Source: Methylotenera sp.
GTDB lineage: Bacteria > Pseudomonadota > Gammaproteobacteria > Burkholderiales > Methylophilaceae
DNA: 64,000 nt
Assembly (NCBI RefSeq): GCF_029945705.1
Contig: NZ_JAQSDC010000045.1
Location: 1-64,000 of the forward strand
Reading direction: 5' to 3'
This document shows, piece after piece, positions 1 through 64,000 of this stretch (positions are counted from its first letter, which is position 1; each line of letters starts with the position of its first letter). The position numbers and the translations under genes were made by a program. The notes below the pieces were generated by a model. The model was not told the origin of the DNA, made no database searches, and saw only the letters and a program-made list of their open reading frames with translations.

Positions 1-40
1 GCAACTGGTCACGATAGTCCGTTTTGATCGGTCACGATAG
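1..40. repeat. Direct repeat at left edge, possible IS21-like terminus
   Basis: The 11-mer GGTCACGATAG occurs at 7-17 and again at 30-40. Short spaced direct repeats of this kind are typical of the ends of IS21-family elements, where they bind the transposase. No transposase gene lies in the window, so the element, if real, extends to the left. The family assignment rests on resemblance from memory only. Confidence 0.35.
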
Positions 41-250
41 CCGTAATACGCAACACTTTTAAGTGTCAATCTATTATCTCTATAAAGCTGTATGCTAACA
101 CCCGCGCCAATTTTACTTTAATTTACATAAGAATATTATGTGTTGGCATACTGCTTGCTTTGAATCTATAGAGTGTCAAGATTAGTGGTGGCAACAAAGT
201 AGTAAAAACAAAAATTAAGAACATTACTGAAAACATCTAAGGAGTTTAAA

Positions 251-1459
251 TTGAACAACAAACCAGTCGTACGTACATCATCATCAGTTGCTTTAGCAGT
301 TGCTGTAGCACTAAGTCAATTAATGGTAAGCAATATTGCGCAAGCGGATTCTGTACATGAGTGGGGCTATTGGGATGCCGCTACAGCAGCAGGCCCATCA
401 AGTGGTGGAGATGCTGGCATAGGCAACATCTCGGTGCAAAACTTTAACACTGCGCAAAATAATACAGGTAAAAGCATCCCAACAGACCAAAGGCTTGTAG
501 GTATTGATAATGGTCAGTTTGTGACTGCTAACGCTGCTGATACTGGCGGTTATGTAGGCTATACGCTTTGTTATTACAATTGCAACGGTGGTAGTGGCTA
601 TTACAATGCGACGACCGCGGGTACTATACATTTTGATGTAACTCAGGGCCCAGAACGCTTAGATGAGCACAGCCATTATGTGGGCGAGGTTTATCCTTGG
701 TCAGATGGAAAGCCTTACTATGTTCAAGATACAAACCATTACAATGGCAAGCTGGTGGTCACCGGTACTTACGATGGTGCAGCGTTTAATATTAACGATA
801 GTGCCCCAGACTTAAGTACCAATGTTACTTCTTATTATTGGGGAGATACTTATGGTAATTCTTATGTTAACAGTGAAAATGACAATACATCTTTTAATGC
901 TTACCTAGGTAGTACATATAATGGTGTTGCAAATAATAACTCTTATAGTACAAGTTCAATTGGCAATAATACTAGCAACGGTCAGTATTTCTATGGTAAA
1001 CCTGTTTCGGCAACACAAATTGCAGAGCAAGTGCGTTTAGGTCAAACCTATAACTTTAGCGGCGGTAGCTTTATGGGCTCTCGGGTAGCGATTGCGGTTA
1101 ACTTCCAAAACGCTACTTGGAATGGTACATGGTCATCATCTAATGATTACAGTCATTACAATAATGAAACTGGATATGCAAAAGCTCAAAATGGCTTTGC
1201 AGCAGCTGGAAATATTTCTGGCAGCACACTTGCAAGCAACAGCGTAACAGGCGCAGGCGTAGCGGGTGTAGGCTTTGTAACAGGCGGCAAGGTGGATGCT
1301 ACGCTTGTAGGTGTAATTAAGGGTACGGATGCCTCAGCCGCAGCGATTATTGGTAAAACAGTGGTTACAGTGCAGCAGGCCATTGGTACAAAAACTGTGG
1401 GTGATATTTTCAGCGCAACTACGGGTTTGCCTTGTAAAGGAGGCTGTAATCTGGAATAG
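251..1459 (+). CDS. Secreted Gly/Asn/Ser-rich protein, function unknown
   Basis: 402 residues from a TTG start preceded by GGAG at 241-244. Residues 1-33 form a Sec signal peptide ending in AQA. The mature part is rich in Asn, Gly, Ser and Tyr with very few charged residues, as is common in beta-rich exported proteins. It has two close Cys pairs (CYYNC near residue 100, and CKGGC at the extreme C-terminus) that could be disulfides. The last ~130 residues (GGSFMGSRVAIAVNF, then NATWNGTW, then Gly-rich strands) faintly recall the C-terminal beta-barrel of TbpB/hemophilin-type surface proteins. That is only a resemblance. It is monocistronic: a terminator follows directly, and the flanking DNA looks mobile or non-coding. 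I do not recognise the family with certainty. Confidence 0.6.
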   Translation: MNNKPVVRTSSSVALAVAVALSQLMVSNIAQADSVHEWGYWDAATAAGPSSGGDAGIGNISVQNFNTAQNNTGKSIPTDQRLVGIDNGQFVTANAADTGGYVGYTLCYYNCNGGSGYYNATTAGTIHFDVTQGPERLDEHSHYVGEVYPWSDGKPYYVQDTNHYNGKLVVTGTYDGAAFNINDSAPDLSTNVTSYYWGDTYGNSYVNSENDNTSFNAYLGSTYNGVANNNSYSTSSIGNNTSNGQYFYGKPVSATQIAEQVRLGQTYNFSGGSFMGSRVAIAVNFQNATWNGTWSSSNDYSHYNNETGYAKAQNGFAAAGNISGSTLASNSVTGAGVAGVGFVTGGKVDATLVGVIKGTDASAAAIIGKTVVTVQQAIGTKTVGDIFSATTGLPCKGGCNLE

Positions 1460-1497
1460 TTAGTTAGCATTAAGTTAAACTCAGCTTTAAAAAAAGG

Positions 1498-1522
1498 GCC
1501 ACTAGAATTAGTGGCTTTTTTT
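1498..1522 (+). terminator. Rho-independent terminator of the secreted-protein gene
   Basis: A perfect 7-bp stem (GCCACTA/TAGTGGC) with a GAAT loop is followed by seven T residues, 39 bp after the stop codon at 1459. This is a canonical intrinsic terminator. Confidence 0.85.
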
Positions 1523-1896
1523 ATAAGCAGTTTACTAAATATCGAAGGTGTAAACGTGAGTTCACTTTAAATGCATCTTTGCATAGGCTTTACATTGTAA
1601 GACTCTTGATTGTGCTGCCGCTTTGATAAATAGTAGGCAGAGTAAATCAACAATACCGAAATTAATGTACTTTCATTTTTCAACTTTGGGATTAGTTTGT
1701 GCCATTCGACTAATTTCCGTACAGTTATTGAAAGAACTCCAAGGGGCTAAGGGGTACCCAACTGCTGAAATTGCCTAATGCCCCATATGGAACCCGATGT
1801 GCTAATGCGTTTGGCTGCATCTTTAGCATCCTAATAAGCTAACATTTTCATTACACAAATTAACCTCAGGTACTACCTAACTTTTGATATGTTATT
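1523..1896. other. Intergenic stretch with a possible degraded coding remnant
   Basis: 374 bp between the terminator and the 3' end of fabF. A 37-codon frame at 1665-1778 ends with the protein-like string LLKELQGAKGYPTAEIA and has no visible ribosome binding site. An adjacent frame downstream reads MEPDVLMRLAASLAS before a stop near 1830. The two may be pieces of one decayed gene, but nothing confirms it. No promoter, RNA gene or strong repeat is seen. Confidence 0.2.
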
Positions 1897-3168
1897 TCAA
1901 GAATTAAATCGTTTGAAAATCACCGAAGCATTCACTCCACCAAAACCAAATCCATTTGATAATGCATATTCAATCTTTTGAGGGAGTGGATTTTTACCGA
2001 CTATCTTGAGTCCATCAGCACGTTCATCTGCCTGATCTAAATTAATCGTAGGCGGGCAGCACTGCGTTTGTATGGCTTTAATGGTAAATATCGCTTCAAG
2101 CCCACCTGCAGCACCTAGTAAATGCCCTGTTGAAGATTTAGTTGCGCTGATTGCAGGCTTTGACTGGTGAGTGCCAAAAACACGTTTGATAGCCGCCAAC
2201 TCGCCCGCATCGCCTACAGGAGTAGAGGTTGCATGTGCATTAATATGGTTAATCGCATCAGGATTTAACCCTGCTTGATTGAGTGCTATAGACATAGCCC
2301 GTGCTGCTCCAGAGCCATCCTCAGGGCTTGAGGTAATATGATAGGCATCTGAGGTTGTTCCATAGCCAACTAGCTCAGCCAATGGTGTTGCACCTCTTGC
2401 CATCGCATGTTCATACGATTCAATCACCAAGATACCAGCGCCTTCGCCCATTACAAAGCCATCACGATTCACATCAAAGGGTCTGGAAGCCAACTCTGGA
2501 GAATTAAGATAATTGGTGCTGAGTGCCTTGGCCGCTGCAAAACCACCAAGACTCACTTTGTCGATACAGGCTTCTGCTCCGCCGCAAATCACAATATCGG
2601 CTTCACCTGACTGTATTAGTCTGGCTGCATCGCCAATGGCTTGAACACCTGCTGCACATGCTGTTACAGGTGCGCCAAGTGGTCCTTTAAATTGATATTT
2701 AAGCGCTACTTGACCCGCCGCAAGGTTGACTAAAAATGAGGGAATAGTAAAAGGCGATAACCTTTCAACCCCTTCTTGCTCAGTTTTTCGCACGGCATTT
2801 GCAATGGCGGGGAATCCGCCTATTCCAGAAGCAATAATGGTAGCGGTTCGCTCACTTTGCAGTGTATTTTGTGGCTTCCAGCCAGCTTGGTTGATGGCTT
2901 CTTCTGAGGCTATCAACGCAAATTGGATAAACCTATCAATTCTACGTAGCTCTTTGGGGCTAATGGTTTTTAATAAATCAACGCCAAACACAGGATCTTC
3001 TTCGCTGGACTTTACCCAGCCAGCGATAGTCACAGGGCTGCCTATAGCTAATGCATCAGGCAGTGTTGAAATGCCTGATTTACCTTCTAGCAGGTGTTTC
3101 CAAGCTAAATCAACACCCGTCCCCAAAGGGCTCACGGCGCCCATACCAGTAACAACAATTCTTTTCAT
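1897..3168 (-). CDS. fabF: Beta-ketoacyl-ACP synthase II (KAS II)
   Basis: 423 residues, the normal FabF length. This thiolase-fold condensing enzyme extends acyl-ACP with malonyl-ACP in the cytoplasm. The catalytic triad is visible: Cys171 in TACAAG, His312 in NAHATSTPVGD, and His349 in KSSTGHLLGAAGG with the supporting Lys344. An AAGGATC ribosome binding site precedes the ATG. The gene is not beside acpP, fabG or fabD, where the housekeeping copy usually lies. Instead it follows an MFS exporter by 16 bp on the same strand, so it is probably the last gene of a TetR-controlled operon and may be a second, specialised FabF. Its acyl substrate cannot be read from the sequence. Confidence 0.9.
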   Translation of the reverse strand: MKRIVVTGMGAVSPLGTGVDLAWKHLLEGKSGISTLPDALAIGSPVTIAGWVKSSEEDPVFGVDLLKTISPKELRRIDRFIQFALIASEEAINQAGWKPQNTLQSERTATIIASGIGGFPAIANAVRKTEQEGVERLSPFTIPSFLVNLAAGQVALKYQFKGPLGAPVTACAAGVQAIGDAARLIQSGEADIVICGGAEACIDKVSLGGFAAAKALSTNYLNSPELASRPFDVNRDGFVMGEGAGILVIESYEHAMARGATPLAELVGYGTTSDAYHITSSPEDGSGAARAMSIALNQAGLNPDAINHINAHATSTPVGDAGELAAIKRVFGTHQSKPAISATKSSTGHLLGAAGGLEAIFTIKAIQTQCCPPTINLDQADERADGLKIVGKNPLPQKIEYALSNGFGFGGVNASVIFKRFNS

Positions 3169-3184
3169 ATGATGATCCTTTTAA

Positions 3185-4600
3185 TTATTTAGCTTTATCT
3201 GATAACTGTTTAGGGTGCGTGTTTATAGGTATGCACAACATCGCTGTCATCAACGCTAAAGCAATATGAATGGAATATGTAGGTTTGAAATCTGCTATTT
3301 GTAGCGGTGACTTTGCCAGTAAAAGCACGGTAATTGAGACGCCAATCACTGCGCCAATTTGGCGCACTGCATTGTTGATAGCAGAGCCTACGGCGTAGTC
3401 TTTTGGCGGTAAGCCAAAGACAGCCGCTGCGGATAACGAAGGCATTACCAAGCCCACTGAAATGCCACTCAATAGCAAACCTGGCAACCACTCGCTGATA
3501 TAGTCGGGGCTTTGATCAGGGATTAACAAATACCATAATCCACTTAAGGCATAGGTTATGGCCCCAGTGATTAAAAGCGGCCTGTGACCAATTTTGGATG
3601 CAATTTTTCCCGATATTATGGCGGTTGGTACCACCATCAGTGGCCCTGGCATAATAGCGGTACCTGCCATAGTGAGGCTGTAATGCCATATATTTTTCAT
3701 CCAAAAAAAGAAAGAGAAAAACATAATGGAGAATGCAATGCCAAAAGAAATGCCAGCTAGATTTGCAAATAAAAAGGTTTTATTTTTAAATAAACTGAGA
3801 TCAAACAATGGCTCAGGGTTGATTTTTGCCCAAGGGATATAACTTAAAATGATGACTAGTCCCAGCACGATGATGCCAATCAATTCGGATTGACTCCAAT
3901 TGGCTGACTTCATTTCAACAATGCCAAAGGCTATGGCACCAACCCCAATAATTAATTGAAGCATGCCGACTAAATCCAAGCGCATCTTTTCTCTGGGTTG
4001 TACCGACTCATGCAGAATTGTAAAACTTTGCCATATGCAAAATAAGCCAATAGGGATATTGATGAAAAATGCCCACTCCCAGCCGCCAACATCAATGATA
4101 AATGACCCAATACCAGGGCCTAACGCGGCAGCTAAAGCACCCACTGCACCCCATGCGCCCATGGCAACCATGCGTTTTTCTCTAGGGAATGCCTCTAGCA
4201 CCAAAGCCAATGCTGCGGGGGTGAGTAAGCACGCGCCTATTGATTGAAATACTCTGGCGACGATTAACCAAAAAACTGAGGGCGATACGCCACATGCTAA
4301 TGAGGCGGTAATAAACAGCATGGTACCGAACATAAATACTTTTTTTCTACCGTATTTATCCGCAATGCCACCCGCAGGAATCAGCATGGCCGCATAAACA
4401 ATTGAATAGCCGCTCATTGCCCAAGATAAGTCAGCTGCTGACGATGAAGGGAAACTGCGCAGAATATTATTGAAACCAGCATAAAGAATGGTGGTGTCGA
4501 GTGACGACATGAAAATAGCAATGCTTGCAATGGCAAATACGCGCCATGCCGTTGGCATTTGTTTAACTGTAGGTGCATATGTTTGCGCTGTTGATTTCAT
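3185..4600 (-). CDS. MFS exporter, DHA2 (EmrB/QacA-like) drug:H+ antiporter
   Basis: 471 residues, almost entirely hydrophobic segments, consistent with a 14-helix DHA2 transporter of the inner membrane. Motif A (GGIADKYGRKKVF) lies between helices 2 and 3. The antiporter motif C (GAVGALAAALGPGIG) lies in helix 5, and an acidic residue sits in helix 1 (SSLDTTILYAGF, the D1 motif). It is probably a proton-driven efflux pump for a hydrophobic compound. It lies 86 bp downstream of the secreted hydrolase and 16 bp upstream of fabF on the same strand, so the three are likely cotranscribed from the TetR-controlled promoter near 5600. No EmrA-like membrane-fusion partner is present. The substrate is unknown. 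Confidence 0.85.
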   Translation of the reverse strand: MKSTAQTYAPTVKQMPTAWRVFAIASIAIFMSSLDTTILYAGFNNILRSFPSSSAADLSWAMSGYSIVYAAMLIPAGGIADKYGRKKVFMFGTMLFITASLACGVSPSVFWLIVARVFQSIGACLLTPAALALVLEAFPREKRMVAMGAWGAVGALAAALGPGIGSFIIDVGGWEWAFFINIPIGLFCIWQSFTILHESVQPREKMRLDLVGMLQLIIGVGAIAFGIVEMKSANWSQSELIGIIVLGLVIILSYIPWAKINPEPLFDLSLFKNKTFLFANLAGISFGIAFSIMFFSFFFWMKNIWHYSLTMAGTAIMPGPLMVVPTAIISGKIASKIGHRPLLITGAITYALSGLWYLLIPDQSPDYISEWLPGLLLSGISVGLVMPSLSAAAVFGLPPKDYAVGSAINNAVRQIGAVIGVSITVLLLAKSPLQIADFKPTYSIHIALALMTAMLCIPINTHPKQLSDKAK

Positions 4601-4686
4601 GAGTTATCTCAATGCTAAATTTAAATAGTTGGTGAAACTAGCCACAGCTCATACGAGAGTGGCTATGTTAAATGCCATGTTAAATG

Positions 4687-5592
4687 TTAGTGATTTAAGA
4701 AAAAGTTTGCTGTGTTAACAAACGAGTCGTGATACTGAAAAATAGAACCATGGTTTGAGTCAGGGTAAAGTACTAATTGGGCATTTTTAAGATGTTTATA
4801 CATGGTGATTGAACCTTCAGTCGGCAACATGGTGTCGTTATTACCAGTGACAACCAACACTGGTTGATTGATTGCTTTTAATGTGTTGAATTCAGGATCT
4901 GGTGTACTAGTAAACACAATCAGCGCTTTACCATGTGCATCAGCAATTGCTTTGCCACTCTCAGGGTCACGACCTTCTTTTCTTGCGTATACTCTAGACA
5001 AGAATTCTGCTGCCGCTTTTTTACCTACCTCAGACTGAGAGAAAAATAGATAATCTCGTGGATCTGGTGCATTTTGTCTTGAAAATGCTTCGCCCAATAC
5101 TTTCATTAAATTATTTCCACCACCTTGATGAGTCGTGCCAGCTAAGATGACTTTACGCACTAATTCAGGATGTTTAGCTGCTAGTTGTTGCGCGATAAAG
5201 CCACCCATAGAGAAGCCAAGTAAATCCACTTGCTTGTAGCCTAATGCTTGAATAAATGCATAGGCATCAGTAGTCATTTGTTCAACATTATCTGCCACTA
5301 CGCCATCGGTAGCGCCAACACCTCTATTGTTAAATACAATGACTGGTCGTGTCTTAGCAAATGCATTCACGACCGCAGGATCCCAAGCATCCATATTGCC
5401 AGTAAAGTGCTGCAGAAATACCAATGGCGTTCCTGACTTTGGGCCCAGCGTACGATATGAAAACTTAACGCCATTCGCTTCTATGTATTTAGTCGCAGTA
5501 GTTTCAAGCTTATCTTCAGCCAAGGCGATGCTAGGTTCTATGACAGAAAATGTCGCAGCTATTAGCATTAGTGATTTTAAGAGTTTATTCAT
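4687..5592 (-). CDS. Secreted alpha/beta hydrolase
   Basis: 301 residues. The N-terminal signal peptide (cleavage after ~25, ALA-ED) points to the periplasm. The rest is an alpha/beta-hydrolase fold: the oxyanion-region HF is replaced by QHFTGN, the nucleophile elbow is GFSMGG with Ser128, the probable acid is Asp253 (GNNDTMLP) and the catalytic His is His281 (SNHGS). NNRGVG follows strand 4, as in esterase/haloperoxidase/epoxide-hydrolase-like members. A strong AGGAG site precedes the ATG. It is divergent from a TetR gene, with a long palindrome between them, and is probably the first gene of a hydrolase-MFS-fabF operon. A role in degrading or modifying a toxic ester or lactone that the MFS also exports is an inference. 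Confidence 0.85.
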   Translation of the reverse strand: MNKLLKSLMLIAATFSVIEPSIALAEDKLETTATKYIEANGVKFSYRTLGPKSGTPLVFLQHFTGNMDAWDPAVVNAFAKTRPVIVFNNRGVGATDGVVADNVEQMTTDAYAFIQALGYKQVDLLGFSMGGFIAQQLAAKHPELVRKVILAGTTHQGGGNNLMKVLGEAFSRQNAPDPRDYLFFSQSEVGKKAAAEFLSRVYARKEGRDPESGKAIADAHGKALIVFTSTPDPEFNTLKAINQPVLVVTGNNDTMLPTEGSITMYKHLKNAQLVLYPDSNHGSIFQYHDSFVNTANFFLNH

Positions 5593-5623
5593 GATTTTCT
5601 CCTTTAATTTTAATGGTATTTAT

Positions 5624-5651
5624 TATTTAAATACCAATTGGTATTTAAATA
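5624..5651. promoter_or_regulatory. TetR operator: 28-bp perfect palindrome
   Basis: Positions 5624-5651 are a perfect palindrome centred at 5637/5638 with core ATACCAATTGGTAT. Further half-sites lie on both sides: GGTATTT at about 5615-5621 and AATTGGTAT at 5692-5700. It lies 32 bp upstream of the hydrolase start and 75 bp upstream of the TetR start, the position expected for an operator repressing both divergent promoters. Binding by the adjacent TetR protein is inferred. Confidence 0.8.
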
Positions 5652-5725
5652 TAATTCAGTAGCGCTTGCCTTGTCAATCTTTTTTTGTAACAATTGGTAT
5701 ATTAATTAAATTGAAAGTATTAATA

Positions 5726-6331
5726 ATGGAAGCTGATGTAAAAAAAATGCGAGGTCGCCCTAGGATTTTTGATCAAGATGAAGCGTTAGGTAAGGCGATG
5801 CAGATCTTCTGGAATAGAGGCTATGAAGGTGCCTCTATTGCTGAGTTGACAGAAACACTAGGTATCAATAAGCCCAGTCTTTATTCTGCATTTGGAAATA
5901 AAGAGGAGCTATTTAAAAAGGCGCTTTCTAAATACGCTGCTGGTCCAGTCTCTTTTGTGCGAGACGTTGTTAACGAACCTACTGCCCGAAAAGTGGCTGA
6001 GAGTTTTTTATTGAAAGCTGCTGAATTTTTAACTGAACCGTCTCACCCAAAAGGTTGCATGATTGTACAAGCTGCATTATCAAGTGGTGAGAGCGCAGAT
6101 TTAGTCAAAGATATACTCATTAACTACAGAAATTCATATGAAAATTTATTAGCGGAGCGTTTTGAAAAAGCCAGATTAGCAGGTGATTTACCTGAAAATG
6201 CAGTAGCAAAAGATTTAGCCAAATATCTTGCGATACTACACCAAGGTATGTCAGTGCAAGCAACGAGCGGCGCAACTAAAGAAGATCTCGTAAAAGTAGT
6301 CAATATAGCCCTAAATGTTTGGCCAAAATAG
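5726..6331 (+). CDS. TetR/AcrR-family transcriptional repressor
   Basis: 201 residues from the ATG at 5726. An in-frame upstream start at 5666 would add a hydrophobic, non-TetR-like extension, so I reject it. The N-terminus RGRPRIFDQDEALGKAMQIFW and the helix-turn-helix YEGASIAELTETLGINKPSLYSAF (about residues 33-56) are diagnostic. The GRPR start, PKGCMIV segment and C-terminal ligand domain resemble the YxaF/LmrA-like subgroup. It is divergent from the hydrolase-MFS-fabF genes, with a 28-bp palindrome between. It is expected to repress that operon and itself until it binds a ligand. The ligand is unknown. Confidence 0.9.
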   Translation: MEADVKKMRGRPRIFDQDEALGKAMQIFWNRGYEGASIAELTETLGINKPSLYSAFGNKEELFKKALSKYAAGPVSFVRDVVNEPTARKVAESFLLKAAEFLTEPSHPKGCMIVQAALSSGESADLVKDILINYRNSYENLLAERFEKARLAGDLPENAVAKDLAKYLAILHQGMSVQATSGATKEDLVKVVNIALNVWPK

Positions 6332-6497
6332 GGGCAGATTAATGCAATGAATAAGACGCTGATCATTACATGCCAATATTAATTGAGAGTATTGCTCCAA
6401 TGATGTGCAACATAAATTATGAGCGTGCTACAGGCCCGAAGTTGCCTGATGACATATTTTGATAATTACGGCTTAAAGACATTTAGATTAACTTGGC

Positions 6498-7130
6498 TTA
6501 TCTTTCATTGGCAGTCGTTTCATTTACCCAATCAAGCAATGGCGCCCATTGCTCAATATCTTGAGCGACAAGTGAAGGGCGCATATCAAAAAGGCTGGCG
6601 CCTTGTTCAGCTGCTGTGGCGTACACCTGTGCGTTACGAAGATAGGTAAGTATTGGAAAACCTGTTTGTTCCATAAACTCTGCCAGTGTGGCAGCGGCAT
6701 TTGTGCGGCTATTAACACGCATGCCGACTAATGCTACAAAAGTTTTGTTCTTGCGTATGGCTTTTTCTTCTGCGAGTAAATCTAAAAAATCAGTGGTAGC
6801 GCCAATGTCAAAGGCTGATGGCTGAATGGGAACGATAATGCAATCGGCTTGCTTCACTGCGTCAGATAGCTTTTCATCACGAAAACCTCCTGGGGAGTCG
6901 GTAATAATCCAATCAGGGGCTATTGATAATGGCTTGCTGCGCGGGTTACTTGTATGAATGATGGGTAACTCTGCTGCTCTACGCTGCACCCAATGAGTAG
7001 ATGATTGTTGACGATCTAAATCGGATAGCAGCACTAGTCCACCTACAGAGGCGAAATAACCAGCTAGATTTGTAGCGATGGTCGTTTTACCACTACCGCC
7101 TTTTGAGTTGGCGATTAAGATATTTCTCAT
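6498..7130 (-). CDS. Orphan ParA/MinD-type ATPase
   Basis: 210 residues, the small single-domain ParA size. The deviant Walker A box KGGSGKTT (residues 10-17, with the signature Lys10) is at the N-terminus. LLSDLDRQQSS is the A' motif and WIITDSPGG the Walker B region. Such proteins form ATP-dependent dimers on DNA and position plasmids, carboxysomes, chemoreceptor arrays or other cargo. There is no ParB, parS-like repeats or replication gene next to it, so it is not part of a par operon here. The cargo cannot be told from context; chemoreceptor (ParC/PpfA-like) or other positioning roles are possible. No gene on the opposite strand is credible. Confidence 0.85.
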   Translation of the reverse strand: MRNILIANSKGGSGKTTIATNLAGYFASVGGLVLLSDLDRQQSSTHWVQRRAAELPIIHTSNPRSKPLSIAPDWIITDSPGGFRDEKLSDAVKQADCIIVPIQPSAFDIGATTDFLDLLAEEKAIRKNKTFVALVGMRVNSRTNAAATLAEFMEQTGFPILTYLRNAQVYATAAEQGASLFDMRPSLVAQDIEQWAPLLDWVNETTANER

Positions 7131-7366
7131 GCATAAGCTCCAAATTTTTGAAATTTAAGTTATCAAATCATACTGCATTTAGACCATTAATGGCTGACTT
7201 GTTTATTACGAGAGGTATACTTGAAATCCGCACACAGCCTTTATTATAGAGCTGTGAAGTTAATATGAAATCTTCATAAATATGTCACAAAAGTAAGCGG
7301 TTGGTTAATTATACTATTTTGGCTGTTGCTGTTATATTTGAGTATTAAAAATCTGGGGAGTACGAC

Positions 7367-7612
7367 TTGAAAATTAAATACGCTAGTGAAGAATACATGG
7401 AAAAAGCAAAAAACTTATCTCAGGAAGAAGTTGAAAGATTACAAAGTAGAATGCGCACTAAGTTAACGCGTAGGGAAGAGGAAAAGAAACTTAGCTTAAT
7501 AGAGGTGTTAGCGATACAGCTTGAGCTTGATGATGAGCAGTTAACCGAATGGCGTGAAAAGCGCATTGAGATGAACCAAAAAGATAAAAAAGATAAAAAA
7601 TCATCAAGCTAA
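7367..7612 (+). CDS. Small highly charged protein, unknown
   Basis: 81 residues from a TTG start with GGGGAG at 7355-7360 immediately upstream, which supports the start. It is very rich in Glu and Lys, with a predicted helical, coiled-coil-like middle (EEVERLQSRMRTKLTRREEEKKLSLIEVL written in shorter pieces: EEVERLQSRM, RTKLTRREEEKK) and a Lys/Asp/Ser tail. It has no signal peptide or membrane segment. It stands alone between divergent parA and convergent uup. I do not recognise the family; it could be a nucleic-acid-associated or regulatory small protein. Confidence 0.55.
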   Translation: MKIKYASEEYMEKAKNLSQEEVERLQSRMRTKLTRREEEKKLSLIEVLAIQLELDDEQLTEWREKRIEMNQKDKKDKKSSS

Positions 7613-7626
7613 TAATATGTTTTCAA

Positions 7627-7653
7627 GCAGTGACATTTTAAAAATGCCACTGC
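7627..7653. terminator. Hairpin between convergent genes
   Basis: GCAGTGACATTTT and AAAATGCCACTGC form a near-perfect stem (one G-U pair) 14 bp after the small-protein stop and before the uup 3' end. There is no clear T-tract on either side, so it may be a bidirectional terminator or simply an mRNA 3' stabiliser. Confidence 0.4.
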
Positions 7654-7688
7654 GTTGATAGCTTCAAACTCTTTATAGCATCTAAATG

Positions 7689-9599
7689 TTACAGATTTTT
7701 AGCGTCTAGCTCTTCCCAACGAGCAAGTGATTTTTCTAAGAAACCTTCAATTTCAATAAGTCTAGCTTGCAATGTTTTAACTAACACAGCTTGTGACTTA
7801 TAGAGTTCACCATCAGCCAGTTGCTTATTGATGCTTGCTTGCTCTAACTCTAGCTTCTCAATTTCTGCTGGAATTGCCGCGAGTTCTTTTTCCTCTTTAA
7901 AACTTAGTTTTGCGCTTGGTTTAGTTTGTGTCGTGTTAGCAGGCTTAGCATTTGATTTAGCAGCTTGAGCTTGTTGTGATTTTTTCTCTTCTAAGCGCTG
8001 TTGCGTGTAACGTTGCCAATCATCATAGCCACCACCAAATTCAGTGAGCACCGCGTTGCCTTCAAAAGCAATCACTTGCGTCACGGTATTTTCTAAAAAT
8101 GCACGATCATGGCTGACTAAGAATAGAGTGCCTGCAAACTCTTGTAGCAAGCTTTCGAGCAGTTCTAGCGTGTCAATATCTAAGTCATTCGTTGGCTCAT
8201 CTAGGACCAATACATTGGCAGGGCGGGCAAACAAACGGGCCAGTAATAAGCGGTTACGTTCGCCACCAGACAGCGATTTTACAGGTGAGCGTGAGCGTTG
8301 TGGCGGAAATAGAAAGTCTTCTAAATAGCTAATCACATGTTTACGTTCGTTGCCGATTTCTACGAAATCTGAACCCGGGCTAATGGTATCTGCGAGTGTT
8401 GCCTCTTCATCCAACTGTTCGCGCATTTGGTCAAAATACGCGACGTTGATTTTGGTGCCACGTTCCACATTGCCGCTATCGGCTTCAATATCACCTAAAA
8501 TAAGCTTGAGTAGGGTGGTTTTACCAATACCGTTCGGACCGAGTAGGCCGATTTTGTCACCACGTAAAATACGCGTGCTAAAATTGCTAATCAACGTTCT
8601 ATTGCCGTAAGCTTTGCTTACATTGTCTAGTTCGGCTACCAATTTACCGCTGCGTTCACCCGCATCTAGATTCAGTTTTACATTGCCTTGGCGCTCACGA
8701 CGAGCTGCTCGATCTAAGCGCAAGGCTTCTAAACGGCGTACACGGCCTTCATTTCGGGTGCGGCGCGCTTTAATGCCTTGGCGTATCCACACTTCTTCTT
8801 GCGCTAAAAACTTATCAAACTTAGCTGCGTGAACTTCTTCTACCGCGACCAACTCTTCTTTTTTAATTTGATAATCTGCAAAATTACCAACAAAGTCTGT
8901 GAGAATGCCACGGTCTAATTCAGTAATGCGCGTCGCAAGCCTATTCAAAAAGCGACGGTCATGGGTGATGAATAACACGCAACCGTTAAAGCTCAGCAAT
9001 AACTCTTCAAGCCATTCAATCGCTTCTAAATCAAGGTGATTGGTTGGCTCATCCAGCAATAACACTTCAGGCTCAGCTACTAGTGCGCGGCCTAAAGCAA
9101 CACGTTTACGCCAACCGCCTGATAAGGTGGACACTAGCGCATCGGCATCTAAGTTCAGGCGACTCAGCACGGTTTCAACGCGTGACTGCGCTGCCCAGCC
9201 ATTTTGCGTATCTAAATCATGCTGTAGATGTTGCATTTTCGTCATCAAAGCATCAATGTCTGCATCTGGCATACCCATATCATGGGTCACTTGATGATAG
9301 TCAATAATGGTTTGTTGCAGGCCGCCCAAACCTTCAGCGACCGCTTCAAATACTGTGTGTGTGGTATCTAACTCAGGCTCTTGCGGCACATAGACTACTC
9401 GTGCGCTGGGTGAGCGCCATACGGTGCCTTCATCTAGCTTAATGGTGCCTGCGATGGCTTTTAATAAGCTGGATTTACCTGCGCCATTGCGACCAATCAG
9501 GCCTACACGCTCGCCAGCATCCAATTGAAATGAGGCTTTGTCTAAAAGTGCATGATGCCCAAAGGCGAGTGAAGCGTTATCTAATGTAATGTAAGGCAT
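7689..9599 (-). CDS. uup: ABC-F ATPase Uup
   Basis: 636 residues, soluble, with two ABC domains and no membrane segments. Domain 1 has Walker A GRNGAGKSS (~36-44), the signature SGGWRKRVALGRAL and Walker B LLLDEPTNHLD. The conserved Uup/EttA linker EEVWIRQGIKARRTRNEGRV follows. Domain 2 has GPNGIGKTT, LSGGERNRLLLARLF and LDEPTNDLD. A charged C-terminal coiled coil (last ~80 residues) distinguishes Uup from EttA. Uup acts on ribosomes or branched DNA intermediates and limits tandem-repeat deletion in E. coli. It is a single gene, convergent with the small charged protein and divergent from ohrR. It is a housekeeping ABC-F protein, not a transporter, and is not evidence of antibiotic resistance. 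Confidence 0.93.
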   Translation of the reverse strand: MPYITLDNASLAFGHHALLDKASFQLDAGERVGLIGRNGAGKSSLLKAIAGTIKLDEGTVWRSPSARVVYVPQEPELDTTHTVFEAVAEGLGGLQQTIIDYHQVTHDMGMPDADIDALMTKMQHLQHDLDTQNGWAAQSRVETVLSRLNLDADALVSTLSGGWRKRVALGRALVAEPEVLLLDEPTNHLDLEAIEWLEELLLSFNGCVLFITHDRRFLNRLATRITELDRGILTDFVGNFADYQIKKEELVAVEEVHAAKFDKFLAQEEVWIRQGIKARRTRNEGRVRRLEALRLDRAARRERQGNVKLNLDAGERSGKLVAELDNVSKAYGNRTLISNFSTRILRGDKIGLLGPNGIGKTTLLKLILGDIEADSGNVERGTKINVAYFDQMREQLDEEATLADTISPGSDFVEIGNERKHVISYLEDFLFPPQRSRSPVKSLSGGERNRLLLARLFARPANVLVLDEPTNDLDIDTLELLESLLQEFAGTLFLVSHDRAFLENTVTQVIAFEGNAVLTEFGGGYDDWQRYTQQRLEEKKSQQAQAAKSNAKPANTTQTKPSAKLSFKEEKELAAIPAEIEKLELEQASINKQLADGELYKSQAVLVKTLQARLIEIEGFLEKSLARWEELDAKNL

Positions 9600-9775
9600 G
9601 ATTCTGTTACTTTCAGTGCTGTGGTCTTTATTAAGACATTCAGGATTGTTTTGTTAAATGTGTGACGAATGCGACTGTAATTTAATCTGTGTTGCTTGAA
9701 TCTATAAGATTTTCTAAATATCAGCATTATACATTGCTTGCTTATATATAAATTCAAGCTTATTTTTTAATATAT

Positions 9776-9805
9776 CACAATTATATTGTACACAATTTAA
9801 TTGTG
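9776..9805. promoter_or_regulatory. OhrR operator (two adjacent inverted repeats)
   Basis: Two tandem imperfect palindromes, CACAATTATATTGT (9776-9789) and CACAATTTAATTGTG (9791-9805), lie 33 bp upstream of the ohrR start. The outer arms TATATCACAATTA (9771-9783) and TAATTGTGATATA (9798-9810) are perfect inverted repeats. The layout closely matches the ACAATTnAATTGT repeats known for OhrR operators, so autorepression is expected. Confidence 0.8.
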
Positions 9806-9837
9806 ATATATGATTTGCTTCATGGAAATTAAATGTA

Positions 9838-10329
9838 ATGAAAAGTAAAGCAATGGAAAATATAACGTCACCTCAAGATAGCGACTCAACTGCTAAAGTT
9901 TTAAATGTAGATTTGCAACTGTGCTTTGCGCTTTATTCTGCCTCATTGAGTATGACAAAAACCTATAAACCTTTGTTAGCAAAGCTCAAGCTGACGTATC
10001 CGCAATATTTGGTGTTATTGGTGCTATGGGAAAAAGATGGTGTGACCGTTAATAGTATCGGCGAGCGATTATTTTCTGACTCTGGCACGCTAACACCATT
10101 GCTTAAGCGCTTGGAGAAGCAGGGTTTAATTCAACGTCAACGCGCAACTGAAGATGAGCGCAGAGTGATTATTACACTGACTGAGCAGGGTCAGTTATTA
10201 CAAGCTCAGGCAGCAGATGTTCACACACACATTGCTTGCAGCACAGGTTGCACACTCACCGAGCTAAAAGAGCTCAATAGCCAACTCATTTTATTAAGAA
10301 CTAGTTTGATTAATAAATTAGCAACATAG
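9838..10329 (+). CDS. ohrR: MarR-family organic peroxide sensor OhrR
   Basis: 163 residues. [11 protein letters not shown] with the peroxidatic Cys29, followed by [20 protein letters not shown], is the OhrR signature. The winged helix contains [17 protein letters not shown] and [10 protein letters not shown]. Cys134 and Cys138 near the C-terminus make it a probable two-Cys (Xanthomonas-type) OhrR that forms an intersubunit disulfide on oxidation. The start is uncertain: ATG at 9838, or ATG at 9853 (MENITSP); neither has a strong ribosome binding site. Sixty bp downstream on the same strand lies a secreted catalase-related peroxidase rather than the usual ohr gene, and the double operator sits just upstream. 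The pair is probably a peroxide-inducible operon. Confidence 0.93.
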
Positions 10330-10389
10330 TCATTAGAATATATTCATTAGCTTTATACATTTCACTTTATTAAAATCTAGGAGAACATC

Positions 10390-11415
10390 ATGAACACCAA
10401 ACGCTCGTTATTAAATATCAAAGGCTTAGCACTCTCAATGCTCGTGTTGAGCATTTCAAATGCTTATGCGGAAGAAGCTAGTACAGCTGAAAGCGACAAA
10501 CCTGTTGTGGAGCAGATTGTAAACACACTCACTAAATTATCAGGTGGTCCATACAAAGGTTATCGTGCTAATCATGCAAAAGGCATTGTTGTGCAAGGTG
10601 AGTTTGTCCCTGCCAAGTCAGCTGCCAGTCTAAGTAAAGCGGTGCATTTGCAAGCAAAACCTAGCCCAGTGACTGTCCGTTTTTCAGATGCCACAGGTTT
10701 ACCAACCATTCCAGATGCAGATGGCAATGCTTTTCCTAAAGGCATCGCGATTCGTTTTCAGCTAGCAGATGGCGCATATACGGATATTGTGAGCATTTCT
10801 ACCAACGGCTTTCCAGCCGCAAAACCTGAAGACTTTTTAGGGTTACTTAACTCAATAGCGTCGAGCGGCCCAGACGCTGCAAAACCAACACCCGTTGAAC
10901 AATTTTTAGGATCACACCCAGCAGCACTGGCTTTTGTGCAAATGCCGAAGCCAGCGCCTGTTAGTTTTGCTACAGAAAGTTTTTATGGCGTAAATGCGTT
11001 TAAATTTACTAATGCAAAAGGTGAGACACAGTATGGCCGTTATCGCATTACTCCAATTAACGGCGCAGAGTTTTTAACAAAAGAACAGGCAGCTAAAGAA
11101 TCGCCAAACTATTTGATGGACGAACTGCCAGTGCGTTTAAGCAAAGCCCCAGCTAAATTTAAAATTGCGGTGCAATTGGCTGATAAAGGGGATGTTGTGA
11201 ACGACCCTACAGTGGTATGGCCAGAAACAAGAAAGCAAGTTGAGTTAGGAACGCTTACACTTAAAAATGTAGATGCTAATGGCGTAAAATTTGAAAAGGC
11301 GACGATGTTTAATCCGCTGGTGTTAGTGGATGGTATCGATGCTTCTGATGATCCAATATTGTTAGCTCGTCCTTCAGCTTACGCAGTGAGTTATGGTAGA
11401 CGCCTAGGTCAGTAA
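10390..11415 (+). CDS. Periplasmic catalase-related peroxidase (SrpA-like)
   Basis: 341 residues, with a signal peptide (cleavage after NAYA, ~27) and a strong AGGAG site before the ATG. It has the reduced catalase fold of the SrpA/catalase-related peroxidase group: distal His62 in RANHAKG, VTVRFSDATG, PKGIAIRF, STNGFP, and a C-terminal RPSAYAVSYGRR carrying the proximal haem-ligand Tyr and Arg. At ~340 residues it lacks the long arms of true catalases (~480 or more), as expected for this subfamily. These haem enzymes reduce organic or hydrogen peroxides, often with weak catalase activity. It sits 60 bp behind ohrR and is probably coregulated by peroxide; export suggests periplasmic detoxification. 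Confidence 0.88.
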   Translation: MNTKRSLLNIKGLALSMLVLSISNAYAEEASTAESDKPVVEQIVNTLTKLSGGPYKGYRANHAKGIVVQGEFVPAKSAASLSKAVHLQAKPSPVTVRFSDATGLPTIPDADGNAFPKGIAIRFQLADGAYTDIVSISTNGFPAAKPEDFLGLLNSIASSGPDAAKPTPVEQFLGSHPAALAFVQMPKPAPVSFATESFYGVNAFKFTNAKGETQYGRYRITPINGAEFLTKEQAAKESPNYLMDELPVRLSKAPAKFKIAVQLADKGDVVNDPTVVWPETRKQVELGTLTLKNVDANGVKFEKATMFNPLVLVDGIDASDDPILLARPSAYAVSYGRRLGQ

Positions 11416-11447
11416 TCTTTAGGTCAATAATAATTTAGCTTAGTAGC

Positions 11448-11484
11448 GAGCATTTATTCGAAGTGCCATGTCAAATAAATGCTC
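11448..11484. terminator. Hairpin between convergent peroxidase and asmA genes
   Basis: GAGCATTTATT (11448-11458) and AATAAATGCTC (11474-11484) are perfect 11-bp arms around a 15-nt loop, 33 bp after the peroxidase stop. No T-tract follows. It may be a bidirectional terminator or 3' stabiliser. Confidence 0.4.
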
Positions 11485-11539
11485 AATTAGCCTTAATCAA
11501 TTGTTATTGCTGAAGCAAGTCGCTAAGTAAGAGTTTAAG

Positions 11540-13627
11540 TTAAGGCTTTTCGTTAAACTCCGCCAAGCTTTGATCACAAGGTGATTTTTTGCCAGAACCA
11601 GCATCTAAAAACGGCAAAATAGCAGCGGGAGGCGCAATCAAAGCCAACGCAACACTACCTAATATACGCGCCACAATCGGTGTTTTCTCAATTGAAACAT
11701 CTGGATTCTTAAAAGTACCCTTCACATGAATCGGCGAACGTACTGTGAACGGCGAAATATTTTTAGGTTTTGCTACCATGCGCAAATCCAATGCTTCTTT
11801 GGCAATATTCACATTACCATCTATTAGAATTAAGGTCACGGGTGTATCCACCAATGCCATTTTAGGCGTAGCAAGGCCATTTTTAGTACTTAAATCCATC
11901 ACCGCACAGTTCATTGGTAAGGCGTTGTCTTTGGTCAGTAAAATACCTAATCCTTGCGCAATATCTAATCCAACTGCCTCAATAATTAAGTGTGAAATTG
12001 TGCCTTTATTGATAAAGATAGACACGTCGCCATCTAGTGAGCTCAGCATCTCGGCGGTTGAGTTACCTCTCCCCGTTAGTTTGGTTTTACCATTGAGCGT
12101 ACCTGTGACATAAGAGGGTGGGGTTTCTTTTTTCCCTTCTGATTTCGCTTGTTTTTTCGGGTCGGTAGAGACCGTTAACCATTTTTCTACGTCAATATCT
12201 TTCCAGCGCAGATTAATATTCCACGTGGGCAACGATACGGCTTTACTTTCAGCTTTTAATACATCAGCGGTACTTGCTAATGTTGTAGCCTTCGCAAGAT
12301 GTGTATCTATCGAGATTAAGCCAGCAATGCTGCCATCAGCAGTACGCGCATCGATTTTCGAGAGTGATAACTTTCCGTTTTCTAGTAGCAGATCTGCTTT
12401 TAATGGTGAAATTGGTCGCGAAAACGCATTGCCTAAGTCTACATAAGTCAGATTTACATCAATTTGCGCATCCATTTTATTCAATGAAGGCAAATCTAGC
12501 GGGCGATCAGGCAGTACTTTGCCATTGCTTGGAGTGGCCATAGACCCATCAGCATTTTTTGTACCAAAGGCGGGCGCCAAGTCAGCAAGAAAAAAATGTT
12601 TTCCGCTTATATTTCCTTTAAGTAAAGGCCTCGCTGGTCTAGGGTCATAACTAAAATTGCCGTTTAAATCACTTTTACCTACGTGGGCAGAAACTGCATT
12701 AGCAAGCCATACTTCACCATCATTTTCAAGTAAGGTATTAAGCGAGAATTTATCGGTTGTCGGTAAAACCACATTCACTAAATTACCGAGTATCGATAGC
12801 GAAGGGCCTTTAACAGACAGTTTACCTTTAACATTATGTTTGCCTAGTAAGTCAGAAACAGTACCAGCAAAATCTGCGCGCAAGGTTGAATATTCAAGCC
12901 AAGCTTTAGATGCGATGGGTGAAGCGTCGCTATCATTCGTCGCAATTGGAAGAAAACCATCTGTGATTAATTTACCTTTTATGGATTTCTTTAGCAGCTT
13001 GCCTTCTATCTCAATAGTAGAGTTAGCCACTTTATTGGATAAGCCTTCATCTGTATGAAATTTTGCAACTAGATCGACTTGTGTTTGAGGGTCAGTAATT
13101 TTCGCGGCGCCGTTTTGTACGATTAAGATTTCAATAATAGGGAAGGGACTATCTGGCTTAGTCTTATCATCACTAAACTGCCAAGTGGTAGAACCATCTT
13201 CACGGCGCAAAAGCTGGGCATCGATTTGATTAACACGTAGAGACTTAATGCGTAATTGATTAGAGTTTTTGAATTTGAATAAATCGCTATAGCGTAAATT
13301 CAGAGTGATATTTTTAGTTTCAATAAAATGGGGTATATCAAACGCTTTGGGGGCAGATATAAATAAACCACCCACCTCTAACTTAACGCCACCCAGTAAC
13401 TTAAGCTTGAATGGCGCATCGATTCTTACCGTACGTTCTAATTGCTTACTTGCAAATCGCTCGACAGGCTCTTTTAAGAAAGGCCAACCCAAAACCTCGC
13501 AAACCACGATTGAAAGAATAAATAAGCCAACAAAAACTAACGAAAATTTAGCGAAAGTAAACTTTTTACTAATAACCGTTGAGTTTGAATGATTGTCTGC
13601 TACTTCTGTTTGAAGTTCATCGGTCAT
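11540..13627 (-). CDS. AsmA-family inner-membrane/periplasmic protein
   Basis: 695 residues from the ATG at 13627 (MTDELQTEV), which has AAAGG eight bases upstream. A start 30 bases further out lacks a site. A cytoplasmic N-tail precedes one transmembrane helix (FSLVFVGLFILSIVVCEVLGW in shorter terms: FSLVFVGLFILSIVV), then a long periplasmic region of repeated beta strands (AsmA/DUF748-like). The C-terminal part, FTVRSPIHVKGTFKNPDVSIEKTP, is typical of AsmA. Known AsmA relatives form bridge-like lipid-transfer structures that affect outer-membrane lipid homeostasis. It stands alone, convergent with the peroxidase and downstream of rep on the same strand with a 200-bp gap. Confidence 0.88.
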   Translation of the reverse strand: MTDELQTEVADNHSNSTVISKKFTFAKFSLVFVGLFILSIVVCEVLGWPFLKEPVERFASKQLERTVRIDAPFKLKLLGGVKLEVGGLFISAPKAFDIPHFIETKNITLNLRYSDLFKFKNSNQLRIKSLRVNQIDAQLLRREDGSTTWQFSDDKTKPDSPFPIIEILIVQNGAAKITDPQTQVDLVAKFHTDEGLSNKVANSTIEIEGKLLKKSIKGKLITDGFLPIATNDSDASPIASKAWLEYSTLRADFAGTVSDLLGKHNVKGKLSVKGPSLSILGNLVNVVLPTTDKFSLNTLLENDGEVWLANAVSAHVGKSDLNGNFSYDPRPARPLLKGNISGKHFFLADLAPAFGTKNADGSMATPSNGKVLPDRPLDLPSLNKMDAQIDVNLTYVDLGNAFSRPISPLKADLLLENGKLSLSKIDARTADGSIAGLISIDTHLAKATTLASTADVLKAESKAVSLPTWNINLRWKDIDVEKWLTVSTDPKKQAKSEGKKETPPSYVTGTLNGKTKLTGRGNSTAEMLSSLDGDVSIFINKGTISHLIIEAVGLDIAQGLGILLTKDNALPMNCAVMDLSTKNGLATPKMALVDTPVTLILIDGNVNIAKEALDLRMVAKPKNISPFTVRSPIHVKGTFKNPDVSIEKTPIVARILGSVALALIAPPAAILPFLDAGSGKKSPCDQSLAEFNEKP

Positions 13628-13836
13628 ATTAAATACCTTTATTATTCTTAAAGTCATTGATGCAGTTTATATCGCTAAACACCACACCCTACAAGAAAAT
13701 TGGGTGTGTGAGGTTTATAAGTAAATCTACATTATTACAGCACTATAAGGTCTAGTTATACTTGACTTCTAGACTTGGTACAGTCGAAATAAAGATGATA
13801 TTCATGTCAGAAATGGCTTACAGCGTCACTAGACAG

Positions 13837-15876
13837 TTAATAGGTTTTATTGCCCAGCATGGCTTTAATATTTGCCATTTTAGATTTACCAAATTCTTTA
13901 CTGGCTTCAGGATCTTTATTAAATGGGTTACCAAAATGACGCACATCATCTTTGGGTAGTTCCGCGATAAAACGGCTAGGTTCGCACATTTGCATCTCAC
14001 CTGCGCGCTTGCGTTTTTTACACCATGAAATATTCAGTGATTTTTGTGCGCGGGTGATGCCCACATACATCAGACGACGCTCTTCTTCAATTTTTGTGGG
14101 GTCTGCAACGCCTAAATCTATACTTTCGCGGTGCGGCAATATGCCTTCTTCAACGCCAATTAAAAACACATGACCAAACTCCAAACCTTTAGCGGCGTGC
14201 AGGGTTGATAACTTAACTGCATCAGGTTCACCATCTTCACGGCCCTCCAACATGCTCATCAGCGATACCATTTGGGTGAGTTCTAGTAAATTTTTACCTT
14301 CGGTCTCGTTGCCAAATTCAGTACTTGCTTCCCCTTTTTTGGTTAGCCAGCCAATAAAATCCAGTACATTCTTCCATTTGCTTTCAGCAGCGCGAGGCTC
14401 ATCGCTGTCATACAAAAATGCTTCATATTGTATGGTGGTGAGTAAGTCATTCAATACTTCGCCAGCTGGGTCACGCACAGCACGTTCTTGAATTTTCTGA
14501 ATGTAGGTGCAAAAGTTGAGTAAGTCTTCTAATTGCTTATTGCCAATGTCATTTTGAAAGTCACCCTCAAACGCCGCAGCAAACAGTGATATTTTGTGCA
14601 AGCTGGCAAATTCGCCTAAACGTTCAAGTGTAGTGTTACCAATGCCTTTTTTCGGTGTGGTTGCCGCGCGGATGAAAGCAGGGTCATCATCTTCATTTGC
14701 TACTAAACGTAAGTAACTGATTAAATCTTTAATCTCGGTTTTATCGAAAAATGATTGACCACCTGAAATGGTGTAAGGGATTTTGTGATTACGCAGGTAT
14801 TGCTCAAAGATACGCGCTTGGTGATTGCCGCGGTAAAGAATAGCGTAGTCCAAAAACTTGGTGCGGTTTTCAAACTTGTGCGCTTGCAGCTTCATAATTA
14901 CAGATTCGGCTTCTGCCTCCTCGCTCATAGCGGCAGACACCTGAATTAAATCACCCGTGCCTAAATCGCTCCAAAGTTTCTTTTCAAAAAGCTTCGGGTT
15001 GTTGGCAATCACCGCGTTTGCGCCGCGCAAAATACGAATCGTAGAACGGTAATTCTGCTCTAGCTTGATGACTTTTAACTTGCTAAAGTCTTCGGTGAGT
15101 TGGCGTAAATTCTCTACGTCCGCACCGCGCCAGCCGTAAATGGCTTGGTCATCGTCACCCACAGCGGTAAATTGCCCACGTACGCCTGTTAGCATTTTCA
15201 CCAGCTTATATTGGCAAGCGTTGGTATCTTGGTATTCATCAATCAGTAAATATTGTAGTTTTCGCTGCCATTTATTCAATGCAGTTTCATGTTCATCAAA
15301 CAACTCAACTGGTAGTTTAATCAAGTCATCAAAATCAACCGCTTGATAAGCTTTTAATGTTTGCTGATATAGCTGATAAACCTTTGCTGCGGCGTGCGTA
15401 AGTTCCTCTTCAGCTGTGGCTTTAGCTTGATCTGGGTTAACAAAACCATTTTTCCAGTGTGAAATTTGCGATTGTGTTTTGCGTAATAATTGCTTATCCG
15501 TGGTCGCTAAAATATCTGCAAGAATTTTAAAACTATCGGATGAATCCAATATTGAAAATTGCGGTTTATAGCCAAGTAGCGAAGCTTCAGCGCGCAGCAT
15601 TTGCAAACCAAGCGAGTGAAACGTTGCAATAGTTAAGCCTTTGATGTTTTTCCCTACCATGAGCTTACCCACACGTTCCTGCATCTCACGCGCAGCTTTG
15701 TTGGTAAAGGTGATGGCGGCAATTTCTTTAGGTGAATAGCCTGCTTCATCAATCAAATAACTGATTTTTTGCGTAATCACGCACGTTTTGCCGCTGCCAG
15801 CACCAGCCAACACCAGCAATGGACCATCGAGATATTTAACGGCGTCGCGCTGCGGAGAATTTAAGGAATTTAACAT
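13837..15876 (-). CDS. rep: ATP-dependent DNA helicase Rep
   Basis: 679 residues, close to E. coli Rep (673). It is an SF1A 3'-5' helicase. Motif I is AGAGSGKT (24-31), motif Ia ITFTNKAAREM, motif II DEYQDTN, motif III GDDDQAIYGWRGA, motif IV QNYRST, motif V STLHAAKGLEF and motif VI YVGITRAQ. The lack of a long UvrD-type C-terminal tail and the early ATFHSLGLQML segment favour Rep over UvrD. It assists replication forks through protein-DNA barriers. A TAAGGA site precedes the ATG. It is a single gene, divergent from the small protein at 16018. Confidence 0.93.
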   Translation of the reverse strand: MLNSLNSPQRDAVKYLDGPLLVLAGAGSGKTCVITQKISYLIDEAGYSPKEIAAITFTNKAAREMQERVGKLMVGKNIKGLTIATFHSLGLQMLRAEASLLGYKPQFSILDSSDSFKILADILATTDKQLLRKTQSQISHWKNGFVNPDQAKATAEEELTHAAAKVYQLYQQTLKAYQAVDFDDLIKLPVELFDEHETALNKWQRKLQYLLIDEYQDTNACQYKLVKMLTGVRGQFTAVGDDDQAIYGWRGADVENLRQLTEDFSKLKVIKLEQNYRSTIRILRGANAVIANNPKLFEKKLWSDLGTGDLIQVSAAMSEEAEAESVIMKLQAHKFENRTKFLDYAILYRGNHQARIFEQYLRNHKIPYTISGGQSFFDKTEIKDLISYLRLVANEDDDPAFIRAATTPKKGIGNTTLERLGEFASLHKISLFAAAFEGDFQNDIGNKQLEDLLNFCTYIQKIQERAVRDPAGEVLNDLLTTIQYEAFLYDSDEPRAAESKWKNVLDFIGWLTKKGEASTEFGNETEGKNLLELTQMVSLMSMLEGREDGEPDAVKLSTLHAAKGLEFGHVFLIGVEEGILPHRESIDLGVADPTKIEEERRLMYVGITRAQKSLNISWCKKRKRAGEMQMCEPSRFIAELPKDDVRHFGNPFNKDPEASKEFGKSKMANIKAMLGNKTY

Positions 15877-16017
15877 GCAGTGCTTTTTTGAATTTTTTGA
15901 GTGAAACTTAAGCTTTAGATTTTAACGTTTAAGGCTCTAACAAGCTATCAATTAAATGATTAAAGCATGCCATAATTACTGGCTTAAAAATAAGCACTTA
16001 AAAGCTAAAGGAATCGC

Positions 16018-16290
16018 ATGCGATCAAGCGCAAGATCTACCAGAGCCAGTGCCGCGATTGATAGACTAAAAAAACGTAGCGGCAACGAAAATTATTCAAT
16101 GTCTATGAATAGTGGCGCAATGTTTAGCTTGCTGCTAGCCACTGGCGGTGGCGACTCAACTCGTTTATGCGAGCCAATGATGATGGAAGAGTTTGTGGTG
16201 TTTGTGAATGCCTACGGCCCACAAACGCCTAAACGTGTCAGTAAGCTAGATATTGAGTTTAGTAAGCAGCTGACTAAAAAAAGCGAATAA
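16018..16290 (+). CDS. Small protein, unknown (90 aa)
   Basis: 90 residues. AAAGGA six bases before the ATG supports the start. It has an Arg/Ser-rich basic N-terminus (MRSSARSTRASAAIDRLKKR), then a Gly- and Met-rich centre and a charged C-terminus (RVSKLDIEFSKQLTKK). There is no signal peptide. I do not recognise a family. Evidence that it is a real, selected gene is that a second, truncated copy of its 3' third survives at 18035-18126, and most of the differences between the copies are synonymous (AAT/AAC, CTA/TTA, GAG/GAA). Confidence 0.65.
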   Translation: MRSSARSTRASAAIDRLKKRSGNENYSMSMNSGAMFSLLLATGGGDSTRLCEPMMMEEFVVFVNAYGPQTPKRVSKLDIEFSKQLTKKSE

Positions 16291-16292
16291 GT
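16200..16292 (+). repeat. Direct repeat, copy 1 (3' end of the 90-aa gene)
   Basis: 93 bp that recur as 18035-18126 with about seven differences and a one-base gap (~92% identity). The two copies flank the secreted-protein gene at 16371-17906 in the same orientation, so recombination between them could excise it. Confidence 0.85.
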
Positions 16293-16370
16293 ATAACCAT
16301 AAGGAGTTTGTCCTCATTGATTTTTTACCTTAGTGTTTTTTGTTAACCTAAAATTTGGCTGAATTAAAAT

Positions 16371-17906
16371 ATGAATAAAAACATAATATCCTTTCACCAC
16401 CTATTGATAACCTTATTAACTATCTTTTGTATTTTTTTTTCGTTTAATGCCTCGGCAGATTTTAGACTAGCTATTGAAGCTTACCAGAAACGCAATAGTG
16501 AAGAGTTGTTAGCCCAAGTAGAAGATGCAGTAAAAACAAAAAACAACGATGGCTTAATGTTATTTTTTTACGCGATGAATTTAGATTCCTTTTCATCTGA
16601 TTACGTTTCTGACGGTAGCAAAACAACACTTAAAGCTATTCTAACTAAATCACAAAGGAATCAATTACGTGAGTTACTGGTTCAAGCAAGCAATAACAGT
16701 AATCTAGATGTGCAATATTACTTGCGTAGGAATAGCGCTTTTTACCAAGATTTCTTTATGTTAAGTCTTGGTAAGCAAATTGAACCTTTAAAACAAGACA
16801 TCAAACTTAGCAATGACGAGTTTTCAAAGGCACAGCGTCAAATTGATGATGAATATATTAAGCGTGGCAGTCAATTTACCATGTTAAATGCCTCGGCTCT
16901 TTCTTCCAGTGTGGCGCAGCATGCTGAGGCTGGCGATGCTGAAATACAAATGATGCTTGGGCTTCAATACATGAACGTCGGAAAAGACTCTGATAATGAT
17001 GCTCACTATGGTTGTCAGTACCAATCAAAAGAACCTATTTGCCAAAATAAAAATGAAGTAAAAGGTAATTATTGGCTTAAGCGTGCCGCTAAAAGCTACG
17101 ATACTAACATTGCCAGCGGCATTGATTTATTTGCCAGTCAAATGTGCAAATTTTTAAGCAAGAGTACAACTGATAACCAAGCCATATTAAAGCAAGCCTA
17201 TTTGTGGGCATTAATGGGCATAAGTGAGCGTGATTATACTCAATCACGCTCTTGCTTACGTGAGATGAGTGAAAATGGAACATTAAAATTGGCTGCGCCA
17301 CAACTTTACGCAGTTTGGGGTGACTGGAAAAAAGAAAATGAAATTTTATTAAATAAAAATAATGAGTTGCCTGATTGGATAGTTGAAATTAGAAAAGAGT
17401 TAGCACAATCTCCAATGCCAATTTTTGAATATGCTGGATTGGAAGTATATAAAGATGGGCGTGTGTTATTTGGTGTACCAAGAGCTTCTTATGGAGCCCC
17501 CTATAAAGACCTATATATGAAGGTGCCACCAAAAACCGTACAAAGATTCTTAAGTGACCTTAAAAAAACTGGATTTTATGACTGGACTGTAGCAGACTAT
17601 GACCATGGTATTTGTGGCGATTTTGGCGCGTGTCACGCTATGGAAATGACTTTCAAAGTGAGAATTGGCACAGATGTCCGCCGAGTAATATTAAATATTG
17701 CCAGCCCTGGAAAATTAGAGCCATTAGATAGAAAATGGGTTGGTGTGCAGCGGATGGCGACGCTTTACACCTTAACTGAAAAATACTTCCCTACCATAAA
17801 GTTACGGTGTGAGCTTGGTAATTCGGATAAATTTAGAGAAGAGTGCTTAGCTAGGAATGCAGAATGGTTGAGCATTGCCAATGCATATCCACAAGCGAAA
17901 AATTAA
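16371..17906 (+). CDS. Secreted Sel1-like/DUF6438-like protein, unknown
   Basis: 511 residues with a signal peptide (hydrophobic LLITLLTIFCIFFSF, cleavage after ASA, ~29). The middle has a Sel1/TPR-like unit (AEAGDAEIQMMLGLQYMNVG, then GNYWLKRAAKSYD, ~180-245) that suggests protein-protein contacts, with a nearby Cys pair. The C-terminal ~150 residues (FEYAGLEVYKDGRVLFGV, VQRFLSDLKKTGFYDW, CGDFGACHAMEM) resemble DUF6438-type domains, in which a Cys-rich loop follows a short helix; this match is from memory. It is flanked by ~92-bp direct repeats, with no operon partners. It could be accessory DNA. No biochemical role can be assigned. Confidence 0.6.
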   Translation: MNKNIISFHHLLITLLTIFCIFFSFNASADFRLAIEAYQKRNSEELLAQVEDAVKTKNNDGLMLFFYAMNLDSFSSDYVSDGSKTTLKAILTKSQRNQLRELLVQASNNSNLDVQYYLRRNSAFYQDFFMLSLGKQIEPLKQDIKLSNDEFSKAQRQIDDEYIKRGSQFTMLNASALSSSVAQHAEAGDAEIQMMLGLQYMNVGKDSDNDAHYGCQYQSKEPICQNKNEVKGNYWLKRAAKSYDTNIASGIDLFASQMCKFLSKSTTDNQAILKQAYLWALMGISERDYTQSRSCLREMSENGTLKLAAPQLYAVWGDWKKENEILLNKNNELPDWIVEIRKELAQSPMPIFEYAGLEVYKDGRVLFGVPRASYGAPYKDLYMKVPPKTVQRFLSDLKKTGFYDWTVADYDHGICGDFGACHAMEMTFKVRIGTDVRRVILNIASPGKLEPLDRKWVGVQRMATLYTLTEKYFPTIKLRCELGNSDKFREECLARNAEWLSIANAYPQAKN

Positions 17907-17933
17907 AGCTTGATGATTGACCTTGTTGGCAGC

Positions 17934-18038
17934 TTAAGTCGCATCATCTTCATTTCATCAGAAGCCCTGTCATCAAATATATGCAGTCAAAAATGTCACT
18001 GTGGTTCTTTCCATATTCCATAAACCATCTTGGCGTTT
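17934..18038 (-). pseudogene. Remnant of a second ylqF-like gene (3' end)
   Basis: On the minus strand, 18038-17990 aligns with ylqF codons around DGLWDMEKTAVAFLTDY (here reading DGLWNMERTTVTFLTAY, ~84% at DNA level). After an internal deletion, 17970-17934 aligns with the ylqF C-terminus: DDRASDE, then NEDDAT after one lost base, against DDAASEV and NEDEDI, including the TAA stop. Many differences are synonymous, so it derives from a once-functional homologue, not a recent copy. It ends abruptly where the 90-aa-gene remnant begins. Confidence 0.75.
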
Positions 18039-18126
18039 GTGAACGCCTACGGCCCACAAACGCCTAAACGTGTCAGTAAGTTAGATATTGAACTTAGTAA
18101 GCCGCTGACTAAAAAAATGAATAAGT
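18035..18126 (+). pseudogene. Truncated second copy of the 90-aa gene's 3' end
   Basis: 92 bp matching 16200-16292 at ~92%. The reading frame from VNAYGPQTPKRVSKL survives but has no start codon or 5' half. Near the end a one-base loss shifts the frame past the original stop. The junction with the ylqF remnant shares a few bases (GGCGTTTGTG), consistent with a microhomology-mediated deletion. Confidence 0.8.
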
Positions 18127-20004
18127 TTAAATATGTACTCGACTGCCTAATTCAATCACGCTATTGCTGGGAATATTGAAATATCCAACTACGCTACCTG
18201 CATTTCGCGACATTAATGCAAATAAATCATCACGCCATTTCGCCATCTTTCCACCAGGGCCAGAAATGACTGTTTCTCGGCTGATAAAGTATGAGGTGGT
18301 GAATGGGTCGATTGAAATACCGACCAAATTACTTTCTGAAAGTGTTTTAGGAATGTTGGGCGTTTCCATAAAGCCATAGTGTAATTTCACTTGCCAGAAG
18401 CCCGCGCCAATCTCTTTAATTGCTACCCGTTGTTCTTTTTCTACAGTGGGGGTGTCGGCAAACTCTACCGTGAGTATCAGATTTGTTTGATGTAACACTT
18501 GATTATGTTTTAAATTATGCATCAGCGCTTGCGGCACGGTATCTTGGTTTGCACAGAGGAATATCGCGGTACGCTCGACTCTTGCTTTGGTATCTCTAGT
18601 GATATTTTTAACAAAATCTTCAAGTTTAGGATCATCTTCGTGAATGTGTTGCAGCAAAATTTCACGACCTTGTTTCCACGTCCACATAATAGTGACTAAG
18701 CTTATGCCAAGCGCGATTGGGAACCATCCACCTTTAAAGAACTTAGCTGAGCAAGAGGTCAGTAATAGTAAGTCTAAGGCAAAGAAGGCAATGGTTGCGC
18801 TCAATGCTAGCCAAATAGGGTATTTCCAATTATGGCGTATCACAAAGTAGGTGAGTATCGTTGTAATCAGCATGGTGCCTGTCACAGCAATACCATAGGC
18901 TGAGGCAATGGCCGATGAATTTTGAAAAGCGATGGTCAGCATGATGACTGCAGCCAACAATAACCAATTGATTGCGGGTACATAAATTTGGCCTGATTCA
19001 CTTGCTGAGGTATGCAATATTTGCATTCTCGGTAAAAAGCCAAGTTGTATGGCTTGCTGCGTGATGGAGTAAGTACCTGAAATAACCGCTTGAGAGGCAA
19101 TGATCGTCGCCATTGTTGCCAGTATCACTACTGGCATTAACCATTCTTGTGGGAACGATAGATAGAACGGATTGCTCACGGCCGCTGGCGTTGTGAGTAG
19201 TAATGCACCTTGACCAAGATAGTTAAGCGCTAAACATGGAAAAACTAAGCATGTCCACGCAATGCGTATGGCTGGTCTACCAAAGTGCCCCATGTCGGCA
19301 TAAAGCGCTTCTGCTCCAGTAATGGCTAATGTGACAGCACCTACGGCTAAAAATACGCCAGTGCCACGGTCCGCTAAAAAGTGAAACGCATAGATTGGAT
19401 TCAATGCATTAAGAATCACAGGGTTTTGCAGTATGTGATGCACGCCAGTAATGCCTAATGTGACAAACCAAACGATAACAATAGGCCCAAAGAACTTACC
19501 AACCGTGTTTGTGCCATATTTTTGAACGGCAAAAAGTGAGATTAGAATGGTTAGCGCAATTGGTATCACAAATTTAGATAGCTCTGGCTTGATTAGCTCT
19601 AACCCTTCAACCGCAGAAAGTACCGAGATGGCGGGCGTGAGTATGCTATCGCCATAAAATAAGGCTGCACCAAATACGCCTAAAGCCATTAGTATTTTTT
19701 TACGATTTGGTGCGGCACTAGCACTTGAGATAGCAAGTGCCAGCAAAGCCATCACACCACCTTCACCTCGATTATCTGCGCGTAATACCAGTATGACGTA
19801 TTTCAACATCACGACTAACATCAACGCCCAGAGTACGGCGGAGATGGCGCCAATGATGTTCGCTTGATTTAGCACGATTCCTGTAGCGTCGCTAAAGATG
19901 ACTTGAATGGTGTACAAAGGGCTTGTTCCAATGTCGCCGTAAACTACGCCGATAGCCCCTAAAGTCAGCGCTGCCAGACTTTTGGATTTTATGTTGGTAT
20001 TCAT
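18127..20004 (-). CDS. kup: Low-affinity K+ uptake permease Kup
   Basis: 625 residues, the full Kup/HAK length. The N-terminal signature YGDIGTSPLY (22-31) is followed by about 12 transmembrane helices up to ~residue 430. Other conserved motifs are NRGEGGVMAL, GDSILTPAISVLSAVEGL, ALYADMGHFG and VISGTYSITQQAIQLG. A ~190-residue cytoplasmic C-terminal domain follows. It imports K+ with protons across the inner membrane. It lies downstream of kdpE/kdpD on the same strand but across a 232-bp gap with its own upstream region. A 20-bp site at 20058-20077 is repeated almost exactly before kdpD, suggesting KdpE control. Control of kup by a Kdp-type pair is unusual. Confidence 0.93.
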   Translation of the reverse strand: MNTNIKSKSLAALTLGAIGVVYGDIGTSPLYTIQVIFSDATGIVLNQANIIGAISAVLWALMLVVMLKYVILVLRADNRGEGGVMALLALAISSASAAPNRKKILMALGVFGAALFYGDSILTPAISVLSAVEGLELIKPELSKFVIPIALTILISLFAVQKYGTNTVGKFFGPIVIVWFVTLGITGVHHILQNPVILNALNPIYAFHFLADRGTGVFLAVGAVTLAITGAEALYADMGHFGRPAIRIAWTCLVFPCLALNYLGQGALLLTTPAAVSNPFYLSFPQEWLMPVVILATMATIIASQAVISGTYSITQQAIQLGFLPRMQILHTSASESGQIYVPAINWLLLAAVIMLTIAFQNSSAIASAYGIAVTGTMLITTILTYFVIRHNWKYPIWLALSATIAFFALDLLLLTSCSAKFFKGGWFPIALGISLVTIMWTWKQGREILLQHIHEDDPKLEDFVKNITRDTKARVERTAIFLCANQDTVPQALMHNLKHNQVLHQTNLILTVEFADTPTVEKEQRVAIKEIGAGFWQVKLHYGFMETPNIPKTLSESNLVGISIDPFTTSYFISRETVISGPGGKMAKWRDDLFALMSRNAGSVVGYFNIPSNSVIELGSRVHI

Positions 20005-20057
20005 AATGTGTTTTAAATGCCTTGTATAAATGAGACAAGATCATTAAAACAGGCTGG

Positions 20058-20077
20058 GTGTATCAATCACATAAACA
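20058..20077 (-). promoter_or_regulatory. Candidate KdpE site upstream of kup
   Basis: On the minus strand it reads TGTTTATGTGATTGATACAC, 54-73 bp before the kup ATG. It matches 19 of 20 bases with 22464-22483, which lies 46-65 bp before kdpD in the same orientation. Such a shared, equally spaced site suggests a common regulator. Confidence 0.55.
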
Positions 20078-20147
20078 AAATTGAACTTTTGAGGTATTTG
20101 CATGAACCCAAGAATTGAGTTGGTTGTAATAAAAACCTTAAAATACT

Positions 20148-20173
20148 GTCATTCCCGTTTTCACCGGAGTGAC
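20148..20173. repeat. Hairpin resembling a dispersed intergenic element
   Basis: GTCATTCC (20148-20155) pairs with GGAGTGAC (20166-20173, one G-U pair) in the kdpE-kup gap. The GTCATTCC...GGAATGAC form is common in dispersed repeats of proteobacterial genomes. On the minus strand it is followed by a moderately T-rich stretch, so it could also terminate kdpDE transcripts. There is only one copy in this window. Confidence 0.4.
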
Positions 20174-20236
20174 GAATGATTGATAGTTTTATTAAAATAA
20201 CGTGTTAAGCCGATTCGAGCAAAGCACTCACTTAAT

Positions 20237-20923
20237 TTAAGTTGCGGTAAGTCTGTAGCCTATGCCAGCTTCGGTCAATATGTAGCGTGGCGTAGCCGGA
20301 GTTTTTTCTAAACGGGCACGTAATCTCCCCATATGGATACGCAAGTAATGGGTGTCATCGACATACTCAGCGCCCCAAACGTCAGTCAGTAATTGGCGAT
20401 GTGTAAATACTTTCCCTGGTTTTGTCACTAATATGAAAAGCAATTTAAACTCGATTGGGGTTAAATGCACAGGCTGTTCATTTAATAACACGGTGGAATT
20501 GATGGTATCAATAGTTAACTCACCTACGTGATATACATCATCTCGCAATGACATCATTGCCGTGCGTTTGAGTGCTACTTTAACTCTGGCAAGCAGCTCA
20601 TTCACGCCAAAAGGCTTGGCTAAGTAATCATCAGCACCATCGTTAAAACAATCTACTTTTTCTTGCTCAGCTTGGCGCGCAGAGAGTACAAGTATTGGAA
20701 TATCTGAATTCAAGCGAACGTATGAAATTAACTCCCTACCATCGCCATCAGGCAGATTTAAATCCAATATCAACAATGCAGGTTTGTTTGCACTCAACAA
20801 ACGCTTACCTTCAGCAATGGTGTGCGCACATAGGGTGTGGTAGCCATTAGCCTTTAAGCTAGATTGTAGAAATTGACTGATCTGCAAGTCATCTTCAATC
20901 ACTAGAATATGGTTATTGGACAT
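20237..20923 (-). CDS. kdpE: KdpE-type OmpR-family response regulator
   Basis: 228 residues from the ATG at 20923 with GAAGAAGG upstream; a GTG nine bases earlier is less likely. The receiver domain has the acidic pair Glu10/Asp11-Asp12 and the phospho-acceptor Asp54 (LILDLNLPDGDG), with the conserved LSARQAEQEKV and KPFGVNELLAR segments typical of KdpE. The C-terminal OmpR winged helix has LTPIEFKLLFILVTKPGKVFTHRQLL and HYLRIHMGRLRARLE (about 150-210). It overlaps the kinase gene by 11 bp, so the two are translationally coupled. No kdpFABC operon is present in the window; the nearest K+ gene is kup, 230 bp downstream. Confidence 0.9.
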   Translation of the reverse strand: MSNNHILVIEDDLQISQFLQSSLKANGYHTLCAHTIAEGKRLLSANKPALLILDLNLPDGDGRELISYVRLNSDIPILVLSARQAEQEKVDCFNDGADDYLAKPFGVNELLARVKVALKRTAMMSLRDDVYHVGELTIDTINSTVLLNEQPVHLTPIEFKLLFILVTKPGKVFTHRQLLTDVWGAEYVDDTHYLRIHMGRLRARLEKTPATPRYILTEAGIGYRLTAT

Positions 20924-22418
20924 CAACAACACCTTCTTCTGGCGCGATAAAGCTTAAGGTGGCGCATGCACCACCGCCATCTCTATTGCTGAGGATGAAA
21001 TTTGCGCCGTGTGATTTAGCGATTGCTTGCACAATAGAAAGCCCTAAACCAAAACCTTTAGCTTTAGTTGTCGTGAATTTTTTAATAGATAATAAATCTG
21101 TTTCTTCAGCAAAGCCTTTACCCCGATCTTTTACGCTAATGTTCAGCATTTTATCTACTTGACTGATTTCAATCAGTATCGGCCCATCACCTTCATAAGC
21201 TTGCTTTGCGTTATCAATTAAATTAACTAGCGCTTGAGTTAATAGGTTGGCATTACCTTTGATTAACAGTTCAGATTCACTCATGTTGACCTCAATACTG
21301 AGTGGTTCACCACGGTTTTTATACAACTCGCAGACGATGCCAACAAGCTCTTCAGGCGATTGCCAATCCATAGGAATAGGTTCAGCCGAATGAGATTCTA
21401 GGCGAATAAGCGAGAGTATATTTTCGGTAGTATTCGCTAAGTATCGGCTTTGAGAAGCAATTAGTGAGGTTAATTGTGCTGATTGCTCTGTATTCAAATT
21501 AGATTGTTGTAAGGTGGTCGCAGCACCTAATATTGAGGTGAGGGGTGTGCGCATATCGTGCGAAATTGATGCCAATAAGGCATTCTGAATTGCTTCTTCT
21601 TGAATTGCTAACTCTGCAAGCTGTGCTTTTTCACTATTGATGAGACGTTGATAAGCTTGCGAAATTTGATCTACACAAGATTTAATAGCTGAGTAGGTTT
21701 CGATACCTTCCTCATTATCGACTTTATCGACGACTAAAATAGGATCAACGCTTGGTAAGCGGCTGAAAGGTAGCAACCACTGTTTTGATTGAGTGATAGA
21801 TTCAGTCCAGTAGTCAGTGTAAGGGCTAATGGGTTTGCCACTTTCTGAAACCCAATTCAATAATCGCATATCTGGCGCTGTTATTACATCCGATTGAATA
21901 CTCAAGCTATAGCTGTATTTTGACTCTATTGAGTTTGCTAGCTGCGGTATGGCGATAGCGAATGGTTTATTGAATTCTTTTTGCAGTAATGTGCAAGTAT
22001 CTAACAACAGATTATCAATATTGTTTGCGAGTGCTAACCGCTCGGCAAGGGTTCTGGCAAATTCTGCACGTTGAGCATTGATAAGTGCTTGTTGTGATTG
22101 AAACTTTAGCTGCTTAACCAGCGATGTAATGACGGTGGAAACGATAAGAAAGCTAACTAGACTTGTCCATGATTGTGCATGTGCAACTTCAAAGGTATAG
22201 CGTGGCTCTGTGAAAAAGTAATTAATAGCTAAAAAAGCCAGAAAGGCCGTGCTTAATGCGACAAAGAACTCACAAAAATAAGCAGCTGTGACGACTACCA
22301 GCAAATTTAACAGGGTTACCCCAGTAATGCCTAAAGAAGCGAAAAAGTTGTAATTAAAGGCAGTCACTATTGCCAATAAAACAAGCATACCCAATAACTG
22401 TAAACCCTGTTTTTGCAT
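20913..22418 (-). CDS. kdpD: Short KdpD-like sensor histidine kinase (no Usp/KdpD N-domain)
   Basis: 501 residues against ~890 for classical KdpD. It begins directly with the four-helix DUF4118 membrane domain (~5-105). A GAF-like linker (~120-265) follows, then HisKA with SISHDMRTPLTSILGAATTL (His287) and HATPase_c with NLIDNAKQAYEGDG and GKGFGLGLSIVQAIAKSHG. The N-terminal KdpD sensor and Usp regions, which bind nucleotides or c-di-AMP in full-length homologues, are absent. The AGGAG site eight bases before the ATG argues that this is the true start and not a truncation artefact. It probably senses K+ or turgor through the membrane part and phosphorylates the overlapping KdpE. Confidence 0.88.
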   Translation of the reverse strand: MQKQGLQLLGMLVLLAIVTAFNYNFFASLGITGVTLLNLLVVVTAAYFCEFFVALSTAFLAFLAINYFFTEPRYTFEVAHAQSWTSLVSFLIVSTVITSLVKQLKFQSQQALINAQRAEFARTLAERLALANNIDNLLLDTCTLLQKEFNKPFAIAIPQLANSIESKYSYSLSIQSDVITAPDMRLLNWVSESGKPISPYTDYWTESITQSKQWLLPFSRLPSVDPILVVDKVDNEEGIETYSAIKSCVDQISQAYQRLINSEKAQLAELAIQEEAIQNALLASISHDMRTPLTSILGAATTLQQSNLNTEQSAQLTSLIASQSRYLANTTENILSLIRLESHSAEPIPMDWQSPEELVGIVCELYKNRGEPLSIEVNMSESELLIKGNANLLTQALVNLIDNAKQAYEGDGPILIEISQVDKMLNISVKDRGKGFAEETDLLSIKKFTTTKAKGFGLGLSIVQAIAKSHGANFILSNRDGGGACATLSFIAPEEGVVDVQ

Positions 22419-22463
22419 TTTTAGGCTCCTAATTCATACAATAAATCAGAGTTTACGGTTTAT

Positions 22464-22483
22464 GTGTATCAATCGCATAAACA
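22464..22483 (-). promoter_or_regulatory. Candidate KdpE site upstream of kdpD
   Basis: On the minus strand it reads TGTTTATGCGATTGATACAC, 46-65 bp before the kdpD ATG. It is the near-identical partner of the site before kup and suggests autoregulation of kdpDE. Confidence 0.55.
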
Positions 22484-22504
22484 TGCATGCGTAAGCGTGT
22501 TGCT

Positions 22505-23449
22505 TTAAATGTCCTCATCCTCATTGACTTCTGAAGCCGCATCATCCACAACATTCGGTTCAAAAGCCTGCATCATTTCACTGCGGCTTAATGGCGTTTC
22601 TAAACTAATTCTGCCAATCGCGCCGCTGCGGTAATCGGTTAAGAATGCAACTGCAGTTTTTTCCATATCCCATAAACCATCGTGGCGTTTATATGAGCGA
22701 CGTTTGGCGATGGCTTCGAGTAAATCTACACCGTCCATTTTCAGCACATCTAAAAATCCACCTTCATGTTTCATGGTATCTAGTTTGTAGCGTGCATTGA
22801 TCAGCGCGGGGTAAGTTTTAAGTAAGTTGTTGGCTAGGAAAGTTGCAACATCTTCATCAATCACCGCGTTACGACCAATTGCATGGCTGGCGGCAAGCAT
22901 GTAGCCGTCGCTTTCATATTGAATTTTTGGCCACATCATGCCGGGCGTGTCGGTAATGCTCATAGTTTCACTAATGTCAAAGCGTTGCTGGCTTTTAGTC
23001 ACTGCTGGTTCGTCGCCCACCTTAGCGACACGACGGTTAAGCAGGGCGTTCATCAGCGTTGATTTACCCACGTTAGGAATGCCCATAATCATCATGCGCA
23101 ATGGCTTTAAGTGTGTGCCACGGTGCGGCGTAAGTGCCAAACAATGCTTTAGAATTTTATTGGCTTCGCCTGCTTTTTTGCACGAAAGTGCAACCGCTTT
23201 TGTATTGGGTTGGCGGTTAAAGTAATTTAACCAAGCTTCGGTGGCTTTGGGGTCTGCTAAGTCAGATTTATTGAGTATTTTTAAGTTAGGGCGCTGGCGA
23301 AACAAACGCATTTCGTTAATCACGGGATTATGGCTCGCCTCAGGCACGCGCGCATCTAGCACCTCAATCACAATGTCCATAAATTCCATTGTTTCTTCGG
23401 CTTTTTTGCGTGCTTGGGTCATGTGCCCCGGATACCATTGAATTGCCAT
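22505..23449 (-). CDS. ylqF: Ribosome-biogenesis GTPase YlqF/RbgA
   Basis: 314 residues. It is a circularly permuted GTPase: G4 NKSD (60-63) and G5-like SCKKAG come first, then G1 GIPNVGKST (123-131), the G2 Thr in AVTKS, and G3 DTPG (167-170). The N-terminal WYPGHMTQARKK is diagnostic for YlqF. These proteins help late assembly of the large ribosomal subunit. The tail past ~290 is very acidic (NEDEDI). The start codon and its GAGG site lie inside one arm of a long inverted repeat. A decayed second 3' end of a homologue lies at 17934-18038. Confidence 0.93.
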   Translation of the reverse strand: MAIQWYPGHMTQARKKAEETMEFMDIVIEVLDARVPEASHNPVINEMRLFRQRPNLKILNKSDLADPKATEAWLNYFNRQPNTKAVALSCKKAGEANKILKHCLALTPHRGTHLKPLRMMIMGIPNVGKSTLMNALLNRRVAKVGDEPAVTKSQQRFDISETMSITDTPGMMWPKIQYESDGYMLAASHAIGRNAVIDEDVATFLANNLLKTYPALINARYKLDTMKHEGGFLDVLKMDGVDLLEAIAKRRSYKRHDGLWDMEKTAVAFLTDYRSGAIGRISLETPLSRSEMMQAFEPNVVDDAASEVNEDEDI

Positions 23450-23592
23450 TTAATACCTCAAAATTAAAAATGTTGTCACAATACTTCGTTACTCAATAAT
23501 TTTGGTCGCTTGCATATAACCCATATGCGGCGCATCCAAAATAATTTCGCGCCTCGTCTTGTTTAAACATTTTTAATTTTCGAGGCATTAAA
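23449..23592. repeat. Long inverted repeat over the ylqF start region
   Basis: Arms at 23449-23474 and 23566-23592 are complementary except for one substitution and one extra base (core AAAATTAAAAATGTT against AACATTTTTAATTTT), separated by 91 bp. The inner arm contains the ylqF ribosome binding site (GAGG) and abuts the ATG; the outer arm contains the matching CCTC. A transcript starting beyond 23592 could fold and hide the site. It may also be a small mobile or MITE-like repeat. Confidence 0.6.
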
Positions 23593-23688
23593 CAATGAGA
23601 TTTTTCTGCATTTTAACATTGAGTACTACAAATCAAGTTTTTATCTGAGTTTATCTTTAGTTTAGTGTTTATGGCTTAAAATACACAC

Positions 23689-24507
23689 ATGCAAATACCT
23701 GAAATAAAACCTAACCAATCCATCGAGCTACTTAAAGCGTTGCACATCTTGACGCGTGACGGGAAGCTTAACCAAGACAGTCGCCGTAAGCTCAAGCAGG
23801 TTTATCATTTGGTGAATTTTATTGAGCCATTGTTTAATGAGGTGTTAGCAAAAAATCCTAATCCAACCATGGTTGACCATGGCGCAGGTAAATCGTATCT
23901 GGGTTTTATTTTGTATGATTTATTGCTTAAACAGCATGACGCAGGGCAGGTGGTGGGTATTGAAACTCGTGCTGAGTTGGTTGAAAAATCACGCCAACTA
24001 GCCGCAGATTTGCATTTTGAGCGTATGGGTTTTCAGCATTTAAGTGTGGAAGAGTCTATTACTTCTAACACTTTGCCAGACACAGTAGATATTGTCACAG
24101 CGCTACATGCTTGTAATACCGCTACAGATGATGCGATTCAATTTGGTTTAAAGAAAAAAGCCAAATACATGGTGCTAGTGCCATGTTGTCAGGCAGAAGT
24201 GGCGGAAGTGTTACGCCAGCACAAGAATGAAAGTTTTGGCAAAACGCCTTTAAGTGAGATCTGGCGTCATCCAATTCATACACGCGAATTTGGTAGCCAA
24301 ATAACCAATGTGCTGCGTTGTTTACAGCTAGAAGCCGCTGGCTATCAACTTACTGTGACTGAGCTAGTGGGTTGGGAGCACTCTATGAAAAACGAACTGA
24401 TTATTGCCAAATACACTGGACAGCCACGCAAGAATGCGCAGGAGCGATTGAGCGCTATACTAAAAGAACTTAATTTAGAAGCATTAACAGATAGGTTTCT
24501 AAATTAG
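23689..24507 (+). CDS. Class I SAM-dependent methyltransferase (Methyltransf_32-like)
   Basis: 272 residues. MVDHGAGKSYLGFILYDLL is motif I (SAM-binding Gly loop preceded by acidic Asp). VVGIETRAELVEKS carries the acidic residue that ends strand 2, and VDIVTALHACNTATDDAI with the later VPCCQAEV matches the CxxxxDxAI and PCCQ signatures of the Methyltransf_32 group, which includes RNA and small-molecule methyltransferases. It is cytoplasmic with no transmembrane segment. The substrate is unknown. Its stop codon overlaps the stop of the convergent membrane-protein gene by three bases (24504-24507), so there is no spacer at all. Confidence 0.8.
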   Translation: MQIPEIKPNQSIELLKALHILTRDGKLNQDSRRKLKQVYHLVNFIEPLFNEVLAKNPNPTMVDHGAGKSYLGFILYDLLLKQHDAGQVVGIETRAELVEKSRQLAADLHFERMGFQHLSVEESITSNTLPDTVDIVTALHACNTATDDAIQFGLKKKAKYMVLVPCCQAEVAEVLRQHKNESFGKTPLSEIWRHPIHTREFGSQITNVLRCLQLEAAGYQLTVTELVGWEHSMKNELIIAKYTGQPRKNAQERLSAILKELNLEALTDRFLN

Positions 24508-24938
24508 TTTATATCTTCTTTTATATTTTTAGCGTGAGATAAATACGCACCCAACATCGCGTAGGGTATTGTTGTTAAAAGTAGTTTAAAAACATGGCTA
24601 AGTTGCATAAATGGTAAATTAAATTTCTGGGCTGTAAGCATAGAAAGCCCAATAGTTGCTGATACTCCAAGAATTGCTACCGCCACCGCATATAAATATT
24701 CATCTTGCTTTGCTACTCGCCCAGCAACATAGCCACCTAGCAATGAAAATGCTGCATTAATTAGAAAGTTAGAGATTAAAAAATAGCCGTTAATCCAATT
24801 TATTCCTGCGCTTAAACTTGTGAAAATTACAGGTACGAGTGATACCGCTAAATAGTTATTGGCCATTGAGACTATGCCTGCCACAAATGGACCAGCTAAG
24901 AAGCCAAGAAATATAGACTTGAAGTTTATACTGATCAT
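24504..24938 (-). CDS. Small four-helix membrane protein linked to DhaK, unknown
   Basis: 144 residues from the ATG at 24938; a longer frame would start inside dhaK. It has about four hydrophobic helices, with Gly-rich stretches (FLGFLAGPFVAGIVSM, AAFSLLGGYVAGRVAK). It follows the dhaK stop by 8 bp on the same strand, so it is very probably cotranscribed with dhaLK. I do not recognise the family. A role in glycerol, dihydroxyacetone or aldehyde movement is a guess from position only; it is not an aquaglyceroporin (no NPA motifs). Confidence 0.6.
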   Translation of the reverse strand: MISINFKSIFLGFLAGPFVAGIVSMANNYLAVSLVPVIFTSLSAGINWINGYFLISNFLINAAFSLLGGYVAGRVAKQDEYLYAVAVAILGVSATIGLSMLTAQKFNLPFMQLSHVFKLLLTTIPYAMLGAYLSHAKNIKEDIN

Positions 24939-24946
24939 ATTAATGC

Positions 24947-25951
24947 CTATTTGCCCCAACGTAACGCTGCCGTATGCACTGGGCTGTCCCAATGTTTAGT
25001 TATTTCATCATCCAACAAGCATAGCGTAATTGATGCGCCAGCCATATCAAGCGCGGTGGTGTAATTACCGACTAAAGAGTGTGAAATTTCAATGTTGTGC
25101 AAATTGAATAACTTGGCGGCAGTGTTGTAGATGAGGTAAAGCTCCATCAATGGTGTAGCGCCAAAGCCATTAACCAGCAATAAAGCTTCATGCTTGTGGT
25201 TAGGGTGTAAGTTTCTTGATTTAAAGTCTGTGATGATAGCTTCGACGCAGTCACCAATAATTTCATCTGCTGGGCGCATGGTTTCACGTCTGCGACCTGG
25301 TTCACCGTGTATGCCAACGCCCATCTCGATCTCAGACTCGCTAATATCAAAAGTAGGGCGTCCAGCCGCTGGCACTGTGCAGCTGGTAAGCGCCACACCA
25401 ATACTAGCGGTGCGATTGTTAACCTTATCGCCAAGTGCCTTGCAAGCTTGTAAGGCAGCGCCCGTTTCTGCCAAACTGCCTATACATTTTTCTACAATCA
25501 CCGTGCCTGCCACACCACGACGCCCAGTGGTGTAAGTGCTGTTCACTACAGCGCAATCGTCACTGGTGAGTACAGTAGCATTTTCAAAAGGCAACATTTC
25601 AGCTGCCATTTCGAAGTTCATCACATCGCCTGCGTAGTTTTTAACAATAAACAATACGCCTTTATCGGCATGCACTGCTTCAGCTGCCATAAGCATTTGG
25701 TCGGGTGTGGGAGAAGTAAAAACATGGCCTGGGCAAGCGGCGTCTAACATTCCATAACCAATGTAGCCAGCATGGAGCGGCTCGTGGCCAGAGCCGCCAC
25801 CAGAGATAATAGCGACTTTGTTTGTTGCTTTGTCAGCGCGCGTTAGAAAATTGGGTTCGAGGTGAAGTTCTACTAAGTCGCTATGCGCTTTGGCGAAACC
25901 AGAAAGGCTTTCAACTAAAATATGGTCAACATTATTAATAAATTTTTTCAT
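24947..25951 (-). CDS. dhaK: Dihydroxyacetone kinase subunit DhaK
   Basis: 334 residues. GGGSGHEP (50-57, with His56) and GVGIHGEPGRRRE (His215, which forms the covalent hemiaminal with dihydroxyacetone) are both intact, as is KNYAGDVMNFEMA. Together with DhaL it phosphorylates dihydroxyacetone to DHAP. GGGAAAG-type spacing before the ATG (AAAGGGAAAG) supports the start. It follows dhaL by 15 bp. No dhaM (PTS phosphoryl donor) is in the window, so the donor could be ATP or a PTS protein encoded elsewhere. In a methylotroph it could recover dihydroxyacetone formed in C1 or glycerol metabolism. Confidence 0.92.
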   Translation of the reverse strand: MKKFINNVDHILVESLSGFAKAHSDLVELHLEPNFLTRADKATNKVAIISGGGSGHEPLHAGYIGYGMLDAACPGHVFTSPTPDQMLMAAEAVHADKGVLFIVKNYAGDVMNFEMAAEMLPFENATVLTSDDCAVVNSTYTTGRRGVAGTVIVEKCIGSLAETGAALQACKALGDKVNNRTASIGVALTSCTVPAAGRPTFDISESEIEMGVGIHGEPGRRRETMRPADEIIGDCVEAIITDFKSRNLHPNHKHEALLLVNGFGATPLMELYLIYNTAAKLFNLHNIEISHSLVGNYTTALDMAGASITLCLLDDEITKHWDSPVHTAALRWGK

Positions 25952-25966
25952 GTGACTTTCCCTTTT

Positions 25967-26596
25967 TTATTTTTCTAATATTAACTTACAAACAGCTTCT
26001 ATCATTAGCTGGCAACTCTTTGCGCCTGGGTCTATATGCCCTATGGCACGTTCACCCAAGCCGGCTGCACGGCCTTTAGTGGCAATTAAGTTTTTGGTTG
26101 AGAGCATGCCTTGTTCGGCGGTGTGGATGAGCGTTGCGCATATCAACTTAACATTGCAGTTTTGTGTGGCTAACAGTACAAATTGATTTGAAACTGGAAT
26201 CAGTACATCTAGCATGGTTTTTTCACTAATGCCCGCTTTGCCGCGTTGAATAATAGCTTGTACACCGCCAGCAAAAGCTGCGGCTATTTTTAAGTTTGAT
26301 TCATCGCCATTTTCTTTAAGTACTTTAGCCATGCTCATGAAAAAACTAGCCAGTAATGGCCCAGAAGCCCCGCCAATAGTGCTGAGTAGCTTCATGCCGA
26401 TTTTATTTAAGGCTTCATCAGGTTTTAGTGACGCTAAGTCGGTTTGCATTTCAGCCACAGTGGTCGCACCACGTTTCATGTTGATATAGTGGTCACCATC
26501 TCCAATTTCACGATCTAGCGATTCCAATGTACTTTCATTGGCTAAAATTGTTTGTTGAATCGCTAGTGCTGCTTCTATGATGAATTCGGTTTTCAT
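25967..26596 (-). CDS. dhaL: Dihydroxyacetone kinase subunit DhaL
   Basis: 209 residues. The Mg-nucleotide-binding Asp residues are in IGDGDHYINMKRG (Asp33, Asp35; the usual motif is IGDADHGxNM). STIGGASGPLLASFFMSMA is the nucleotide-binding loop, and GRAAGLGERAIGHIDPGAKS lies near the C-terminus. The presence of a tight ADP (PTS type) or exchangeable ATP cannot be decided by eye. It is the first gene of dhaL-dhaK-membrane protein and is divergent from a histidine kinase gene 137 bp away. Confidence 0.9.
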   Translation of the reverse strand: MKTEFIIEAALAIQQTILANESTLESLDREIGDGDHYINMKRGATTVAEMQTDLASLKPDEALNKIGMKLLSTIGGASGPLLASFFMSMAKVLKENGDESNLKIAAAFAGGVQAIIQRGKAGISEKTMLDVLIPVSNQFVLLATQNCNVKLICATLIHTAEQGMLSTKNLIATKGRAAGLGERAIGHIDPGAKSCQLMIEAVCKLILEK

Positions 26597-26733
26597 ATTT
26601 AGTTTGTATCAGTGGTTTGTATCAATAGTTTAGTGATTAACACTATATGGTGATTGAATTAAAGTTGTTAAACTCTACACATGTTAACTTGCCATGACAA
26701 CACGACTCACTAAACTCTAATTGATTACTATTG

Positions 26734-28095
26734 ATGAGCTTAAAATTCCGCCTAAATTTATTGATTACGCTACTATCCCTCGCCTTTATTTTGGTGGTGG
26801 GTACAATTTTAGTCAATGACACTCGAATTTCTATACGCGAACGCGTAGAAGCGGCAAGTCGCGTTACGGTGCAGTTGCTTGATACTGTCATTATTAGTTC
26901 GGCGCTTAATCCTGAGTACGGGCCAACGCATAAAGTGTTGCAGAGCTTTTTGCAATCGTTAGGTTATGTGCGCAGTAGCCACATTATGCTTTACGATATT
27001 CGAGGCAATGTGCTTTACGAATCGCCAGAATCTACTTTTAAAAGTCATGTTCACCCGCCTGAATGGTTTGTTAAATTGGTGGCGCCTAAAACTGAAACTG
27101 TAGAACGCAAAATTCGCTATGGTACTTTAGTGGTTTCATCAAGCGCGGCAGGTTCTATTCGTGAAGCTTGGGCGGGTTTTAGTCAGTTGATGTGGGTAGG
27201 TTTGATTTTTTTCGTACTGCTCAATGTCTTGGTTTATGCATTGTTAAGCCATTCTCTTAGACCAGTAAACCGTATATTGGCCTCAATTAATCGCATGGAA
27301 AAAGGTGACTTAACTACACGTTTACCTACTTTCACATTGCCTGAGTTTGATCGCATTGGTCATAGCCTCAATCGAATGGCGGAATCACTCGCTGCCGAGC
27401 GCCAGTTAGAAGAAAATCGCCAATTAACCCAGCTTATTCAAAGTCATATCGAGGATGAACGCCGTAGTTTAGCCAGAGAGTTACATGATGAGCTAGGTCA
27501 ATATGTGACGGCGATTAAGACTTTTGCGGTTGCCATTGTTAATAAAACCAAAGAAAAATCACCTGATATTTCAAGCAATGCGCAAGTGATTGTGTCTGCC
27601 GCTAATCAGATTTACGATGGCATGCATAATATCGTACGCAAGCTTCGCCCCGGCGCGCTGGATAACCTCGGGCTATCTGAAACGCTGAAAGATGCTGTGC
27701 AATATTGGCAAAACCTTCATCCAGAAATGAAGATTAATCTAAGTTTGGAAGGTAATCTGGATAAGCTTGGTGAAACGCTGAATATTAATATTTATCGCAT
27801 CGTACAAGAGGGTATTAATAATGCACTTAAACATGCGCAGGCAAGCATCATTGATATTAAATTGGCAGTGTTGGCCGATGTCAGTAATACTGAGGCGGCT
27901 AACATCGCGCTTACAATTAAAGATAATGGAGTTGGCATGAATATAGAAATGGTTGACCAAACCCAACACTTTGGTTTGTTAGGCATGCGCGAGCGAGTGC
28001 AGGGTTTTCACGGTAGGTTTAGCATTACTTCTGAACCGAATCAAGGAACAACCCTCTACATTAATATACCGCAAGTGTTGTCGGAACAGGCTTAG
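26734..28095 (+). CDS. NarX/UhpB-type sensor histidine kinase
   Basis: 453 residues from ATG 26734 (a TTG lies one codon upstream; neither has a clear ribosome binding site). Transmembrane helix 1 is ~8-27, followed by a ~125-residue periplasmic sensor region and helix 2 at ~152-173 (LMWVGLIFFVLLNVLVYALL). A HAMP domain (HSLRPVNRILASINRMEKGDL) follows. The HisKA_3 dimerisation/phosphorylation box is DERRSLARELHDELGQYVTAIK, and HATPase_c has NIYRIVQEGINNALKHAQA and HFGLLGMRERVQGF. It is coupled to the NarL-type regulator 43 bp downstream. The stimulus is unknown. Divergence from dhaLK makes that operon a possible target. Confidence 0.9.
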   Translation: MSLKFRLNLLITLLSLAFILVVGTILVNDTRISIRERVEAASRVTVQLLDTVIISSALNPEYGPTHKVLQSFLQSLGYVRSSHIMLYDIRGNVLYESPESTFKSHVHPPEWFVKLVAPKTETVERKIRYGTLVVSSSAAGSIREAWAGFSQLMWVGLIFFVLLNVLVYALLSHSLRPVNRILASINRMEKGDLTTRLPTFTLPEFDRIGHSLNRMAESLAAERQLEENRQLTQLIQSHIEDERRSLARELHDELGQYVTAIKTFAVAIVNKTKEKSPDISSNAQVIVSAANQIYDGMHNIVRKLRPGALDNLGLSETLKDAVQYWQNLHPEMKINLSLEGNLDKLGETLNINIYRIVQEGINNALKHAQASIIDIKLAVLADVSNTEAANIALTIKDNGVGMNIEMVDQTQHFGLLGMRERVQGFHGRFSITSEPNQGTTLYINIPQVLSEQA

Positions 28096-28138
28096 GCATT
28101 TGAAACTAAGTATTAGAAATATAAATAATGGATAAAAT

Positions 28139-28777
28139 ATGAGCTTAATCAATGTAATGTTAGTCGATGATCACGCAGTAGTGCGCATGGGGTTTAAGAT
28201 GCTGCTAGAGTCAGACTCTGATATTAAAGTCATTGCCGAAGCTGAAAGCGGCGAGCAAGCTATACAACGTTTTGTTGAATTTAAGCCACATGTAGTTGTG
28301 ATGGATATTACGATGCCAGGTATTGGCGGCTTAGAGGCAATTGAACGGATTTTGGCTAAAGATAGCTCTGCCAAGATTTTGGTATTGTCCGCACATGAAG
28401 ATTCTGTGCATCCTAAACGCGTATTAAATGCTGGGGCGATGGGCTATTTAACTAAACGCAGTGCAGCCGAAGAGATGATTAAAGCCATTCGCGTAGTTTC
28501 CACAGGTAAAAAGTACTTAGAAGCAAGTGTTGCGCAACAAATGGCGATACAACAATTGTCGGGCGACCAAAACCCTGTTGATGTATTGTCACCGCGCGAG
28601 TTTGAAGTATTTATGGCCTTAGCCAAAGGTAAAACCACTAATGAAATTGCCGAAACTTTGTTTTTAAGTCCACGGACTGTCGGCACACATCTTTATAATA
28701 TCAAACAAAAGCTTAATGCAAATAATTCGGCTGAAATCGCGCTGATCGCTATGCGCAGTGGTTTGCTGGATGCTTAG
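28139..28777 (+). CDS. NarL/LuxR-family response regulator
   Basis: 212 residues. The receiver domain has Asp10/Asp11 and phospho-acceptor Asp56 (VVVMDITMPGIGG), with Lys in YLTKRSAAEE. The C-terminal LuxR helix-turn-helix (~145-205) reads LSPREFEVFMALAKGKTTNEIAETLFLSPRTVGTHLYNIKQKL in conserved order. It is the partner of the preceding HisKA_3 kinase. The layout resembles UhpBA, NarXL and methylotroph MxaYX pairs, but the sequence alone does not separate them. Confidence 0.9.
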   Translation: MSLINVMLVDDHAVVRMGFKMLLESDSDIKVIAEAESGEQAIQRFVEFKPHVVVMDITMPGIGGLEAIERILAKDSSAKILVLSAHEDSVHPKRVLNAGAMGYLTKRSAAEEMIKAIRVVSTGKKYLEASVAQQMAIQQLSGDQNPVDVLSPREFEVFMALAKGKTTNEIAETLFLSPRTVGTHLYNIKQKLNANNSAEIALIAMRSGLLDA

Positions 28778-28810
28778 AATAAAATAGCTTAAGTAAATAA
28801 AATAGCTTAA
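28778..28810 (+). repeat. 15-bp tandem repeat after the response-regulator gene
   Basis: AATAAAATAGCTTAA occurs at 28778-28792 and again at 28796-28810, an 18-bp period. It immediately follows the stop codon. Probably replication slippage. Confidence 0.7.
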
Positions 28811-28816
28811 ATCCGC

Positions 28817-28834
28817 AGCCTAATTCTTTAGGCT
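28817..28834. terminator. Hairpin between convergent genes
   Basis: AGCCTAA and TTAGGCT (7-bp perfect stem, TTCT loop) are followed by ATTTGG. It lies between the convergent response-regulator and lipoprotein genes and may terminate both. The T-tract is weak. Confidence 0.45.
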
Positions 28835-28841
28835 ATTTGGC

Positions 28842-29474
28842 TTAATTCACTGCGTAACGCGCCACACTCAATTGCCCAACTGTAGATAACTCAACAAGCG
28901 CCTTAGAGCCGCTGTGTAACTTACCTATTTCCGCTGGTATCAAAAACGTAATCACTTCTTGTTTGCTCAGCTTAGTGCTGCTAGTAGCACCAATGGCAAT
29001 TTGGCTTTGTTGCCATTCATTTTCTGGGGGCAGTTCGGCTGAGCCTTGTTTCTTCGCTGTTTCAAGAATATGTTGCTTTTCATCGCCTATCAGCAAGCTC
29101 CACACCTCAACTTGCACTAATTTAGCTTCTTGTATTAATTGAACGGGCTTTTCTTCGTCAAAGGATGCTTGAGGTAAAGGCTCAATCTGAGGTTTAACTT
29201 CTTCGAAGCTGGCATTAATAAATGCAATGTCGTACTTATCTGGCGTTGTGCCTTGAATTGGCATTTTTTGAGCGGCAAGCTTTTGTTTTTCTTCATTAGC
29301 ATCTAGTGCTGCTGCTGTAGCGCTATCAGCACCATGCATTAGCATGGATCGCACAAGTTGCTGTGCAACAGTGCCGCCCAAACAGCCGCAAAGCGTTGAA
29401 ACTAACAATGCTAATGTTAGCCATCTAGCTAATGCCAACCATCTAATCATACTTTGATGTGCCATAAGACGCAT
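28842..29474 (-). CDS. Predicted lipoprotein, unknown
   Basis: 210 residues. A hydrophobic N-terminal segment (WLTLALLVSTLCGC) ends in a lipobox-like LCGC, suggesting an acylated Cys near residue 31. The rest is soluble, Glu/Gln/Lys-rich, and ends with a beta-strand region (LSKQEVITFLIPAEIGKLHSGSKALVEL). Three in-frame ATGs (29474, 29465, 29450) are possible starts, and no ribosome binding site decides. It is convergent with the two-component system and upstream of nothing obvious. No family recognised. Confidence 0.6.
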   Translation of the reverse strand: MRLMAHQSMIRWLALARWLTLALLVSTLCGCLGGTVAQQLVRSMLMHGADSATAAALDANEEKQKLAAQKMPIQGTTPDKYDIAFINASFEEVKPQIEPLPQASFDEEKPVQLIQEAKLVQVEVWSLLIGDEKQHILETAKKQGSAELPPENEWQQSQIAIGATSSTKLSKQEVITFLIPAEIGKLHSGSKALVELSTVGQLSVARYAVN

Positions 29475-29562
29475 GTGTTGTTAACGTGGGAGGGTTAGAT
29501 TACTGCTGAATAGTGAGATTGTCCAGTTAAATAAAAGGCTAACTTATTGTTTTAATTGTTTG

Positions 29563-30543
29563 TTAGGCTGTTTTCTCTGCTTGATTTAAAGCCGTTTGAT
29601 TAGATGTTTGAGTGGTGCGCACGCTAATCACGCCGCTGAGTATAATCAGTGCGATTGCAATCCATGCATCTAAGCTTAAATGCTCATTCCACCACAGCAC
29701 GCCGAATAAACTTGCTAGCACCACTGTGACATAAGCCAAGCTTGCTACAACGAGCGTATTGCCTGTTCGGTAAGCACGTGTCATAGCTAGTTGTGCAATT
29801 GTTGCAGAAAATCCTAATCCAAGTAGAACAGGTAAATCTTGCCATTCAATTGTATGAAAGTAATCAAAAAACATCCATAAACCAGCGCCTATCGTTGAAA
29901 TAAGCGTGAAATAGAAAACAGTCCGCCAATCAGGCTCATTGGCTTTGCCTAGTTGTTTGACGTGTATGTAAGCGAATGCCGCACCTATGCCTGAAAGTAA
30001 ACCTATGCCGCCAGCTAACCAATCTGCACTGGTAAAATTAGGTTTAAGCAGCAGACTCACCCCAATAAAGCCAATGATGAGGCCAATAAATAATGACTTT
30101 TTAGGTTTCTCATGTAATAAAAGCGGTGTAAATATGGCCAAAAACAAAGGCGATGTATAGTTGAGTGTAATGGCCGTAGCAAGAGGCAAATGTGCAATCG
30201 CATAGAAAAATAATACAAGTGAAACAAAGCCAACCACAGCGCGTGACATTTGCTTAAACATGACAGGGGTAGCTAAAGGTAGTTTATTAGCTGCGATATA
30301 AAGCCAAATGACGATTAAACCGAATACAGAGCGATAAAATACCAACTCACTGCTGCTGAATTTTTGTGCGCCGACTTTCACCAAAGCCCCCATGATGGCA
30401 AAGCCCAGCGCAGCGACTAGCATCCATAAACTACCTAGGTTAGGTAAGGTGAAACGGCTTAAATTTGATTTGGACATGGAGTCTGACTTGGAGCCAGAAT
30501 TGGGTTCAGATTTGGCTTTTATTTTTTTATGTTTTATTTTCAT
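29563..30543 (-). CDS. EamA/DMT-superfamily transporter
   Basis: 326 residues, about ten transmembrane helices in two EamA repeats (the first from ~35, GSLWMLVAALGFAIMGALVKVG; the second from ~180). A hydrophilic Lys/Ser-rich N-tail of ~28 residues precedes helix 1; MSKSNLS at residue 23 is an alternative start that would remove most of it. YRSVFGLIV and YTSPLFLAIFTPLLLHE match the drug/metabolite exporter pattern. It is an inner-membrane exporter of unknown metabolites. It is divergent from argD, so an amino acid is one candidate, but nothing in the protein confirms this. Confidence 0.82.
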   Translation of the reverse strand: MKIKHKKIKAKSEPNSGSKSDSMSKSNLSRFTLPNLGSLWMLVAALGFAIMGALVKVGAQKFSSSELVFYRSVFGLIVIWLYIAANKLPLATPVMFKQMSRAVVGFVSLVLFFYAIAHLPLATAITLNYTSPLFLAIFTPLLLHEKPKKSLFIGLIIGFIGVSLLLKPNFTSADWLAGGIGLLSGIGAAFAYIHVKQLGKANEPDWRTVFYFTLISTIGAGLWMFFDYFHTIEWQDLPVLLGLGFSATIAQLAMTRAYRTGNTLVVASLAYVTVVLASLFGVLWWNEHLSLDAWIAIALIILSGVISVRTTQTSNQTALNQAEKTA

Positions 30544-30726
30544 GTGAAGTGGCGTTATATGGGTATGTTGAAGTTAGCTAGACTTGCCAATTAAAGGGTT
30601 TTCAGATAATCTCACATATAATGTTTAATTAAAAAGTTAGATAGTAAATAATTAGAATTCTTGGATTATATTAATGCGGTTTGGGTAATATTTTTGCCAC
30701 ATGAAAATCCATTAGACTCAGTTTGT

Positions 30727-30755
30727 AACGGTGGCATTTGCCGCCGTTTTCTTTT
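30727..30755 (+). promoter_or_regulatory. Terminator-like hairpin in the argD leader (candidate attenuator)
   Basis: AACGGTGGC (30727-30735) and GCCGCCGTT (30740-30748) form a nine-pair stem (one G-U) with an ATTT loop, followed by TTCTTTTT. It ends 31 bp before the argD ATG. There is no plus-strand gene upstream to terminate, because the neighbour is divergent, so the hairpin must lie in the arg operon leader. GCCAC at 30696-30700 could pair with GTGGC (30731-30735) as an antiterminator. Confidence 0.55.
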
Positions 30756-30785
30756 TGAAATGTTAAGTCAGGTTTAATAAGCGAT

Positions 30786-31967
30786 ATGTCAGATCATTTA
30801 ATGAATACTTATTCACGTCAGCCAGTCACCTTTACTAAAGGTGATGGCGTGTGGTTATACGATGATAAAGGCGATAAGTATTTGGACGCGCTGGCTGGGG
30901 TTGCAGTCAATGGCTTGGGTCATGCGCATCCTAAATTGGTGAAGGCGATTAGTGAACAAGCGGCCAAGCTCATTCATGTATCGAATATTTATAACATTGC
31001 TGAGCAAGAAGCATTAGCTGACAAGCTGTGTGAAATTTCAGGCATGGATAAAGTGTTTTTCTGCAACTCTGGTTGTGAAGCCAACGAAGCCAGCATTAAG
31101 TTAGCCAGACTTTATGGCCATAACAAAGGGATTGTTAACCCTGAAATTATTGTTATGGATAAGTCATTCCATGGCCGTACCATGGCAACACTTTCTGCGA
31201 CGGGTAATCGCAAAGTGCAAGCAGGTTTTGAGCCGCTGGTGAGTGGGTTCGTTCGTGTGCCTTATGATGATATTGAGGCAGTTAAGCAAGTCGCTTCTCG
31301 CAACTCTAATGTTGTTGCGGTATTAGTTGAGCCAGTGCAAGGCGAGGGCGGCATTAATATTCCTAAAGATGCGAGCGGCTATTTAGAAGAGTTGCGTGCA
31401 ATTTGCGATGCTCATGGTTGGCTATTGATGTTAGATGAAGTGCAAACAGGTATTGCTCGCACTGGCACTTGGTTTGCGTTCCAGCATACTACTATCAAGC
31501 CAGATGTGATGAGCCTTGCAAAAGGCCTAGGTTCAGGTGTTCCGATTGGTGCTTGTGTCGCCAGTGGTAAAGCAGCAGAAGTGTTTACTTATGGTAAACA
31601 TGGTTCAACTTTTGGCGGCAACCCATTAGCAACTGCAGCAGGTCTAGCCACTTTGAATATTATCGAAGAAGAGGGTTTGCGTGAGAATGCAGAAAAAATC
31701 GGCAATCTGATTCGTGAAGGTTTTAATGCGGAATTTAGCGAGACTAAAGGTGTCGTTGTTGTGCGTAATGCTGGCATGATGATAGGCATCGAGCTAGACA
31801 GACCATGTGGCGATTTGGTGAAAATGGCACTTGCAGAAAAAATGCTCATCAATGTAACGGCTGATAAAGTGGTGCGTTTGTTACCGCCATTAGTCATGAA
31901 TGAATCTGAAGCGAATGAGTTGGTGAAAAGGTTATCTACCATCATTAAGGCCTTTTTAAACAGTTAG
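30786..31967 (+). CDS. argD: Acetylornithine aminotransferase
   Basis: 393 residues, a class III PLP aminotransferase. It converts N-acetylglutamate semialdehyde to N-acetylornithine and may also serve in lysine synthesis. FFCNSGCEANEASIKLAR binds the PLP phosphate, MLDEVQTGIARTGTWFAF carries the Asp that holds the ring nitrogen, SLAKGLGSGVPIGA carries the Schiff-base Lys, and GSTFGGNPLA is the class signature. N-terminal YSRQPVTFTKGDGVWLYD fits ArgD. It is first in the argD-argF-(membrane protein)-argG operon, with a terminator-like hairpin in its leader. The ribosome binding site is weak. Confidence 0.95.
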   Translation: MSDHLMNTYSRQPVTFTKGDGVWLYDDKGDKYLDALAGVAVNGLGHAHPKLVKAISEQAAKLIHVSNIYNIAEQEALADKLCEISGMDKVFFCNSGCEANEASIKLARLYGHNKGIVNPEIIVMDKSFHGRTMATLSATGNRKVQAGFEPLVSGFVRVPYDDIEAVKQVASRNSNVVAVLVEPVQGEGGINIPKDASGYLEELRAICDAHGWLLMLDEVQTGIARTGTWFAFQHTTIKPDVMSLAKGLGSGVPIGACVASGKAAEVFTYGKHGSTFGGNPLATAAGLATLNIIEEEGLRENAEKIGNLIREGFNAEFSETKGVVVVRNAGMMIGIELDRPCGDLVKMALAEKMLINVTADKVVRLLPPLVMNESEANELVKRLSTIIKAFLNS

Positions 31968-32011
31968 CAGTACAATAGAATTTAAAGCAAAAACCACTGT
32001 GGTAAACCATT

Positions 32012-32932
32012 ATGGCAATAAAACATTTTTTACAATTCAATGACTTAAATCGTGATGAGCTCGAGTATGTTTTCGAACGCGCTCACGTGATTAAAAAGCA
32101 GTTCAAAACTTATCAGCAATATTGGCCTTTGCAAGACCGTACATTAGTGATGATTTTTGAGAAAGCCAGCACGCGTACGCGCCTATCTTTTGAAGCTGGT
32201 ATGCATCAACTAGGCGGTTCTGCGATTTATCTCAATACACGCGATTCGCAATTAGGCCGCGGTGAGCCAGTGGAAGATGCTGCGCAGGTGATTTCGCGCA
32301 TGAGTGACATCGTGATGATTCGTACTTTTGAGCAAGAAATTATCGAACGTTTTGCTGCTAATTCTCGCGTTCCAGTGATTAACGGTTTAACCAATGAATA
32401 TCACCCATGTCAAATTTTGGCAGATATTTTCACTTTTATTGAACATCGTGGTTCTATTCAAGGTAAAACAGTTGCTTGGATTGGTGACAGCAATAATGTG
32501 TGTAATACCTGGTTACAGGCTGCAGAAGTACTGGATTTCAATGTACACGTTTCTACGCCACCAGGTTACGAGGTTGAGGCTGAACGCGCTAACCTGTATG
32601 GAAACGATCATTACGAAGAGTTTGCAGATCCAATGGAGGCTGCAAAAGGTGCAGATCTAGTGACCACGGATGTGTGGACTAGCATGGGTTTTGAAGCTGA
32701 GAATGAAGAGCGTTTACGTGACTTTGCCGATTGGCAAGTCGATGGCGACATGATGCGTGTTGCAGCAAAAGATGCCTTATTTATGCATTGTTTACCAGCG
32801 CATCGCGGTGAAGAGGTTGCTGCTGATGTGATCGATGGTGCGCAGTCAGTGGTTTGGGATGAAGCGGAGAATCGCCTGCATGTGCAAAAAGCATTGATGG
32901 AATATTTGTTATTAGGTCGAGTAAGCATTTAG
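32012..32932 (+). CDS. argF: Ornithine carbamoyltransferase
   Basis: 306 residues. It makes citrulline from ornithine and carbamoyl phosphate. The carbamoyl-phosphate loop KASTRTRLSFEAG, the HPCQILADI motif and the ornithine loop HCLPAHRGEEV are all intact, and NEYHPCQ and DVWTSMG match anabolic OTCases. It lies 44 bp after argD. The stop codon TAG (32930-32932) is followed at once by the ATG of the next gene, so translation is probably coupled. Confidence 0.95.
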   Translation: MAIKHFLQFNDLNRDELEYVFERAHVIKKQFKTYQQYWPLQDRTLVMIFEKASTRTRLSFEAGMHQLGGSAIYLNTRDSQLGRGEPVEDAAQVISRMSDIVMIRTFEQEIIERFAANSRVPVINGLTNEYHPCQILADIFTFIEHRGSIQGKTVAWIGDSNNVCNTWLQAAEVLDFNVHVSTPPGYEVEAERANLYGNDHYEEFADPMEAAKGADLVTTDVWTSMGFEAENEERLRDFADWQVDGDMMRVAAKDALFMHCLPAHRGEEVAADVIDGAQSVVWDEAENRLHVQKALMEYLLLGRVSI

Positions 32933-33241
32933 ATGGATAAAAAGGAGAATATCCTTTCAAGCCATATACTGCCTGTATCAGCCACTATGATTGGCGTTTG
33001 TATGACAGTAATTTCTGTTATACAGCTAGCGCCTAAAAAAGCTATTTCGTCTTGGGCAGATAATTTACTAGCCATTGATAGCCTGTTTTTTCTCACCAGC
33101 ATGATGTTGTCATATTGGTCAATTAGGCATAAGGATAAGCTAGTAAAAGCAGAGCTTTATGCTGACAGGTTTTTTATATTTGGTATGGTAATGATGGTGA
33201 GTGTTGGCTTTTTAATAGCGTTTGAATTATTTACGGATTAA
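32933..33241 (+). CDS. Small three-helix membrane protein inside the arg operon, unknown
   Basis: 102 residues. It starts on the base after the argF stop codon. Three hydrophobic helices are visible: ~12-32 (LPVSATMIGVCMTVISVIQL), ~43-62 (NLLAIDSLFFLTSMMLSYWS) and ~82-100 (FFIFGMVMMVSVGFLIAFEL). Loops are short and charged. It is 12 bp before argG, so it is fully embedded in the operon. No family recognised; a role in arginine metabolism or transport is suggested only by position. Confidence 0.65.
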   Translation: MDKKENILSSHILPVSATMIGVCMTVISVIQLAPKKAISSWADNLLAIDSLFFLTSMMLSYWSIRHKDKLVKAELYADRFFIFGMVMMVSVGFLIAFELFTD

Positions 33242-33253
33242 GGATTAGAAGTA

Positions 33254-34474
33254 ATGAGTAAAGTAAACAAAGTTGTACTAGCCTATTCAGGTGGTTTGGA
33301 CACTTCGGTAATTTTGAAATGGCTGCAAGATGAGTACCAATGTGAAGTTGTTACATTTACCGCTGATTTAGGTCAGGGCGAAGAGCTAGAACCTGCACGA
33401 GCAAAAGCTAAGGCAGCGGGCGTAAAAGAAATCTATATTGATGATGTACGCGAAGAGTTCGTGCGTGATTTCGTGTTTCCAATGTTCCGCGCTAATACCG
33501 TATATGAAGGCGAATATCTATTAGGTACGTCAATTGCCCGTCCTTTAATTGCAAAACGACTCATTGAAATTGCTCGTGAAACCAATGCTGATGCTATTTC
33601 ACATGGTGCAACAGGTAAAGGCAATGACCAAGTACGTTTTGAACTAGGTGCTTATGCGCTTAACCCAAACATTCAAATTATCGCTCCTTGGCGTGAGTGG
33701 GATTTACTTAGCCGTGAAAAGCTCATGGCATATGCCGAAAAACATGGCATTCCTGTCGATATGAAGCATAAACAGGGCGGCAGTCCATACAGTATGGATG
33801 CTAACTTGCTACATATTTCATACGAAGGTCGTCATTTAGAAAACCCAGCGGCAGAAGCTGAAGAGTCAATGTGGCGCTGGAGTGTTAGCCCAGAAAAGGC
33901 GCCAGATGCAGCCGAATACTTAGACATTGAATACGTGAATGGCGACCCTGTCAGTTTGAATGGTCAAGCAATGAAGTCGCATGAGCTTTTGGCGCATCTA
34001 AATACCATTGGCGGCAAACACGGTATTGGCCGTTTAGATTTAGTGGAAAATCGTTACGTGGGCATGAAATCACGTGGTTGTTACGAAACACCAGGCGGCA
34101 CCATCATGCTTAAAGCCCATCGTGCGATTGAAAGCATTACCTTAGACCGTGAAGTGGCGCACTTAAAAGATGATTTAATGCCGCGTTACGCCAGCATGAT
34201 TTACAACGGCTACTGGTGGAGTCCAGAGCGTGTTGCGCTGCAAACCCTGATTGACCATACACAAAGCACTGTGAATGGTTGGGTGCGCGTTAAACTTTAT
34301 AAAGGTAATGTGATTGTTGTTGGGCGTGATAGTAAAACTAACTCATTATTTGACTCTACCATTGCTACTTTTGAGGATGACAAAGGCGCATACGATCAAA
34401 AAGATGCAGGCGGCTTTATTAAGCTGAATGCATTAAGGTTGCGAATTGCGGCCAATTTGAAAAATAGGCAATAA
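33254..34474 (+). CDS. argG: Argininosuccinate synthase
   Basis: 406 residues, the type I ArgG length. It condenses citrulline and aspartate using ATP. The PP-loop [11 protein letters not shown] (~10-20), [13 protein letters not shown], and [21 protein letters not shown] are conserved. AAGGATTAGAAG before the ATG is an adequate ribosome binding site. It is the last gene of the arg operon in this window; argH is not adjacent. Two terminators follow. Confidence 0.96.
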
Positions 34475-34477
34475 GTG

Positions 34478-34504
34478 AAAGGGGCAGAATCTGCCCCTTT
34501 TTTT
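34478..34504 (+). terminator. argG terminator 1
   Basis: AAAGGGGCAG and CTGCCCCTTT form a perfect ten-pair stem with a three-base loop, followed by TTTT, four bases after the argG stop. This is a strong intrinsic terminator. Confidence 0.9.
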
Positions 34505-34563
34505 ATGTCATTAATTTTTGTAAAAGCCATTTTCAGATAGCTAGCTTTACAAATAATCTTAAT

Positions 34564-34597
34564 AAAAGAGCCTGATTTTTATCAGGCTCTTTTTATT
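34564..34597. terminator. argG terminator 2 (tandem)
   Basis: AAAAGAGCCTGAT (34564-34576) and ATCAGGCTCTTTT form a perfect 13-bp stem with a TTTT loop, followed by T residues. It can work on either strand. Placed 60 bp after terminator 1 with no gene between, it insulates the fae/che region from arg readthrough. Confidence 0.85.
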
Positions 34598-34907
34598 TGT
34601 GCAATTGTTACTCATGCAGAGTATTGTTAGATTCTTCATTATTTAGTTTTAATTGAACTTGTTTAAGCTTTCGTATAAGGGTGATTAGAGGTTGTAGATT
34701 TAAATGGTTTTTACCTGTTTATTCCAAAGATACGATTTATTAACAATCTTCATAATAGAAGATGTAAGCAACTCAATTCATTTGCTTAACTAGATATGAT
34801 GAAATTTGGGCGTATTGTAGTTTTAGCTCAATTGAGGGAAGTAGATGGCAATGCTTTTTGCAATGCCAAATTTGAGCAGTAATAATTTTATATTCAGGAG
34901 AATAAAA
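34598..34907 (+). other. fae upstream region
   Basis: 310 bp, very AT-rich. It contains a short inverted repeat ATCTTC/GAAGAT (34746-34763) and must hold the fae promoter, but I cannot point to convincing -35/-10 elements. An in-frame ATG at 34845 lies inside it and is rejected as the fae start. Nothing else is seen. Confidence 0.4.
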
Positions 34908-35597
34908 ATGGCTGTAATTGACCGTGTTTTAATTGGTGAAGCGTTAGTGATTGAAAATCGTCCAGATGGTATTGGTTTAGATCTTAAAAATGTAGCACAT
35001 ATTGATTTGATTATTGGCCCTCGTGGCAGTCCAGCAGAAGACGCTTTTTGTCGCACATTAACCGACCAAAAAGAAGGTGTAAATGGTTTGCTAGCGATTG
35101 TTGCGCCTAACTTAATGGTGAAACCAAACACTGTGATGTTTAACAAAGTAACCTTAAGAAACACTAAACAGTCTTTACAAATGTTTGGCCCCGCACAGCG
35201 TGGTATTTCAATGGCAGTGATGGATTGCGTGGCTGACGGTACTATTCCAGTAGAAGAAGCAGATGACGTATTTATCTGTATTGGTGTATTTATTGACCAA
35301 TCAGCAGACATGGACGATCGTATTCAAGATTGGAACTATGAGGCGACTAAAATGGCAATTAAGAATGCCATCAACCGCGAACCAAAAGCTGCTGAGTTAT
35401 TAAAAATTTATCAAGACACAGCACATCCATTTGCTGCAAAAAGTAAAGAAGAGCGCAACAGAAGAGCGGCTGATGCTTTAAGTGCACGTGCCATTGAACA
35501 AATGAAAAATCGTAATCCAAATATTGCAAAAGAGCCAGAGTTCGATCCTTCTGACATTGCATTAAGTGAGATGCGTGGTCGCAAGTCATCTACATAG
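34908..35597 (+). CDS. fae: Divergent formaldehyde-activating-enzyme (Fae) paralogue
   Basis: 229 residues from the ATG at 34908, which has AGGAG at 34896-34900; an upstream in-frame ATG has none. Canonical Fae (~170 residues) condenses formaldehyde with tetrahydromethanopterin. The core is conserved: the catalytic His (His31) in NVAHIDLIIGPRGSP, APNLMVKPNTVMFNKVT, MFGPAQRG and DWNYEATKMAIKNAI. Two features differ from the usual enzyme: about nine extra residues between GEALV and the catalytic His, and a ~50-residue charged C-terminal tail after THPFA (here AHPFAAKSKEERN). It therefore looks like a Fae2/Fae3-type paralogue whose activity is uncertain. It stands alone between strong terminators and the che genes, with only a hairpin separating it from cheR. 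Confidence 0.88.
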   Translation: MAVIDRVLIGEALVIENRPDGIGLDLKNVAHIDLIIGPRGSPAEDAFCRTLTDQKEGVNGLLAIVAPNLMVKPNTVMFNKVTLRNTKQSLQMFGPAQRGISMAVMDCVADGTIPVEEADDVFICIGVFIDQSADMDDRIQDWNYEATKMAIKNAINREPKAAELLKIYQDTAHPFAAKSKEERNRRAADALSARAIEQMKNRNPNIAKEPEFDPSDIALSEMRGRKSST

Positions 35598-35633
35598 AGT
35601 AGACGTAATTTAGCCATTGATAAGCCTGCTCAA

Positions 35634-35662
35634 TGTATGGCAAGTGACTTGCTTGCCATACA
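35634..35662 (+). terminator. Hairpin between fae and cheR
   Basis: TGTATGGCAAG (35634-35644) and CTTGCCATACA (35652-35662) are a perfect 11-bp stem with a seven-base loop. No T-tract follows, so it may stabilise the fae message or partly terminate, allowing some readthrough into cheR. Confidence 0.5.
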
Positions 35663-35700
35663 CGGGGTTAGGTTTGCTCTAAATTTAACGAAAGTTTGTG

Positions 35701-36594
35701 ATGCTAAAAGAAAAATCAACTAAAGAAGTGCAGAATGATCGCGAGTTTGACTTTACTAACAATGATTTTAGTCGAGTTCGTAAACTCATCTATCAGCATG
35801 CTGGCATCTCACTTTCAGAAGCTAAGTCAGACATGGTGTATAGTCGAATTGGTCGTAGATTGCGCACAGTTGGTTTTGATTCATTTAAAACATATCTAGA
35901 TAGCCTTGAAAATGAAAACAGCCCAGAAGAGTGGGAAGCTTTCACTAATGCACTCACAACAAACCTCACTTCATTTTTCCGTGAAGAACATCACTTTCCT
36001 ATTCTTGCCGAACATCTAGTTAGCCTTAAAAAACCTATTCGAATTTGGTGCTCTGCCGCTTCAACAGGTGAAGAGCCCTATACCATTGCGATGACAGCAT
36101 GCGAGGCGTTTGGCACGATGAAGCCGCCAGTAGAAATCATTGCTACAGATATTGATACCAATGTGCTTGCCACCGCTTCACGTGGCGTTTATCCGTATGA
36201 GCGAGTAAGCAAACTGTCGGATGGGCGTCGTAAACAGTTTTTCCAAAAAGGCACGGGCGCGCATGAAGGTTCAGTCCGCGTAAGGAATGAGTTGCGTAGC
36301 TTGATTACTTTCGAGCAGTTGAATTTGCTTGATGATCAATGGAGTTTAGGTGAACCATTTGATGCTATTTTTTGCAGAAATGTGATGATTTATTTTGATA
36401 AACCGACTCAAACCAAAATTTTGAGTCATTTTGTACCTTTAATGAAGCCGCATGCGATCTTGTTCGCAGGGCATTCTGAGAACTTCCTGTACGTGTCTAA
36501 CGATTTCCATTTGCGCGGAAAAACTGTGTATGAATTAAACGATGGCAAAACGATTAAACGTACTTCAAATCTGGTAAAAGAAAGAATTGTATGA
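35701..36594 (+). CDS. cheR: Chemotaxis receptor methyltransferase CheR
   Basis: 297 residues from ATG 35701 (a GTG lies one codon earlier). It transfers methyl groups from SAM to receptor glutamates. The N-terminal helical domain is ~17-90, and TTNLTSFFREEHHFPIL links to the SAM domain: WCSAASTGEEPYTIAM is motif I, IIATDIDTNVLATA the acidic loop, and DAIFCRNVMIYFD motif IV. No TPR tail. It overlaps cheD by four bases (ATGA), so the pair is translationally coupled. It is first in a cheR-cheD-cheB block, 104 bp downstream of the Fae paralogue. Confidence 0.95.
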   Translation: MLKEKSTKEVQNDREFDFTNNDFSRVRKLIYQHAGISLSEAKSDMVYSRIGRRLRTVGFDSFKTYLDSLENENSPEEWEAFTNALTTNLTSFFREEHHFPILAEHLVSLKKPIRIWCSAASTGEEPYTIAMTACEAFGTMKPPVEIIATDIDTNVLATASRGVYPYERVSKLSDGRRKQFFQKGTGAHEGSVRVRNELRSLITFEQLNLLDDQWSLGEPFDAIFCRNVMIYFDKPTQTKILSHFVPLMKPHAILFAGHSENFLYVSNDFHLRGKTVYELNDGKTIKRTSNLVKERIV

Positions 36595-37199
36595 GTATGC
36601 TACAAGAAGAAATTTCTACCACACTCTATTTCGACCGCACATTTGACTGTAACGCAGCAAAAATATCCCCTGGTGAATATTACTATACCGACAAAGATAT
36701 GGTGATTGTCACGGTATTAGGTTCTTGTGTCTCGGCCTGCATACGCGACAGCATTACTGGTATTGGCGGGATGAATCACTTTATGCTGCCTGATAGCGCT
36801 GCGGCCGATAAAGATAGCCCAGTGTCAGAATCTATGCGATATGGTACCTATGCCATGGAGGTGCTGATTAACCAATTATTACGAAATGGTGCTCGCCGCG
36901 AGAACCTGGAAGCCAAGATTTTTGGCGGCGGTAATGTACTAAAAAGCTTTACCACCATGAACGTTGGCGACCGCAACGCCATCTTTGTACGCAAATTTTT
37001 AAAAGAAGAGCGTATTCGAGTGACTAGCGAGGACTTGCTAGATATTTACCCCAGAAAAGTTTATTACTTTCCAAAAACTGGCCGAGTGTTAGTCAAAAAA
37101 CTTAAAAATATGCACAACGATACATTAGTCCAACGTGAAGAGGCTTACGCAAGCAAACTTAAAGTGGCAGATGTAGGTGGTGAAATTGATTTGTTTTGA
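36591..37199 (+). CDS. cheD: Chemoreceptor glutamine deamidase CheD
   Basis: 202 residues. It deamidates receptor Gln to Glu and can stimulate CheC-type phosphatases. The catalytic Cys46 (LGSCVSACIRD) and His63 (GGMNHFMLPD) with the later KIFGGG Thr/Gly region match CheD. A second ATG six bases in (36597) is an alternative start. There is no CheC in the window; CheZ is present instead, so receptor deamidation is the likely role. Confidence 0.94.
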   Translation: MSMLQEEISTTLYFDRTFDCNAAKISPGEYYYTDKDMVIVTVLGSCVSACIRDSITGIGGMNHFMLPDSAAADKDSPVSESMRYGTYAMEVLINQLLRNGARRENLEAKIFGGGNVLKSFTTMNVGDRNAIFVRKFLKEERIRVTSEDLLDIYPRKVYYFPKTGRVLVKKLKNMHNDTLVQREEAYASKLKVADVGGEIDLF

Positions 37200-37263
37200 T
37201 GACTCACTCATTAATGAGTAATTAATATAAGAAGAACTTCTAAAATCAAGAAGAGAAAATAAA

Positions 37264-38334
37264 ATGAAAATACGAGTACTGGTGATTGATGATTCCGCAT
37301 TAATTCGCAGCCTGTTAACTGAGATTATCAATAGTCAAGCTGATATGGAGGTGGTTGGCGCTGCGCCTGACCCAATTATTGCGCGTGAAATGATTAAACA
37401 GTTAAATCCAGATGTGCTGACTTTGGATGTCGAAATGCCAAAGATGGATGGCTTAGACTTTTTAGAAAAGTTGATGCGTCTGCGCCCAATGCCTGTAGTC
37501 ATGGTTTCAACATTAACTGAGCGTGGTTCTGAAATTACCATGCGTGCACTTGAGCTTGGCGCAATAGATTTTGTGACTAAGCCTAAAATGTCTATTTCAG
37601 AGGGCATGCGCGAATATACGGATATTATTGCTGATAAGATTCGTGCGGCCTCGCAAGCAAGAATTGCGACATTACAGCGACATGTCACAACTCAAAGTAG
37701 TAGTGCTGCACCAACGCCATTGCGTAATCCATTAATCAGTAGTGAGAAGTTATTAATCATAGGTGCCTCTACAGGCGGAACAGAAGCAATTAAATCGTTC
37801 TTGTTGCAAATGCCCTCAGACTGCCCTGGTATTTTAATTACACAGCACATGCCTGCAGGCTTCACCAAATCATTCGCAAATCGCCTAGATTCTCTATGCC
37901 AGATTTCCGTCAAGGAAGCCGCAGGAGGTGAGCGTATATTGCCTGGTCACGCTTATATTGCCCCTGGCGATAGGCACTTATTGTTGGCTAGAAGTGGTGC
38001 TAACTATGTCACTCAGTTGAGTGATGAGGCACCAGTCAATCGACACAAACCATCAGTCGATGTGTTATTTGCATCCGCTGCAGAATATGCAGGTAAGAAT
38101 GTGATCGGCGTGATTTTAACTGGCATGGGCAAAGATGGTGCGGTTGGTATGGCTAAAATGCGAGAGGCGGGCGCTTACAACTTTGCTCAAAATGAAGAAA
38201 GCTGCGTAGTCTACGGCATGCCTAAAGAGGCTGTTGCACATGGTGGGGTAGATGAGGTGGCACATTTGAATGATTTACCTAAGTTAGTGTTGAACTACCT
38301 AATGGCTAATAGCTCTCGCGCTTTGCGTGTGTAA
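37264..38334 (+). CDS. cheB: Protein-glutamate methylesterase CheB
   Basis: 356 residues. The receiver domain has Asp9/Asp10 and Asp55 ([13 protein letters not shown]). A ~35-residue Ser/Thr-rich linker joins it to the esterase domain with the triad Ser169 ([10 protein letters not shown]), His195 ([10 protein letters not shown]) and Asp in [12 protein letters not shown] (~290). It removes receptor methyl groups when phosphorylated by CheA. No cheA, cheW or receptor genes are in the window. It follows cheD by 64 bp. Confidence 0.95.
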
Positions 38335-38402
38335 TGTGAGTAAGTGTGATCATGGAAATATGTAGCTAGGAAAAGCGTCGCTTTTGTGTCGCTAATCTCG
38401 AA

Positions 38403-38429
38403 TAAAGCTTGAGATGAAGTAAGTAATAA
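38403..38429 (+). promoter_or_regulatory. Possible sigma-28 (FliA) promoter before cheY
   Basis: TAAAGCTT (38403-38410) matches seven of eight bases of the sigma-28 -35 element. After an 11-bp spacer comes AGTAATAA, which shares only the ATAA half of the GCCGATAA -10. It lies 89 bp before the cheY ATG in the 183-bp cheB-cheY gap. Weak support. Confidence 0.25.
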
Positions 38430-38517
38430 TGAATAAAGAAAGAATCAGAATAAGTCATTTAATGTATTTGAGGCTGATTTCGAATTCTATGAACGACTAT
38501 TTTTTATGGAGTAATGC

Positions 38518-38916
38518 ATGGCCAACCTAAATACAAAATTTCTTGTCGTGGATGATTTTTCAACCATGCGCAGGATCGTCAGAAATTTATTAAAAGAGCT
38601 TGGTTACACCAATGTAGATGAGGCTGAAGACGGTGCAATAGGGCTTAGTAAGCTTAAGGGTGGTGGATTCGAGTTTGTAGTGTCAGATTGGAATATGCCA
38701 AATATGGATGGCTTAACTATGCTTCAAAATATTAGAGCTGACCCTGAGCTGAAGCATTTGCCAGTGTTAATGGTGACGGCTGAAGCTAAAAAGGAAAACA
38801 TTATTGCCGCTGCGCAAGCCGGTGCGAATGGTTATGTAGTTAAACCATTTACAGCTGCAACTTTGGACGAGAAGTTATCTAAAATATTTGAGAAGCTTGA
38901 AAAAGCAGGGGCTTAG
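38518..38916 (+). CDS. cheY: Chemotaxis response regulator CheY
   Basis: 132 residues, a single receiver domain. It has Asp12/Asp13, the phospho-acceptor Asp57 ([14 protein letters not shown]), Thr87 ([10 protein letters not shown]) and the late Lys in [24 protein letters not shown] is the typical CheY N-terminus. TGGAG six bases before the ATG supports the start. It binds the flagellar switch when phosphorylated. Two bases separate its stop from the cheZ ATG. Confidence 0.96.
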
Positions 38917-38918
38917 TG

Positions 38919-39593
38919 ATGAATAGCGAGTCTTTACAACAGCAAGCAACACAGCTTGAACCCATGCCAGTAGCTAACCAAGGTGACGAGATGCTAAATC
39001 GTATTGGTCATGTAACTAGGTTGCTGCATGACAGTTTGCAAGGTTTGGGTTTAGATAAAATTCTTGAACAAGTTGCGCAAGATATTCCAGATGCGCGTGA
39101 TCGTTTAGCTTATGTATCACGTATGACCGAGCAGGCTGCAGAGCGTGTTCTAAATGCCACTGATTTAGCTACGCCGCTGCAAACTGAGCTAGCCAATGGA
39201 GCGTCCGCCTTAGAGATAAGCTGGAAAGAAGTGTTAGAAAAGCCTTCATTAAAAAGAGAATATAACCAGATCGCCGATGAAACTTTAGAGTTCTTAACGT
39301 TGACTGTTAAAAATACGACTGAAACCAAAGCCTTGTTAATGGATATTATGATGGCTCAGGATTTTCAGGATTTGACAGGTCAGGTTATCAAGAAAATTAC
39401 AGGCTTGGCTCAAGACTTAGAAAGACAATTAGTACAAGTACTAGTAGACTTTTCCCCAGCAACGGCTAAAAAAGAGAAAGAGAATGACGATAAAGCCACA
39501 TTAATGAATGGCCCACAGATTGACGCGACTGCCGTAGATGTTGTGGCAAGCCAGGAGCAAGTGGATGATTTGTTAGATAGTTTAGGGTTTTAA
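38919..39593 (+). CDS. cheZ: CheY-P phosphatase CheZ
   Basis: 224 residues from ATG 38919. It has a long helical body and the active-site segment MAQDFQDLTGQVIKK, with the Asp and Gln that insert into the CheY active site. A flexible Lys/Glu-rich linker leads to the C-terminal CheY-binding helix QVDDLLDSLGF. It speeds CheY-P dephosphorylation. Coupled to cheY. Confidence 0.95.
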   Translation: MNSESLQQQATQLEPMPVANQGDEMLNRIGHVTRLLHDSLQGLGLDKILEQVAQDIPDARDRLAYVSRMTEQAAERVLNATDLATPLQTELANGASALEISWKEVLEKPSLKREYNQIADETLEFLTLTVKNTTETKALLMDIMMAQDFQDLTGQVIKKITGLAQDLERQLVQVLVDFSPATAKKEKENDDKATLMNGPQIDATAVDVVASQEQVDDLLDSLGF

Positions 39594-39701
39594 TCGCAAA
39601 GATTACTAACATTGGTTACCTAGAATCAATTAACTAGTATTCAACTCCTAAGCATTGGTGGTTTTTCAATCTACCAATCAGAAATACTTTTGGTCAACTA
39701 A

Positions 39702-42401
39702 ATGGCAGATAAACACTTCACGGGATTGCGCGCCAAGATGCTGTTAGTGGTGGCGGCAGGTATGGTGTTACTGTTTACGATATTGTTTACAGTAGCGCGA
39801 ACAGTTCTGCTGGATGGCTATGCAAAGTTAGAATCAAATAAAACTTTAATTCAAGTCAATAGCGCCGTCACGCTATTGAGTGAGCAATCTCAGCAGTTAG
39901 AAGGTATCGTAAGTGAATACGCACATTGGGATGACACCTATCAATACATGGTGCAACCAGATGCTCGCTATATCGACTCTAACTATACGAACGAAACCTT
40001 CAATCACCTCAAAGTCAAAGCGATTCTCCTCGTTAACCCAGAAGGCGTTGCTGTATATAAACGCGGGTTCGATTTTACCAATAGCAAGCCATGGATTATT
40101 CCCAAGCTACTTGAACAAGCTATCAGCAAAGGCGGTATTTTTTTAAATCCTTATAAAGACCATATGGCTGAATTTTTCTGGACACCAGAGGGCCTTTGCA
40201 TTGTCATGGCTATGGATATACAACCAAGCACCAGTAAAGGCATGAGTCACGGTACTTTAATTATGGTGCGTCATGTTGATCAAACGCTCATCGAGCATAT
40301 TGAAAAAGTCATAGGTGCCAAGCTCACTATTCAACCATCGTTAAATGGTAAAGATGCTGATTTAGAGAAAAATTTAGCAATTAGTGGCACGGTTATTAAA
40401 CCTTTAAATGGCACAGAGGTGGCAGGTTATACGCTGATGAAAAGTTTTAATGGGCAGGCCAATCTGATGGTATCCACTTTAAGTAGTCGTGAAATATTTG
40501 AGCAAGGAGAGTCAAGCTCTAGTTTCCTTTCGTGGTCTACTTCAATCATCGCTTTAATGCTAGCGGCCATTAGCTGGATACTAGACAGAATGGTTTTAAT
40601 CCGCTTAGAACGTATGAGTGAAGACGTGGAGCGGATTAGCGATACCGCAGATATGTCGACTCGGATTAGGCAACTTAATGGTCATGATGAGCTAGCAACT
40701 TTGTCGCACGGTATTAATGGCATGTTAGACCGCATTGAAGACTCTCAATACGAACTTCAATTAGAAAAAGAGCGCGCCCAAGTGACGCTTGAAGGCATTG
40801 CCGATGCCGTCATTACTAGTAATCCAGCAGGTTACGTGCTTTATATGAACTCAGCCGCAGAGCGGCTTACAGGCATTAATTTAAGTGAAATGAAGATTAA
40901 AACTTTGCGCGTCTTATTTAAATTACTCGCTGAAGATAAAACTACGCCAGTGAGTAGTGAGTGGTTAACCGATTCATACAGCCCACAAGAAGAGGTGATA
41001 TTGGAGCGTGCCGATGGTGAGGAATTTGTGATACGCAAATCGGCCTCCCCACTTTATGATAGCGATGGCCATACTTTTGCTATTGTGACGGTGCTTCACG
41101 ATGTGACAATGCTTAGAACATTGTCTAATCAATTGACTTTTCAAGCTAGACATGACCAATTAACGGGTCTGATAAATCGCTATGAGTTTGACCGTAAAAC
41201 GCAAGCAGCCATTGATGATACGGCTATCGCTAATCGAGTACATTGCCTTGCTTATATCGATTTAGATCAATTCAAAATAGTGAATGATACTTGCGGCCAT
41301 ATGGCAGGCGATGTGTTGCTAAAACAACTCACTAATCATATGAAAGCCAAGGTGCGTAGCTCCGATACGCTTGCGCGTCTTGGGGGAGATGAGTTTGCTT
41401 TATTATTAATGGGTTGCGACTTAGTCAAAGCTCAAGAAATCGTCGAAGGCTTGCTAGAAGTGGTACGAGAGTATCGTTTCACTTTTGATGATAAAGTATT
41501 CAAAATAGGCGCAAGTGTGGGCCTTACCGAAATTTCACCGCTGCATAATTTAACGTTGAGTGAGTTGCTTAGCACGGTAGACTCTGCCTGCTATACCGCT
41601 AAAGAACAAGGCGGGAATCGCATACACATATACCGCTCTGACGATTCTGATATTAAAGAACACAATAACCAACTTGAATGGGTTTCTAGAATACATTTAG
41701 GGTTAGAAAATAAACAGTTCGTTCTATATATTCAGCGTATGGCAAGCTTAACCGAAGGCGCTGAACTTCATTGTGAGCTGTTAATCCGTATGCAGGCAAT
41801 GGACGGCTCATATTATCCACCAGGTTATTTTTTACCTGCTGCAGAACGCTATCACTTAATGCCTAAAATAGATTGTTGGGTAGTTGGCGAAGCGCTGGCG
41901 ATTATTGCCCGCAAAGGTGCTGCTTTCCCCTATGTTTGCGCAATCAATTTATCAGGTCAAACTTTGTCTGAGGATGGCTTTTTAGAATACGTAGTTGAAC
42001 AGATTAAACTACACAAAGTAGATACGAGTCGGATTTGTTTTGAAATTACCGAAACTTCCGTCATTGCTAATTTAAATAAAGCACGACAGTTTATGCATGC
42101 TTTACGCCAAATTGGCTGTCGCTTCTCACTAGATGACTTTGGCAGTGGCTTGTCTTCTTTTGCTTATCTTAAAAATCTGGAAGTCGATTTTCTTAAGATT
42201 GATGGCATGTTTGTTAAAGCCATTGTTAAAAATAAGATAGATCGTGCGATGGTTGAATCTATTAACAATGTTGGCCACGTAATGGGCTTACATACTATTG
42301 CTGAGTTTGCCGAGAATGACGAAATTATCAGTATGCTTAAAGAGATAGGCGTGGATTATGCGCAAGGCTATGGTGTTGCTAAGCCAGAGTTGTTTGAATA
42401 A
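39702..42401 (+). CDS. CHASE4-HAMP-PAS-GGDEF-EAL membrane c-di-GMP enzyme
   Basis: 899 residues. Helix 1 (~11-33) and helix 2 (~270-292) flank a periplasmic CHASE4 sensor (EYAHWDDTYQYM, YIDSNYTNETF). HAMP (~293-345) and PAS (~350-465) domains follow. The GGDEF domain has the intact RLGGDEFALLL active loop. The EAL domain keeps the catalytic ExLxR pattern (ELLIRM), ETSVIANL, and DDFGSGLSSFAYLKNLEVDFLKIDG. Both halves look active, so it could make or break c-di-GMP depending on the signal. It follows cheZ by 108 bp on the same strand. A link between motility and surface attachment is a reasonable inference. Confidence 0.93.
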   Translation: MADKHFTGLRAKMLLVVAAGMVLLFTILFTVARTVLLDGYAKLESNKTLIQVNSAVTLLSEQSQQLEGIVSEYAHWDDTYQYMVQPDARYIDSNYTNETFNHLKVKAILLVNPEGVAVYKRGFDFTNSKPWIIPKLLEQAISKGGIFLNPYKDHMAEFFWTPEGLCIVMAMDIQPSTSKGMSHGTLIMVRHVDQTLIEHIEKVIGAKLTIQPSLNGKDADLEKNLAISGTVIKPLNGTEVAGYTLMKSFNGQANLMVSTLSSREIFEQGESSSSFLSWSTSIIALMLAAISWILDRMVLIRLERMSEDVERISDTADMSTRIRQLNGHDELATLSHGINGMLDRIEDSQYELQLEKERAQVTLEGIADAVITSNPAGYVLYMNSAAERLTGINLSEMKIKTLRVLFKLLAEDKTTPVSSEWLTDSYSPQEEVILERADGEEFVIRKSASPLYDSDGHTFAIVTVLHDVTMLRTLSNQLTFQARHDQLTGLINRYEFDRKTQAAIDDTAIANRVHCLAYIDLDQFKIVNDTCGHMAGDVLLKQLTNHMKAKVRSSDTLARLGGDEFALLLMGCDLVKAQEIVEGLLEVVREYRFTFDDKVFKIGASVGLTEISPLHNLTLSELLSTVDSACYTAKEQGGNRIHIYRSDDSDIKEHNNQLEWVSRIHLGLENKQFVLYIQRMASLTEGAELHCELLIRMQAMDGSYYPPGYFLPAAERYHLMPKIDCWVVGEALAIIARKGAAFPYVCAINLSGQTLSEDGFLEYVVEQIKLHKVDTSRICFEITETSVIANLNKARQFMHALRQIGCRFSLDDFGSGLSSFAYLKNLEVDFLKIDGMFVKAIVKNKIDRAMVESINNVGHVMGLHTIAEFAENDEIISMLKEIGVDYAQGYGVAKPELFE

Positions 42402-42471
42402 AAATAGTAAATTTTACCCTCTGTTTTCTAATTTATAGCCTTTTAACCTATCTAAGCTGAGCATCCAATTA

Positions 42472-42894
42472 TCAGAGTCCAACTCTTTTTACTGGTGGCA
42501 AGTTTGCCAACTCTTCATCTGAATACAATCGCCCGCTGGTAATAAAGGCGAAACCCGTACCGCAATCTAATGAAAATGATCCGCTAGAATTCGGAGTCGC
42601 ATCCAAAATCGTATGCATATTTTCAGCAAAGGTAAAGTGACTATCGCCCATGTAAAATGTTGCATCTTGCCATTCACCCAAAATGACGTCTGAGGCGCTC
42701 GGGTTAAATTCATTCATTGGCATACAAATGGGGCCGCTTCCTTCACAGCATCCACCAGATTGCAGAAATACGATAGGACCAAACTCAGCTGTTAATCTAT
42801 GAATAAGCGCTAATGCGCTAGGCGTGGCTGAAACACGTCTGGTTTTTTCGCGTTCATTCACTGTTGCAAGGCGCTCTATAGTGTCTGTATTCAT
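42472..42894 (-). CDS. DUF779 protein linked to aldehyde dehydrogenase
   Basis: 140 residues from ATG 42894, with GGAGC upstream; a TTG 15 bases earlier overlaps that site and is rejected. It has the DUF779 features: VFLQSGGCCEGSGPICMPMNEF with three Cys, DATFYMGDSHFTFAENMHTILD, and LDCGTGFAFITSGRLYSDEEL. Proteins of this family are found next to aldehyde dehydrogenase genes in many proteobacteria; their function is unknown. The clustered Cys could bind metal or react with aldehyde. It is downstream of the aldehyde dehydrogenase on the same strand, with a terminator between, so it probably receives readthrough. Confidence 0.85.
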   Translation of the reverse strand: MNTDTIERLATVNEREKTRRVSATPSALALIHRLTAEFGPIVFLQSGGCCEGSGPICMPMNEFNPSASDVILGEWQDATFYMGDSHFTFAENMHTILDATPNSSGSFSLDCGTGFAFITSGRLYSDEELANLPPVKRVGL

Positions 42895-42941
42895 ATATTT
42901 AAGCTCCAAAACTTAATTGACCAGTTTCTAAATAAAAAAAT

Positions 42942-42971
42942 AATAAAGGGCGAGTAAACTCGCCCTTTATT
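42942..42971 (-). terminator. Aldehyde dehydrogenase terminator / attenuator before DUF779
   Basis: AATAAAGGGCGAG (42942-42954) and CTCGCCCTTTATT (42959-42971) form a perfect 13-bp stem with a four-base loop. On the minus strand it is followed by ATTTTTTTATTT. It lies 25 bp after the dehydrogenase stop and 48 bp before the DUF779 ATG, so it should lower DUF779 expression relative to the dehydrogenase. Confidence 0.85.
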
Positions 42972-42995
42972 GTACTAAAGTGACAAGCAATTAAA

Positions 42996-44516
42996 CTAGA
43001 AGAAGCCTAATTTATTAGGGTTATAGCTGACTAACAAGCATTTAGTTTGTTGGTAATGGTCTAACATCATTTTGTGATTTTCACGACCAATACCTGACTC
43101 TTTATAACCACCAAATGCAGCATGCGCTGGATACGCGTGGTAGCAATTTGTCCAAACACGACCAGCTTTAATACCGCGTCCCATTCTGTAGGCCACTGTG
43201 CCATTGCGAGTCCAAACGCCAGCACCAAGGCCAAAGATTGTATCGTTAGCAATCGCTAACGCTTCAGCTTCATCTTTAAAGGTTGTCACAGCAAGCACTG
43301 GGCCAAAAATTTCTTCTTGGAATACGCGCATTTTGTTATGGCCTTTAAGCAAAGTAGGCTCAATGTAATAGCCTCCAGCTAAATCACCTGTTAACACGTT
43401 GCGGTTACCGCCAATTAATACCTCAGCACCTTCTTGTTTACCAATATCAATGTAATTCATGATTTTGTTCATTTGGTCTTCTGATGCTTGTGCGCCAAGC
43501 ATGGTACTTGAATCTAACGGGCTGCCTTGTTTAATGGCTTTTACACGTTCTAAGACGCGTGCAATAAATTTATCGTAAATTGATTCTTGAATAATTGCAC
43601 GTGAAGGGCATGTACAAACTTCACCTTGGTTAAAGGCAAACAATACTAAACCTTCAATGGCTTTATCAAAGAATGCATCATCTTCATCCATAATATCGGC
43701 AAAGAAGATATTAGGTGATTTGCCACCTAACTCTAGTGTTGCAGGAATTAAGTTGCTCGCTGCAGCGGTTGCAATTGTTCGGCCTGTCGCGGTAGAGCCT
43801 GTAAAGCCAATTTTGGCAATACGCTTGCTATTAGCTAGCGGAGCACCAACTTCACGGCCATAACCATTCACAATATTCACAGTGCCAGGTGGTAATAAAT
43901 CGCCAATCACTTCCATCAAAATTAAAATGCTGATAGGCGTAAATTCTGCTGGTTTTAATACAATACAGTTACCTGCAGCTAAAGCTGGCGCTAGTTTCCA
44001 AGCCGCCATTAGAATAGGGAAGTTCCAAGGAATAATTTGACCTACAACACCTAATGGTTCATGAAAGTGGTAGGCAACCGTATCATTGTCAACTTCACTA
44101 ATACCGCCTTCCTGCGCACGAATCGCACCAGCAAAGTAGCGAAAGTGGTCAACGGTTAATGGAATGTCAGCATTCATTGTTTCGCGAATAGGCTTGCCAT
44201 TATCAATGGTTTCAGCCGTTGCAATTAATTCAAGGTTAGCTTCAATGCGGTCAGCAATTTTAAGCAAAATGTTTGAGCGTTCAGTCGTCGATTTTGTACC
44301 CCAAGCATCTGCTGCTGCGTGTGCAGCATCTAAAGCTAGCTCTACATCTTCGGCACTAGAGCGTGCTACTTGCGTATAGCTCTTGCCAGTAATGGGCGAA
44401 ATTACATCAAAATATTGACCTTTTACAGGAGCAACCCATTTTCCACCAATGTAATTGTCGTACTTTGCTTTATAGGGAATATTTACGCCCATACCTTTTA
44501 ATATATCTAAACTCAT
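42996..44516 (-). CDS. NAD+-dependent aldehyde dehydrogenase (ExaC/AldB-like)
   Basis: 506 residues. It oxidises an aldehyde to the acid. The NAD-binding [39 protein letters not shown], the general base Glu in LELGGKSPN and the catalytic Cys in [12 protein letters not shown] are all present; the GEVCTCPSR form is typical of the ExaC/acetaldehyde dehydrogenase group. It starts at ATG 44516 with a GAGGAGT site upstream. DUF779 lies downstream, as is usual for this subgroup. In a methylotroph it may detoxify acetaldehyde or another aldehyde; formaldehyde as the main substrate is not established. Confidence 0.92.
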
Positions 44517-44622
44517 GCTGACTCCTCTAGTTTTGCTGTAGTTAATATAGTATTTCTATCTGACAAACCGCATTGCTTTGTTACTATTTTTATTATGTCT
44601 AAAACTTAACTTAATCCACGAA

Positions 44623-44645
44623 AAACCCTTATAAATAAAGGGTTT
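44623..44645. promoter_or_regulatory. Inverted repeat upstream of aldehyde dehydrogenase
   Basis: AAACCCTT (44623-44630) and AAGGGTTT (44638-44645) are perfect 8-bp arms around ATAAATA, 107-129 bp before the dehydrogenase ATG and downstream of the isochorismatase gene. It could be an operator or a weak terminator. Confidence 0.35.
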
Positions 44646-44762
44646 GAAAGGTAAGTGCGAACTAAACAATAAACCTTAGAGGCTAGCAAATCAAGCAAAA
44701 TGTTACAGATTTGTAAATATTTTTTATATGTCTTATATATTATATAAATTATATTAATGAGA

Positions 44763-45365
44763 TTATTTTCTTAATCCATTAATGTCATCTACCACCACTG
44801 CATATAAGTCTCGCGTAGAGGCAAGCGCGCCAAGATGCACCTCGTCAGCGCTTAAGACCTTTCCATTTGTACTCAACAATGGGCGAGTTGCAGTCGCACT
44901 GGCAACAATGGTGGATGCATAACCTAAATTAAATGCACCGTGAGCTGTTGAGTTCACGCACATATGCGTCATAAAGCCAGCTAATACGATATTTTTAATA
45001 TTAAGTGTTTTGAGCTCAGCATCTAAGGTGGTTTCTACAAACGCATTAGGGTAATTTTTAACAATGACTTTTTCCCCAGCAATCGGCGCAACTTCGGTAG
45101 CAATTGCGCCTATATCAGCAGAAATGTCGTAAGGCGAACCTGCTCCAGCATCATGTTGAATATGGATGACTGGAATTTTAAGATCACGTGCTAACTTAAG
45201 TAATTTTTGTGCTTCAAGAATTGCTGGCTCTACATTGGTGAGTTGCATTAAGCCACGTCGATAGGTGTTTTGAATATCAATTAAAATCAGGGCTGAATCT
45301 TTTAAATCGGCTGACTGGTAACCCATACCGGTAATATCGCGTAAAGTTTGTGACGCTGTGACCAT
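44763..45365 (-). CDS. Isochorismatase-like cysteine hydrolase
   Basis: 200 residues from ATG 45365, with GGAG seven bases upstream; the ATG 12 bases earlier has no site. The Asp-Lys-Cys triad of the isochorismatase-like fold is present: Asp in LILIDIQNTYRRG, Lys in VIVKNYPNAF and Cys in GFMTHMCVNST. THMCV and the cis-peptide region VLAGFMTHM fit amidase/nicotinamidase-like members. It is a single gene, upstream of and in line with the aldehyde dehydrogenase but 246 bp away. The substrate (amide, ester or isochorismate-like) is unknown. Confidence 0.85.
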   Translation of the reverse strand: MVTASQTLRDITGMGYQSADLKDSALILIDIQNTYRRGLMQLTNVEPAILEAQKLLKLARDLKIPVIHIQHDAGAGSPYDISADIGAIATEVAPIAGEKVIVKNYPNAFVETTLDAELKTLNIKNIVLAGFMTHMCVNSTAHGAFNLGYASTIVASATATRPLLSTNGKVLSADEVHLGALASTRDLYAVVVDDINGLRK

Positions 45366-45553
45366 AGTAAACTCCATGAGGAATGAAACGTTATTAACGT
45401 TAAGAGACTTGCAGAAAGGCTAAAAGTGCCATGCGCTCGTTTATTGATGCGCCGATATGCAAGTTCCCGTGATTTAAGCTGCTGAATTTAAAGATAATTG
45501 ATAAGCTAAGACGGTATCTTAATTACTACAGTAGTCTAGAAATAGACCTCATC

Positions 45554-45580
45554 TTGAGCTATAGTAGTTGAGCTGTAGTA
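45554..45580 (+). promoter_or_regulatory. Tandem 13-bp repeat before the adenylate cyclase gene
   Basis: TTGAGCTATAGTAG (45554-45567) is followed directly by TTGAGCTGTAGTA (45568-45580), 45 bp before the cyclase ATG. Tandem sites of this kind may bind a regulator on one face of the helix. The 259-bp divergent gap also holds a CTACAGTAG palindrome at about 45525. No named motif recognised. Confidence 0.4.
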
Positions 45581-45624
45581 TATTGGTATACTCTGATTAA
45601 AAATAGAAAAAACGCCATCCAAAT

Positions 45625-46875
45625 ATGACCGATATTTTAGTTGCGGCTCCATCTGTATTAACGCGAGAATTTTGGCGCAGATTCTCCGCGCCTACGCCTG
45701 AGTCACTTGGCAGATCGATTATGTCGTTACTGGTGATTGCAGAGAGTATTGTTTGTATTTTCTGGATATTTACCTTATCAAGCCTAGGTGAAGGTTACGC
45801 CATTATTGCTGCTGTGCCCTATGTATACCTTGTCATATCATACCTTAGCCTCTTTTTGTTCTACCGCCTTAAGCGCTTTGAATACTTTACGTTTACACAA
45901 TTAGTTATGCTATTGGTCATGCCTTTTGTCATGCAATGGGCAATTGGTGGTTTTGCCGCCTCTAGTGGTGTGGCGATATGGGCGATATTATCACCTGTGG
46001 GTGCATTAATGATTTTAGGTACGCGTCAATCAACACCTTGGTTTTTACTTTTTATAGGCTTAGCTTTTATTTCATGGAAGTTAAATCATTATTTCGCTGG
46101 CAACGCCATGCCTATTCCAACCACAGTGAAAGATGCATTTTTCCTGATGAATATTACAGGTACGGCATCAATATTGTATGGAGTGCTGCGTTATTTTCAG
46201 GCACAAAAAGAACGCGCTATGATTTCCTTAGAGTTAGAGCAGGCAAGGTCAGAAAAACTACTACTCAACATTCTTCCCGCAGCTATTGCTGAGCGGCTAA
46301 AAGCTAATGATATGCGTATTGCTGATCATTATGAATCTGTGACTGTCATGTTTGCGGATTTAGTTAATTTCACGCAGATTTCAGAAAAAATGCCTGCTTT
46401 ACAATTAATTGATTTGCTATCACAGGTATTTCTAAAGTTTGACCAACTGGCAGAAAAATATCAAGTCGAGAAAATCAAGACAATCGGCGATGCCTATATG
46501 GTTGTTTCTGGCGCGCCTGTCATGCATGCAGATCATGTGACTCGGATTGCCGAAATGGCATTTGACATGAAGGTCGTGCTACAGGAAGTAGCAGTTAAAA
46601 CTGGCATAGATTTGAATATGCGCATTGGTATTCATACGGGCCCTGTGGTAGCAGGTGTGATTGGCAGCACTAAGTTTAGTTATGATTTATGGGGCGATAC
46701 CGTGAATTTAGCCAGCCGAATGGAAAGTACTTGTAAACCTAACTGCATACAAGTAACGCGTGAAACACAAGCGTTGATAAAAGATGATTATGTTTTTTCA
46801 GAAAAAGCAAATGTAGATGTGAAAGGTAAGGGTTGGGTTGAAACTTACATTCTACTTGCGCGAAAGTCTAGTTAG
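45625..46875 (+). CDS. Membrane-bound class III adenylate cyclase
   Basis: 416 residues. About six transmembrane helices (~28-185) form the N-terminal half. A short coiled coil (ALEQARSEKLLLNILP-like: LELEQARSEKLLLNILP) leads to the cyclase domain (~235-410). Metal-binding Asp residues are in VTVMFADLVNFTQISE and KTIGDAYMVVSG. The purine-selecting Lys (EKIKTIGDAYM) and Asp (FSYDLWGDTVNLASRM) specify ATP, and Asn and Arg of the last motif bind substrate, so all catalytic residues are intact. It makes cAMP. The membrane part has no recognised ligand domain. Tandem repeats lie upstream. Confidence 0.92.
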   Translation: MTDILVAAPSVLTREFWRRFSAPTPESLGRSIMSLLVIAESIVCIFWIFTLSSLGEGYAIIAAVPYVYLVISYLSLFLFYRLKRFEYFTFTQLVMLLVMPFVMQWAIGGFAASSGVAIWAILSPVGALMILGTRQSTPWFLLFIGLAFISWKLNHYFAGNAMPIPTTVKDAFFLMNITGTASILYGVLRYFQAQKERAMISLELEQARSEKLLLNILPAAIAERLKANDMRIADHYESVTVMFADLVNFTQISEKMPALQLIDLLSQVFLKFDQLAEKYQVEKIKTIGDAYMVVSGAPVMHADHVTRIAEMAFDMKVVLQEVAVKTGIDLNMRIGIHTGPVVAGVIGSTKFSYDLWGDTVNLASRMESTCKPNCIQVTRETQALIKDDYVFSEKANVDVKGKGWVETYILLARKSS

Positions 46876-46895
46876 CTGAATCGCTATTGCAGGCG

Positions 46896-47564
46896 TTAGT
46901 TATAGTTAGAGTCTTCATTTAGCAACATGCTTGCCGCATTTGGATTACCTGTCCAAAAGTTATAAAACTCTCGTACTACCAATAAAAACAGTTGTTTAGC
47001 TTCTACCATTTTAAAGAGTGGTAACGTTAATTCAGCCGCAGTACGGTAAGACTTATGATTTTTTATTGGTGCATCACGCAAGCGAATCACTATAATTTGA
47101 GCGAGCTTGATGCGCGTATCTACCAGTGATTGTTCTGCGCCCTGATCGCGCATAGCTTGTGCATAAGCCTTTAACGGCCAGTTTTCAGCAGTATCGAAAC
47201 TTTCCGTTGCTAAGCTATCAATTAATGTTTTTAATGAGGTGGCTATTGGTTTCCATTGAATGACGGAAACATCAAAACCATAGTTTAAATTAAAGGCAGC
47301 AATGGCTTTAATGTCGTTCATCCAAAATGGATAAAATTCACGCGCGGTATTGAGGTTGGTATGCCAGTCCTCTGCTGGAATTGTTTTCAACACACTGTCG
47401 ATTATTTTGCTATAAATTATCGACTCAAGCGGCTTATTTGCAAGTGATTCGGCAAGTTTATCTAAAAATAAAGAATGCTTATAAAGCACATTGGTTGTTG
47501 CGCCTTTAGCCTGTAGAAGCTTTAAATATGCGCGTATAGCCTCTTTCTCGTGAGATAGATTCAT
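46896..47564 (-). CDS. Unknown protein with a two-fold internal repeat
   Basis: 222 residues, mostly helical, no signal peptide or membrane segment. The two halves repeat with a period of ~122 residues: RAYLKLLQAKGA (11-22) matches KAYAQAMRDQGA (132-143), and REFYPFW (75-81) matches REFYNFW (198-204). The REFYxFW motif is therefore probably structural. It starts three bases after the trhO stop, on the same strand, so the two are cotranscribed. No family recognised. Confidence 0.65.
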   Translation of the reverse strand: MNLSHEKEAIRAYLKLLQAKGATTNVLYKHSLFLDKLAESLANKPLESIIYSKIIDSVLKTIPAEDWHTNLNTAREFYPFWMNDIKAIAAFNLNYGFDVSVIQWKPIATSLKTLIDSLATESFDTAENWPLKAYAQAMRDQGAEQSLVDTRIKLAQIIVIRLRDAPIKNHKSYRTAAELTLPLFKMVEAKQLFLLVVREFYNFWTGNPNAASMLLNEDSNYN

Positions 47565-47567
47565 TCG

Positions 47568-48503
47568 TTAGTTGTTTTTCTGCTTTTCACCAATATGCAT
47601 TTGGCCTCGTTGTTTGGCGAGAATCACTTGTTTTTGCCGCTCTGTCAGACTAGCCTTTTTTTCTTCAGTTAACTTGTCGTAGCAATATGGACAAGAGATG
47701 CCAGCAGTATATTGTGTGCTTTGCATTTCAGCTGGTGATAGCGGATGGCGGCAGGCGTAACATTGGTCAAACTCACCTACTTCTAAGTTGTGCTTAACGG
47801 CCACGCGCTGATCAAAGACAAAGCATTCACCTTCCCACATACTTTCAGCTTCTGGCACGGTTTCTAAGTATTTAAGTATGCCGCCTTGCAGGTGATACAC
47901 TTCTTCAAAACCTTGATCCATCATATATGAAGAAGCTTTTTCGCAACGAATTCCACCTGTGCAAAACATAGCGACTTTTTTATGTTTTGTTTTGTCAAAA
48001 TGCTCGGTAACGTATTCTGGAAATTCGCGGAAAGTCGTAGTTCTTGGATCAATTGCACCCTTAAATGTGCCAATATCGACCTCGTAATCATTGCGTGTAT
48101 CAATCAAAATCACATCAGGATCAGAAATCAGAGCATTCCAATCTTCAGGCTTAACGTAAGTACCAACTTTTTTGGTTGGGCTCACGCCAGGTACGCCAAG
48201 CGTGACAATTTCCTTTTTGAGTTTAACCTTCATGCGGTAAAACGGATGCTCGCTAGCAAATGATTCTTTATGCTCTAAATCGACAAAATGATTTTCGAAA
48301 ATTGCATCAGAACGCAAAAAATCTAGCAAGTTGTGTATGTCTTGTGGCAAGCCAGCAATCGTGCCATTAATGCCTTCTTCAGCAAGAAGTAGCGTACCTT
48401 TTATGTTGTTGCTGATACAGGCTTCTAGAATTGGCGATTGCAAAGATTTGTAATTAGGCAAACTGACAAACTTATAAAGCGCGGCGGTTAAATACTTAGA
48501 CAT
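47568..48503 (-). CDS. trhO: tRNA uridine-34 hydroxylase TrhO (rhodanese-like)
   Basis: 311 residues. TrhO (YceA) installs ho5U34 in tRNAs using oxygen. It has an N-terminal acylphosphatase-like domain with [16 protein letters not shown], a rhodanese domain with [19 protein letters not shown] and the active loop [13 protein letters not shown] (Cys), and a C-terminal zinc-finger-like region with [10 protein letters not shown] and CPYC. It is 68 bp after fhcC on the same strand, so it may be read with the fhc operon, though it has no known link to C1 metabolism. Confidence 0.93.
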
Positions 48504-48571
48504 TTTTTTTGATAATGAACTGTAATAAAACAGTATTTTATCATCAGACCGTAAAATTACTTAAATGTGCA

Positions 48572-49375
48572 TTAAGACGAGTGAGAAACTAATAAAATCT
48601 CACCGTTGCCACTACAGGCAGCATCACCGACAAAACGCTGTACGCGTTTAGTTTCAATATTAGAAAATTGTGTTTTGAACGGTTTGAAAGATTTAAACAT
48701 TAAGTTTAAAAATGGCAAAGTATGGGTACCGCAGTCTTGTATCGTTGCATGTAATTTAGGTAGCTTGGCCAGCAATAAAGTGCCTCGCTTCATATTAAAG
48801 CAGGCATATTCACCAACGCTACCTAGTACGCCTATGGTGCCAGCGATCATACGGCTGGCGCAGTAGTCACCCACATTGCCTTCAATTAGAATCAAGCCCC
48901 GACGCATTTGGTCGCCCACGCGGTCGCCAGCGTTGCCTTTAACAATGACCGTACCGCCACGCATACCTTTGCGTAGGCCTGAAGAAGCGCCACCTAGAAA
49001 ATCACCTGTATTACCCTCTATTTTGAGCAAGCCGCTTACCATGTTGCATGCAGCAAAAGCTTGTGTGTTGCCTTTGCAGTGTATGGTTGCATTTTTTAAA
49101 CCGAAACCTAAATATGCGCCAGCGTCACCCTCTAAAGTGATACTACCGAAGGTCATGTTCTTGCCGACATTATCAAAGTACTGGCTACTATTTTTGAATA
49201 TAATGTTTTCAGTATCGTCGCCAGTAATTTCAAATAAATCAGAAACGCGTTGATTGTGTAATGAAATTGCACCTATTTGGCTGATGTTCAACCCTTTTAA
49301 AAGATCAGGTGTTAACTGCGCGCAATCGAGTGAGTGCGCTAATGGTTGTTTAAGTGTGAATGTAAGTTGTGTCAT
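48572..49375 (-). CDS. fhcC: Formyltransferase/hydrolase complex subunit C
   Basis: 267 residues from ATG 49375 (13 bp after the fhcD stop); a GTG at 49405 would overlap fhcD. FhcC resembles FwdC of formylmethanofuran dehydrogenase and the glutamate synthase C-domain. Repeated GNxGDxxG units (GNTGDFLGG, GNAGDRVGDQMRRG, GNVGDYCASRM) form a right-handed beta-helix. In the Fhc complex it holds the subunits together for hydrolysis of the formyl group to formate. It is last in the fhcB-A-(PPOx)-D-C operon. Confidence 0.93.
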   Translation of the reverse strand: MTQLTFTLKQPLAHSLDCAQLTPDLLKGLNISQIGAISLHNQRVSDLFEITGDDTENIIFKNSSQYFDNVGKNMTFGSITLEGDAGAYLGFGLKNATIHCKGNTQAFAACNMVSGLLKIEGNTGDFLGGASSGLRKGMRGGTVIVKGNAGDRVGDQMRRGLILIEGNVGDYCASRMIAGTIGVLGSVGEYACFNMKRGTLLLAKLPKLHATIQDCGTHTLPFLNLMFKSFKPFKTQFSNIETKRVQRFVGDAACSGNGEILLVSHSS

Positions 49376-49388
49376 TTGGCGGGTCTCA

Positions 49389-50297
49389 TCATAACTTATG
49401 GCCACTCATAATTTCGTGCAATTTAAAATGATGAGGGCCTAATTTCCCACCGTAATTACCAGCCGAGATGCGTTTCACACCACTTGACTCACCTAAATCA
49501 CAAATGGCTTGTATGCCAACGCGCATTGATTCGGCAATATCATCAAAGCCAATGCCATCAATCACGATTTCCATCACGCTTTCGATTTCAGGCGATAACT
49601 CTGTATTGGTGGCGCCTTTTAGCGTTGGGCAAAATGCATCGTTGGTTGAGGCAAACATGGTTTTGTATTTGCTACCCACTTTAGAGCCTGAGCGCACAAC
49701 GCCACCAGGGAAAGGCATAATCACGTTAGGGATTTTTTTCATCGCAGTGATAGCCGCTTCAGCTGCTGCAAGTGCTGCAGGCTGAGAGGTGGCTAAAATC
49801 AAGAAATTGCCACCGCCAATTGCGCGCACCATACCTGTAGTTTCTTCGCATAAAAATTCGCCATCCATGACTGGCACACGCCAGTAGCGTTTGGCGGAAA
49901 TCAACTTAGAGGTTTGGTAACCATCACCAAAAAAGCGTAAATTTTTACCTAGATTGATTTTTTCATCGCTATCGATACCAGAGAACGCTGCGGCAGTGGG
50001 GCAGGTGAGTATGCATTGTCCCATGCGCGTTTCAAGTTGCTGCATCAATACTTTACTGCCCATAGCGAACATTAAAATGCTCACGCCCGGTCTGCCATCT
50101 GGCGTTTCATCTTCGGTCATTTCACGTTCAATACCAGCTTCTACACCGCAACCAATCACTGAGGTTGCAAAGCCTGTCATTGCGTTCGCAGCATGATATG
50201 CCCATTTTAGGTTTTGAGCCGTGATGATTACACGTGTGCCGCGCATGTTAAATGCTTCAGCAAAGGTTTCATCTATTTGTACACCGTTAATAATCAT
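49389..50297 (-). CDS. fhcD: Formyltransferase FhcD (Ftr-like)
   Basis: 302 residues. It is homologous to archaeal formylmethanofuran:H4MPT formyltransferase and moves the formyl group from formyl-H4MPT onto the carrier cofactor (methylofuran) bound to the complex. VQIDETFAEAFNMRGTRVIITAQ and FATSVIGCGVEAGIE are hallmark N-terminal segments. It is in the middle of the fhc operon, 34 bp after the PPOx gene and 13 bp before fhcC. Confidence 0.95.
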   Translation of the reverse strand: MIINGVQIDETFAEAFNMRGTRVIITAQNLKWAYHAANAMTGFATSVIGCGVEAGIEREMTEDETPDGRPGVSILMFAMGSKVLMQQLETRMGQCILTCPTAAAFSGIDSDEKINLGKNLRFFGDGYQTSKLISAKRYWRVPVMDGEFLCEETTGMVRAIGGGNFLILATSQPAALAAAEAAITAMKKIPNVIMPFPGGVVRSGSKVGSKYKTMFASTNDAFCPTLKGATNTELSPEIESVMEIVIDGIGFDDIAESMRVGIQAICDLGESSGVKRISAGNYGGKLGPHHFKLHEIMSGHKL

Positions 50298-50331
50298 GAG
50301 TTATCTATTAAATAATTAAGCGTCTAATTGG

Positions 50332-50991
50332 TTAAGCATCAGGGGCGCCTGAAATAATCTTACCCACCCATTCTTCAATAGGAATAATGCCAATTTCTTT
50401 GGCTTTCATAGCATCGGTTTCAGGCAAAATATCTTGTACTAAATCTAACTGTTTCCAGCCTGCTAATGGCGTTTCACAATGTTCGCGAGGTACGTAGCGA
50501 GAATCGCGTACTTTTTCCATTTTTGGGATATATCTTGGGCAATTTTGCCAAAGTTCAGATAACTTTACTGTGACAACAAAATCAGCTTCTTTGTAGTGTG
50601 CCATCAATGCAGGGTCTTTTGAAATGCTCGCAGTGCCTTGCACGCGTAAGCGATTTGGTGTTTCAAAAGAGATAAATAGTAAACCAACATTTTGATTTGT
50701 AGTGATGTTTCCCATAGAGAAAAACATGCCGTTACCATCGTAACTTGGAAATATCAAAGTAGTCTCATCGAGTACTTTTACAAAGCCAGCATCACCACCT
50801 TTGTATGATGTGGTTGGGCGACCTTGATGGTCAATAGAAGATAAAAAGAACATATTGACGCTAGAAATAAAGCCTTTAGCACCCTCATCAAACTCAGTTC
50901 TGCAAACCAGTTCTTCTACACGGTCAGCCATGCCTCGTGTGCCAAACTCATCTTGCAGTTTGCGGTGTTGTTCTCCATACAATCTACTCAT
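50332..50991 (-). CDS. FMN-binding split-barrel (PPOx-like) protein inside the fhc operon
   Basis: 219 residues. Segments FFLSSIDHQGRPTTSYKGGDAGFVKV, LIFPSYDGNGMFFSMGNITTNQNVGLLFI and RVQGTASISKD are typical of pyridoxamine-phosphate-oxidase-like flavin or F420 split barrels (MSMEG-type groups). It lacks the PNPOx C-terminal substrate motif, so PLP synthesis is unlikely. It lies 20 bp after fhcA and 34 bp before fhcD on the same strand, so it is part of the operon. It could act on a reduced pterin or furan cofactor, or on an aldehyde; this is inference. FMN against F420 cannot be decided by eye. Confidence 0.82.
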   Translation of the reverse strand: MSRLYGEQHRKLQDEFGTRGMADRVEELVCRTEFDEGAKGFISSVNMFFLSSIDHQGRPTTSYKGGDAGFVKVLDETTLIFPSYDGNGMFFSMGNITTNQNVGLLFISFETPNRLRVQGTASISKDPALMAHYKEADFVVTVKLSELWQNCPRYIPKMEKVRDSRYVPREHCETPLAGWKQLDLVQDILPETDAMKAKEIGIIPIEEWVGKIISGAPDA

Positions 50992-51011
50992 TTTGGTTTC
51001 TCGTTTTAAAA

Positions 51012-52688
51012 TTAGTGAGAGGCTTTTTTATTTTCATGGACAATAATGCTACCGCGTCCATCATTACTGATTTCATCATCATTTATCTTAAAACTATCTA
51101 ATTGCATCGTGTGATATTTGTCAAAATAGTCTTTTAAATCTTTTTCTACAGCAATGTCGAAAGAAGGTTTGGCGGTATGTGTTGCGCCCCAAACGACTTT
51201 AACCACTTTACCGTCTTTTACGACTAACTCACCATCTTTGAATACATAATCAGGTTTTGCGAACATTGCTTCACGGTCGGTTTGATCTGTGTAAACCGTA
51301 ATGTCTGCACCTGCACCAATTCCTAAGTGTCCGCGGTCGTTCAAGCCGATGAGGTTGGCTGCACCTGCACGCGTCATAATGGCAATTTCGTATAAGCTGT
51401 ATTCGCGGTCTAGCGAAGTTAAATTACTCATAGCTTGTGCGTCTAAATTCAGTTTGGCAAAGGCTTCGTTTCTAAAGGTTTTATCCATTAATAAACGAAT
51501 CAAATGCGGATAGCTAGTAAATGGCGCGCCGTTTGGATGGTCAGTGGTTAAGAAAATGCGCCAAGGGTCTTCGACTGATAAGAATATTTCTAGTCCAATT
51601 GCCCATTGCAAAGCGTTGACGTAGTTTTGATCTTTGTATCTAAATGGCACCACGCCACAACCGGCATCACATTCAATATCCATAATGACGGATTTTTTTG
51701 GGTTGGCATGTTTTGCATTCAATTGCTGCATCATATTATCACCTGATGCGGTCACAGTTTGACCAAATAAAATCTGACCCACATCGGCAGTGATATGTTT
51801 GTTTTTATTTAATGCTTCTGAGATTTGTGCCGCGGCGGATGAAAACTTTTTATCGCCTTCTGTGCCATAACTATGAAACTGAATATGCGTAAGATGCATT
51901 GGTACGCCATCAGATGCGCTCATGGTGTCTAGCGTGGTTTGGAAGTTACCAGCCGCGCCTAAATTATTGCAATGCACATGTAAAGGCTTGGCAATGCCAA
52001 GTTGATGCACAGCGGTACTTAAGCTTTTTAATATTTCACGTGGCGTAACTTGGTAGTGGCTATTATTTTCGTCTAAATCTAATCTGCGCTGATTGAACTT
52101 GAATGCGTTAATGCCACCCGGATTCACCACCTTAATGCCGATGGATTGTGTAGCATGCAATATCCATGCTACATAATCATTAATCGCTTTTTGATCTTTT
52201 TTTGCCGTCAACATGCGTAAAAAGTAATCATCATTACCCAGCATGGCATAACCGCCTTTGTCTATCATTGGCGTATCGGCCATTTCTAGATGCGTTTGGC
52301 GTGCATTCACAGGCATGAGCGCGGGCTCAAAAGCGGCGGTGTAACCCATTTCTATGTAGCGGAAACCTGTATCGGTCGCGCTAGGTGTAGCATTATGGCT
52401 GCAACTCGGCGTGCAAATGTGCGCTTCAGGCTCAGTGTACTTTTTAGTTTCTTGATATTCTGGCAACATCATGCGAGCAATGTTGACCTTGCCGCCACCA
52501 ATATGGCTATGCATATCAATTGCGCCCGCCATCACTACTTTGCCAGTTAAGTCGTAAGTTTGTGTGATTTTTTCAGTAGCGCTAGGCTTGGCAATAATCC
52601 GACCATTTTTGATATAAATATCTTGAACCACACCATCTTTGCCTGAGGTTGGATCGTAAATTCTGCCGTTTTTAAGAAGGGTAATCAT
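51012..52688 (-). CDS. fhcA: Formyltransferase/hydrolase complex subunit A
   Basis: 558 residues, an amidohydrolase-fold protein homologous to FwdA/FmdA. In the complex it hydrolyses the formyl-carrier to formate. MHSHIGGGKVN near residue 58 is the first metal-ligand motif, HVHCNNLG and HLTHIQFHSYGTEGD follow, and TTDHPNGAPFTSYPHLIRLL gives the late Asp. VEDPWRIF and NAFKFNQRRL are typical of the family. It overlaps fhcB by four bases (ATGA), so the two are coupled. Confidence 0.95.
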   Translation of the reverse strand: MITLLKNGRIYDPTSGKDGVVQDIYIKNGRIIAKPSATEKITQTYDLTGKVVMAGAIDMHSHIGGGKVNIARMMLPEYQETKKYTEPEAHICTPSCSHNATPSATDTGFRYIEMGYTAAFEPALMPVNARQTHLEMADTPMIDKGGYAMLGNDDYFLRMLTAKKDQKAINDYVAWILHATQSIGIKVVNPGGINAFKFNQRRLDLDENNSHYQVTPREILKSLSTAVHQLGIAKPLHVHCNNLGAAGNFQTTLDTMSASDGVPMHLTHIQFHSYGTEGDKKFSSAAAQISEALNKNKHITADVGQILFGQTVTASGDNMMQQLNAKHANPKKSVIMDIECDAGCGVVPFRYKDQNYVNALQWAIGLEIFLSVEDPWRIFLTTDHPNGAPFTSYPHLIRLLMDKTFRNEAFAKLNLDAQAMSNLTSLDREYSLYEIAIMTRAGAANLIGLNDRGHLGIGAGADITVYTDQTDREAMFAKPDYVFKDGELVVKDGKVVKVVWGATHTAKPSFDIAVEKDLKDYFDKYHTMQLDSFKINDDEISNDGRGSIIVHENKKASH

Positions 52689-53908
52689 GCAAGTTTCGCC
52701 TCGATTTGGCTGATGACGTCACTTAAACTTAGAAGCTCACTATTGCGTAATTTTTTAAGCGGCATAGCAACGGAGCTATCCATTCTAAACATAGTGCCAG
52801 TGTGGTCAACCCCAGGGATGCCTACTGGAATAAACACATCAGGCTGCTTTTCAAACTGCATATCAGGATGGCCGATTACAATGGTTGGTGCGTCACAAGT
52901 AGGTGGCTGATACGCATTAAACGTACTAATCCACAACAACGCATCGCAACGGTTAAGTTGATTCTTTGTAGAAAAATGATAAGCGTCATACTCAGGGTGA
53001 CCATTCACGAAGCGATTTCTAGTAGGGTAGCCTGATAGCCAAGTGCTAGTATTGTTAACGCTAGAGTCGCCATCGCCAGAGTTGAGCGGTAAGCCTGCGA
53101 CGCGATTAGTTTCATTCAATTTAGAAATGAGTTGGGTAATGCTTTGAACGGTGAGTTCAGCCTGTGGAAACTTTAAGGCACTAGCTGACCATACGACTAC
53201 GCCATATTTGGCGGTTTTTAATTTTTCTAGAATCTGTTTAAGTGACGCGATTGTTACGCCGCCAATCAAGTCATTATCAGGCTTTTTATTCAGTGGGTTC
53301 TTAGCATTCATCAGCGCATTTAGTGCGCTCATGATTTCAGGTAGCTTCACAGTTTCTTCAGCAAGGCCTAAATACATGACTTCAGGCTTAGGCTTATTGA
53401 ATAAAGTGTTGGTATTCCAAACTAATTTCTCAAAAAAACGTGGGTAACTGCTTACAATATCAGTGCCAATTGCCAAAATCACATCAGCACGATTTTTAAT
53501 TTCAGTAAGCGTTGTCGTTTGCCAACCGCTATTTTGCATCGCTAAAGTGTTGCGCACAGTGCCTTCGGAGTGCATATGGTCTAGCGTGGCACTAGTTTTT
53601 TCTGCCAAGCGCATGGTTGAGCGCATGCCCTGTACTTCCGTGCCTAAGCCCGCAAACAGTGGATGATTCGCTTTACTTAGAATGTTAGCAGCAGCTTGAA
53701 TTGCACTGTTTAAATCGGTAGGTTTCCCTGCTACGCTAGGCTTAGCGTAGCTTTCAGAAAAAGCTTTTTCAAAAAAGCTAATCCCTTTAACGCAAGCATT
53801 GTTGATGCTTACGGGAGAGTTTGAATTTAATACCAAATCATCGCACAGCAAACCACAAGCGGGGCAGCAATGCGTGATTGGTAAAGTTGTATTGATTGAT
53901 GGTTTCAT
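52685..53908 (-). CDS. fhcB: Formyltransferase/hydrolase complex subunit B
   Basis: 407 residues. It is related to the molybdopterin-subunit FwdB, but bacterial FhcB lacks the redox function. An N-terminal Cys cluster (CCPACGLLCDD) remains, followed by FAGLGTEVQGMRSTMRLAEK, RADVILAIGTDIVSSYPRF and IVIGHPDMQFEKQPDVFIPVGIPGVDH, as expected. It is the first gene of the operon, with a 365-bp divergent gap to ndk upstream. It starts at ATG 53908. Confidence 0.94.
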   Translation of the reverse strand: MKPSINTTLPITHCCPACGLLCDDLVLNSNSPVSINNACVKGISFFEKAFSESYAKPSVAGKPTDLNSAIQAAANILSKANHPLFAGLGTEVQGMRSTMRLAEKTSATLDHMHSEGTVRNTLAMQNSGWQTTTLTEIKNRADVILAIGTDIVSSYPRFFEKLVWNTNTLFNKPKPEVMYLGLAEETVKLPEIMSALNALMNAKNPLNKKPDNDLIGGVTIASLKQILEKLKTAKYGVVVWSASALKFPQAELTVQSITQLISKLNETNRVAGLPLNSGDGDSSVNNTSTWLSGYPTRNRFVNGHPEYDAYHFSTKNQLNRCDALLWISTFNAYQPPTCDAPTIVIGHPDMQFEKQPDVFIPVGIPGVDHTGTMFRMDSSVAMPLKKLRNSELLSLSDVISQIEAKLA

Positions 53909-54273
53909 TAACTATCATTCTGCCACATTGTTACAAAATTGAAACAACAATTAAGCATGTAAATATAAGTTTGTTTTTAAAGTTAACATGAAAAGTAATA
54001 TGACGAATGCCCAGCGCTTCTTTCGCAATTTAGCACGAGTAGTCTTTAATGAAGCGAAGCGGAGTCAGGGATTAGCAATTATTTAGTTGTCCTTGATTTT
54101 ATTAAATTTCATAGTGGCTATGCATGCTTCTATCCTTAAATAATCAATGATTACCCTAAAGCAGATTAATGCTTTATAAAAAGATGACATGAATGATTAA
54201 ATGGTGGTTTATTTAAAGTGCTAAAAATGGTATTTTATCGTTCTTTTCAATAAGTTAATTTAATGGAGTTGTT
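53909..54273. other. Divergent fhcB-ndk intergenic region
   Basis: 365 bp that must contain the promoters of both fhc and ndk. A small inverted repeat TAAAGCA/TGCTTTA lies at 54157-54176 near the ndk side. No gene, RNA or clear operator is recognised. Confidence 0.4.
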
Positions 54274-54678
54274 ATGGCTGTTCAACGCACGCTTTCTATC
54301 ATCAAACCTGATGCAGTGGCAAAAAATGTAATCGGTAAAATTCTTACGCGTTTTGAAAACGCAGGTTTAAAAATTGTTGAAGCGAAAATGGCTCAATTAA
54401 CTCAAGCGCAAGCTGAAGGTTTCTATGCAGTTCACGCTGCGCGTCCATTCTTTGCCGATTTAGTAAAATTCATGATTTCAGGCCCAGTGATGATTCAAGC
54501 GCTTGAAGGCGAAAACGCTGTTCAAGTTAACCGTGACTTAATGGGTGCTACTAACCCAAAAGAAGCGGCTGCAGGTACTATTCGTGCTGATTTCGCAGAA
54601 AGCATTGATGCTAATGCAGTTCATGGTTCAGATTCAGCAGAGAATGCTGCAATTGAAATCAAATACTTTTTTGGTTAA
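54274..54678 (+). CDS. ndk: Nucleoside diphosphate kinase
   Basis: 134 residues, somewhat shorter than the usual ~141. It moves the gamma phosphate between nucleoside triphosphates and diphosphates through phospho-His117 (NAVHGSDS). Lys11 (IIKPDAV) and the RPFF and RDLMGATNP motifs are intact. TGGAG precedes the ATG. It starts the ndk-rlmN-pilW-rodZ-ispG-hisS run common in beta- and gammaproteobacteria. Confidence 0.97.
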
Positions 54679-54694
54679 TTAGGTAAAAACAATT

Positions 54695-55798
54695 TTGATC
54701 AATTTGCTCAATTTCAATCAGCCACAACTGGCGCAATGGTTCGCAGAACAAGGCGAGAAGCCTTTTCGTGCCAAGCAGTTAATGCGTTGGATGCATCATT
54801 TTGGGGTGCATGATTTTGAGCAGATGACTGATATTGCCAAAGTATTACGTGAAAAGTTGGTTGTAGAAGCCGAAATCACTTTGCCAACTGTGCAGTTAGA
54901 GCAAGTGTCTAATGACGGTACGCGTAAGTGGTTGATTGGTACTGACACAGCTAATAGCATTGAAACCGTGTTTATCCCTGAGGATGATCGCGGTACTTTG
55001 TGCATTTCAAGCCAAGTAGGTTGCGCACTTGAATGCACGTTTTGTAGTACAGGCCGTCAAGGCTTTAACCGAAATTTAAGTGTTTCAGAGATTATTGGTC
55101 AGCTGGCCATTGCTAACCAGTCGCTGAGGCAAGAAAGTGGATACGATTTGCTTTCGGCAAATGATCGTATCATTAGTAATGTAGTGATGATGGGCATGGG
55201 CGAGCCATTGGCAAACTACGATAACGTAGTCACCGCCATGCAAATCATGTTGGATGATAATGCTTATGGCTTAAGCCGCCGCCGTGTAACGCTGTCCACC
55301 AGTGGTATGGTGCCAGCGATGGACAGGCTAAAGGAGGATTGCCCTGTGGCCCTTGCCGTTTCCTTGCACGCGCCTAACGATGCGTTGCGCGATGTCATTG
55401 TGCCTATCAATAAAAAATATCCACTTAAAGAGTTAATGGCAGCATGTAATCGCTATTTAGAAAAAGCACCACGTGATTTTGTTACGTTTGAATACGTGAT
55501 GTTGGATGGCGTAAACGATACGGTAGAACATGCGCATCAGTTGCTAGATTTGGTAAGAAATGTGTCTTGCAAATTCAATTTAATCCCGTTTAATCCGTTT
55601 CCAAATAGTGGCTACGACACTTCTAAGGCTAGCCATATTCGAGTATTTCGCGATATTCTCATGCAGGCTGGTTACGTTGTGACCGTGCGTAAAACCCGCG
55701 GTGAGGATATTGATGCAGCTTGTGGTCAGCTAGCTGGCAAAGTATTGGATAAAACCAAACGTACAGCAAACAGAATTCCAATTGAGGTTGTTGAATGA
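54695..55798 (+). CDS. rlmN: 23S rRNA/tRNA adenine-C2 methyltransferase RlmN
   Basis: 367 residues from a TTG at 54695, 17 bp after ndk, with AGG upstream. It is a radical-SAM enzyme that methylates A2503 of 23S rRNA and A37 of some tRNAs. The iron-sulfur cluster Cys are Cys110, Cys114 and Cys117 ([12 protein letters not shown]), and the methyl-carrying Cys is in [11 protein letters not shown] near the C-terminus. [14 protein letters not shown] is conserved. It overlaps pilW by four bases. Confidence 0.95.
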
Positions 55799-56568
55799 GA
55801 CCAGAGATGAAGTTAAGTGCTTTAAAATTATTGTTTACCTTGTTGGTGATTGGTTCGTTTAGTGCGGGCTGCGCTAATCAGCAGCAGCAAGAAAAAGACA
55901 ATGAGAACACAAAATCTCGCGCACGCGCACACACTGATTTGGGTGCGGTGTATTTTCAGCAAAAACAATTGGAAATTGCACTAGAGGAATTTAACAGTGC
56001 GATCAAAATAGATCCAAGTTTTGCTTCAGCATACAATGGTCTGGGCTTAGTGAATGCTGAGCTTGGTAAAGATGATGTTGCCGATGCGAATTTTAGAAAA
56101 TCAATTCAGTTAGAACCATCAAACTCTGAAGCGCATAACAATTATGGCAGTTTTTTGTGTGCTAGAAACAGAGTGGATGAATCTATCCCTGAGTTTTTAG
56201 CTGCGGTTAAAAATCCTCTATATGCCACGCCAGCAATGGCTTATACCAATGCAGCTATTTGTTCTATGCGCAAAAAGAATATGGCAGGAGCTGAAAATTA
56301 CTTGCAACAAGCTTTGCAAATTGAGCCACTTTCGCAGGTTGCGGCCTATCAGCTGGCATTACTACAATTTAAACGTAATGATGCGGTTGCAGCTAAAAAA
56401 ACTTTACAAAATGTGATGTTAAGTCGACCAAGCCCAGAGGTTTTATGGTTGGGCATTCAGGTCGAGCGTGTAGTTGGTGGAAAAGATGCCGAAGCTAGTT
56501 ATGCTTTGCAATTAAGGCGCCAGTATCCAGATTCTGAACAAGCTAAGTTGTTAGAGAGTGGAAAGTAA
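55795..56568 (+). CDS. pilW: Type IV pilus biogenesis lipoprotein PilF/PilW (TPR)
   Basis: 257 residues. The lipobox FSAGC gives an acylated Cys at ~26, so it is an outer-membrane lipoprotein. About six TPR units follow ([61 protein letters not shown]). It guides assembly of the PilQ secretin in type IV pili. Its place between rlmN and rodZ is the classic one, with start ATGA overlapping rlmN. Confidence 0.92.
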
Positions 56569-56570
56569 CC

Positions 56571-57683
56571 ATGGCTGATGAAGGTATAGTAAATCTTGCA
56601 GAGACAGAAGTGATAGGTTTTGCGCCACTGGGCGAGGTCTTTTTTGAGGTAAGGAATGCCAAAAAGTTAGCATTAAAAGACGTATCTAATAATTTGCGTT
56701 TAAGTATTAAGCAAATTGAAGCTTTAGAGAGTGATAATTTCTCTAGTTTGCCTCCAGCAATGATTACCCGCGGCTTTATACGTAATTATGCGCGTTTTTT
56801 GGAATTAGATGCCGAGCCTTTGTTGGCGAGCTATCGTGCGCGTATGCCAGACGCTTCGCCCACTACGCTAAGTGTAAAAACATCTATGAACCAAGTAATG
56901 CCAGGTAAAGAGGGCTCTGCTCTACCAAAATATATGGTGCTGAGTAGTTTAGTTCTAATTGCTGTGGCTGCTTGGTTTTACTACATGAATTACATGCAAA
57001 AACCAGCACAGCAAGAAATTGAAAGTGTTGCTAGCTCAACATCAGAAACGGCCGCTCCAGAAGTTGCCGTGTTGCCAGAAGTTGCACTGCCTGCAGCTGA
57101 ACGTTTAGCCCAAGCTGTCGAAGCCGAAGCCGCGCTGAGTGCACCAGCCCCAGTGGTTGGTGATATTAAAGAAGTGCCCAATCAAGTTACGCCAAATCAA
57201 GATGCGCAGAGCACCGCAGCAGCGTTACCTAAAGCTGAACAAGCGCATCAGGCGCAAGCAAATGGCTCAGTGCTTACTACACAAAATCTACAGTTGCCAA
57301 AAGATACCACTGTGGATTTCAATACATTAAAAGATAATGCAGCAAAAACAGCACCGACTGCAGTAAGTGCAAAGACTATTTCTAGTGGTGTTAAAGTACC
57401 CGAGCTCGCTAAGACTAGCCTAAAATCTGACAGTTCAATAGCTGCAATTAAAGGCGTCAATATTGCGGTAACAGAGCAAACTTGGGCACGCGTAACAGAT
57501 AAGACTGGCGCGGTGGTTTATGAAAAAATGCTACAGGCAAATAGCGAAGATGGCTTCAACGGCTTGCCGCCTTTTAAAGTGCTGATTGGCAATGCCAAAG
57601 CAACCAAGCTTACTTTTTTAGGTCAAAATGTTGATTTGAGCGATAAAACTAAAAATAATGTTGCTCGCCTAACTTTGGAGTAA
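56571..57683 (+). CDS. rodZ: Cytoskeletal protein RodZ
   Basis: 370 residues. An N-terminal helix-turn-helix (~20-85; RNAKKLALKDVSNNLRLSIKQIEALES, FIRNYARFLELDAEPLL) binds MreB. One transmembrane helix lies at ~120-140, followed by an Ala/Pro/Gln-rich periplasmic linker and a C-terminal DUF4115 beta domain (TEQTWARVTDKTGAVVYEKML, GLPPFKVLIGNA). It starts two bases after the pilW stop. It helps set rod shape. Confidence 0.93.
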   Translation: MADEGIVNLAETEVIGFAPLGEVFFEVRNAKKLALKDVSNNLRLSIKQIEALESDNFSSLPPAMITRGFIRNYARFLELDAEPLLASYRARMPDASPTTLSVKTSMNQVMPGKEGSALPKYMVLSSLVLIAVAAWFYYMNYMQKPAQQEIESVASSTSETAAPEVAVLPEVALPAAERLAQAVEAEAALSAPAPVVGDIKEVPNQVTPNQDAQSTAAALPKAEQAHQAQANGSVLTTQNLQLPKDTTVDFNTLKDNAAKTAPTAVSAKTISSGVKVPELAKTSLKSDSSIAAIKGVNIAVTEQTWARVTDKTGAVVYEKMLQANSEDGFNGLPPFKVLIGNAKATKLTFLGQNVDLSDKTKNNVARLTLE

Positions 57684-57686
57684 TCA

Positions 57687-59003
57687 TTGAGTCTTTCTTT
57701 ACTTAAATCAGCACGTAACACGCTACAAGTCATGATTGGTCATGTGCCTGTAGGTGGTGGTTTGGCTGGTACTATTGCTAGCCCTGTTGTTGTGCAAAGT
57801 ATGACTAATACTGATACTGCTGATGCGCAGGCCACTATTAAGCAAGTGTTTGAACTATGGCAAGCGGGTAGTGAGGTTGTTCGAATTACGGTTAACTCGC
57901 CAGAAGCCGCTGCACAAGTCGGCAATATTCGTCGCGGTTTAGATGCGTTGGGCTGCAATGTGCCGCTGGTTGGTGACTTTCATTATAATGGTCATAAATT
58001 GCTTGCCGCTTATCCTGATTGTGCTGAATCATTAGCCAAGTACCGTATCAACCCTGGTAATGTTGGTAAAGGCTCTAAGCGTGATGAGCAGTTTGCTGCA
58101 ATGATTGAAGCGGCAGTACATTATAAAAAAGCGGTAAGAATTGGCGTGAACTGGGGCAGTTTAGACCAAGCTAAAATGGCGCAAATGATGGACGATAATG
58201 CTAAGTTAGCTGAGCCGTTATCTTCAGAAGCATTGATGCGTGAGGCGTTGATTCAATCAGCGCTTGAAAGTGCTGCACAAGCCGTTGAGTTAGGCTTATC
58301 GCCTAATCAAATTATCATTTCTTGCAAAGTGAGTAATGTGCAAGATTTAGTGAAAGTTTATGCTGAACTGGCAACACGTAGTGATTACCCCTTGCACTTG
58401 GGTTTGACTGAAGCGGGCATGGGGTCAAAAGGTATTGTTGCATCAACTGCTGCGCTGGCTTTGCTTTTGCAGCAAGGTATAGGCAATACGATCCGTGTTT
58501 CACTCACGCCAGAACCGAACGAATCGCGCACAAAAGAAGTCATTGTCGCGCAAGAAATTTTGCAAACCATGGGCATACGTTCTTTCACGCCACTAGTAAC
58601 AGCCTGTCCAGGCTGTGGTCGCACGACTTCGACGTATTTTCAAGAGCTTGCCATGCAAATTCAAAGCTATTTGCGTAATCAAATGCCAGTCTGGCGCGGC
58701 TTGTATGCAGGTGTTGAGAACATGAACGTGGCTGTGATGGGCTGCGTAGTGAATGGTCCAGGTGAATCAAAGTTAGCCAATATTGGCATTAGTTTGCCTG
58801 GTACAGGTGAAACGCCAGTGGCTCCTGTGTTTGTCGATGGCGAAAAAACCGTCACACTCAAAGGCGATAACATCGCACAAGAGTTTCAAGCCATTGTCGA
58901 AGATTATGTACAAACGCACTATGCTGAAGGTGGCAAGCTGCATTTTAATCTGCCTCAACTAAAAGCTACGCAAAAAACAATCCCTATTCAAGCTATTAAC
59001 TAA
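57687..59003 (+). CDS. ispG: 4-hydroxy-3-methylbut-2-en-1-yl diphosphate synthase
   Basis: 438 residues from TTG 57687 with GGAG seven bases upstream, three bases after rodZ. It is the penultimate MEP-pathway enzyme and carries a 4Fe-4S cluster. [16 protein letters not shown] is the N-terminal signature. Cluster ligands are in [10 protein letters not shown] and GCVVNGPGE. The ~100-residue insert of bacterial long forms is absent. It supplies isoprenoid precursors. Confidence 0.95.
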
Positions 59004-59041
59004 ATAGCTAGCCATTTAAAAAGTCATTAAAGTATTGAACT

Positions 59042-60352
59042 ATGGTTGATCAATCAACAAAAAACATGCAAACAAAAACTAAGGCTACAAAATTCCAAAG
59101 TATTAAAGGTTTTTACGACATATTGCCTGAAGCAACGCCTCTATGGTTTAAGCTTGAGGACACAGCCCGTCGCGTATTGGGCCAGTATGGCTATAAAAAT
59201 ATACGTATGCCTTTGGTAGAATCTACCGATTTATTTGTGCGTTCTGTAGGGGAGCATACCGATATTGTTGAAAAAGAAATGTACGCTTGGGAAGATGCAC
59301 TTAATGGCGACAAGCTAACATTGCGTCCAGAAGGTACAGCTGGCTGCGTACGTGCGGTTGTGGAAAGCAATTTAACTTATAACGGCCCCGTCAGGCTTTG
59401 GTATAGCGGTGCTATGTTTAGGCATGAGAATGTACAAAAAGGCCGTCAACGCCAGTTTCACCAAATTGGTGTGGAAGCTTTTGGCTTTGATAGCCCACAA
59501 GTAGATGCTGAGCAAATTGTATTGTTAGCCAGACTTTGGCGAGAGCTGGGGATTGCTGATGTCGAGTTGCAAATCAATAGTATAGGCGATGCGCAAGAGC
59601 GCTTGGAGTATCGCAAAGTGCTGATAGCCTATTTTGAGCAACATGCTGATTTACTGGATGAAGATGCGAAGCGCCGCTTACACACTAATCCTTTACGCAT
59701 TTTAGATACAAAAAATCCACGCATGCAAGCCATGTGTGAAGCCGCGCCAAAGTTGATTGATTCTTTAGGCGATGAAACCCGTGCGCATTTTGATGGTCTG
59801 TGTAAGTTGTTGGATGCCGCAGGCGTGGCTTACATAGTCAATGCACGATTAGTGCGCGGTTTAGACTACTACAATCGCACCGTATTTGAGTGGGTGACGA
59901 CTAAGTTAGGCGCGCAGGGCACGATTGCTGGTGGTGGGCGTTATGATGCCTTGGTTGAGAGATTAGGTGGTGATGCAACGCCTGCATGTGGCTTCGGCAT
60001 TGGTTTAGAGCGCGTATTCTTGTTAATGCAAGAGTATGGCCTCACAGCCGATGATGCACCAGATGTGTACTTAGTTAACGTCGGTGAGCAAGCAGAACAG
60101 ATCGCGTTTAGTATTGCCGAACAATTACGTAATGCTAATGTTCAAGTGATATTACATGCGGGTGGCGGTAGTTTTAAATCGCAAATGAAAAAAGCAGACC
60201 GAAGCCAAGCTAAGTTTGCGTTAATTATTGGTGATGATGAAGTAGCAAGCAAACAAGTGACGCTAAAACCTATGTTAGCTACAGTAAAAGGTGAGCAGCA
60301 GCAATGTAGTGTTGAGCAAGTGATTGAGCATTTAACTGTGGCGCTTGCTTAG
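59042..60352 (+). CDS. hisS: Histidyl-tRNA synthetase
   Basis: 436 residues, a class II synthetase. It has motif 1 around the proline in RMPLVESTDLFVRSVGE, motif 2 FRHENVQKGRQRQFHQIGVEAFG, the His signatures LVRGLDYYNRTVFEW and GGGRYDALVERLGG, and motif 3 GFGIGLERVFLLM. Residues 1-17 precede the usual FQSIKGFYDILP start; an internal ATG at 59069 is an alternative start. It follows ispG by 38 bp. Confidence 0.95.
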   Translation: MVDQSTKNMQTKTKATKFQSIKGFYDILPEATPLWFKLEDTARRVLGQYGYKNIRMPLVESTDLFVRSVGEHTDIVEKEMYAWEDALNGDKLTLRPEGTAGCVRAVVESNLTYNGPVRLWYSGAMFRHENVQKGRQRQFHQIGVEAFGFDSPQVDAEQIVLLARLWRELGIADVELQINSIGDAQERLEYRKVLIAYFEQHADLLDEDAKRRLHTNPLRILDTKNPRMQAMCEAAPKLIDSLGDETRAHFDGLCKLLDAAGVAYIVNARLVRGLDYYNRTVFEWVTTKLGAQGTIAGGGRYDALVERLGGDATPACGFGIGLERVFLLMQEYGLTADDAPDVYLVNVGEQAEQIAFSIAEQLRNANVQVILHAGGGSFKSQMKKADRSQAKFALIIGDDEVASKQVTLKPMLATVKGEQQQCSVEQVIEHLTVALA

Positions 60353-60436
60353 GTATTGCAAATAATAAGTACTTTGATAAAGCTTTAGATAACCACCTAG
60401 ATATTCAACCATTGATATTCAACGTTGAGCGAAAAA

Positions 60437-61324
60437 ATGACCGCTGAAATGAATGAAGCTAGTCCCTTATTACAGTTGCAGCATGTGAGCATTTCACCCA
60501 AAAAAACGCCAACGCGCTTATTGGTTAACGATGTTAGTTTTAGCATCGCTGCAGGAAAAACAACGTGTGTTGTGGGTGAGTCGGGTAGTGGAAAAAGTTT
60601 AACGGCTTTGTCCGTGATGGGCTTGCTATCTAAGCAGTTACAGTTAACTTCTGGCAAAATCATCTTTAATGATGGCGTACTAAATGATAAGAAGTCAGGC
60701 GAACAAGATTTAACCATGCTTGATGAAGCAAGCTTACGAAAAATTAGAGGCGCAAAAATCGCCATGATATTTCAAGAGCCGATGACTTCATTAAACCCAG
60801 TGCTCACGGTAGGTTATCAAATCGGTGAAAGTTTAACAACGCATTTGGGCTTAAAGGGCGATGCTTTAAAAGCTAAAATTGCCAGTTTACTAACAATGGT
60901 TGGTATACCACCAAGCCGCGCGGATAGTTATCCTGATGAGCTTTCAGGTGGTCAGCGTCAGCGCGTCATGATTGCCATGAGCATCGCTTGTGAGCCACGC
61001 TTGTTGATTGCCGATGAGCCAACTACCGCGCTAGATGTCACGGTGCAAGCGCAGATACTTAAATTGCTAGATGAACTTAAAACGCGCATGAATATGGGTA
61101 TGCTGTTTATTACGCATGATTTTGGTGTGGTAGCGGATATTGCAGATAATGTGGTGGTCATGTTTAGAGGCGAGATTGTTGAATCTGGCACTAAAGATGA
61201 GGTGCTTGGTAATCCGCAGCATCCATATACCAAAGCGCTGCTTGATTGTGTACCCGATGCTGAAGGCAAAAAACCGCTCAAGCCGATAGATTATGCGTGG
61301 TTGAAAGAGGGTAAAGCCGCATGA
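60437..61324 (+). CDS. Orphan Opp/Dpp-type ABC ATPase (DppD-like)
   Basis: 295 residues from ATG 60437; a TTG 12 bases earlier is also possible. Walker A is GESGSGKS, the signature is LSGGQRQRVMIAMS and Walker B is LLIADEPTTALD. The C-terminal HPYTKALLDCVP oligopeptide/dipeptide motif identifies the OppD/DppD group. Its stop overlaps the start of the OppF-like partner. No permease or binding protein is nearby, so the transporter it energises is elsewhere or absent. It interrupts the usual hisS-yfgM-bamB order. Confidence 0.9.
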   Translation: MTAEMNEASPLLQLQHVSISPKKTPTRLLVNDVSFSIAAGKTTCVVGESGSGKSLTALSVMGLLSKQLQLTSGKIIFNDGVLNDKKSGEQDLTMLDEASLRKIRGAKIAMIFQEPMTSLNPVLTVGYQIGESLTTHLGLKGDALKAKIASLLTMVGIPPSRADSYPDELSGGQRQRVMIAMSIACEPRLLIADEPTTALDVTVQAQILKLLDELKTRMNMGMLFITHDFGVVADIADNVVVMFRGEIVESGTKDEVLGNPQHPYTKALLDCVPDAEGKKPLKPIDYAWLKEGKAA

Positions 61325-62124
61325 GTAATGTTATTTTGCAAGCTAATCACCTAGTGAAAACCTACACGCAGCGTAGCGGTAAATTTGGCTTCGGCACAAC
61401 CTTGGTGAAGGCTTTAGATAATGTCAGCATCAGCCTAATAGAAGGTAAAACGCTTGCCGTTGTGGGTGAATCTGGTAGCGGTAAATCCACGTTGGCACGT
61501 TGTCTGTTACAATTGCAACCCTTGGATAGTGGTGAAGTGCTTTTTGCTGGCCAAGATTTGGCGAAATTAAGTGGTAGCGATTTACGTTCAGTACGTAAAA
61601 ATTTGCAAATGGTGTTTCAAGATCCATTTGCCTCGCTCAACCCGCGCATGCGAGTGGGTGAGATTGTAGGCGAAGGTTTATTGATTCATCAGCTTGGTAA
61701 CGCTGCTGAACAGCAAAAAAAAGTCGTCGCGATGTTAAAGCGTGTTGGTTTAACCGAAGCTGATATGCAAAAATATCCGCATGAGTTTTCTGGCGGGCAA
61801 AGGCAGCGGGTCGGCATTGCGCGAGCCTTGGTATTGCAGCCTAAAGTAGTGGTGTGCGATGAGCCAGTGTCAGCATTGGATGTTTCAATACAAGCGCAGA
61901 TTTTGTTACTGCTAAAAGAGTTGCAAGCCGAAATGGCATTGAGTTATGTATTTATTAGCCATGATTTGCGCGTAGTGCGCCATATTGCTGATGATATTGT
62001 CGTGATGAATAGCGGTAAAGTGGTAGAGCAGGGCAAAGTTGAAGATATTTATCAACATCCTCAACATGAGTATACGCAAAATCTGTTGGCGGCCATACCT
62101 GGCAAAAAAGCAGTCAATGCTTAA
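61321..62124 (+). CDS. Orphan Opp/Dpp-type ABC ATPase (DppF-like)
   Basis: 267 residues. Walker A is GESGSGKSTLAR, the Q-loop is MVFQDPFASLNPRM, the signature is FSGGQRQRVGIARAL and Walker B is VVVCDEPVSALD. SQ-type VSALDVSIQAQ and HDLRVVRHIADD are typical of DppF/OppF. Four-base ATGA overlap with its partner implies equal expression. The two ATPases may form a heterodimer like YejF or GsiA halves. Confidence 0.9.
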   Translation: MSNVILQANHLVKTYTQRSGKFGFGTTLVKALDNVSISLIEGKTLAVVGESGSGKSTLARCLLQLQPLDSGEVLFAGQDLAKLSGSDLRSVRKNLQMVFQDPFASLNPRMRVGEIVGEGLLIHQLGNAAEQQKKVVAMLKRVGLTEADMQKYPHEFSGGQRQRVGIARALVLQPKVVVCDEPVSALDVSIQAQILLLLKELQAEMALSYVFISHDLRVVRHIADDIVVMNSGKVVEQGKVEDIYQHPQHEYTQNLLAAIPGKKAVNA

Positions 62125-62169
62125 GGTTCGATTAAATTTATTGGTTTCAGAGAATATTAGGAAAAAGTA

Positions 62170-62793
62170 ATGGCATACGATTTAGAAGAGCAAGAACAGA
62201 TTGATGAACTAAAAGCCTGGTGGAAACAAAACGGCAAAATGATTAGTACGCTAGTTATTGGCGTGTTAGTGGCTTACTCTGCTTATCAAGGTTGGCATTA
62301 TTTCCAAAGTAAACAAGCAGTTGAGGCTTCAACAGAATATCAAGAGCTTTCAATTGCTGATGAAAAAGACTTGAAATCTATACAGGCTAAATCTGCCGTA
62401 TTAATGGATAAGTTTGCTGGAACGCCTTACGCAGGTCGTGCAGCGTTGTTTGCTGCTAAAGCCAATTACCAAGCGAATGATGCTAAAAGTGCGAAAGCGC
62501 AATTAGATTGGGCAATTAAAAACGCAAAAGAAACTTCAGTAAGCGCTTTAGCTAGCTTGCAATTAGCCAATATCTTAGCTGAAGAAAAAGATTTCGAAGG
62601 TGCTTTAAAGCTATTAAATGCTCCGCATGATGCAGGGTTTGATGGTTTGTTTGCTGACCTTAAAGGTGATGTTTTGGTCAGTTTAGGCAAAAGTTCAGAA
62701 GCTAAAACGGCTTATCAAGAAGCGTTAGCTAAATTGGATCAACATGGTAAATTCCGTGCGCTGACTCAGCAAAAACTGGAAGCACTAGGTTAA
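62170..62793 (+). CDS. YfgM-family tetratricopeptide membrane protein
   Basis: 207 residues. EEQEQIDELKAWWKQNG leads into one transmembrane helix (~26-43, STLVIGVLVAYSAYQGWHYF). A periplasmic TPR-like domain (~60-205) follows. It is an ancillary SecYEG-associated chaperone-like protein in E. coli. AGGAAAAAG precedes the ATG. Its place before bamB is the standard order. Confidence 0.9.
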   Translation: MAYDLEEQEQIDELKAWWKQNGKMISTLVIGVLVAYSAYQGWHYFQSKQAVEASTEYQELSIADEKDLKSIQAKSAVLMDKFAGTPYAGRAALFAAKANYQANDAKSAKAQLDWAIKNAKETSVSALASLQLANILAEEKDFEGALKLLNAPHDAGFDGLFADLKGDVLVSLGKSSEAKTAYQEALAKLDQHGKFRALTQQKLEALG

Positions 62794-62860
62794 ATTAGCC
62801 TAAGTATTTAAAGATTCGTTCTCAAGTAATCGGCGCGAGTAAATAAGCTGGAGCATTGCA

Positions 62861-64000
62861 TTGTCTTTATATCAATTTAAAAAAGCATCATTAACCCTAT
62901 TGGCTGTCACAAGCCTATTCTTGGTGACCGCATGCAGCACAATCTCAGATCTTAAAACGGATGTATCTGACAAGATTTTTGGTCGTGAGGCTGCTGATGC
63001 GCCAGATCCACTGACAGAGATAAAAGAAACAGCCGCGACTCAACTTTTATGGCAAGCTAAAGTAGGTGCGACAGAAGACTTTGATTTTTCACCAGTAGTT
63101 GAGGCTGGTTATGCTTATGCGGCCAGTGCAAACGGTGAAGTTGTTAAATTAGATGCGACGAATGGTAAACAGGTTTGGCGTGTAAACGCTGGCGAAAAAT
63201 TATCAGGCGGCGTGGGTGTGGGCGGTAGTTTAGTGTTAGTCGGTACGCAAAAAGGTGTGGTTTATGCTTACGATATTGAAGGTAAGCTGCAATGGAAATC
63301 TAAACTTAGCAGTGAAATATTAAGTGCTCCAAAGTATTTTGATGGCATTGTAATTGCTCGCACGGGCGATAGCCGCATTTACGGTATTAATGCGAATGAT
63401 GGTAGCCGCAAATGGGTTTATGACCGCACAAGTCCTGCACTTACCTTGCGCAGCAGCGCGGGTGTGGTGGTAGATGGTGGTGCGGTGTATGCGGGTTTTG
63501 GTGGCGGGAAGCTAATTGCAATACGTGCTGATAATGGAAAACTATTGTGGGAAGCTTCTGTCGCTCAGCCTAAAGGCGTAACTGAGATTGAACGTATTGC
63601 TGATATTACAAGCTTACCTTTTGTAGATGGGCCTTTAGTGTATGCCGTTGCTTACCAAGGCAGAATTGCAGCGGTTGATAGAATAACTGGTAGAGTGGTT
63701 TGGAACCGTGATATATCTAGCTTATCTGGGATTAGTGTAGAAGACGGCCGTATTTTTGTTTCACATGCCATAGGTTCAGTTTACTCACTTGATTACACCA
63801 CAGGAAAAACTTTTTGGCGCCAAGCAGCACTTAAAAATCGCCAGTTATCGGCACCATTGCCTATGGGAAGTTTAGTTGCAGTGGGCGATGTTGAAGGCTA
63901 TGTTCACTTTCTAAGTCGTGATGATGGCGCAGTCGCTTCAAGAATTAAGACCAGCAATAGTCAAGTTATGCCAATCATGGCAGCAATCAATAGTACTACC
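62861..64000 (+). CDS. bamB: Outer-membrane assembly lipoprotein BamB (3' end cut by window)
   Basis: 380 codons from TTG 62861, supported by GGAG at 62850-62853, and still open at the window edge. The lipobox FLVTAC gives an acylated Cys near residue 25. Repeated PQQ-type propeller blades follow (ANGEVVKLDATNGKQVWRV, GVVYAYDIEGKLQWKS, GINANDGSRKWVYDR, GGGKLIAIRADNGKLLWE). BamB assists BamA in beta-barrel insertion. Because E. coli BamB is ~390 residues, only a few codons are probably missing. The usual next gene, der, would be outside. Confidence 0.93.
   Translation, partial: MSLYQFKKASLTLLAVTSLFLVTACSTISDLKTDVSDKIFGREAADAPDPLTEIKETAATQLLWQAKVGATEDFDFSPVVEAGYAYAASANGEVVKLDATNGKQVWRVNAGEKLSGGVGVGGSLVLVGTQKGVVYAYDIEGKLQWKSKLSSEILSAPKYFDGIVIARTGDSRIYGINANDGSRKWVYDRTSPALTLRSSAGVVVDGGAVYAGFGGGKLIAIRADNGKLLWEASVAQPKGVTEIERIADITSLPFVDGPLVYAVAYQGRIAAVDRITGRVVWNRDISSLSGISVEDGRIFVSHAIGSVYSLDYTTGKTFWRQAALKNRQLSAPLPMGSLVAVGDVEGYVHFLSRDDGAVASRIKTSNSQVMPIMAAINSTT

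Follow-up and report, generated by a model that had tools for sequence, protein, structure and literature searches.

Why should a gene for a formaldehyde-activating enzyme (Fae) stand at the head of a set of chemotaxis genes? The question is raised by a 64,000-nucleotide stretch of DNA from Methylotenera sp. (hereafter the window), in which fae lies directly 5' of cheR, cheD, cheB, cheY and cheZ (Table 1). The initial annotation proposed that a nine-residue insert, a tail of about 50 residues and this linkage together point to a sensor, adaptor or scavenger tying formaldehyde or C1 flux to taxis, rather than a second metabolic Fae. The gene order is borne out by domain matches. The two terminators described upstream of fae are also found, supported by stems of 11 and 13 pairs followed by T runs and not by the count of terminator-like sites in the region (seven, versus 5.0 expected from shuffles). 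The cheA and cheW genes, together with four MCP genes, are located on a different contig of the same genome, where a search revealed neither Fae nor CheZ.

Table 1. Coordinates of fae, its sequence features and the neighbouring che genes in the window.
Feature	Position	Strand	Basis
Intrinsic-terminator-like hairpin, 3' of argG	34477..34501	+	
Second terminator-like hairpin, 5' of fae	34564..34593	+	
fae, I-type formaldehyde-activating enzyme, 229 aa	34908..35597	+	PF08714 match; AlphaFold model
Nine-residue insert (residues 16-24) relative to M. extorquens Fae	34953..34979	+	Alignment; trait of I-type
His31 codon	34998..35000	+	Alignment with Fae catalytic His
C-terminal tail of Fae, residues 178-229	35439..35594	+	
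Tail motif copy 1, AIEQMKNR	35490..35513	+	
Tail motif copy 2, ALSEMRGR	35559..35582	+	
Hairpin between fae and cheR, without T run	35634..35662	+	
cheR	35698..36594	+	Domain match
cheD	36591..37199	+	Domain match
cheB	37264..38334	+	Domain match
cheY	38518..38916	+	Response regulator domain; position between cheB and cheZ
cheZ	38916..39593	+	Domain match

The protein matches PF08714 with 207 bits (cut-off 27), covering positions 1-158 of the 159 in the profile. A comparison of 42 other I-type, 17 canonical-length and four archaeal proteins gives 39 invariant columns. All 45 che-linked proteins (I-type Fae adjoining cheR-D-B-Y-Z, as in the window) keep 38 of these, including that of His31, which aligns with the catalytic His of Fae. 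The one column that varies is that of D106, with E in some che-linked Fae. The AlphaFold model (mean pLDDT 72.5) has the Fae fold, with 1y60 and 1y5y, the structures of M. extorquens AM1 Fae, as its best PDB matches (best E 6.1e-17), and the whole core and the His are shared as well. Aligned with 1y5y, the window protein displays the conserved 'VAHIDLIIGPRGSP' with His31, as had been noticed, and its residues 16-24 lie opposite a nine-residue gap; the solved AM1 chain has neither this insert nor the tail. The insert itself is real, but its reading as altered substrate handling for taxis is not supported. Of 90 distinct I-type Fae, 86 have 8-11 extra residues at this place; among the 45 that are not che-linked, 41 have them and the remaining four have three extra residues. 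The insert is thus a trait of the I-type and not the hallmark of a sensor form.

The window Fae is the sole His-bearing Fae of its genome, where the presence of mch shows that part of the H4MPT pathway is encoded. Two other family members (L002 and L003) have the His replaced, with PEVIIG and PEILIG in place of the AHIDLI of Fae; they look Fae2/Fae3-like, in our own naming, a class to which the window protein, with its His retained, does not belong. Since no other His-bearing Fae accompanies it, mch is present and 38 of the 39 invariant columns are kept, the protein most likely serves as its genome's metabolic Fae. The opposition to a "second metabolic Fae" loses its ground here, and more widely in 27 of the 41 genomes with a che-linked Fae, where the score classes reveal no second His-bearing Fae (26 of these 27 have mch). 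This classification relies on a split between I-type and canonical-length Fae at 240 bits, most genes being classed by score and not individually read. On the other hand, 27 genomes keep mch without any Fae of the His-bearing classes, so that the pathway may be able to do without Fae. The explanation that we favour, with moderate confidence and from sequence comparison, is that the window protein would be the working H4MPT-dependent Fae of its genome, moved into a che operon and linked to taxis chiefly through expression.

The linkage extends well beyond one strain. I-type Fae was detected by score in 83 of 150 Methylophilaceae genomes; it lies near cheZ in 41 genomes, near mch in 25 and near both in none, with thresholds of 6 kb (cheZ) and 9 kb (mch) on match coordinates, contig ends giving false negatives. 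The underlying table covers 112 genomes, the other 38 matching neither Fae nor mch; G125, linked by reading its contig ends, stands outside the 41, and G039 has a row in the canonical class that turns out to be an I-type fragment and does not belong to the che-linked proteins. Since several genera share this gene order, the fae-che linkage is far beyond chance. The I-type Fae near mch (Methylobacillus- and Methylovorus-type) belong to the same tree subfamily as the window Fae, with 66-82% identity to it and the insert in nearly all; they terminate near HPFxAK, without a tail and away from che, whereas the window Fae is tailed and che-linked. A canonical-length second Fae accompanies both tailed and tail-less che-linked Fae. 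In a set of 68 genomes from five genera, 42 have both I-type Fae and CheZ, 19 have neither, six have fae only and one has cheZ only (Fisher tests on this co-presence ignore kinship). Such joint keeping or loss would not be predicted by a purely metabolic role, and is confounded by genome reduction and shared descent. One genome (G117) keeps an I-type Fae, at 85-86% identity, that has no cheRDBYZ alongside, and it contains no CheZ; two others (G006 and G137), also with no CheZ, have unlinked I-type Fae that border on the che-linked group in the Fae tree.

In 32 of 39 distinct clusters, the 1.3 kb immediately 5' of fae contain an MCP signature, so that fae sits inside the che operon, between MCP and cheR. 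The trees used here come from quick searches, have SH-aLRT as their only branch support and contain long branches. On the Fae tree, linkage needs three changes, two of which are L023 (a contig end) and G117 (a real absence of che); on the Che tree, fae presence also needs three, and the starred branches force at least two, so a single entry of fae requires at least one loss or transfer. Trees and synteny suggest that the ancestor of the Methylotenera-Methylophilus group saw fae move out of the H4MPT gene cluster, probably a single time, and settle between receptor genes and cheR. In the lineage of the window, a later break of the operon between receptors and fae would have left fae, with its own promoter, leading cheR-D-B-Y-Z behind the two terminators.

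The tie to taxis would then be chiefly one of expression, cells that make Fae for C1 carbon also making the adaptation proteins. The codon usage of fae (0.31 C-ending among counted codons) is near that of its che neighbours and far from the 0.59 of groEL, and thus gives no hint that fae is very highly expressed. In sediment, the fae m301_0896 is reported as about 10-fold over-expressed, and the cluster m301_0896-0902, which contains it, is listed as over-expressed (PMC3728764), which fits co-expression. The same source describes the che-linked fae of M. mobilis JLW8 as expressed far below another fae and unresponsive to in situ conditions, with surroundings only partially conserved (PMC3728764). 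These JLW8 data would rather suit a chance landing of fae with its own promoter, at a location kept by descent with no functional tie. Such a neutral history also agrees with the Fae tree, explained by one gain and few losses, and with a fae-cheR gap varying from 53 to 517 bp (measured to the cheR alignment start), with hairpins in some lineages. It is nevertheless unlikely in our view, since Methylophilus-type loci have short gaps on both sides of fae (53-60 bp from the MCP gene in seven of them), fae remained with cheR after the operon split in the window lineage, and the tail is seen at the che location only.

This tail, 52 residues after HPFAA in the window Fae, has indeed the length first announced. 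Of 45 distinct che-linked proteins, 30 have one or two copies of a motif A[IVL]x[QE][ML][KRQ]xR, which is absent from all 45 others. In 18 chosen of the 30 tails, on which the motif was also defined, mean conservation is 0.81 and 0.65 for the motif columns versus 0.43 for the linker, and 1.00 for NRR. Pooled pN/pS is 0.02-0.04 for the core and 0.14-0.20 for the tail, which is, from such sequence ratios, under purifying selection. That a conserved tail is seen in che-linked Fae only suggests that co-expression may not be the whole story. The interpretation built on insert, tail and linkage thus survives in part: the linkage is real and wide, the tail is real, and its motif is conserved and che-linked only in the proteins read, whereas the role given to the insert is not supported. 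Within the favoured explanation of a metabolic Fae moved into the che operon, the tail would most likely be a docking segment gained after the move, in which an invariant NRR..D segment and one or two short helices would bind a putative partner. It is dispensable, since M. mobilis-type che-linked proteins have no tail and retain the linkage. No relic tail was seen past the stop of the tail-less genes in three forward frames of intergenic stretches of at least 150 bp (the background count for this search included L161, which repeats window positions 1-20000), and MCP C-terminal ends of the WEEF type gave no clean pattern with tail presence.

A Fae with two jobs would go further, its tail motifs docking to the receptor array or to CheR, CheD or CheB, so that its occupancy by formaldehyde or H4MPT feeds taxis, or so that it clears formaldehyde right at the array. 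The restriction of the motif to che-linked proteins, its conservation above the linker, the purifying selection on the tail, the position between MCP and cheR and the joint presence or loss of fae and cheZ all speak for it. So does a tail profile run over 52 genus genomes, which below E 0.01 matches only Fae tails, in eight genomes. The remaining 16 of its 24 rows at E <= 1 are weak; seven fall within GroEL and none of the 24 has an MCP signature, which argues against this reading. The linkage without a tail in M. mobilis-type proteins also weighs against it, as do the low confidence of the predicted helices (residues 185-202 and 214-225, mean pLDDT about 50-67) and their amphipathicity, no higher than in shuffles. 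A Methylobacterium aquaticum 22A mutant without both fae genes and hgd is moreover reported to retain methylotaxis and formtaxis, that Fae being of another form (PMC10613068). A second job appears improbable, and its most specific version, a still catalytic Fae oligomer tethered by the motif helices to the receptor array or adaptation enzymes and coupling formaldehyde flux to taxis, appears quite improbable. The tail is not a known domain, as a Pfam search gave no match for the window tail and one chance-level match for a Methylophilus tail. An apparent resemblance to an MCP helix, through derivation or mimicry, is unsupported, given the lack of any MCP signature among the profile rows.

EfgA of M. 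extorquens is presumably a different protein from the window Fae, and is tied to growth arrest. It provides the example of a dedicated formaldehyde sensor in a methylotroph (PMC8153426). A link between C1 metabolism and taxis, as proposed for Fae, is described for MtpA, MtpB and MtpC of Methylobacterium aquaticum 22A; these are MCPs, unlike Fae, and taxis in 22A did not need Fae (PMC10613068). The presence of fae in a chemotaxis cluster of Methylotenera and Methylophilus is already published, as is the signalling idea, both papers citing older suggestions that Fae senses or signals (PMC4109929, PMC3728764); the window is another member of this set. The passages in question are silent on the tail and its motif, on the insert and on the placement between mcp and cheR, and the tail motif was not found in print. 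The tail gives a concrete handle on the old signalling proposal, through a short motif with a clear pattern of presence and absence. Natural comparisons are offered by the tail-less M. mobilis type, by Methylophilus methylotrophus with its single true Fae (PMC4109929), and by G117, which has this Fae without CheZ. Even on the plain reading, the locus offers a clear example of a gene of central metabolism that was relocated to an operon for behaviour.

The hairpin between fae and cheR had been overlooked in the initial annotation. An Rfam scan of positions 34400-39800 gave no match at gathering score. The exact pattern of this hairpin occurs once in the genome of the window, and it is kept in three close relatives, in one of them with a compensatory change.

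The association of fae with chemotaxis genes in these organisms is real, widespread and mostly known. A conserved chemotaxis cluster containing one fae is described in passages of PMC4109929, which also consider signalling functions possible for Fae-like genes, and part of PMC3728764 restates the sensing idea for Fae with expression data; both the linkage and the signalling hypothesis are thus already in print. According to the same passages of PMC4109929, M. methylotrophus has one Fae, and the fae genes of Methylovorus and Methylobacillus lie in H4MPT clusters, unlike the chemotaxis-cluster gene. Among 150 Methylophilaceae genomes, a family match was found in 110 and a window-type Fae, by score class, in 83. 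The window-type gene is at most 6 kb from cheZ in 41 genomes, at most 9 kb from mch (H4MPT pathway) in 25, and close to both in none. Three changes of linkage are needed on the Fae tree, and two of them are compatible with a contig end (L023) and with the absence of che genes (genome G117), respectively; three are also needed on the Che tree, which has several long branches. The new parts are the tail motif and the place of fae inside the operon.

Features with coordinates in the window and in two other genomes
Feature	Location	Positions	Strand	Remark
fae	window	34908-35597	+	followed by cheR, cheD, cheB, cheY, cheZ, all +
Hairpin between fae and cheR	window	35634-35662		without T run
CHASE4-PAS-GGDEF-EAL protein	window	39702-42401		directly 3' of cheZ
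DUF779 and aldehyde dehydrogenase genes (Pfam)	window	42472-44516		convergent to the fae-che cluster
I-type Fae fragment	G122:C55	7264-7449		65% identical, query residues 135-196, two internal stops
I-type fae without cheRDBYZ, with neighbouring genes	L113 (G117)	7811-11701		fae adjoins divergent genes

The features on which the initial annotation was built are all present in the window: the Fae core aligns with M. extorquens Fae, nine additional residues (16-24) precede the catalytic His31, the C-terminus is a 52-residue tail, the che genes lie downstream, and two terminator-like hairpins are found upstream of fae. The hairpin between fae and cheR is kept in three close relatives (L012, L013, L093), one of them showing a compensatory replacement of G-C by A-T, and the exact pattern of its core occurs once in the genome. 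The CHASE4-containing protein is found at that place in only some relatives; the DUF779 and aldehyde dehydrogenase pair recurs downstream of fae-che at many loci in Methylophilus and part of Methylotenera.

The nine-residue insert is a subfamily trait of insert-type (I-type) Fae, since 86 of the 90 distinct I-type proteins, whether che-linked (45/45) or not (41/45), have a stretch of 13-16 residues from GEALV to the His region. This stretch has 8 residues in the remaining four, Methylobacillus flagellatus included, and 5 in 29 of the 30 canonical-length and archaeal rows. This distribution speaks against the proposed altered substrate loop tied to taxis. Nor is the earlier suggestion that this is not a second metabolic Fae supported: the other two of the three family members of the genome lack the catalytic His, so that the window gene is its sole His-bearing Fae, and mch is encoded there. 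Similarly, the score classes gave no second His-bearing Fae in 27 of the 41 che-linked genomes, of which 26 have mch. All 45 che-linked proteins leave unchanged 38 of the 39 columns invariant in every other Fae of the set, archaeal included. Selection constrains the core strongly, pooled pN/pS being 0.037 in the window clade and 0.020 in Methylophilus, and an AlphaFold model of moderate confidence matches a solved Fae structure. Core conservation, constraint, sole-Fae status alongside mch and the model match favour an active enzyme, and the che-linked Fae looks like an ordinary one.

A chemoreceptor (MCP) signature ends at most 1.3 kb upstream of fae, on the same strand, in 32 of the 39 distinct che-linked clusters whose upstream sequence is long enough, five further clusters being left out as too short. 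The MCP-fae gap is 53-60 bp in seven Methylophilus-type loci, and all seven upstream proteins scanned carry MCP signalling and HAMP domains. Eight of ten clusters without fae have, before cheR, a frame that falls into the same cluster by homology; the stricter MCP signature counts four among the eight clusters that have enough sequence. Taken together, these arrangements indicate that the most likely point of entry of fae into the operon was between the receptor genes and cheR. The window and its Che-tree neighbours, with argG upstream, account for six of the seven exceptions. The window's genome carries cheA, cheW and four MCP genes on another contig, where the 1.27 kb read past the last MCP contains no open frame of at least 140 aa; Fae and CheZ are located only elsewhere. 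From this gene order, the operon is split in the window lineage, fae having remained with cheR-Z.

The tail noted initially in the window protein proves common: it exceeds 14 residues in 30 of the 45 che-linked proteins, whereas none of the 45 distinct I-type proteins that are not che-linked has more than 13. Each of the 30 tailed proteins contains A[IVL]x[QE][ML][KRQ]xR once or twice. Long frames read from the window and elsewhere in its genome, 27,581 residues in all (partly repeated sequence), contain this motif twice, both times in the tail of the window's Fae. The tail is under purifying selection, and conservation in 18 aligned tails is higher in the motif columns than in the linker. A tail profile run on 52 genomes of the genus retrieved Fae tails in eight, with no other match at E <0.01. 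Two low-confidence helices are modelled, joined by a linker of pLDDT <50. The tail is unnecessary for linkage, because M. mobilis-type che-linked proteins end after a short RRATDK-like stretch. No mention of it was found in the listed titles or abstract openings of an open-access library, nor a paper there matching Fae with a 'C-terminal extension'.

Most likely the che-linked Fae carries out its usual enzyme job; the placement of its gene would couple production of the adaptation proteins to Fae expression, and the tail would dock to a partner. A purely metabolic Fae agrees less well with how I-type fae and cheZ are jointly present or lost across 68 genomes of five genera (both in 42, neither in 19, discordant in 6 and 1; these statistics ignore kinship, and genome reduction is a confounder), with the 27 of 150 family genomes that keep mch but lack a Fae of the His-bearing class by score, with the plain codon usage of fae, or with the existence of the tail. 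A sensor role is opposed by the genomes in which the che-linked protein is the only Fae, by G117, and by taxis without Fae in another genus, as reported in part of PMC10613068.

One strain with mch but without His-bearing Fae is already described in PMC4109929. In twelve Fae-family genes (L186-L196, L198) from 11 genomes without His-bearing Fae by score, the His stretch is replaced by PEVAIG or PEILIG; among these genomes, G070 also has no mch match. Part of PMC6794327 reports that planktonic members have lost motility and chemotaxis. The G122 fragment appears to be the remnant of a decayed fae; its genome, 1.5 Mb in size, gave no CheZ match. On visual inspection, the divergent neighbours of the G117 gene resemble those for CheW and CheR in a second chemosensory system. 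The fae on contig L023 is of a typical Methylotenera-like kind (86% identical) although the contig is labelled Bacteroidota, which makes mis-binning probable. Some genomes of loci L130-L132 and L134-L147 have a second, canonical-length Fae (53-62% identical, without insert), within the che or mch distance thresholds in none.
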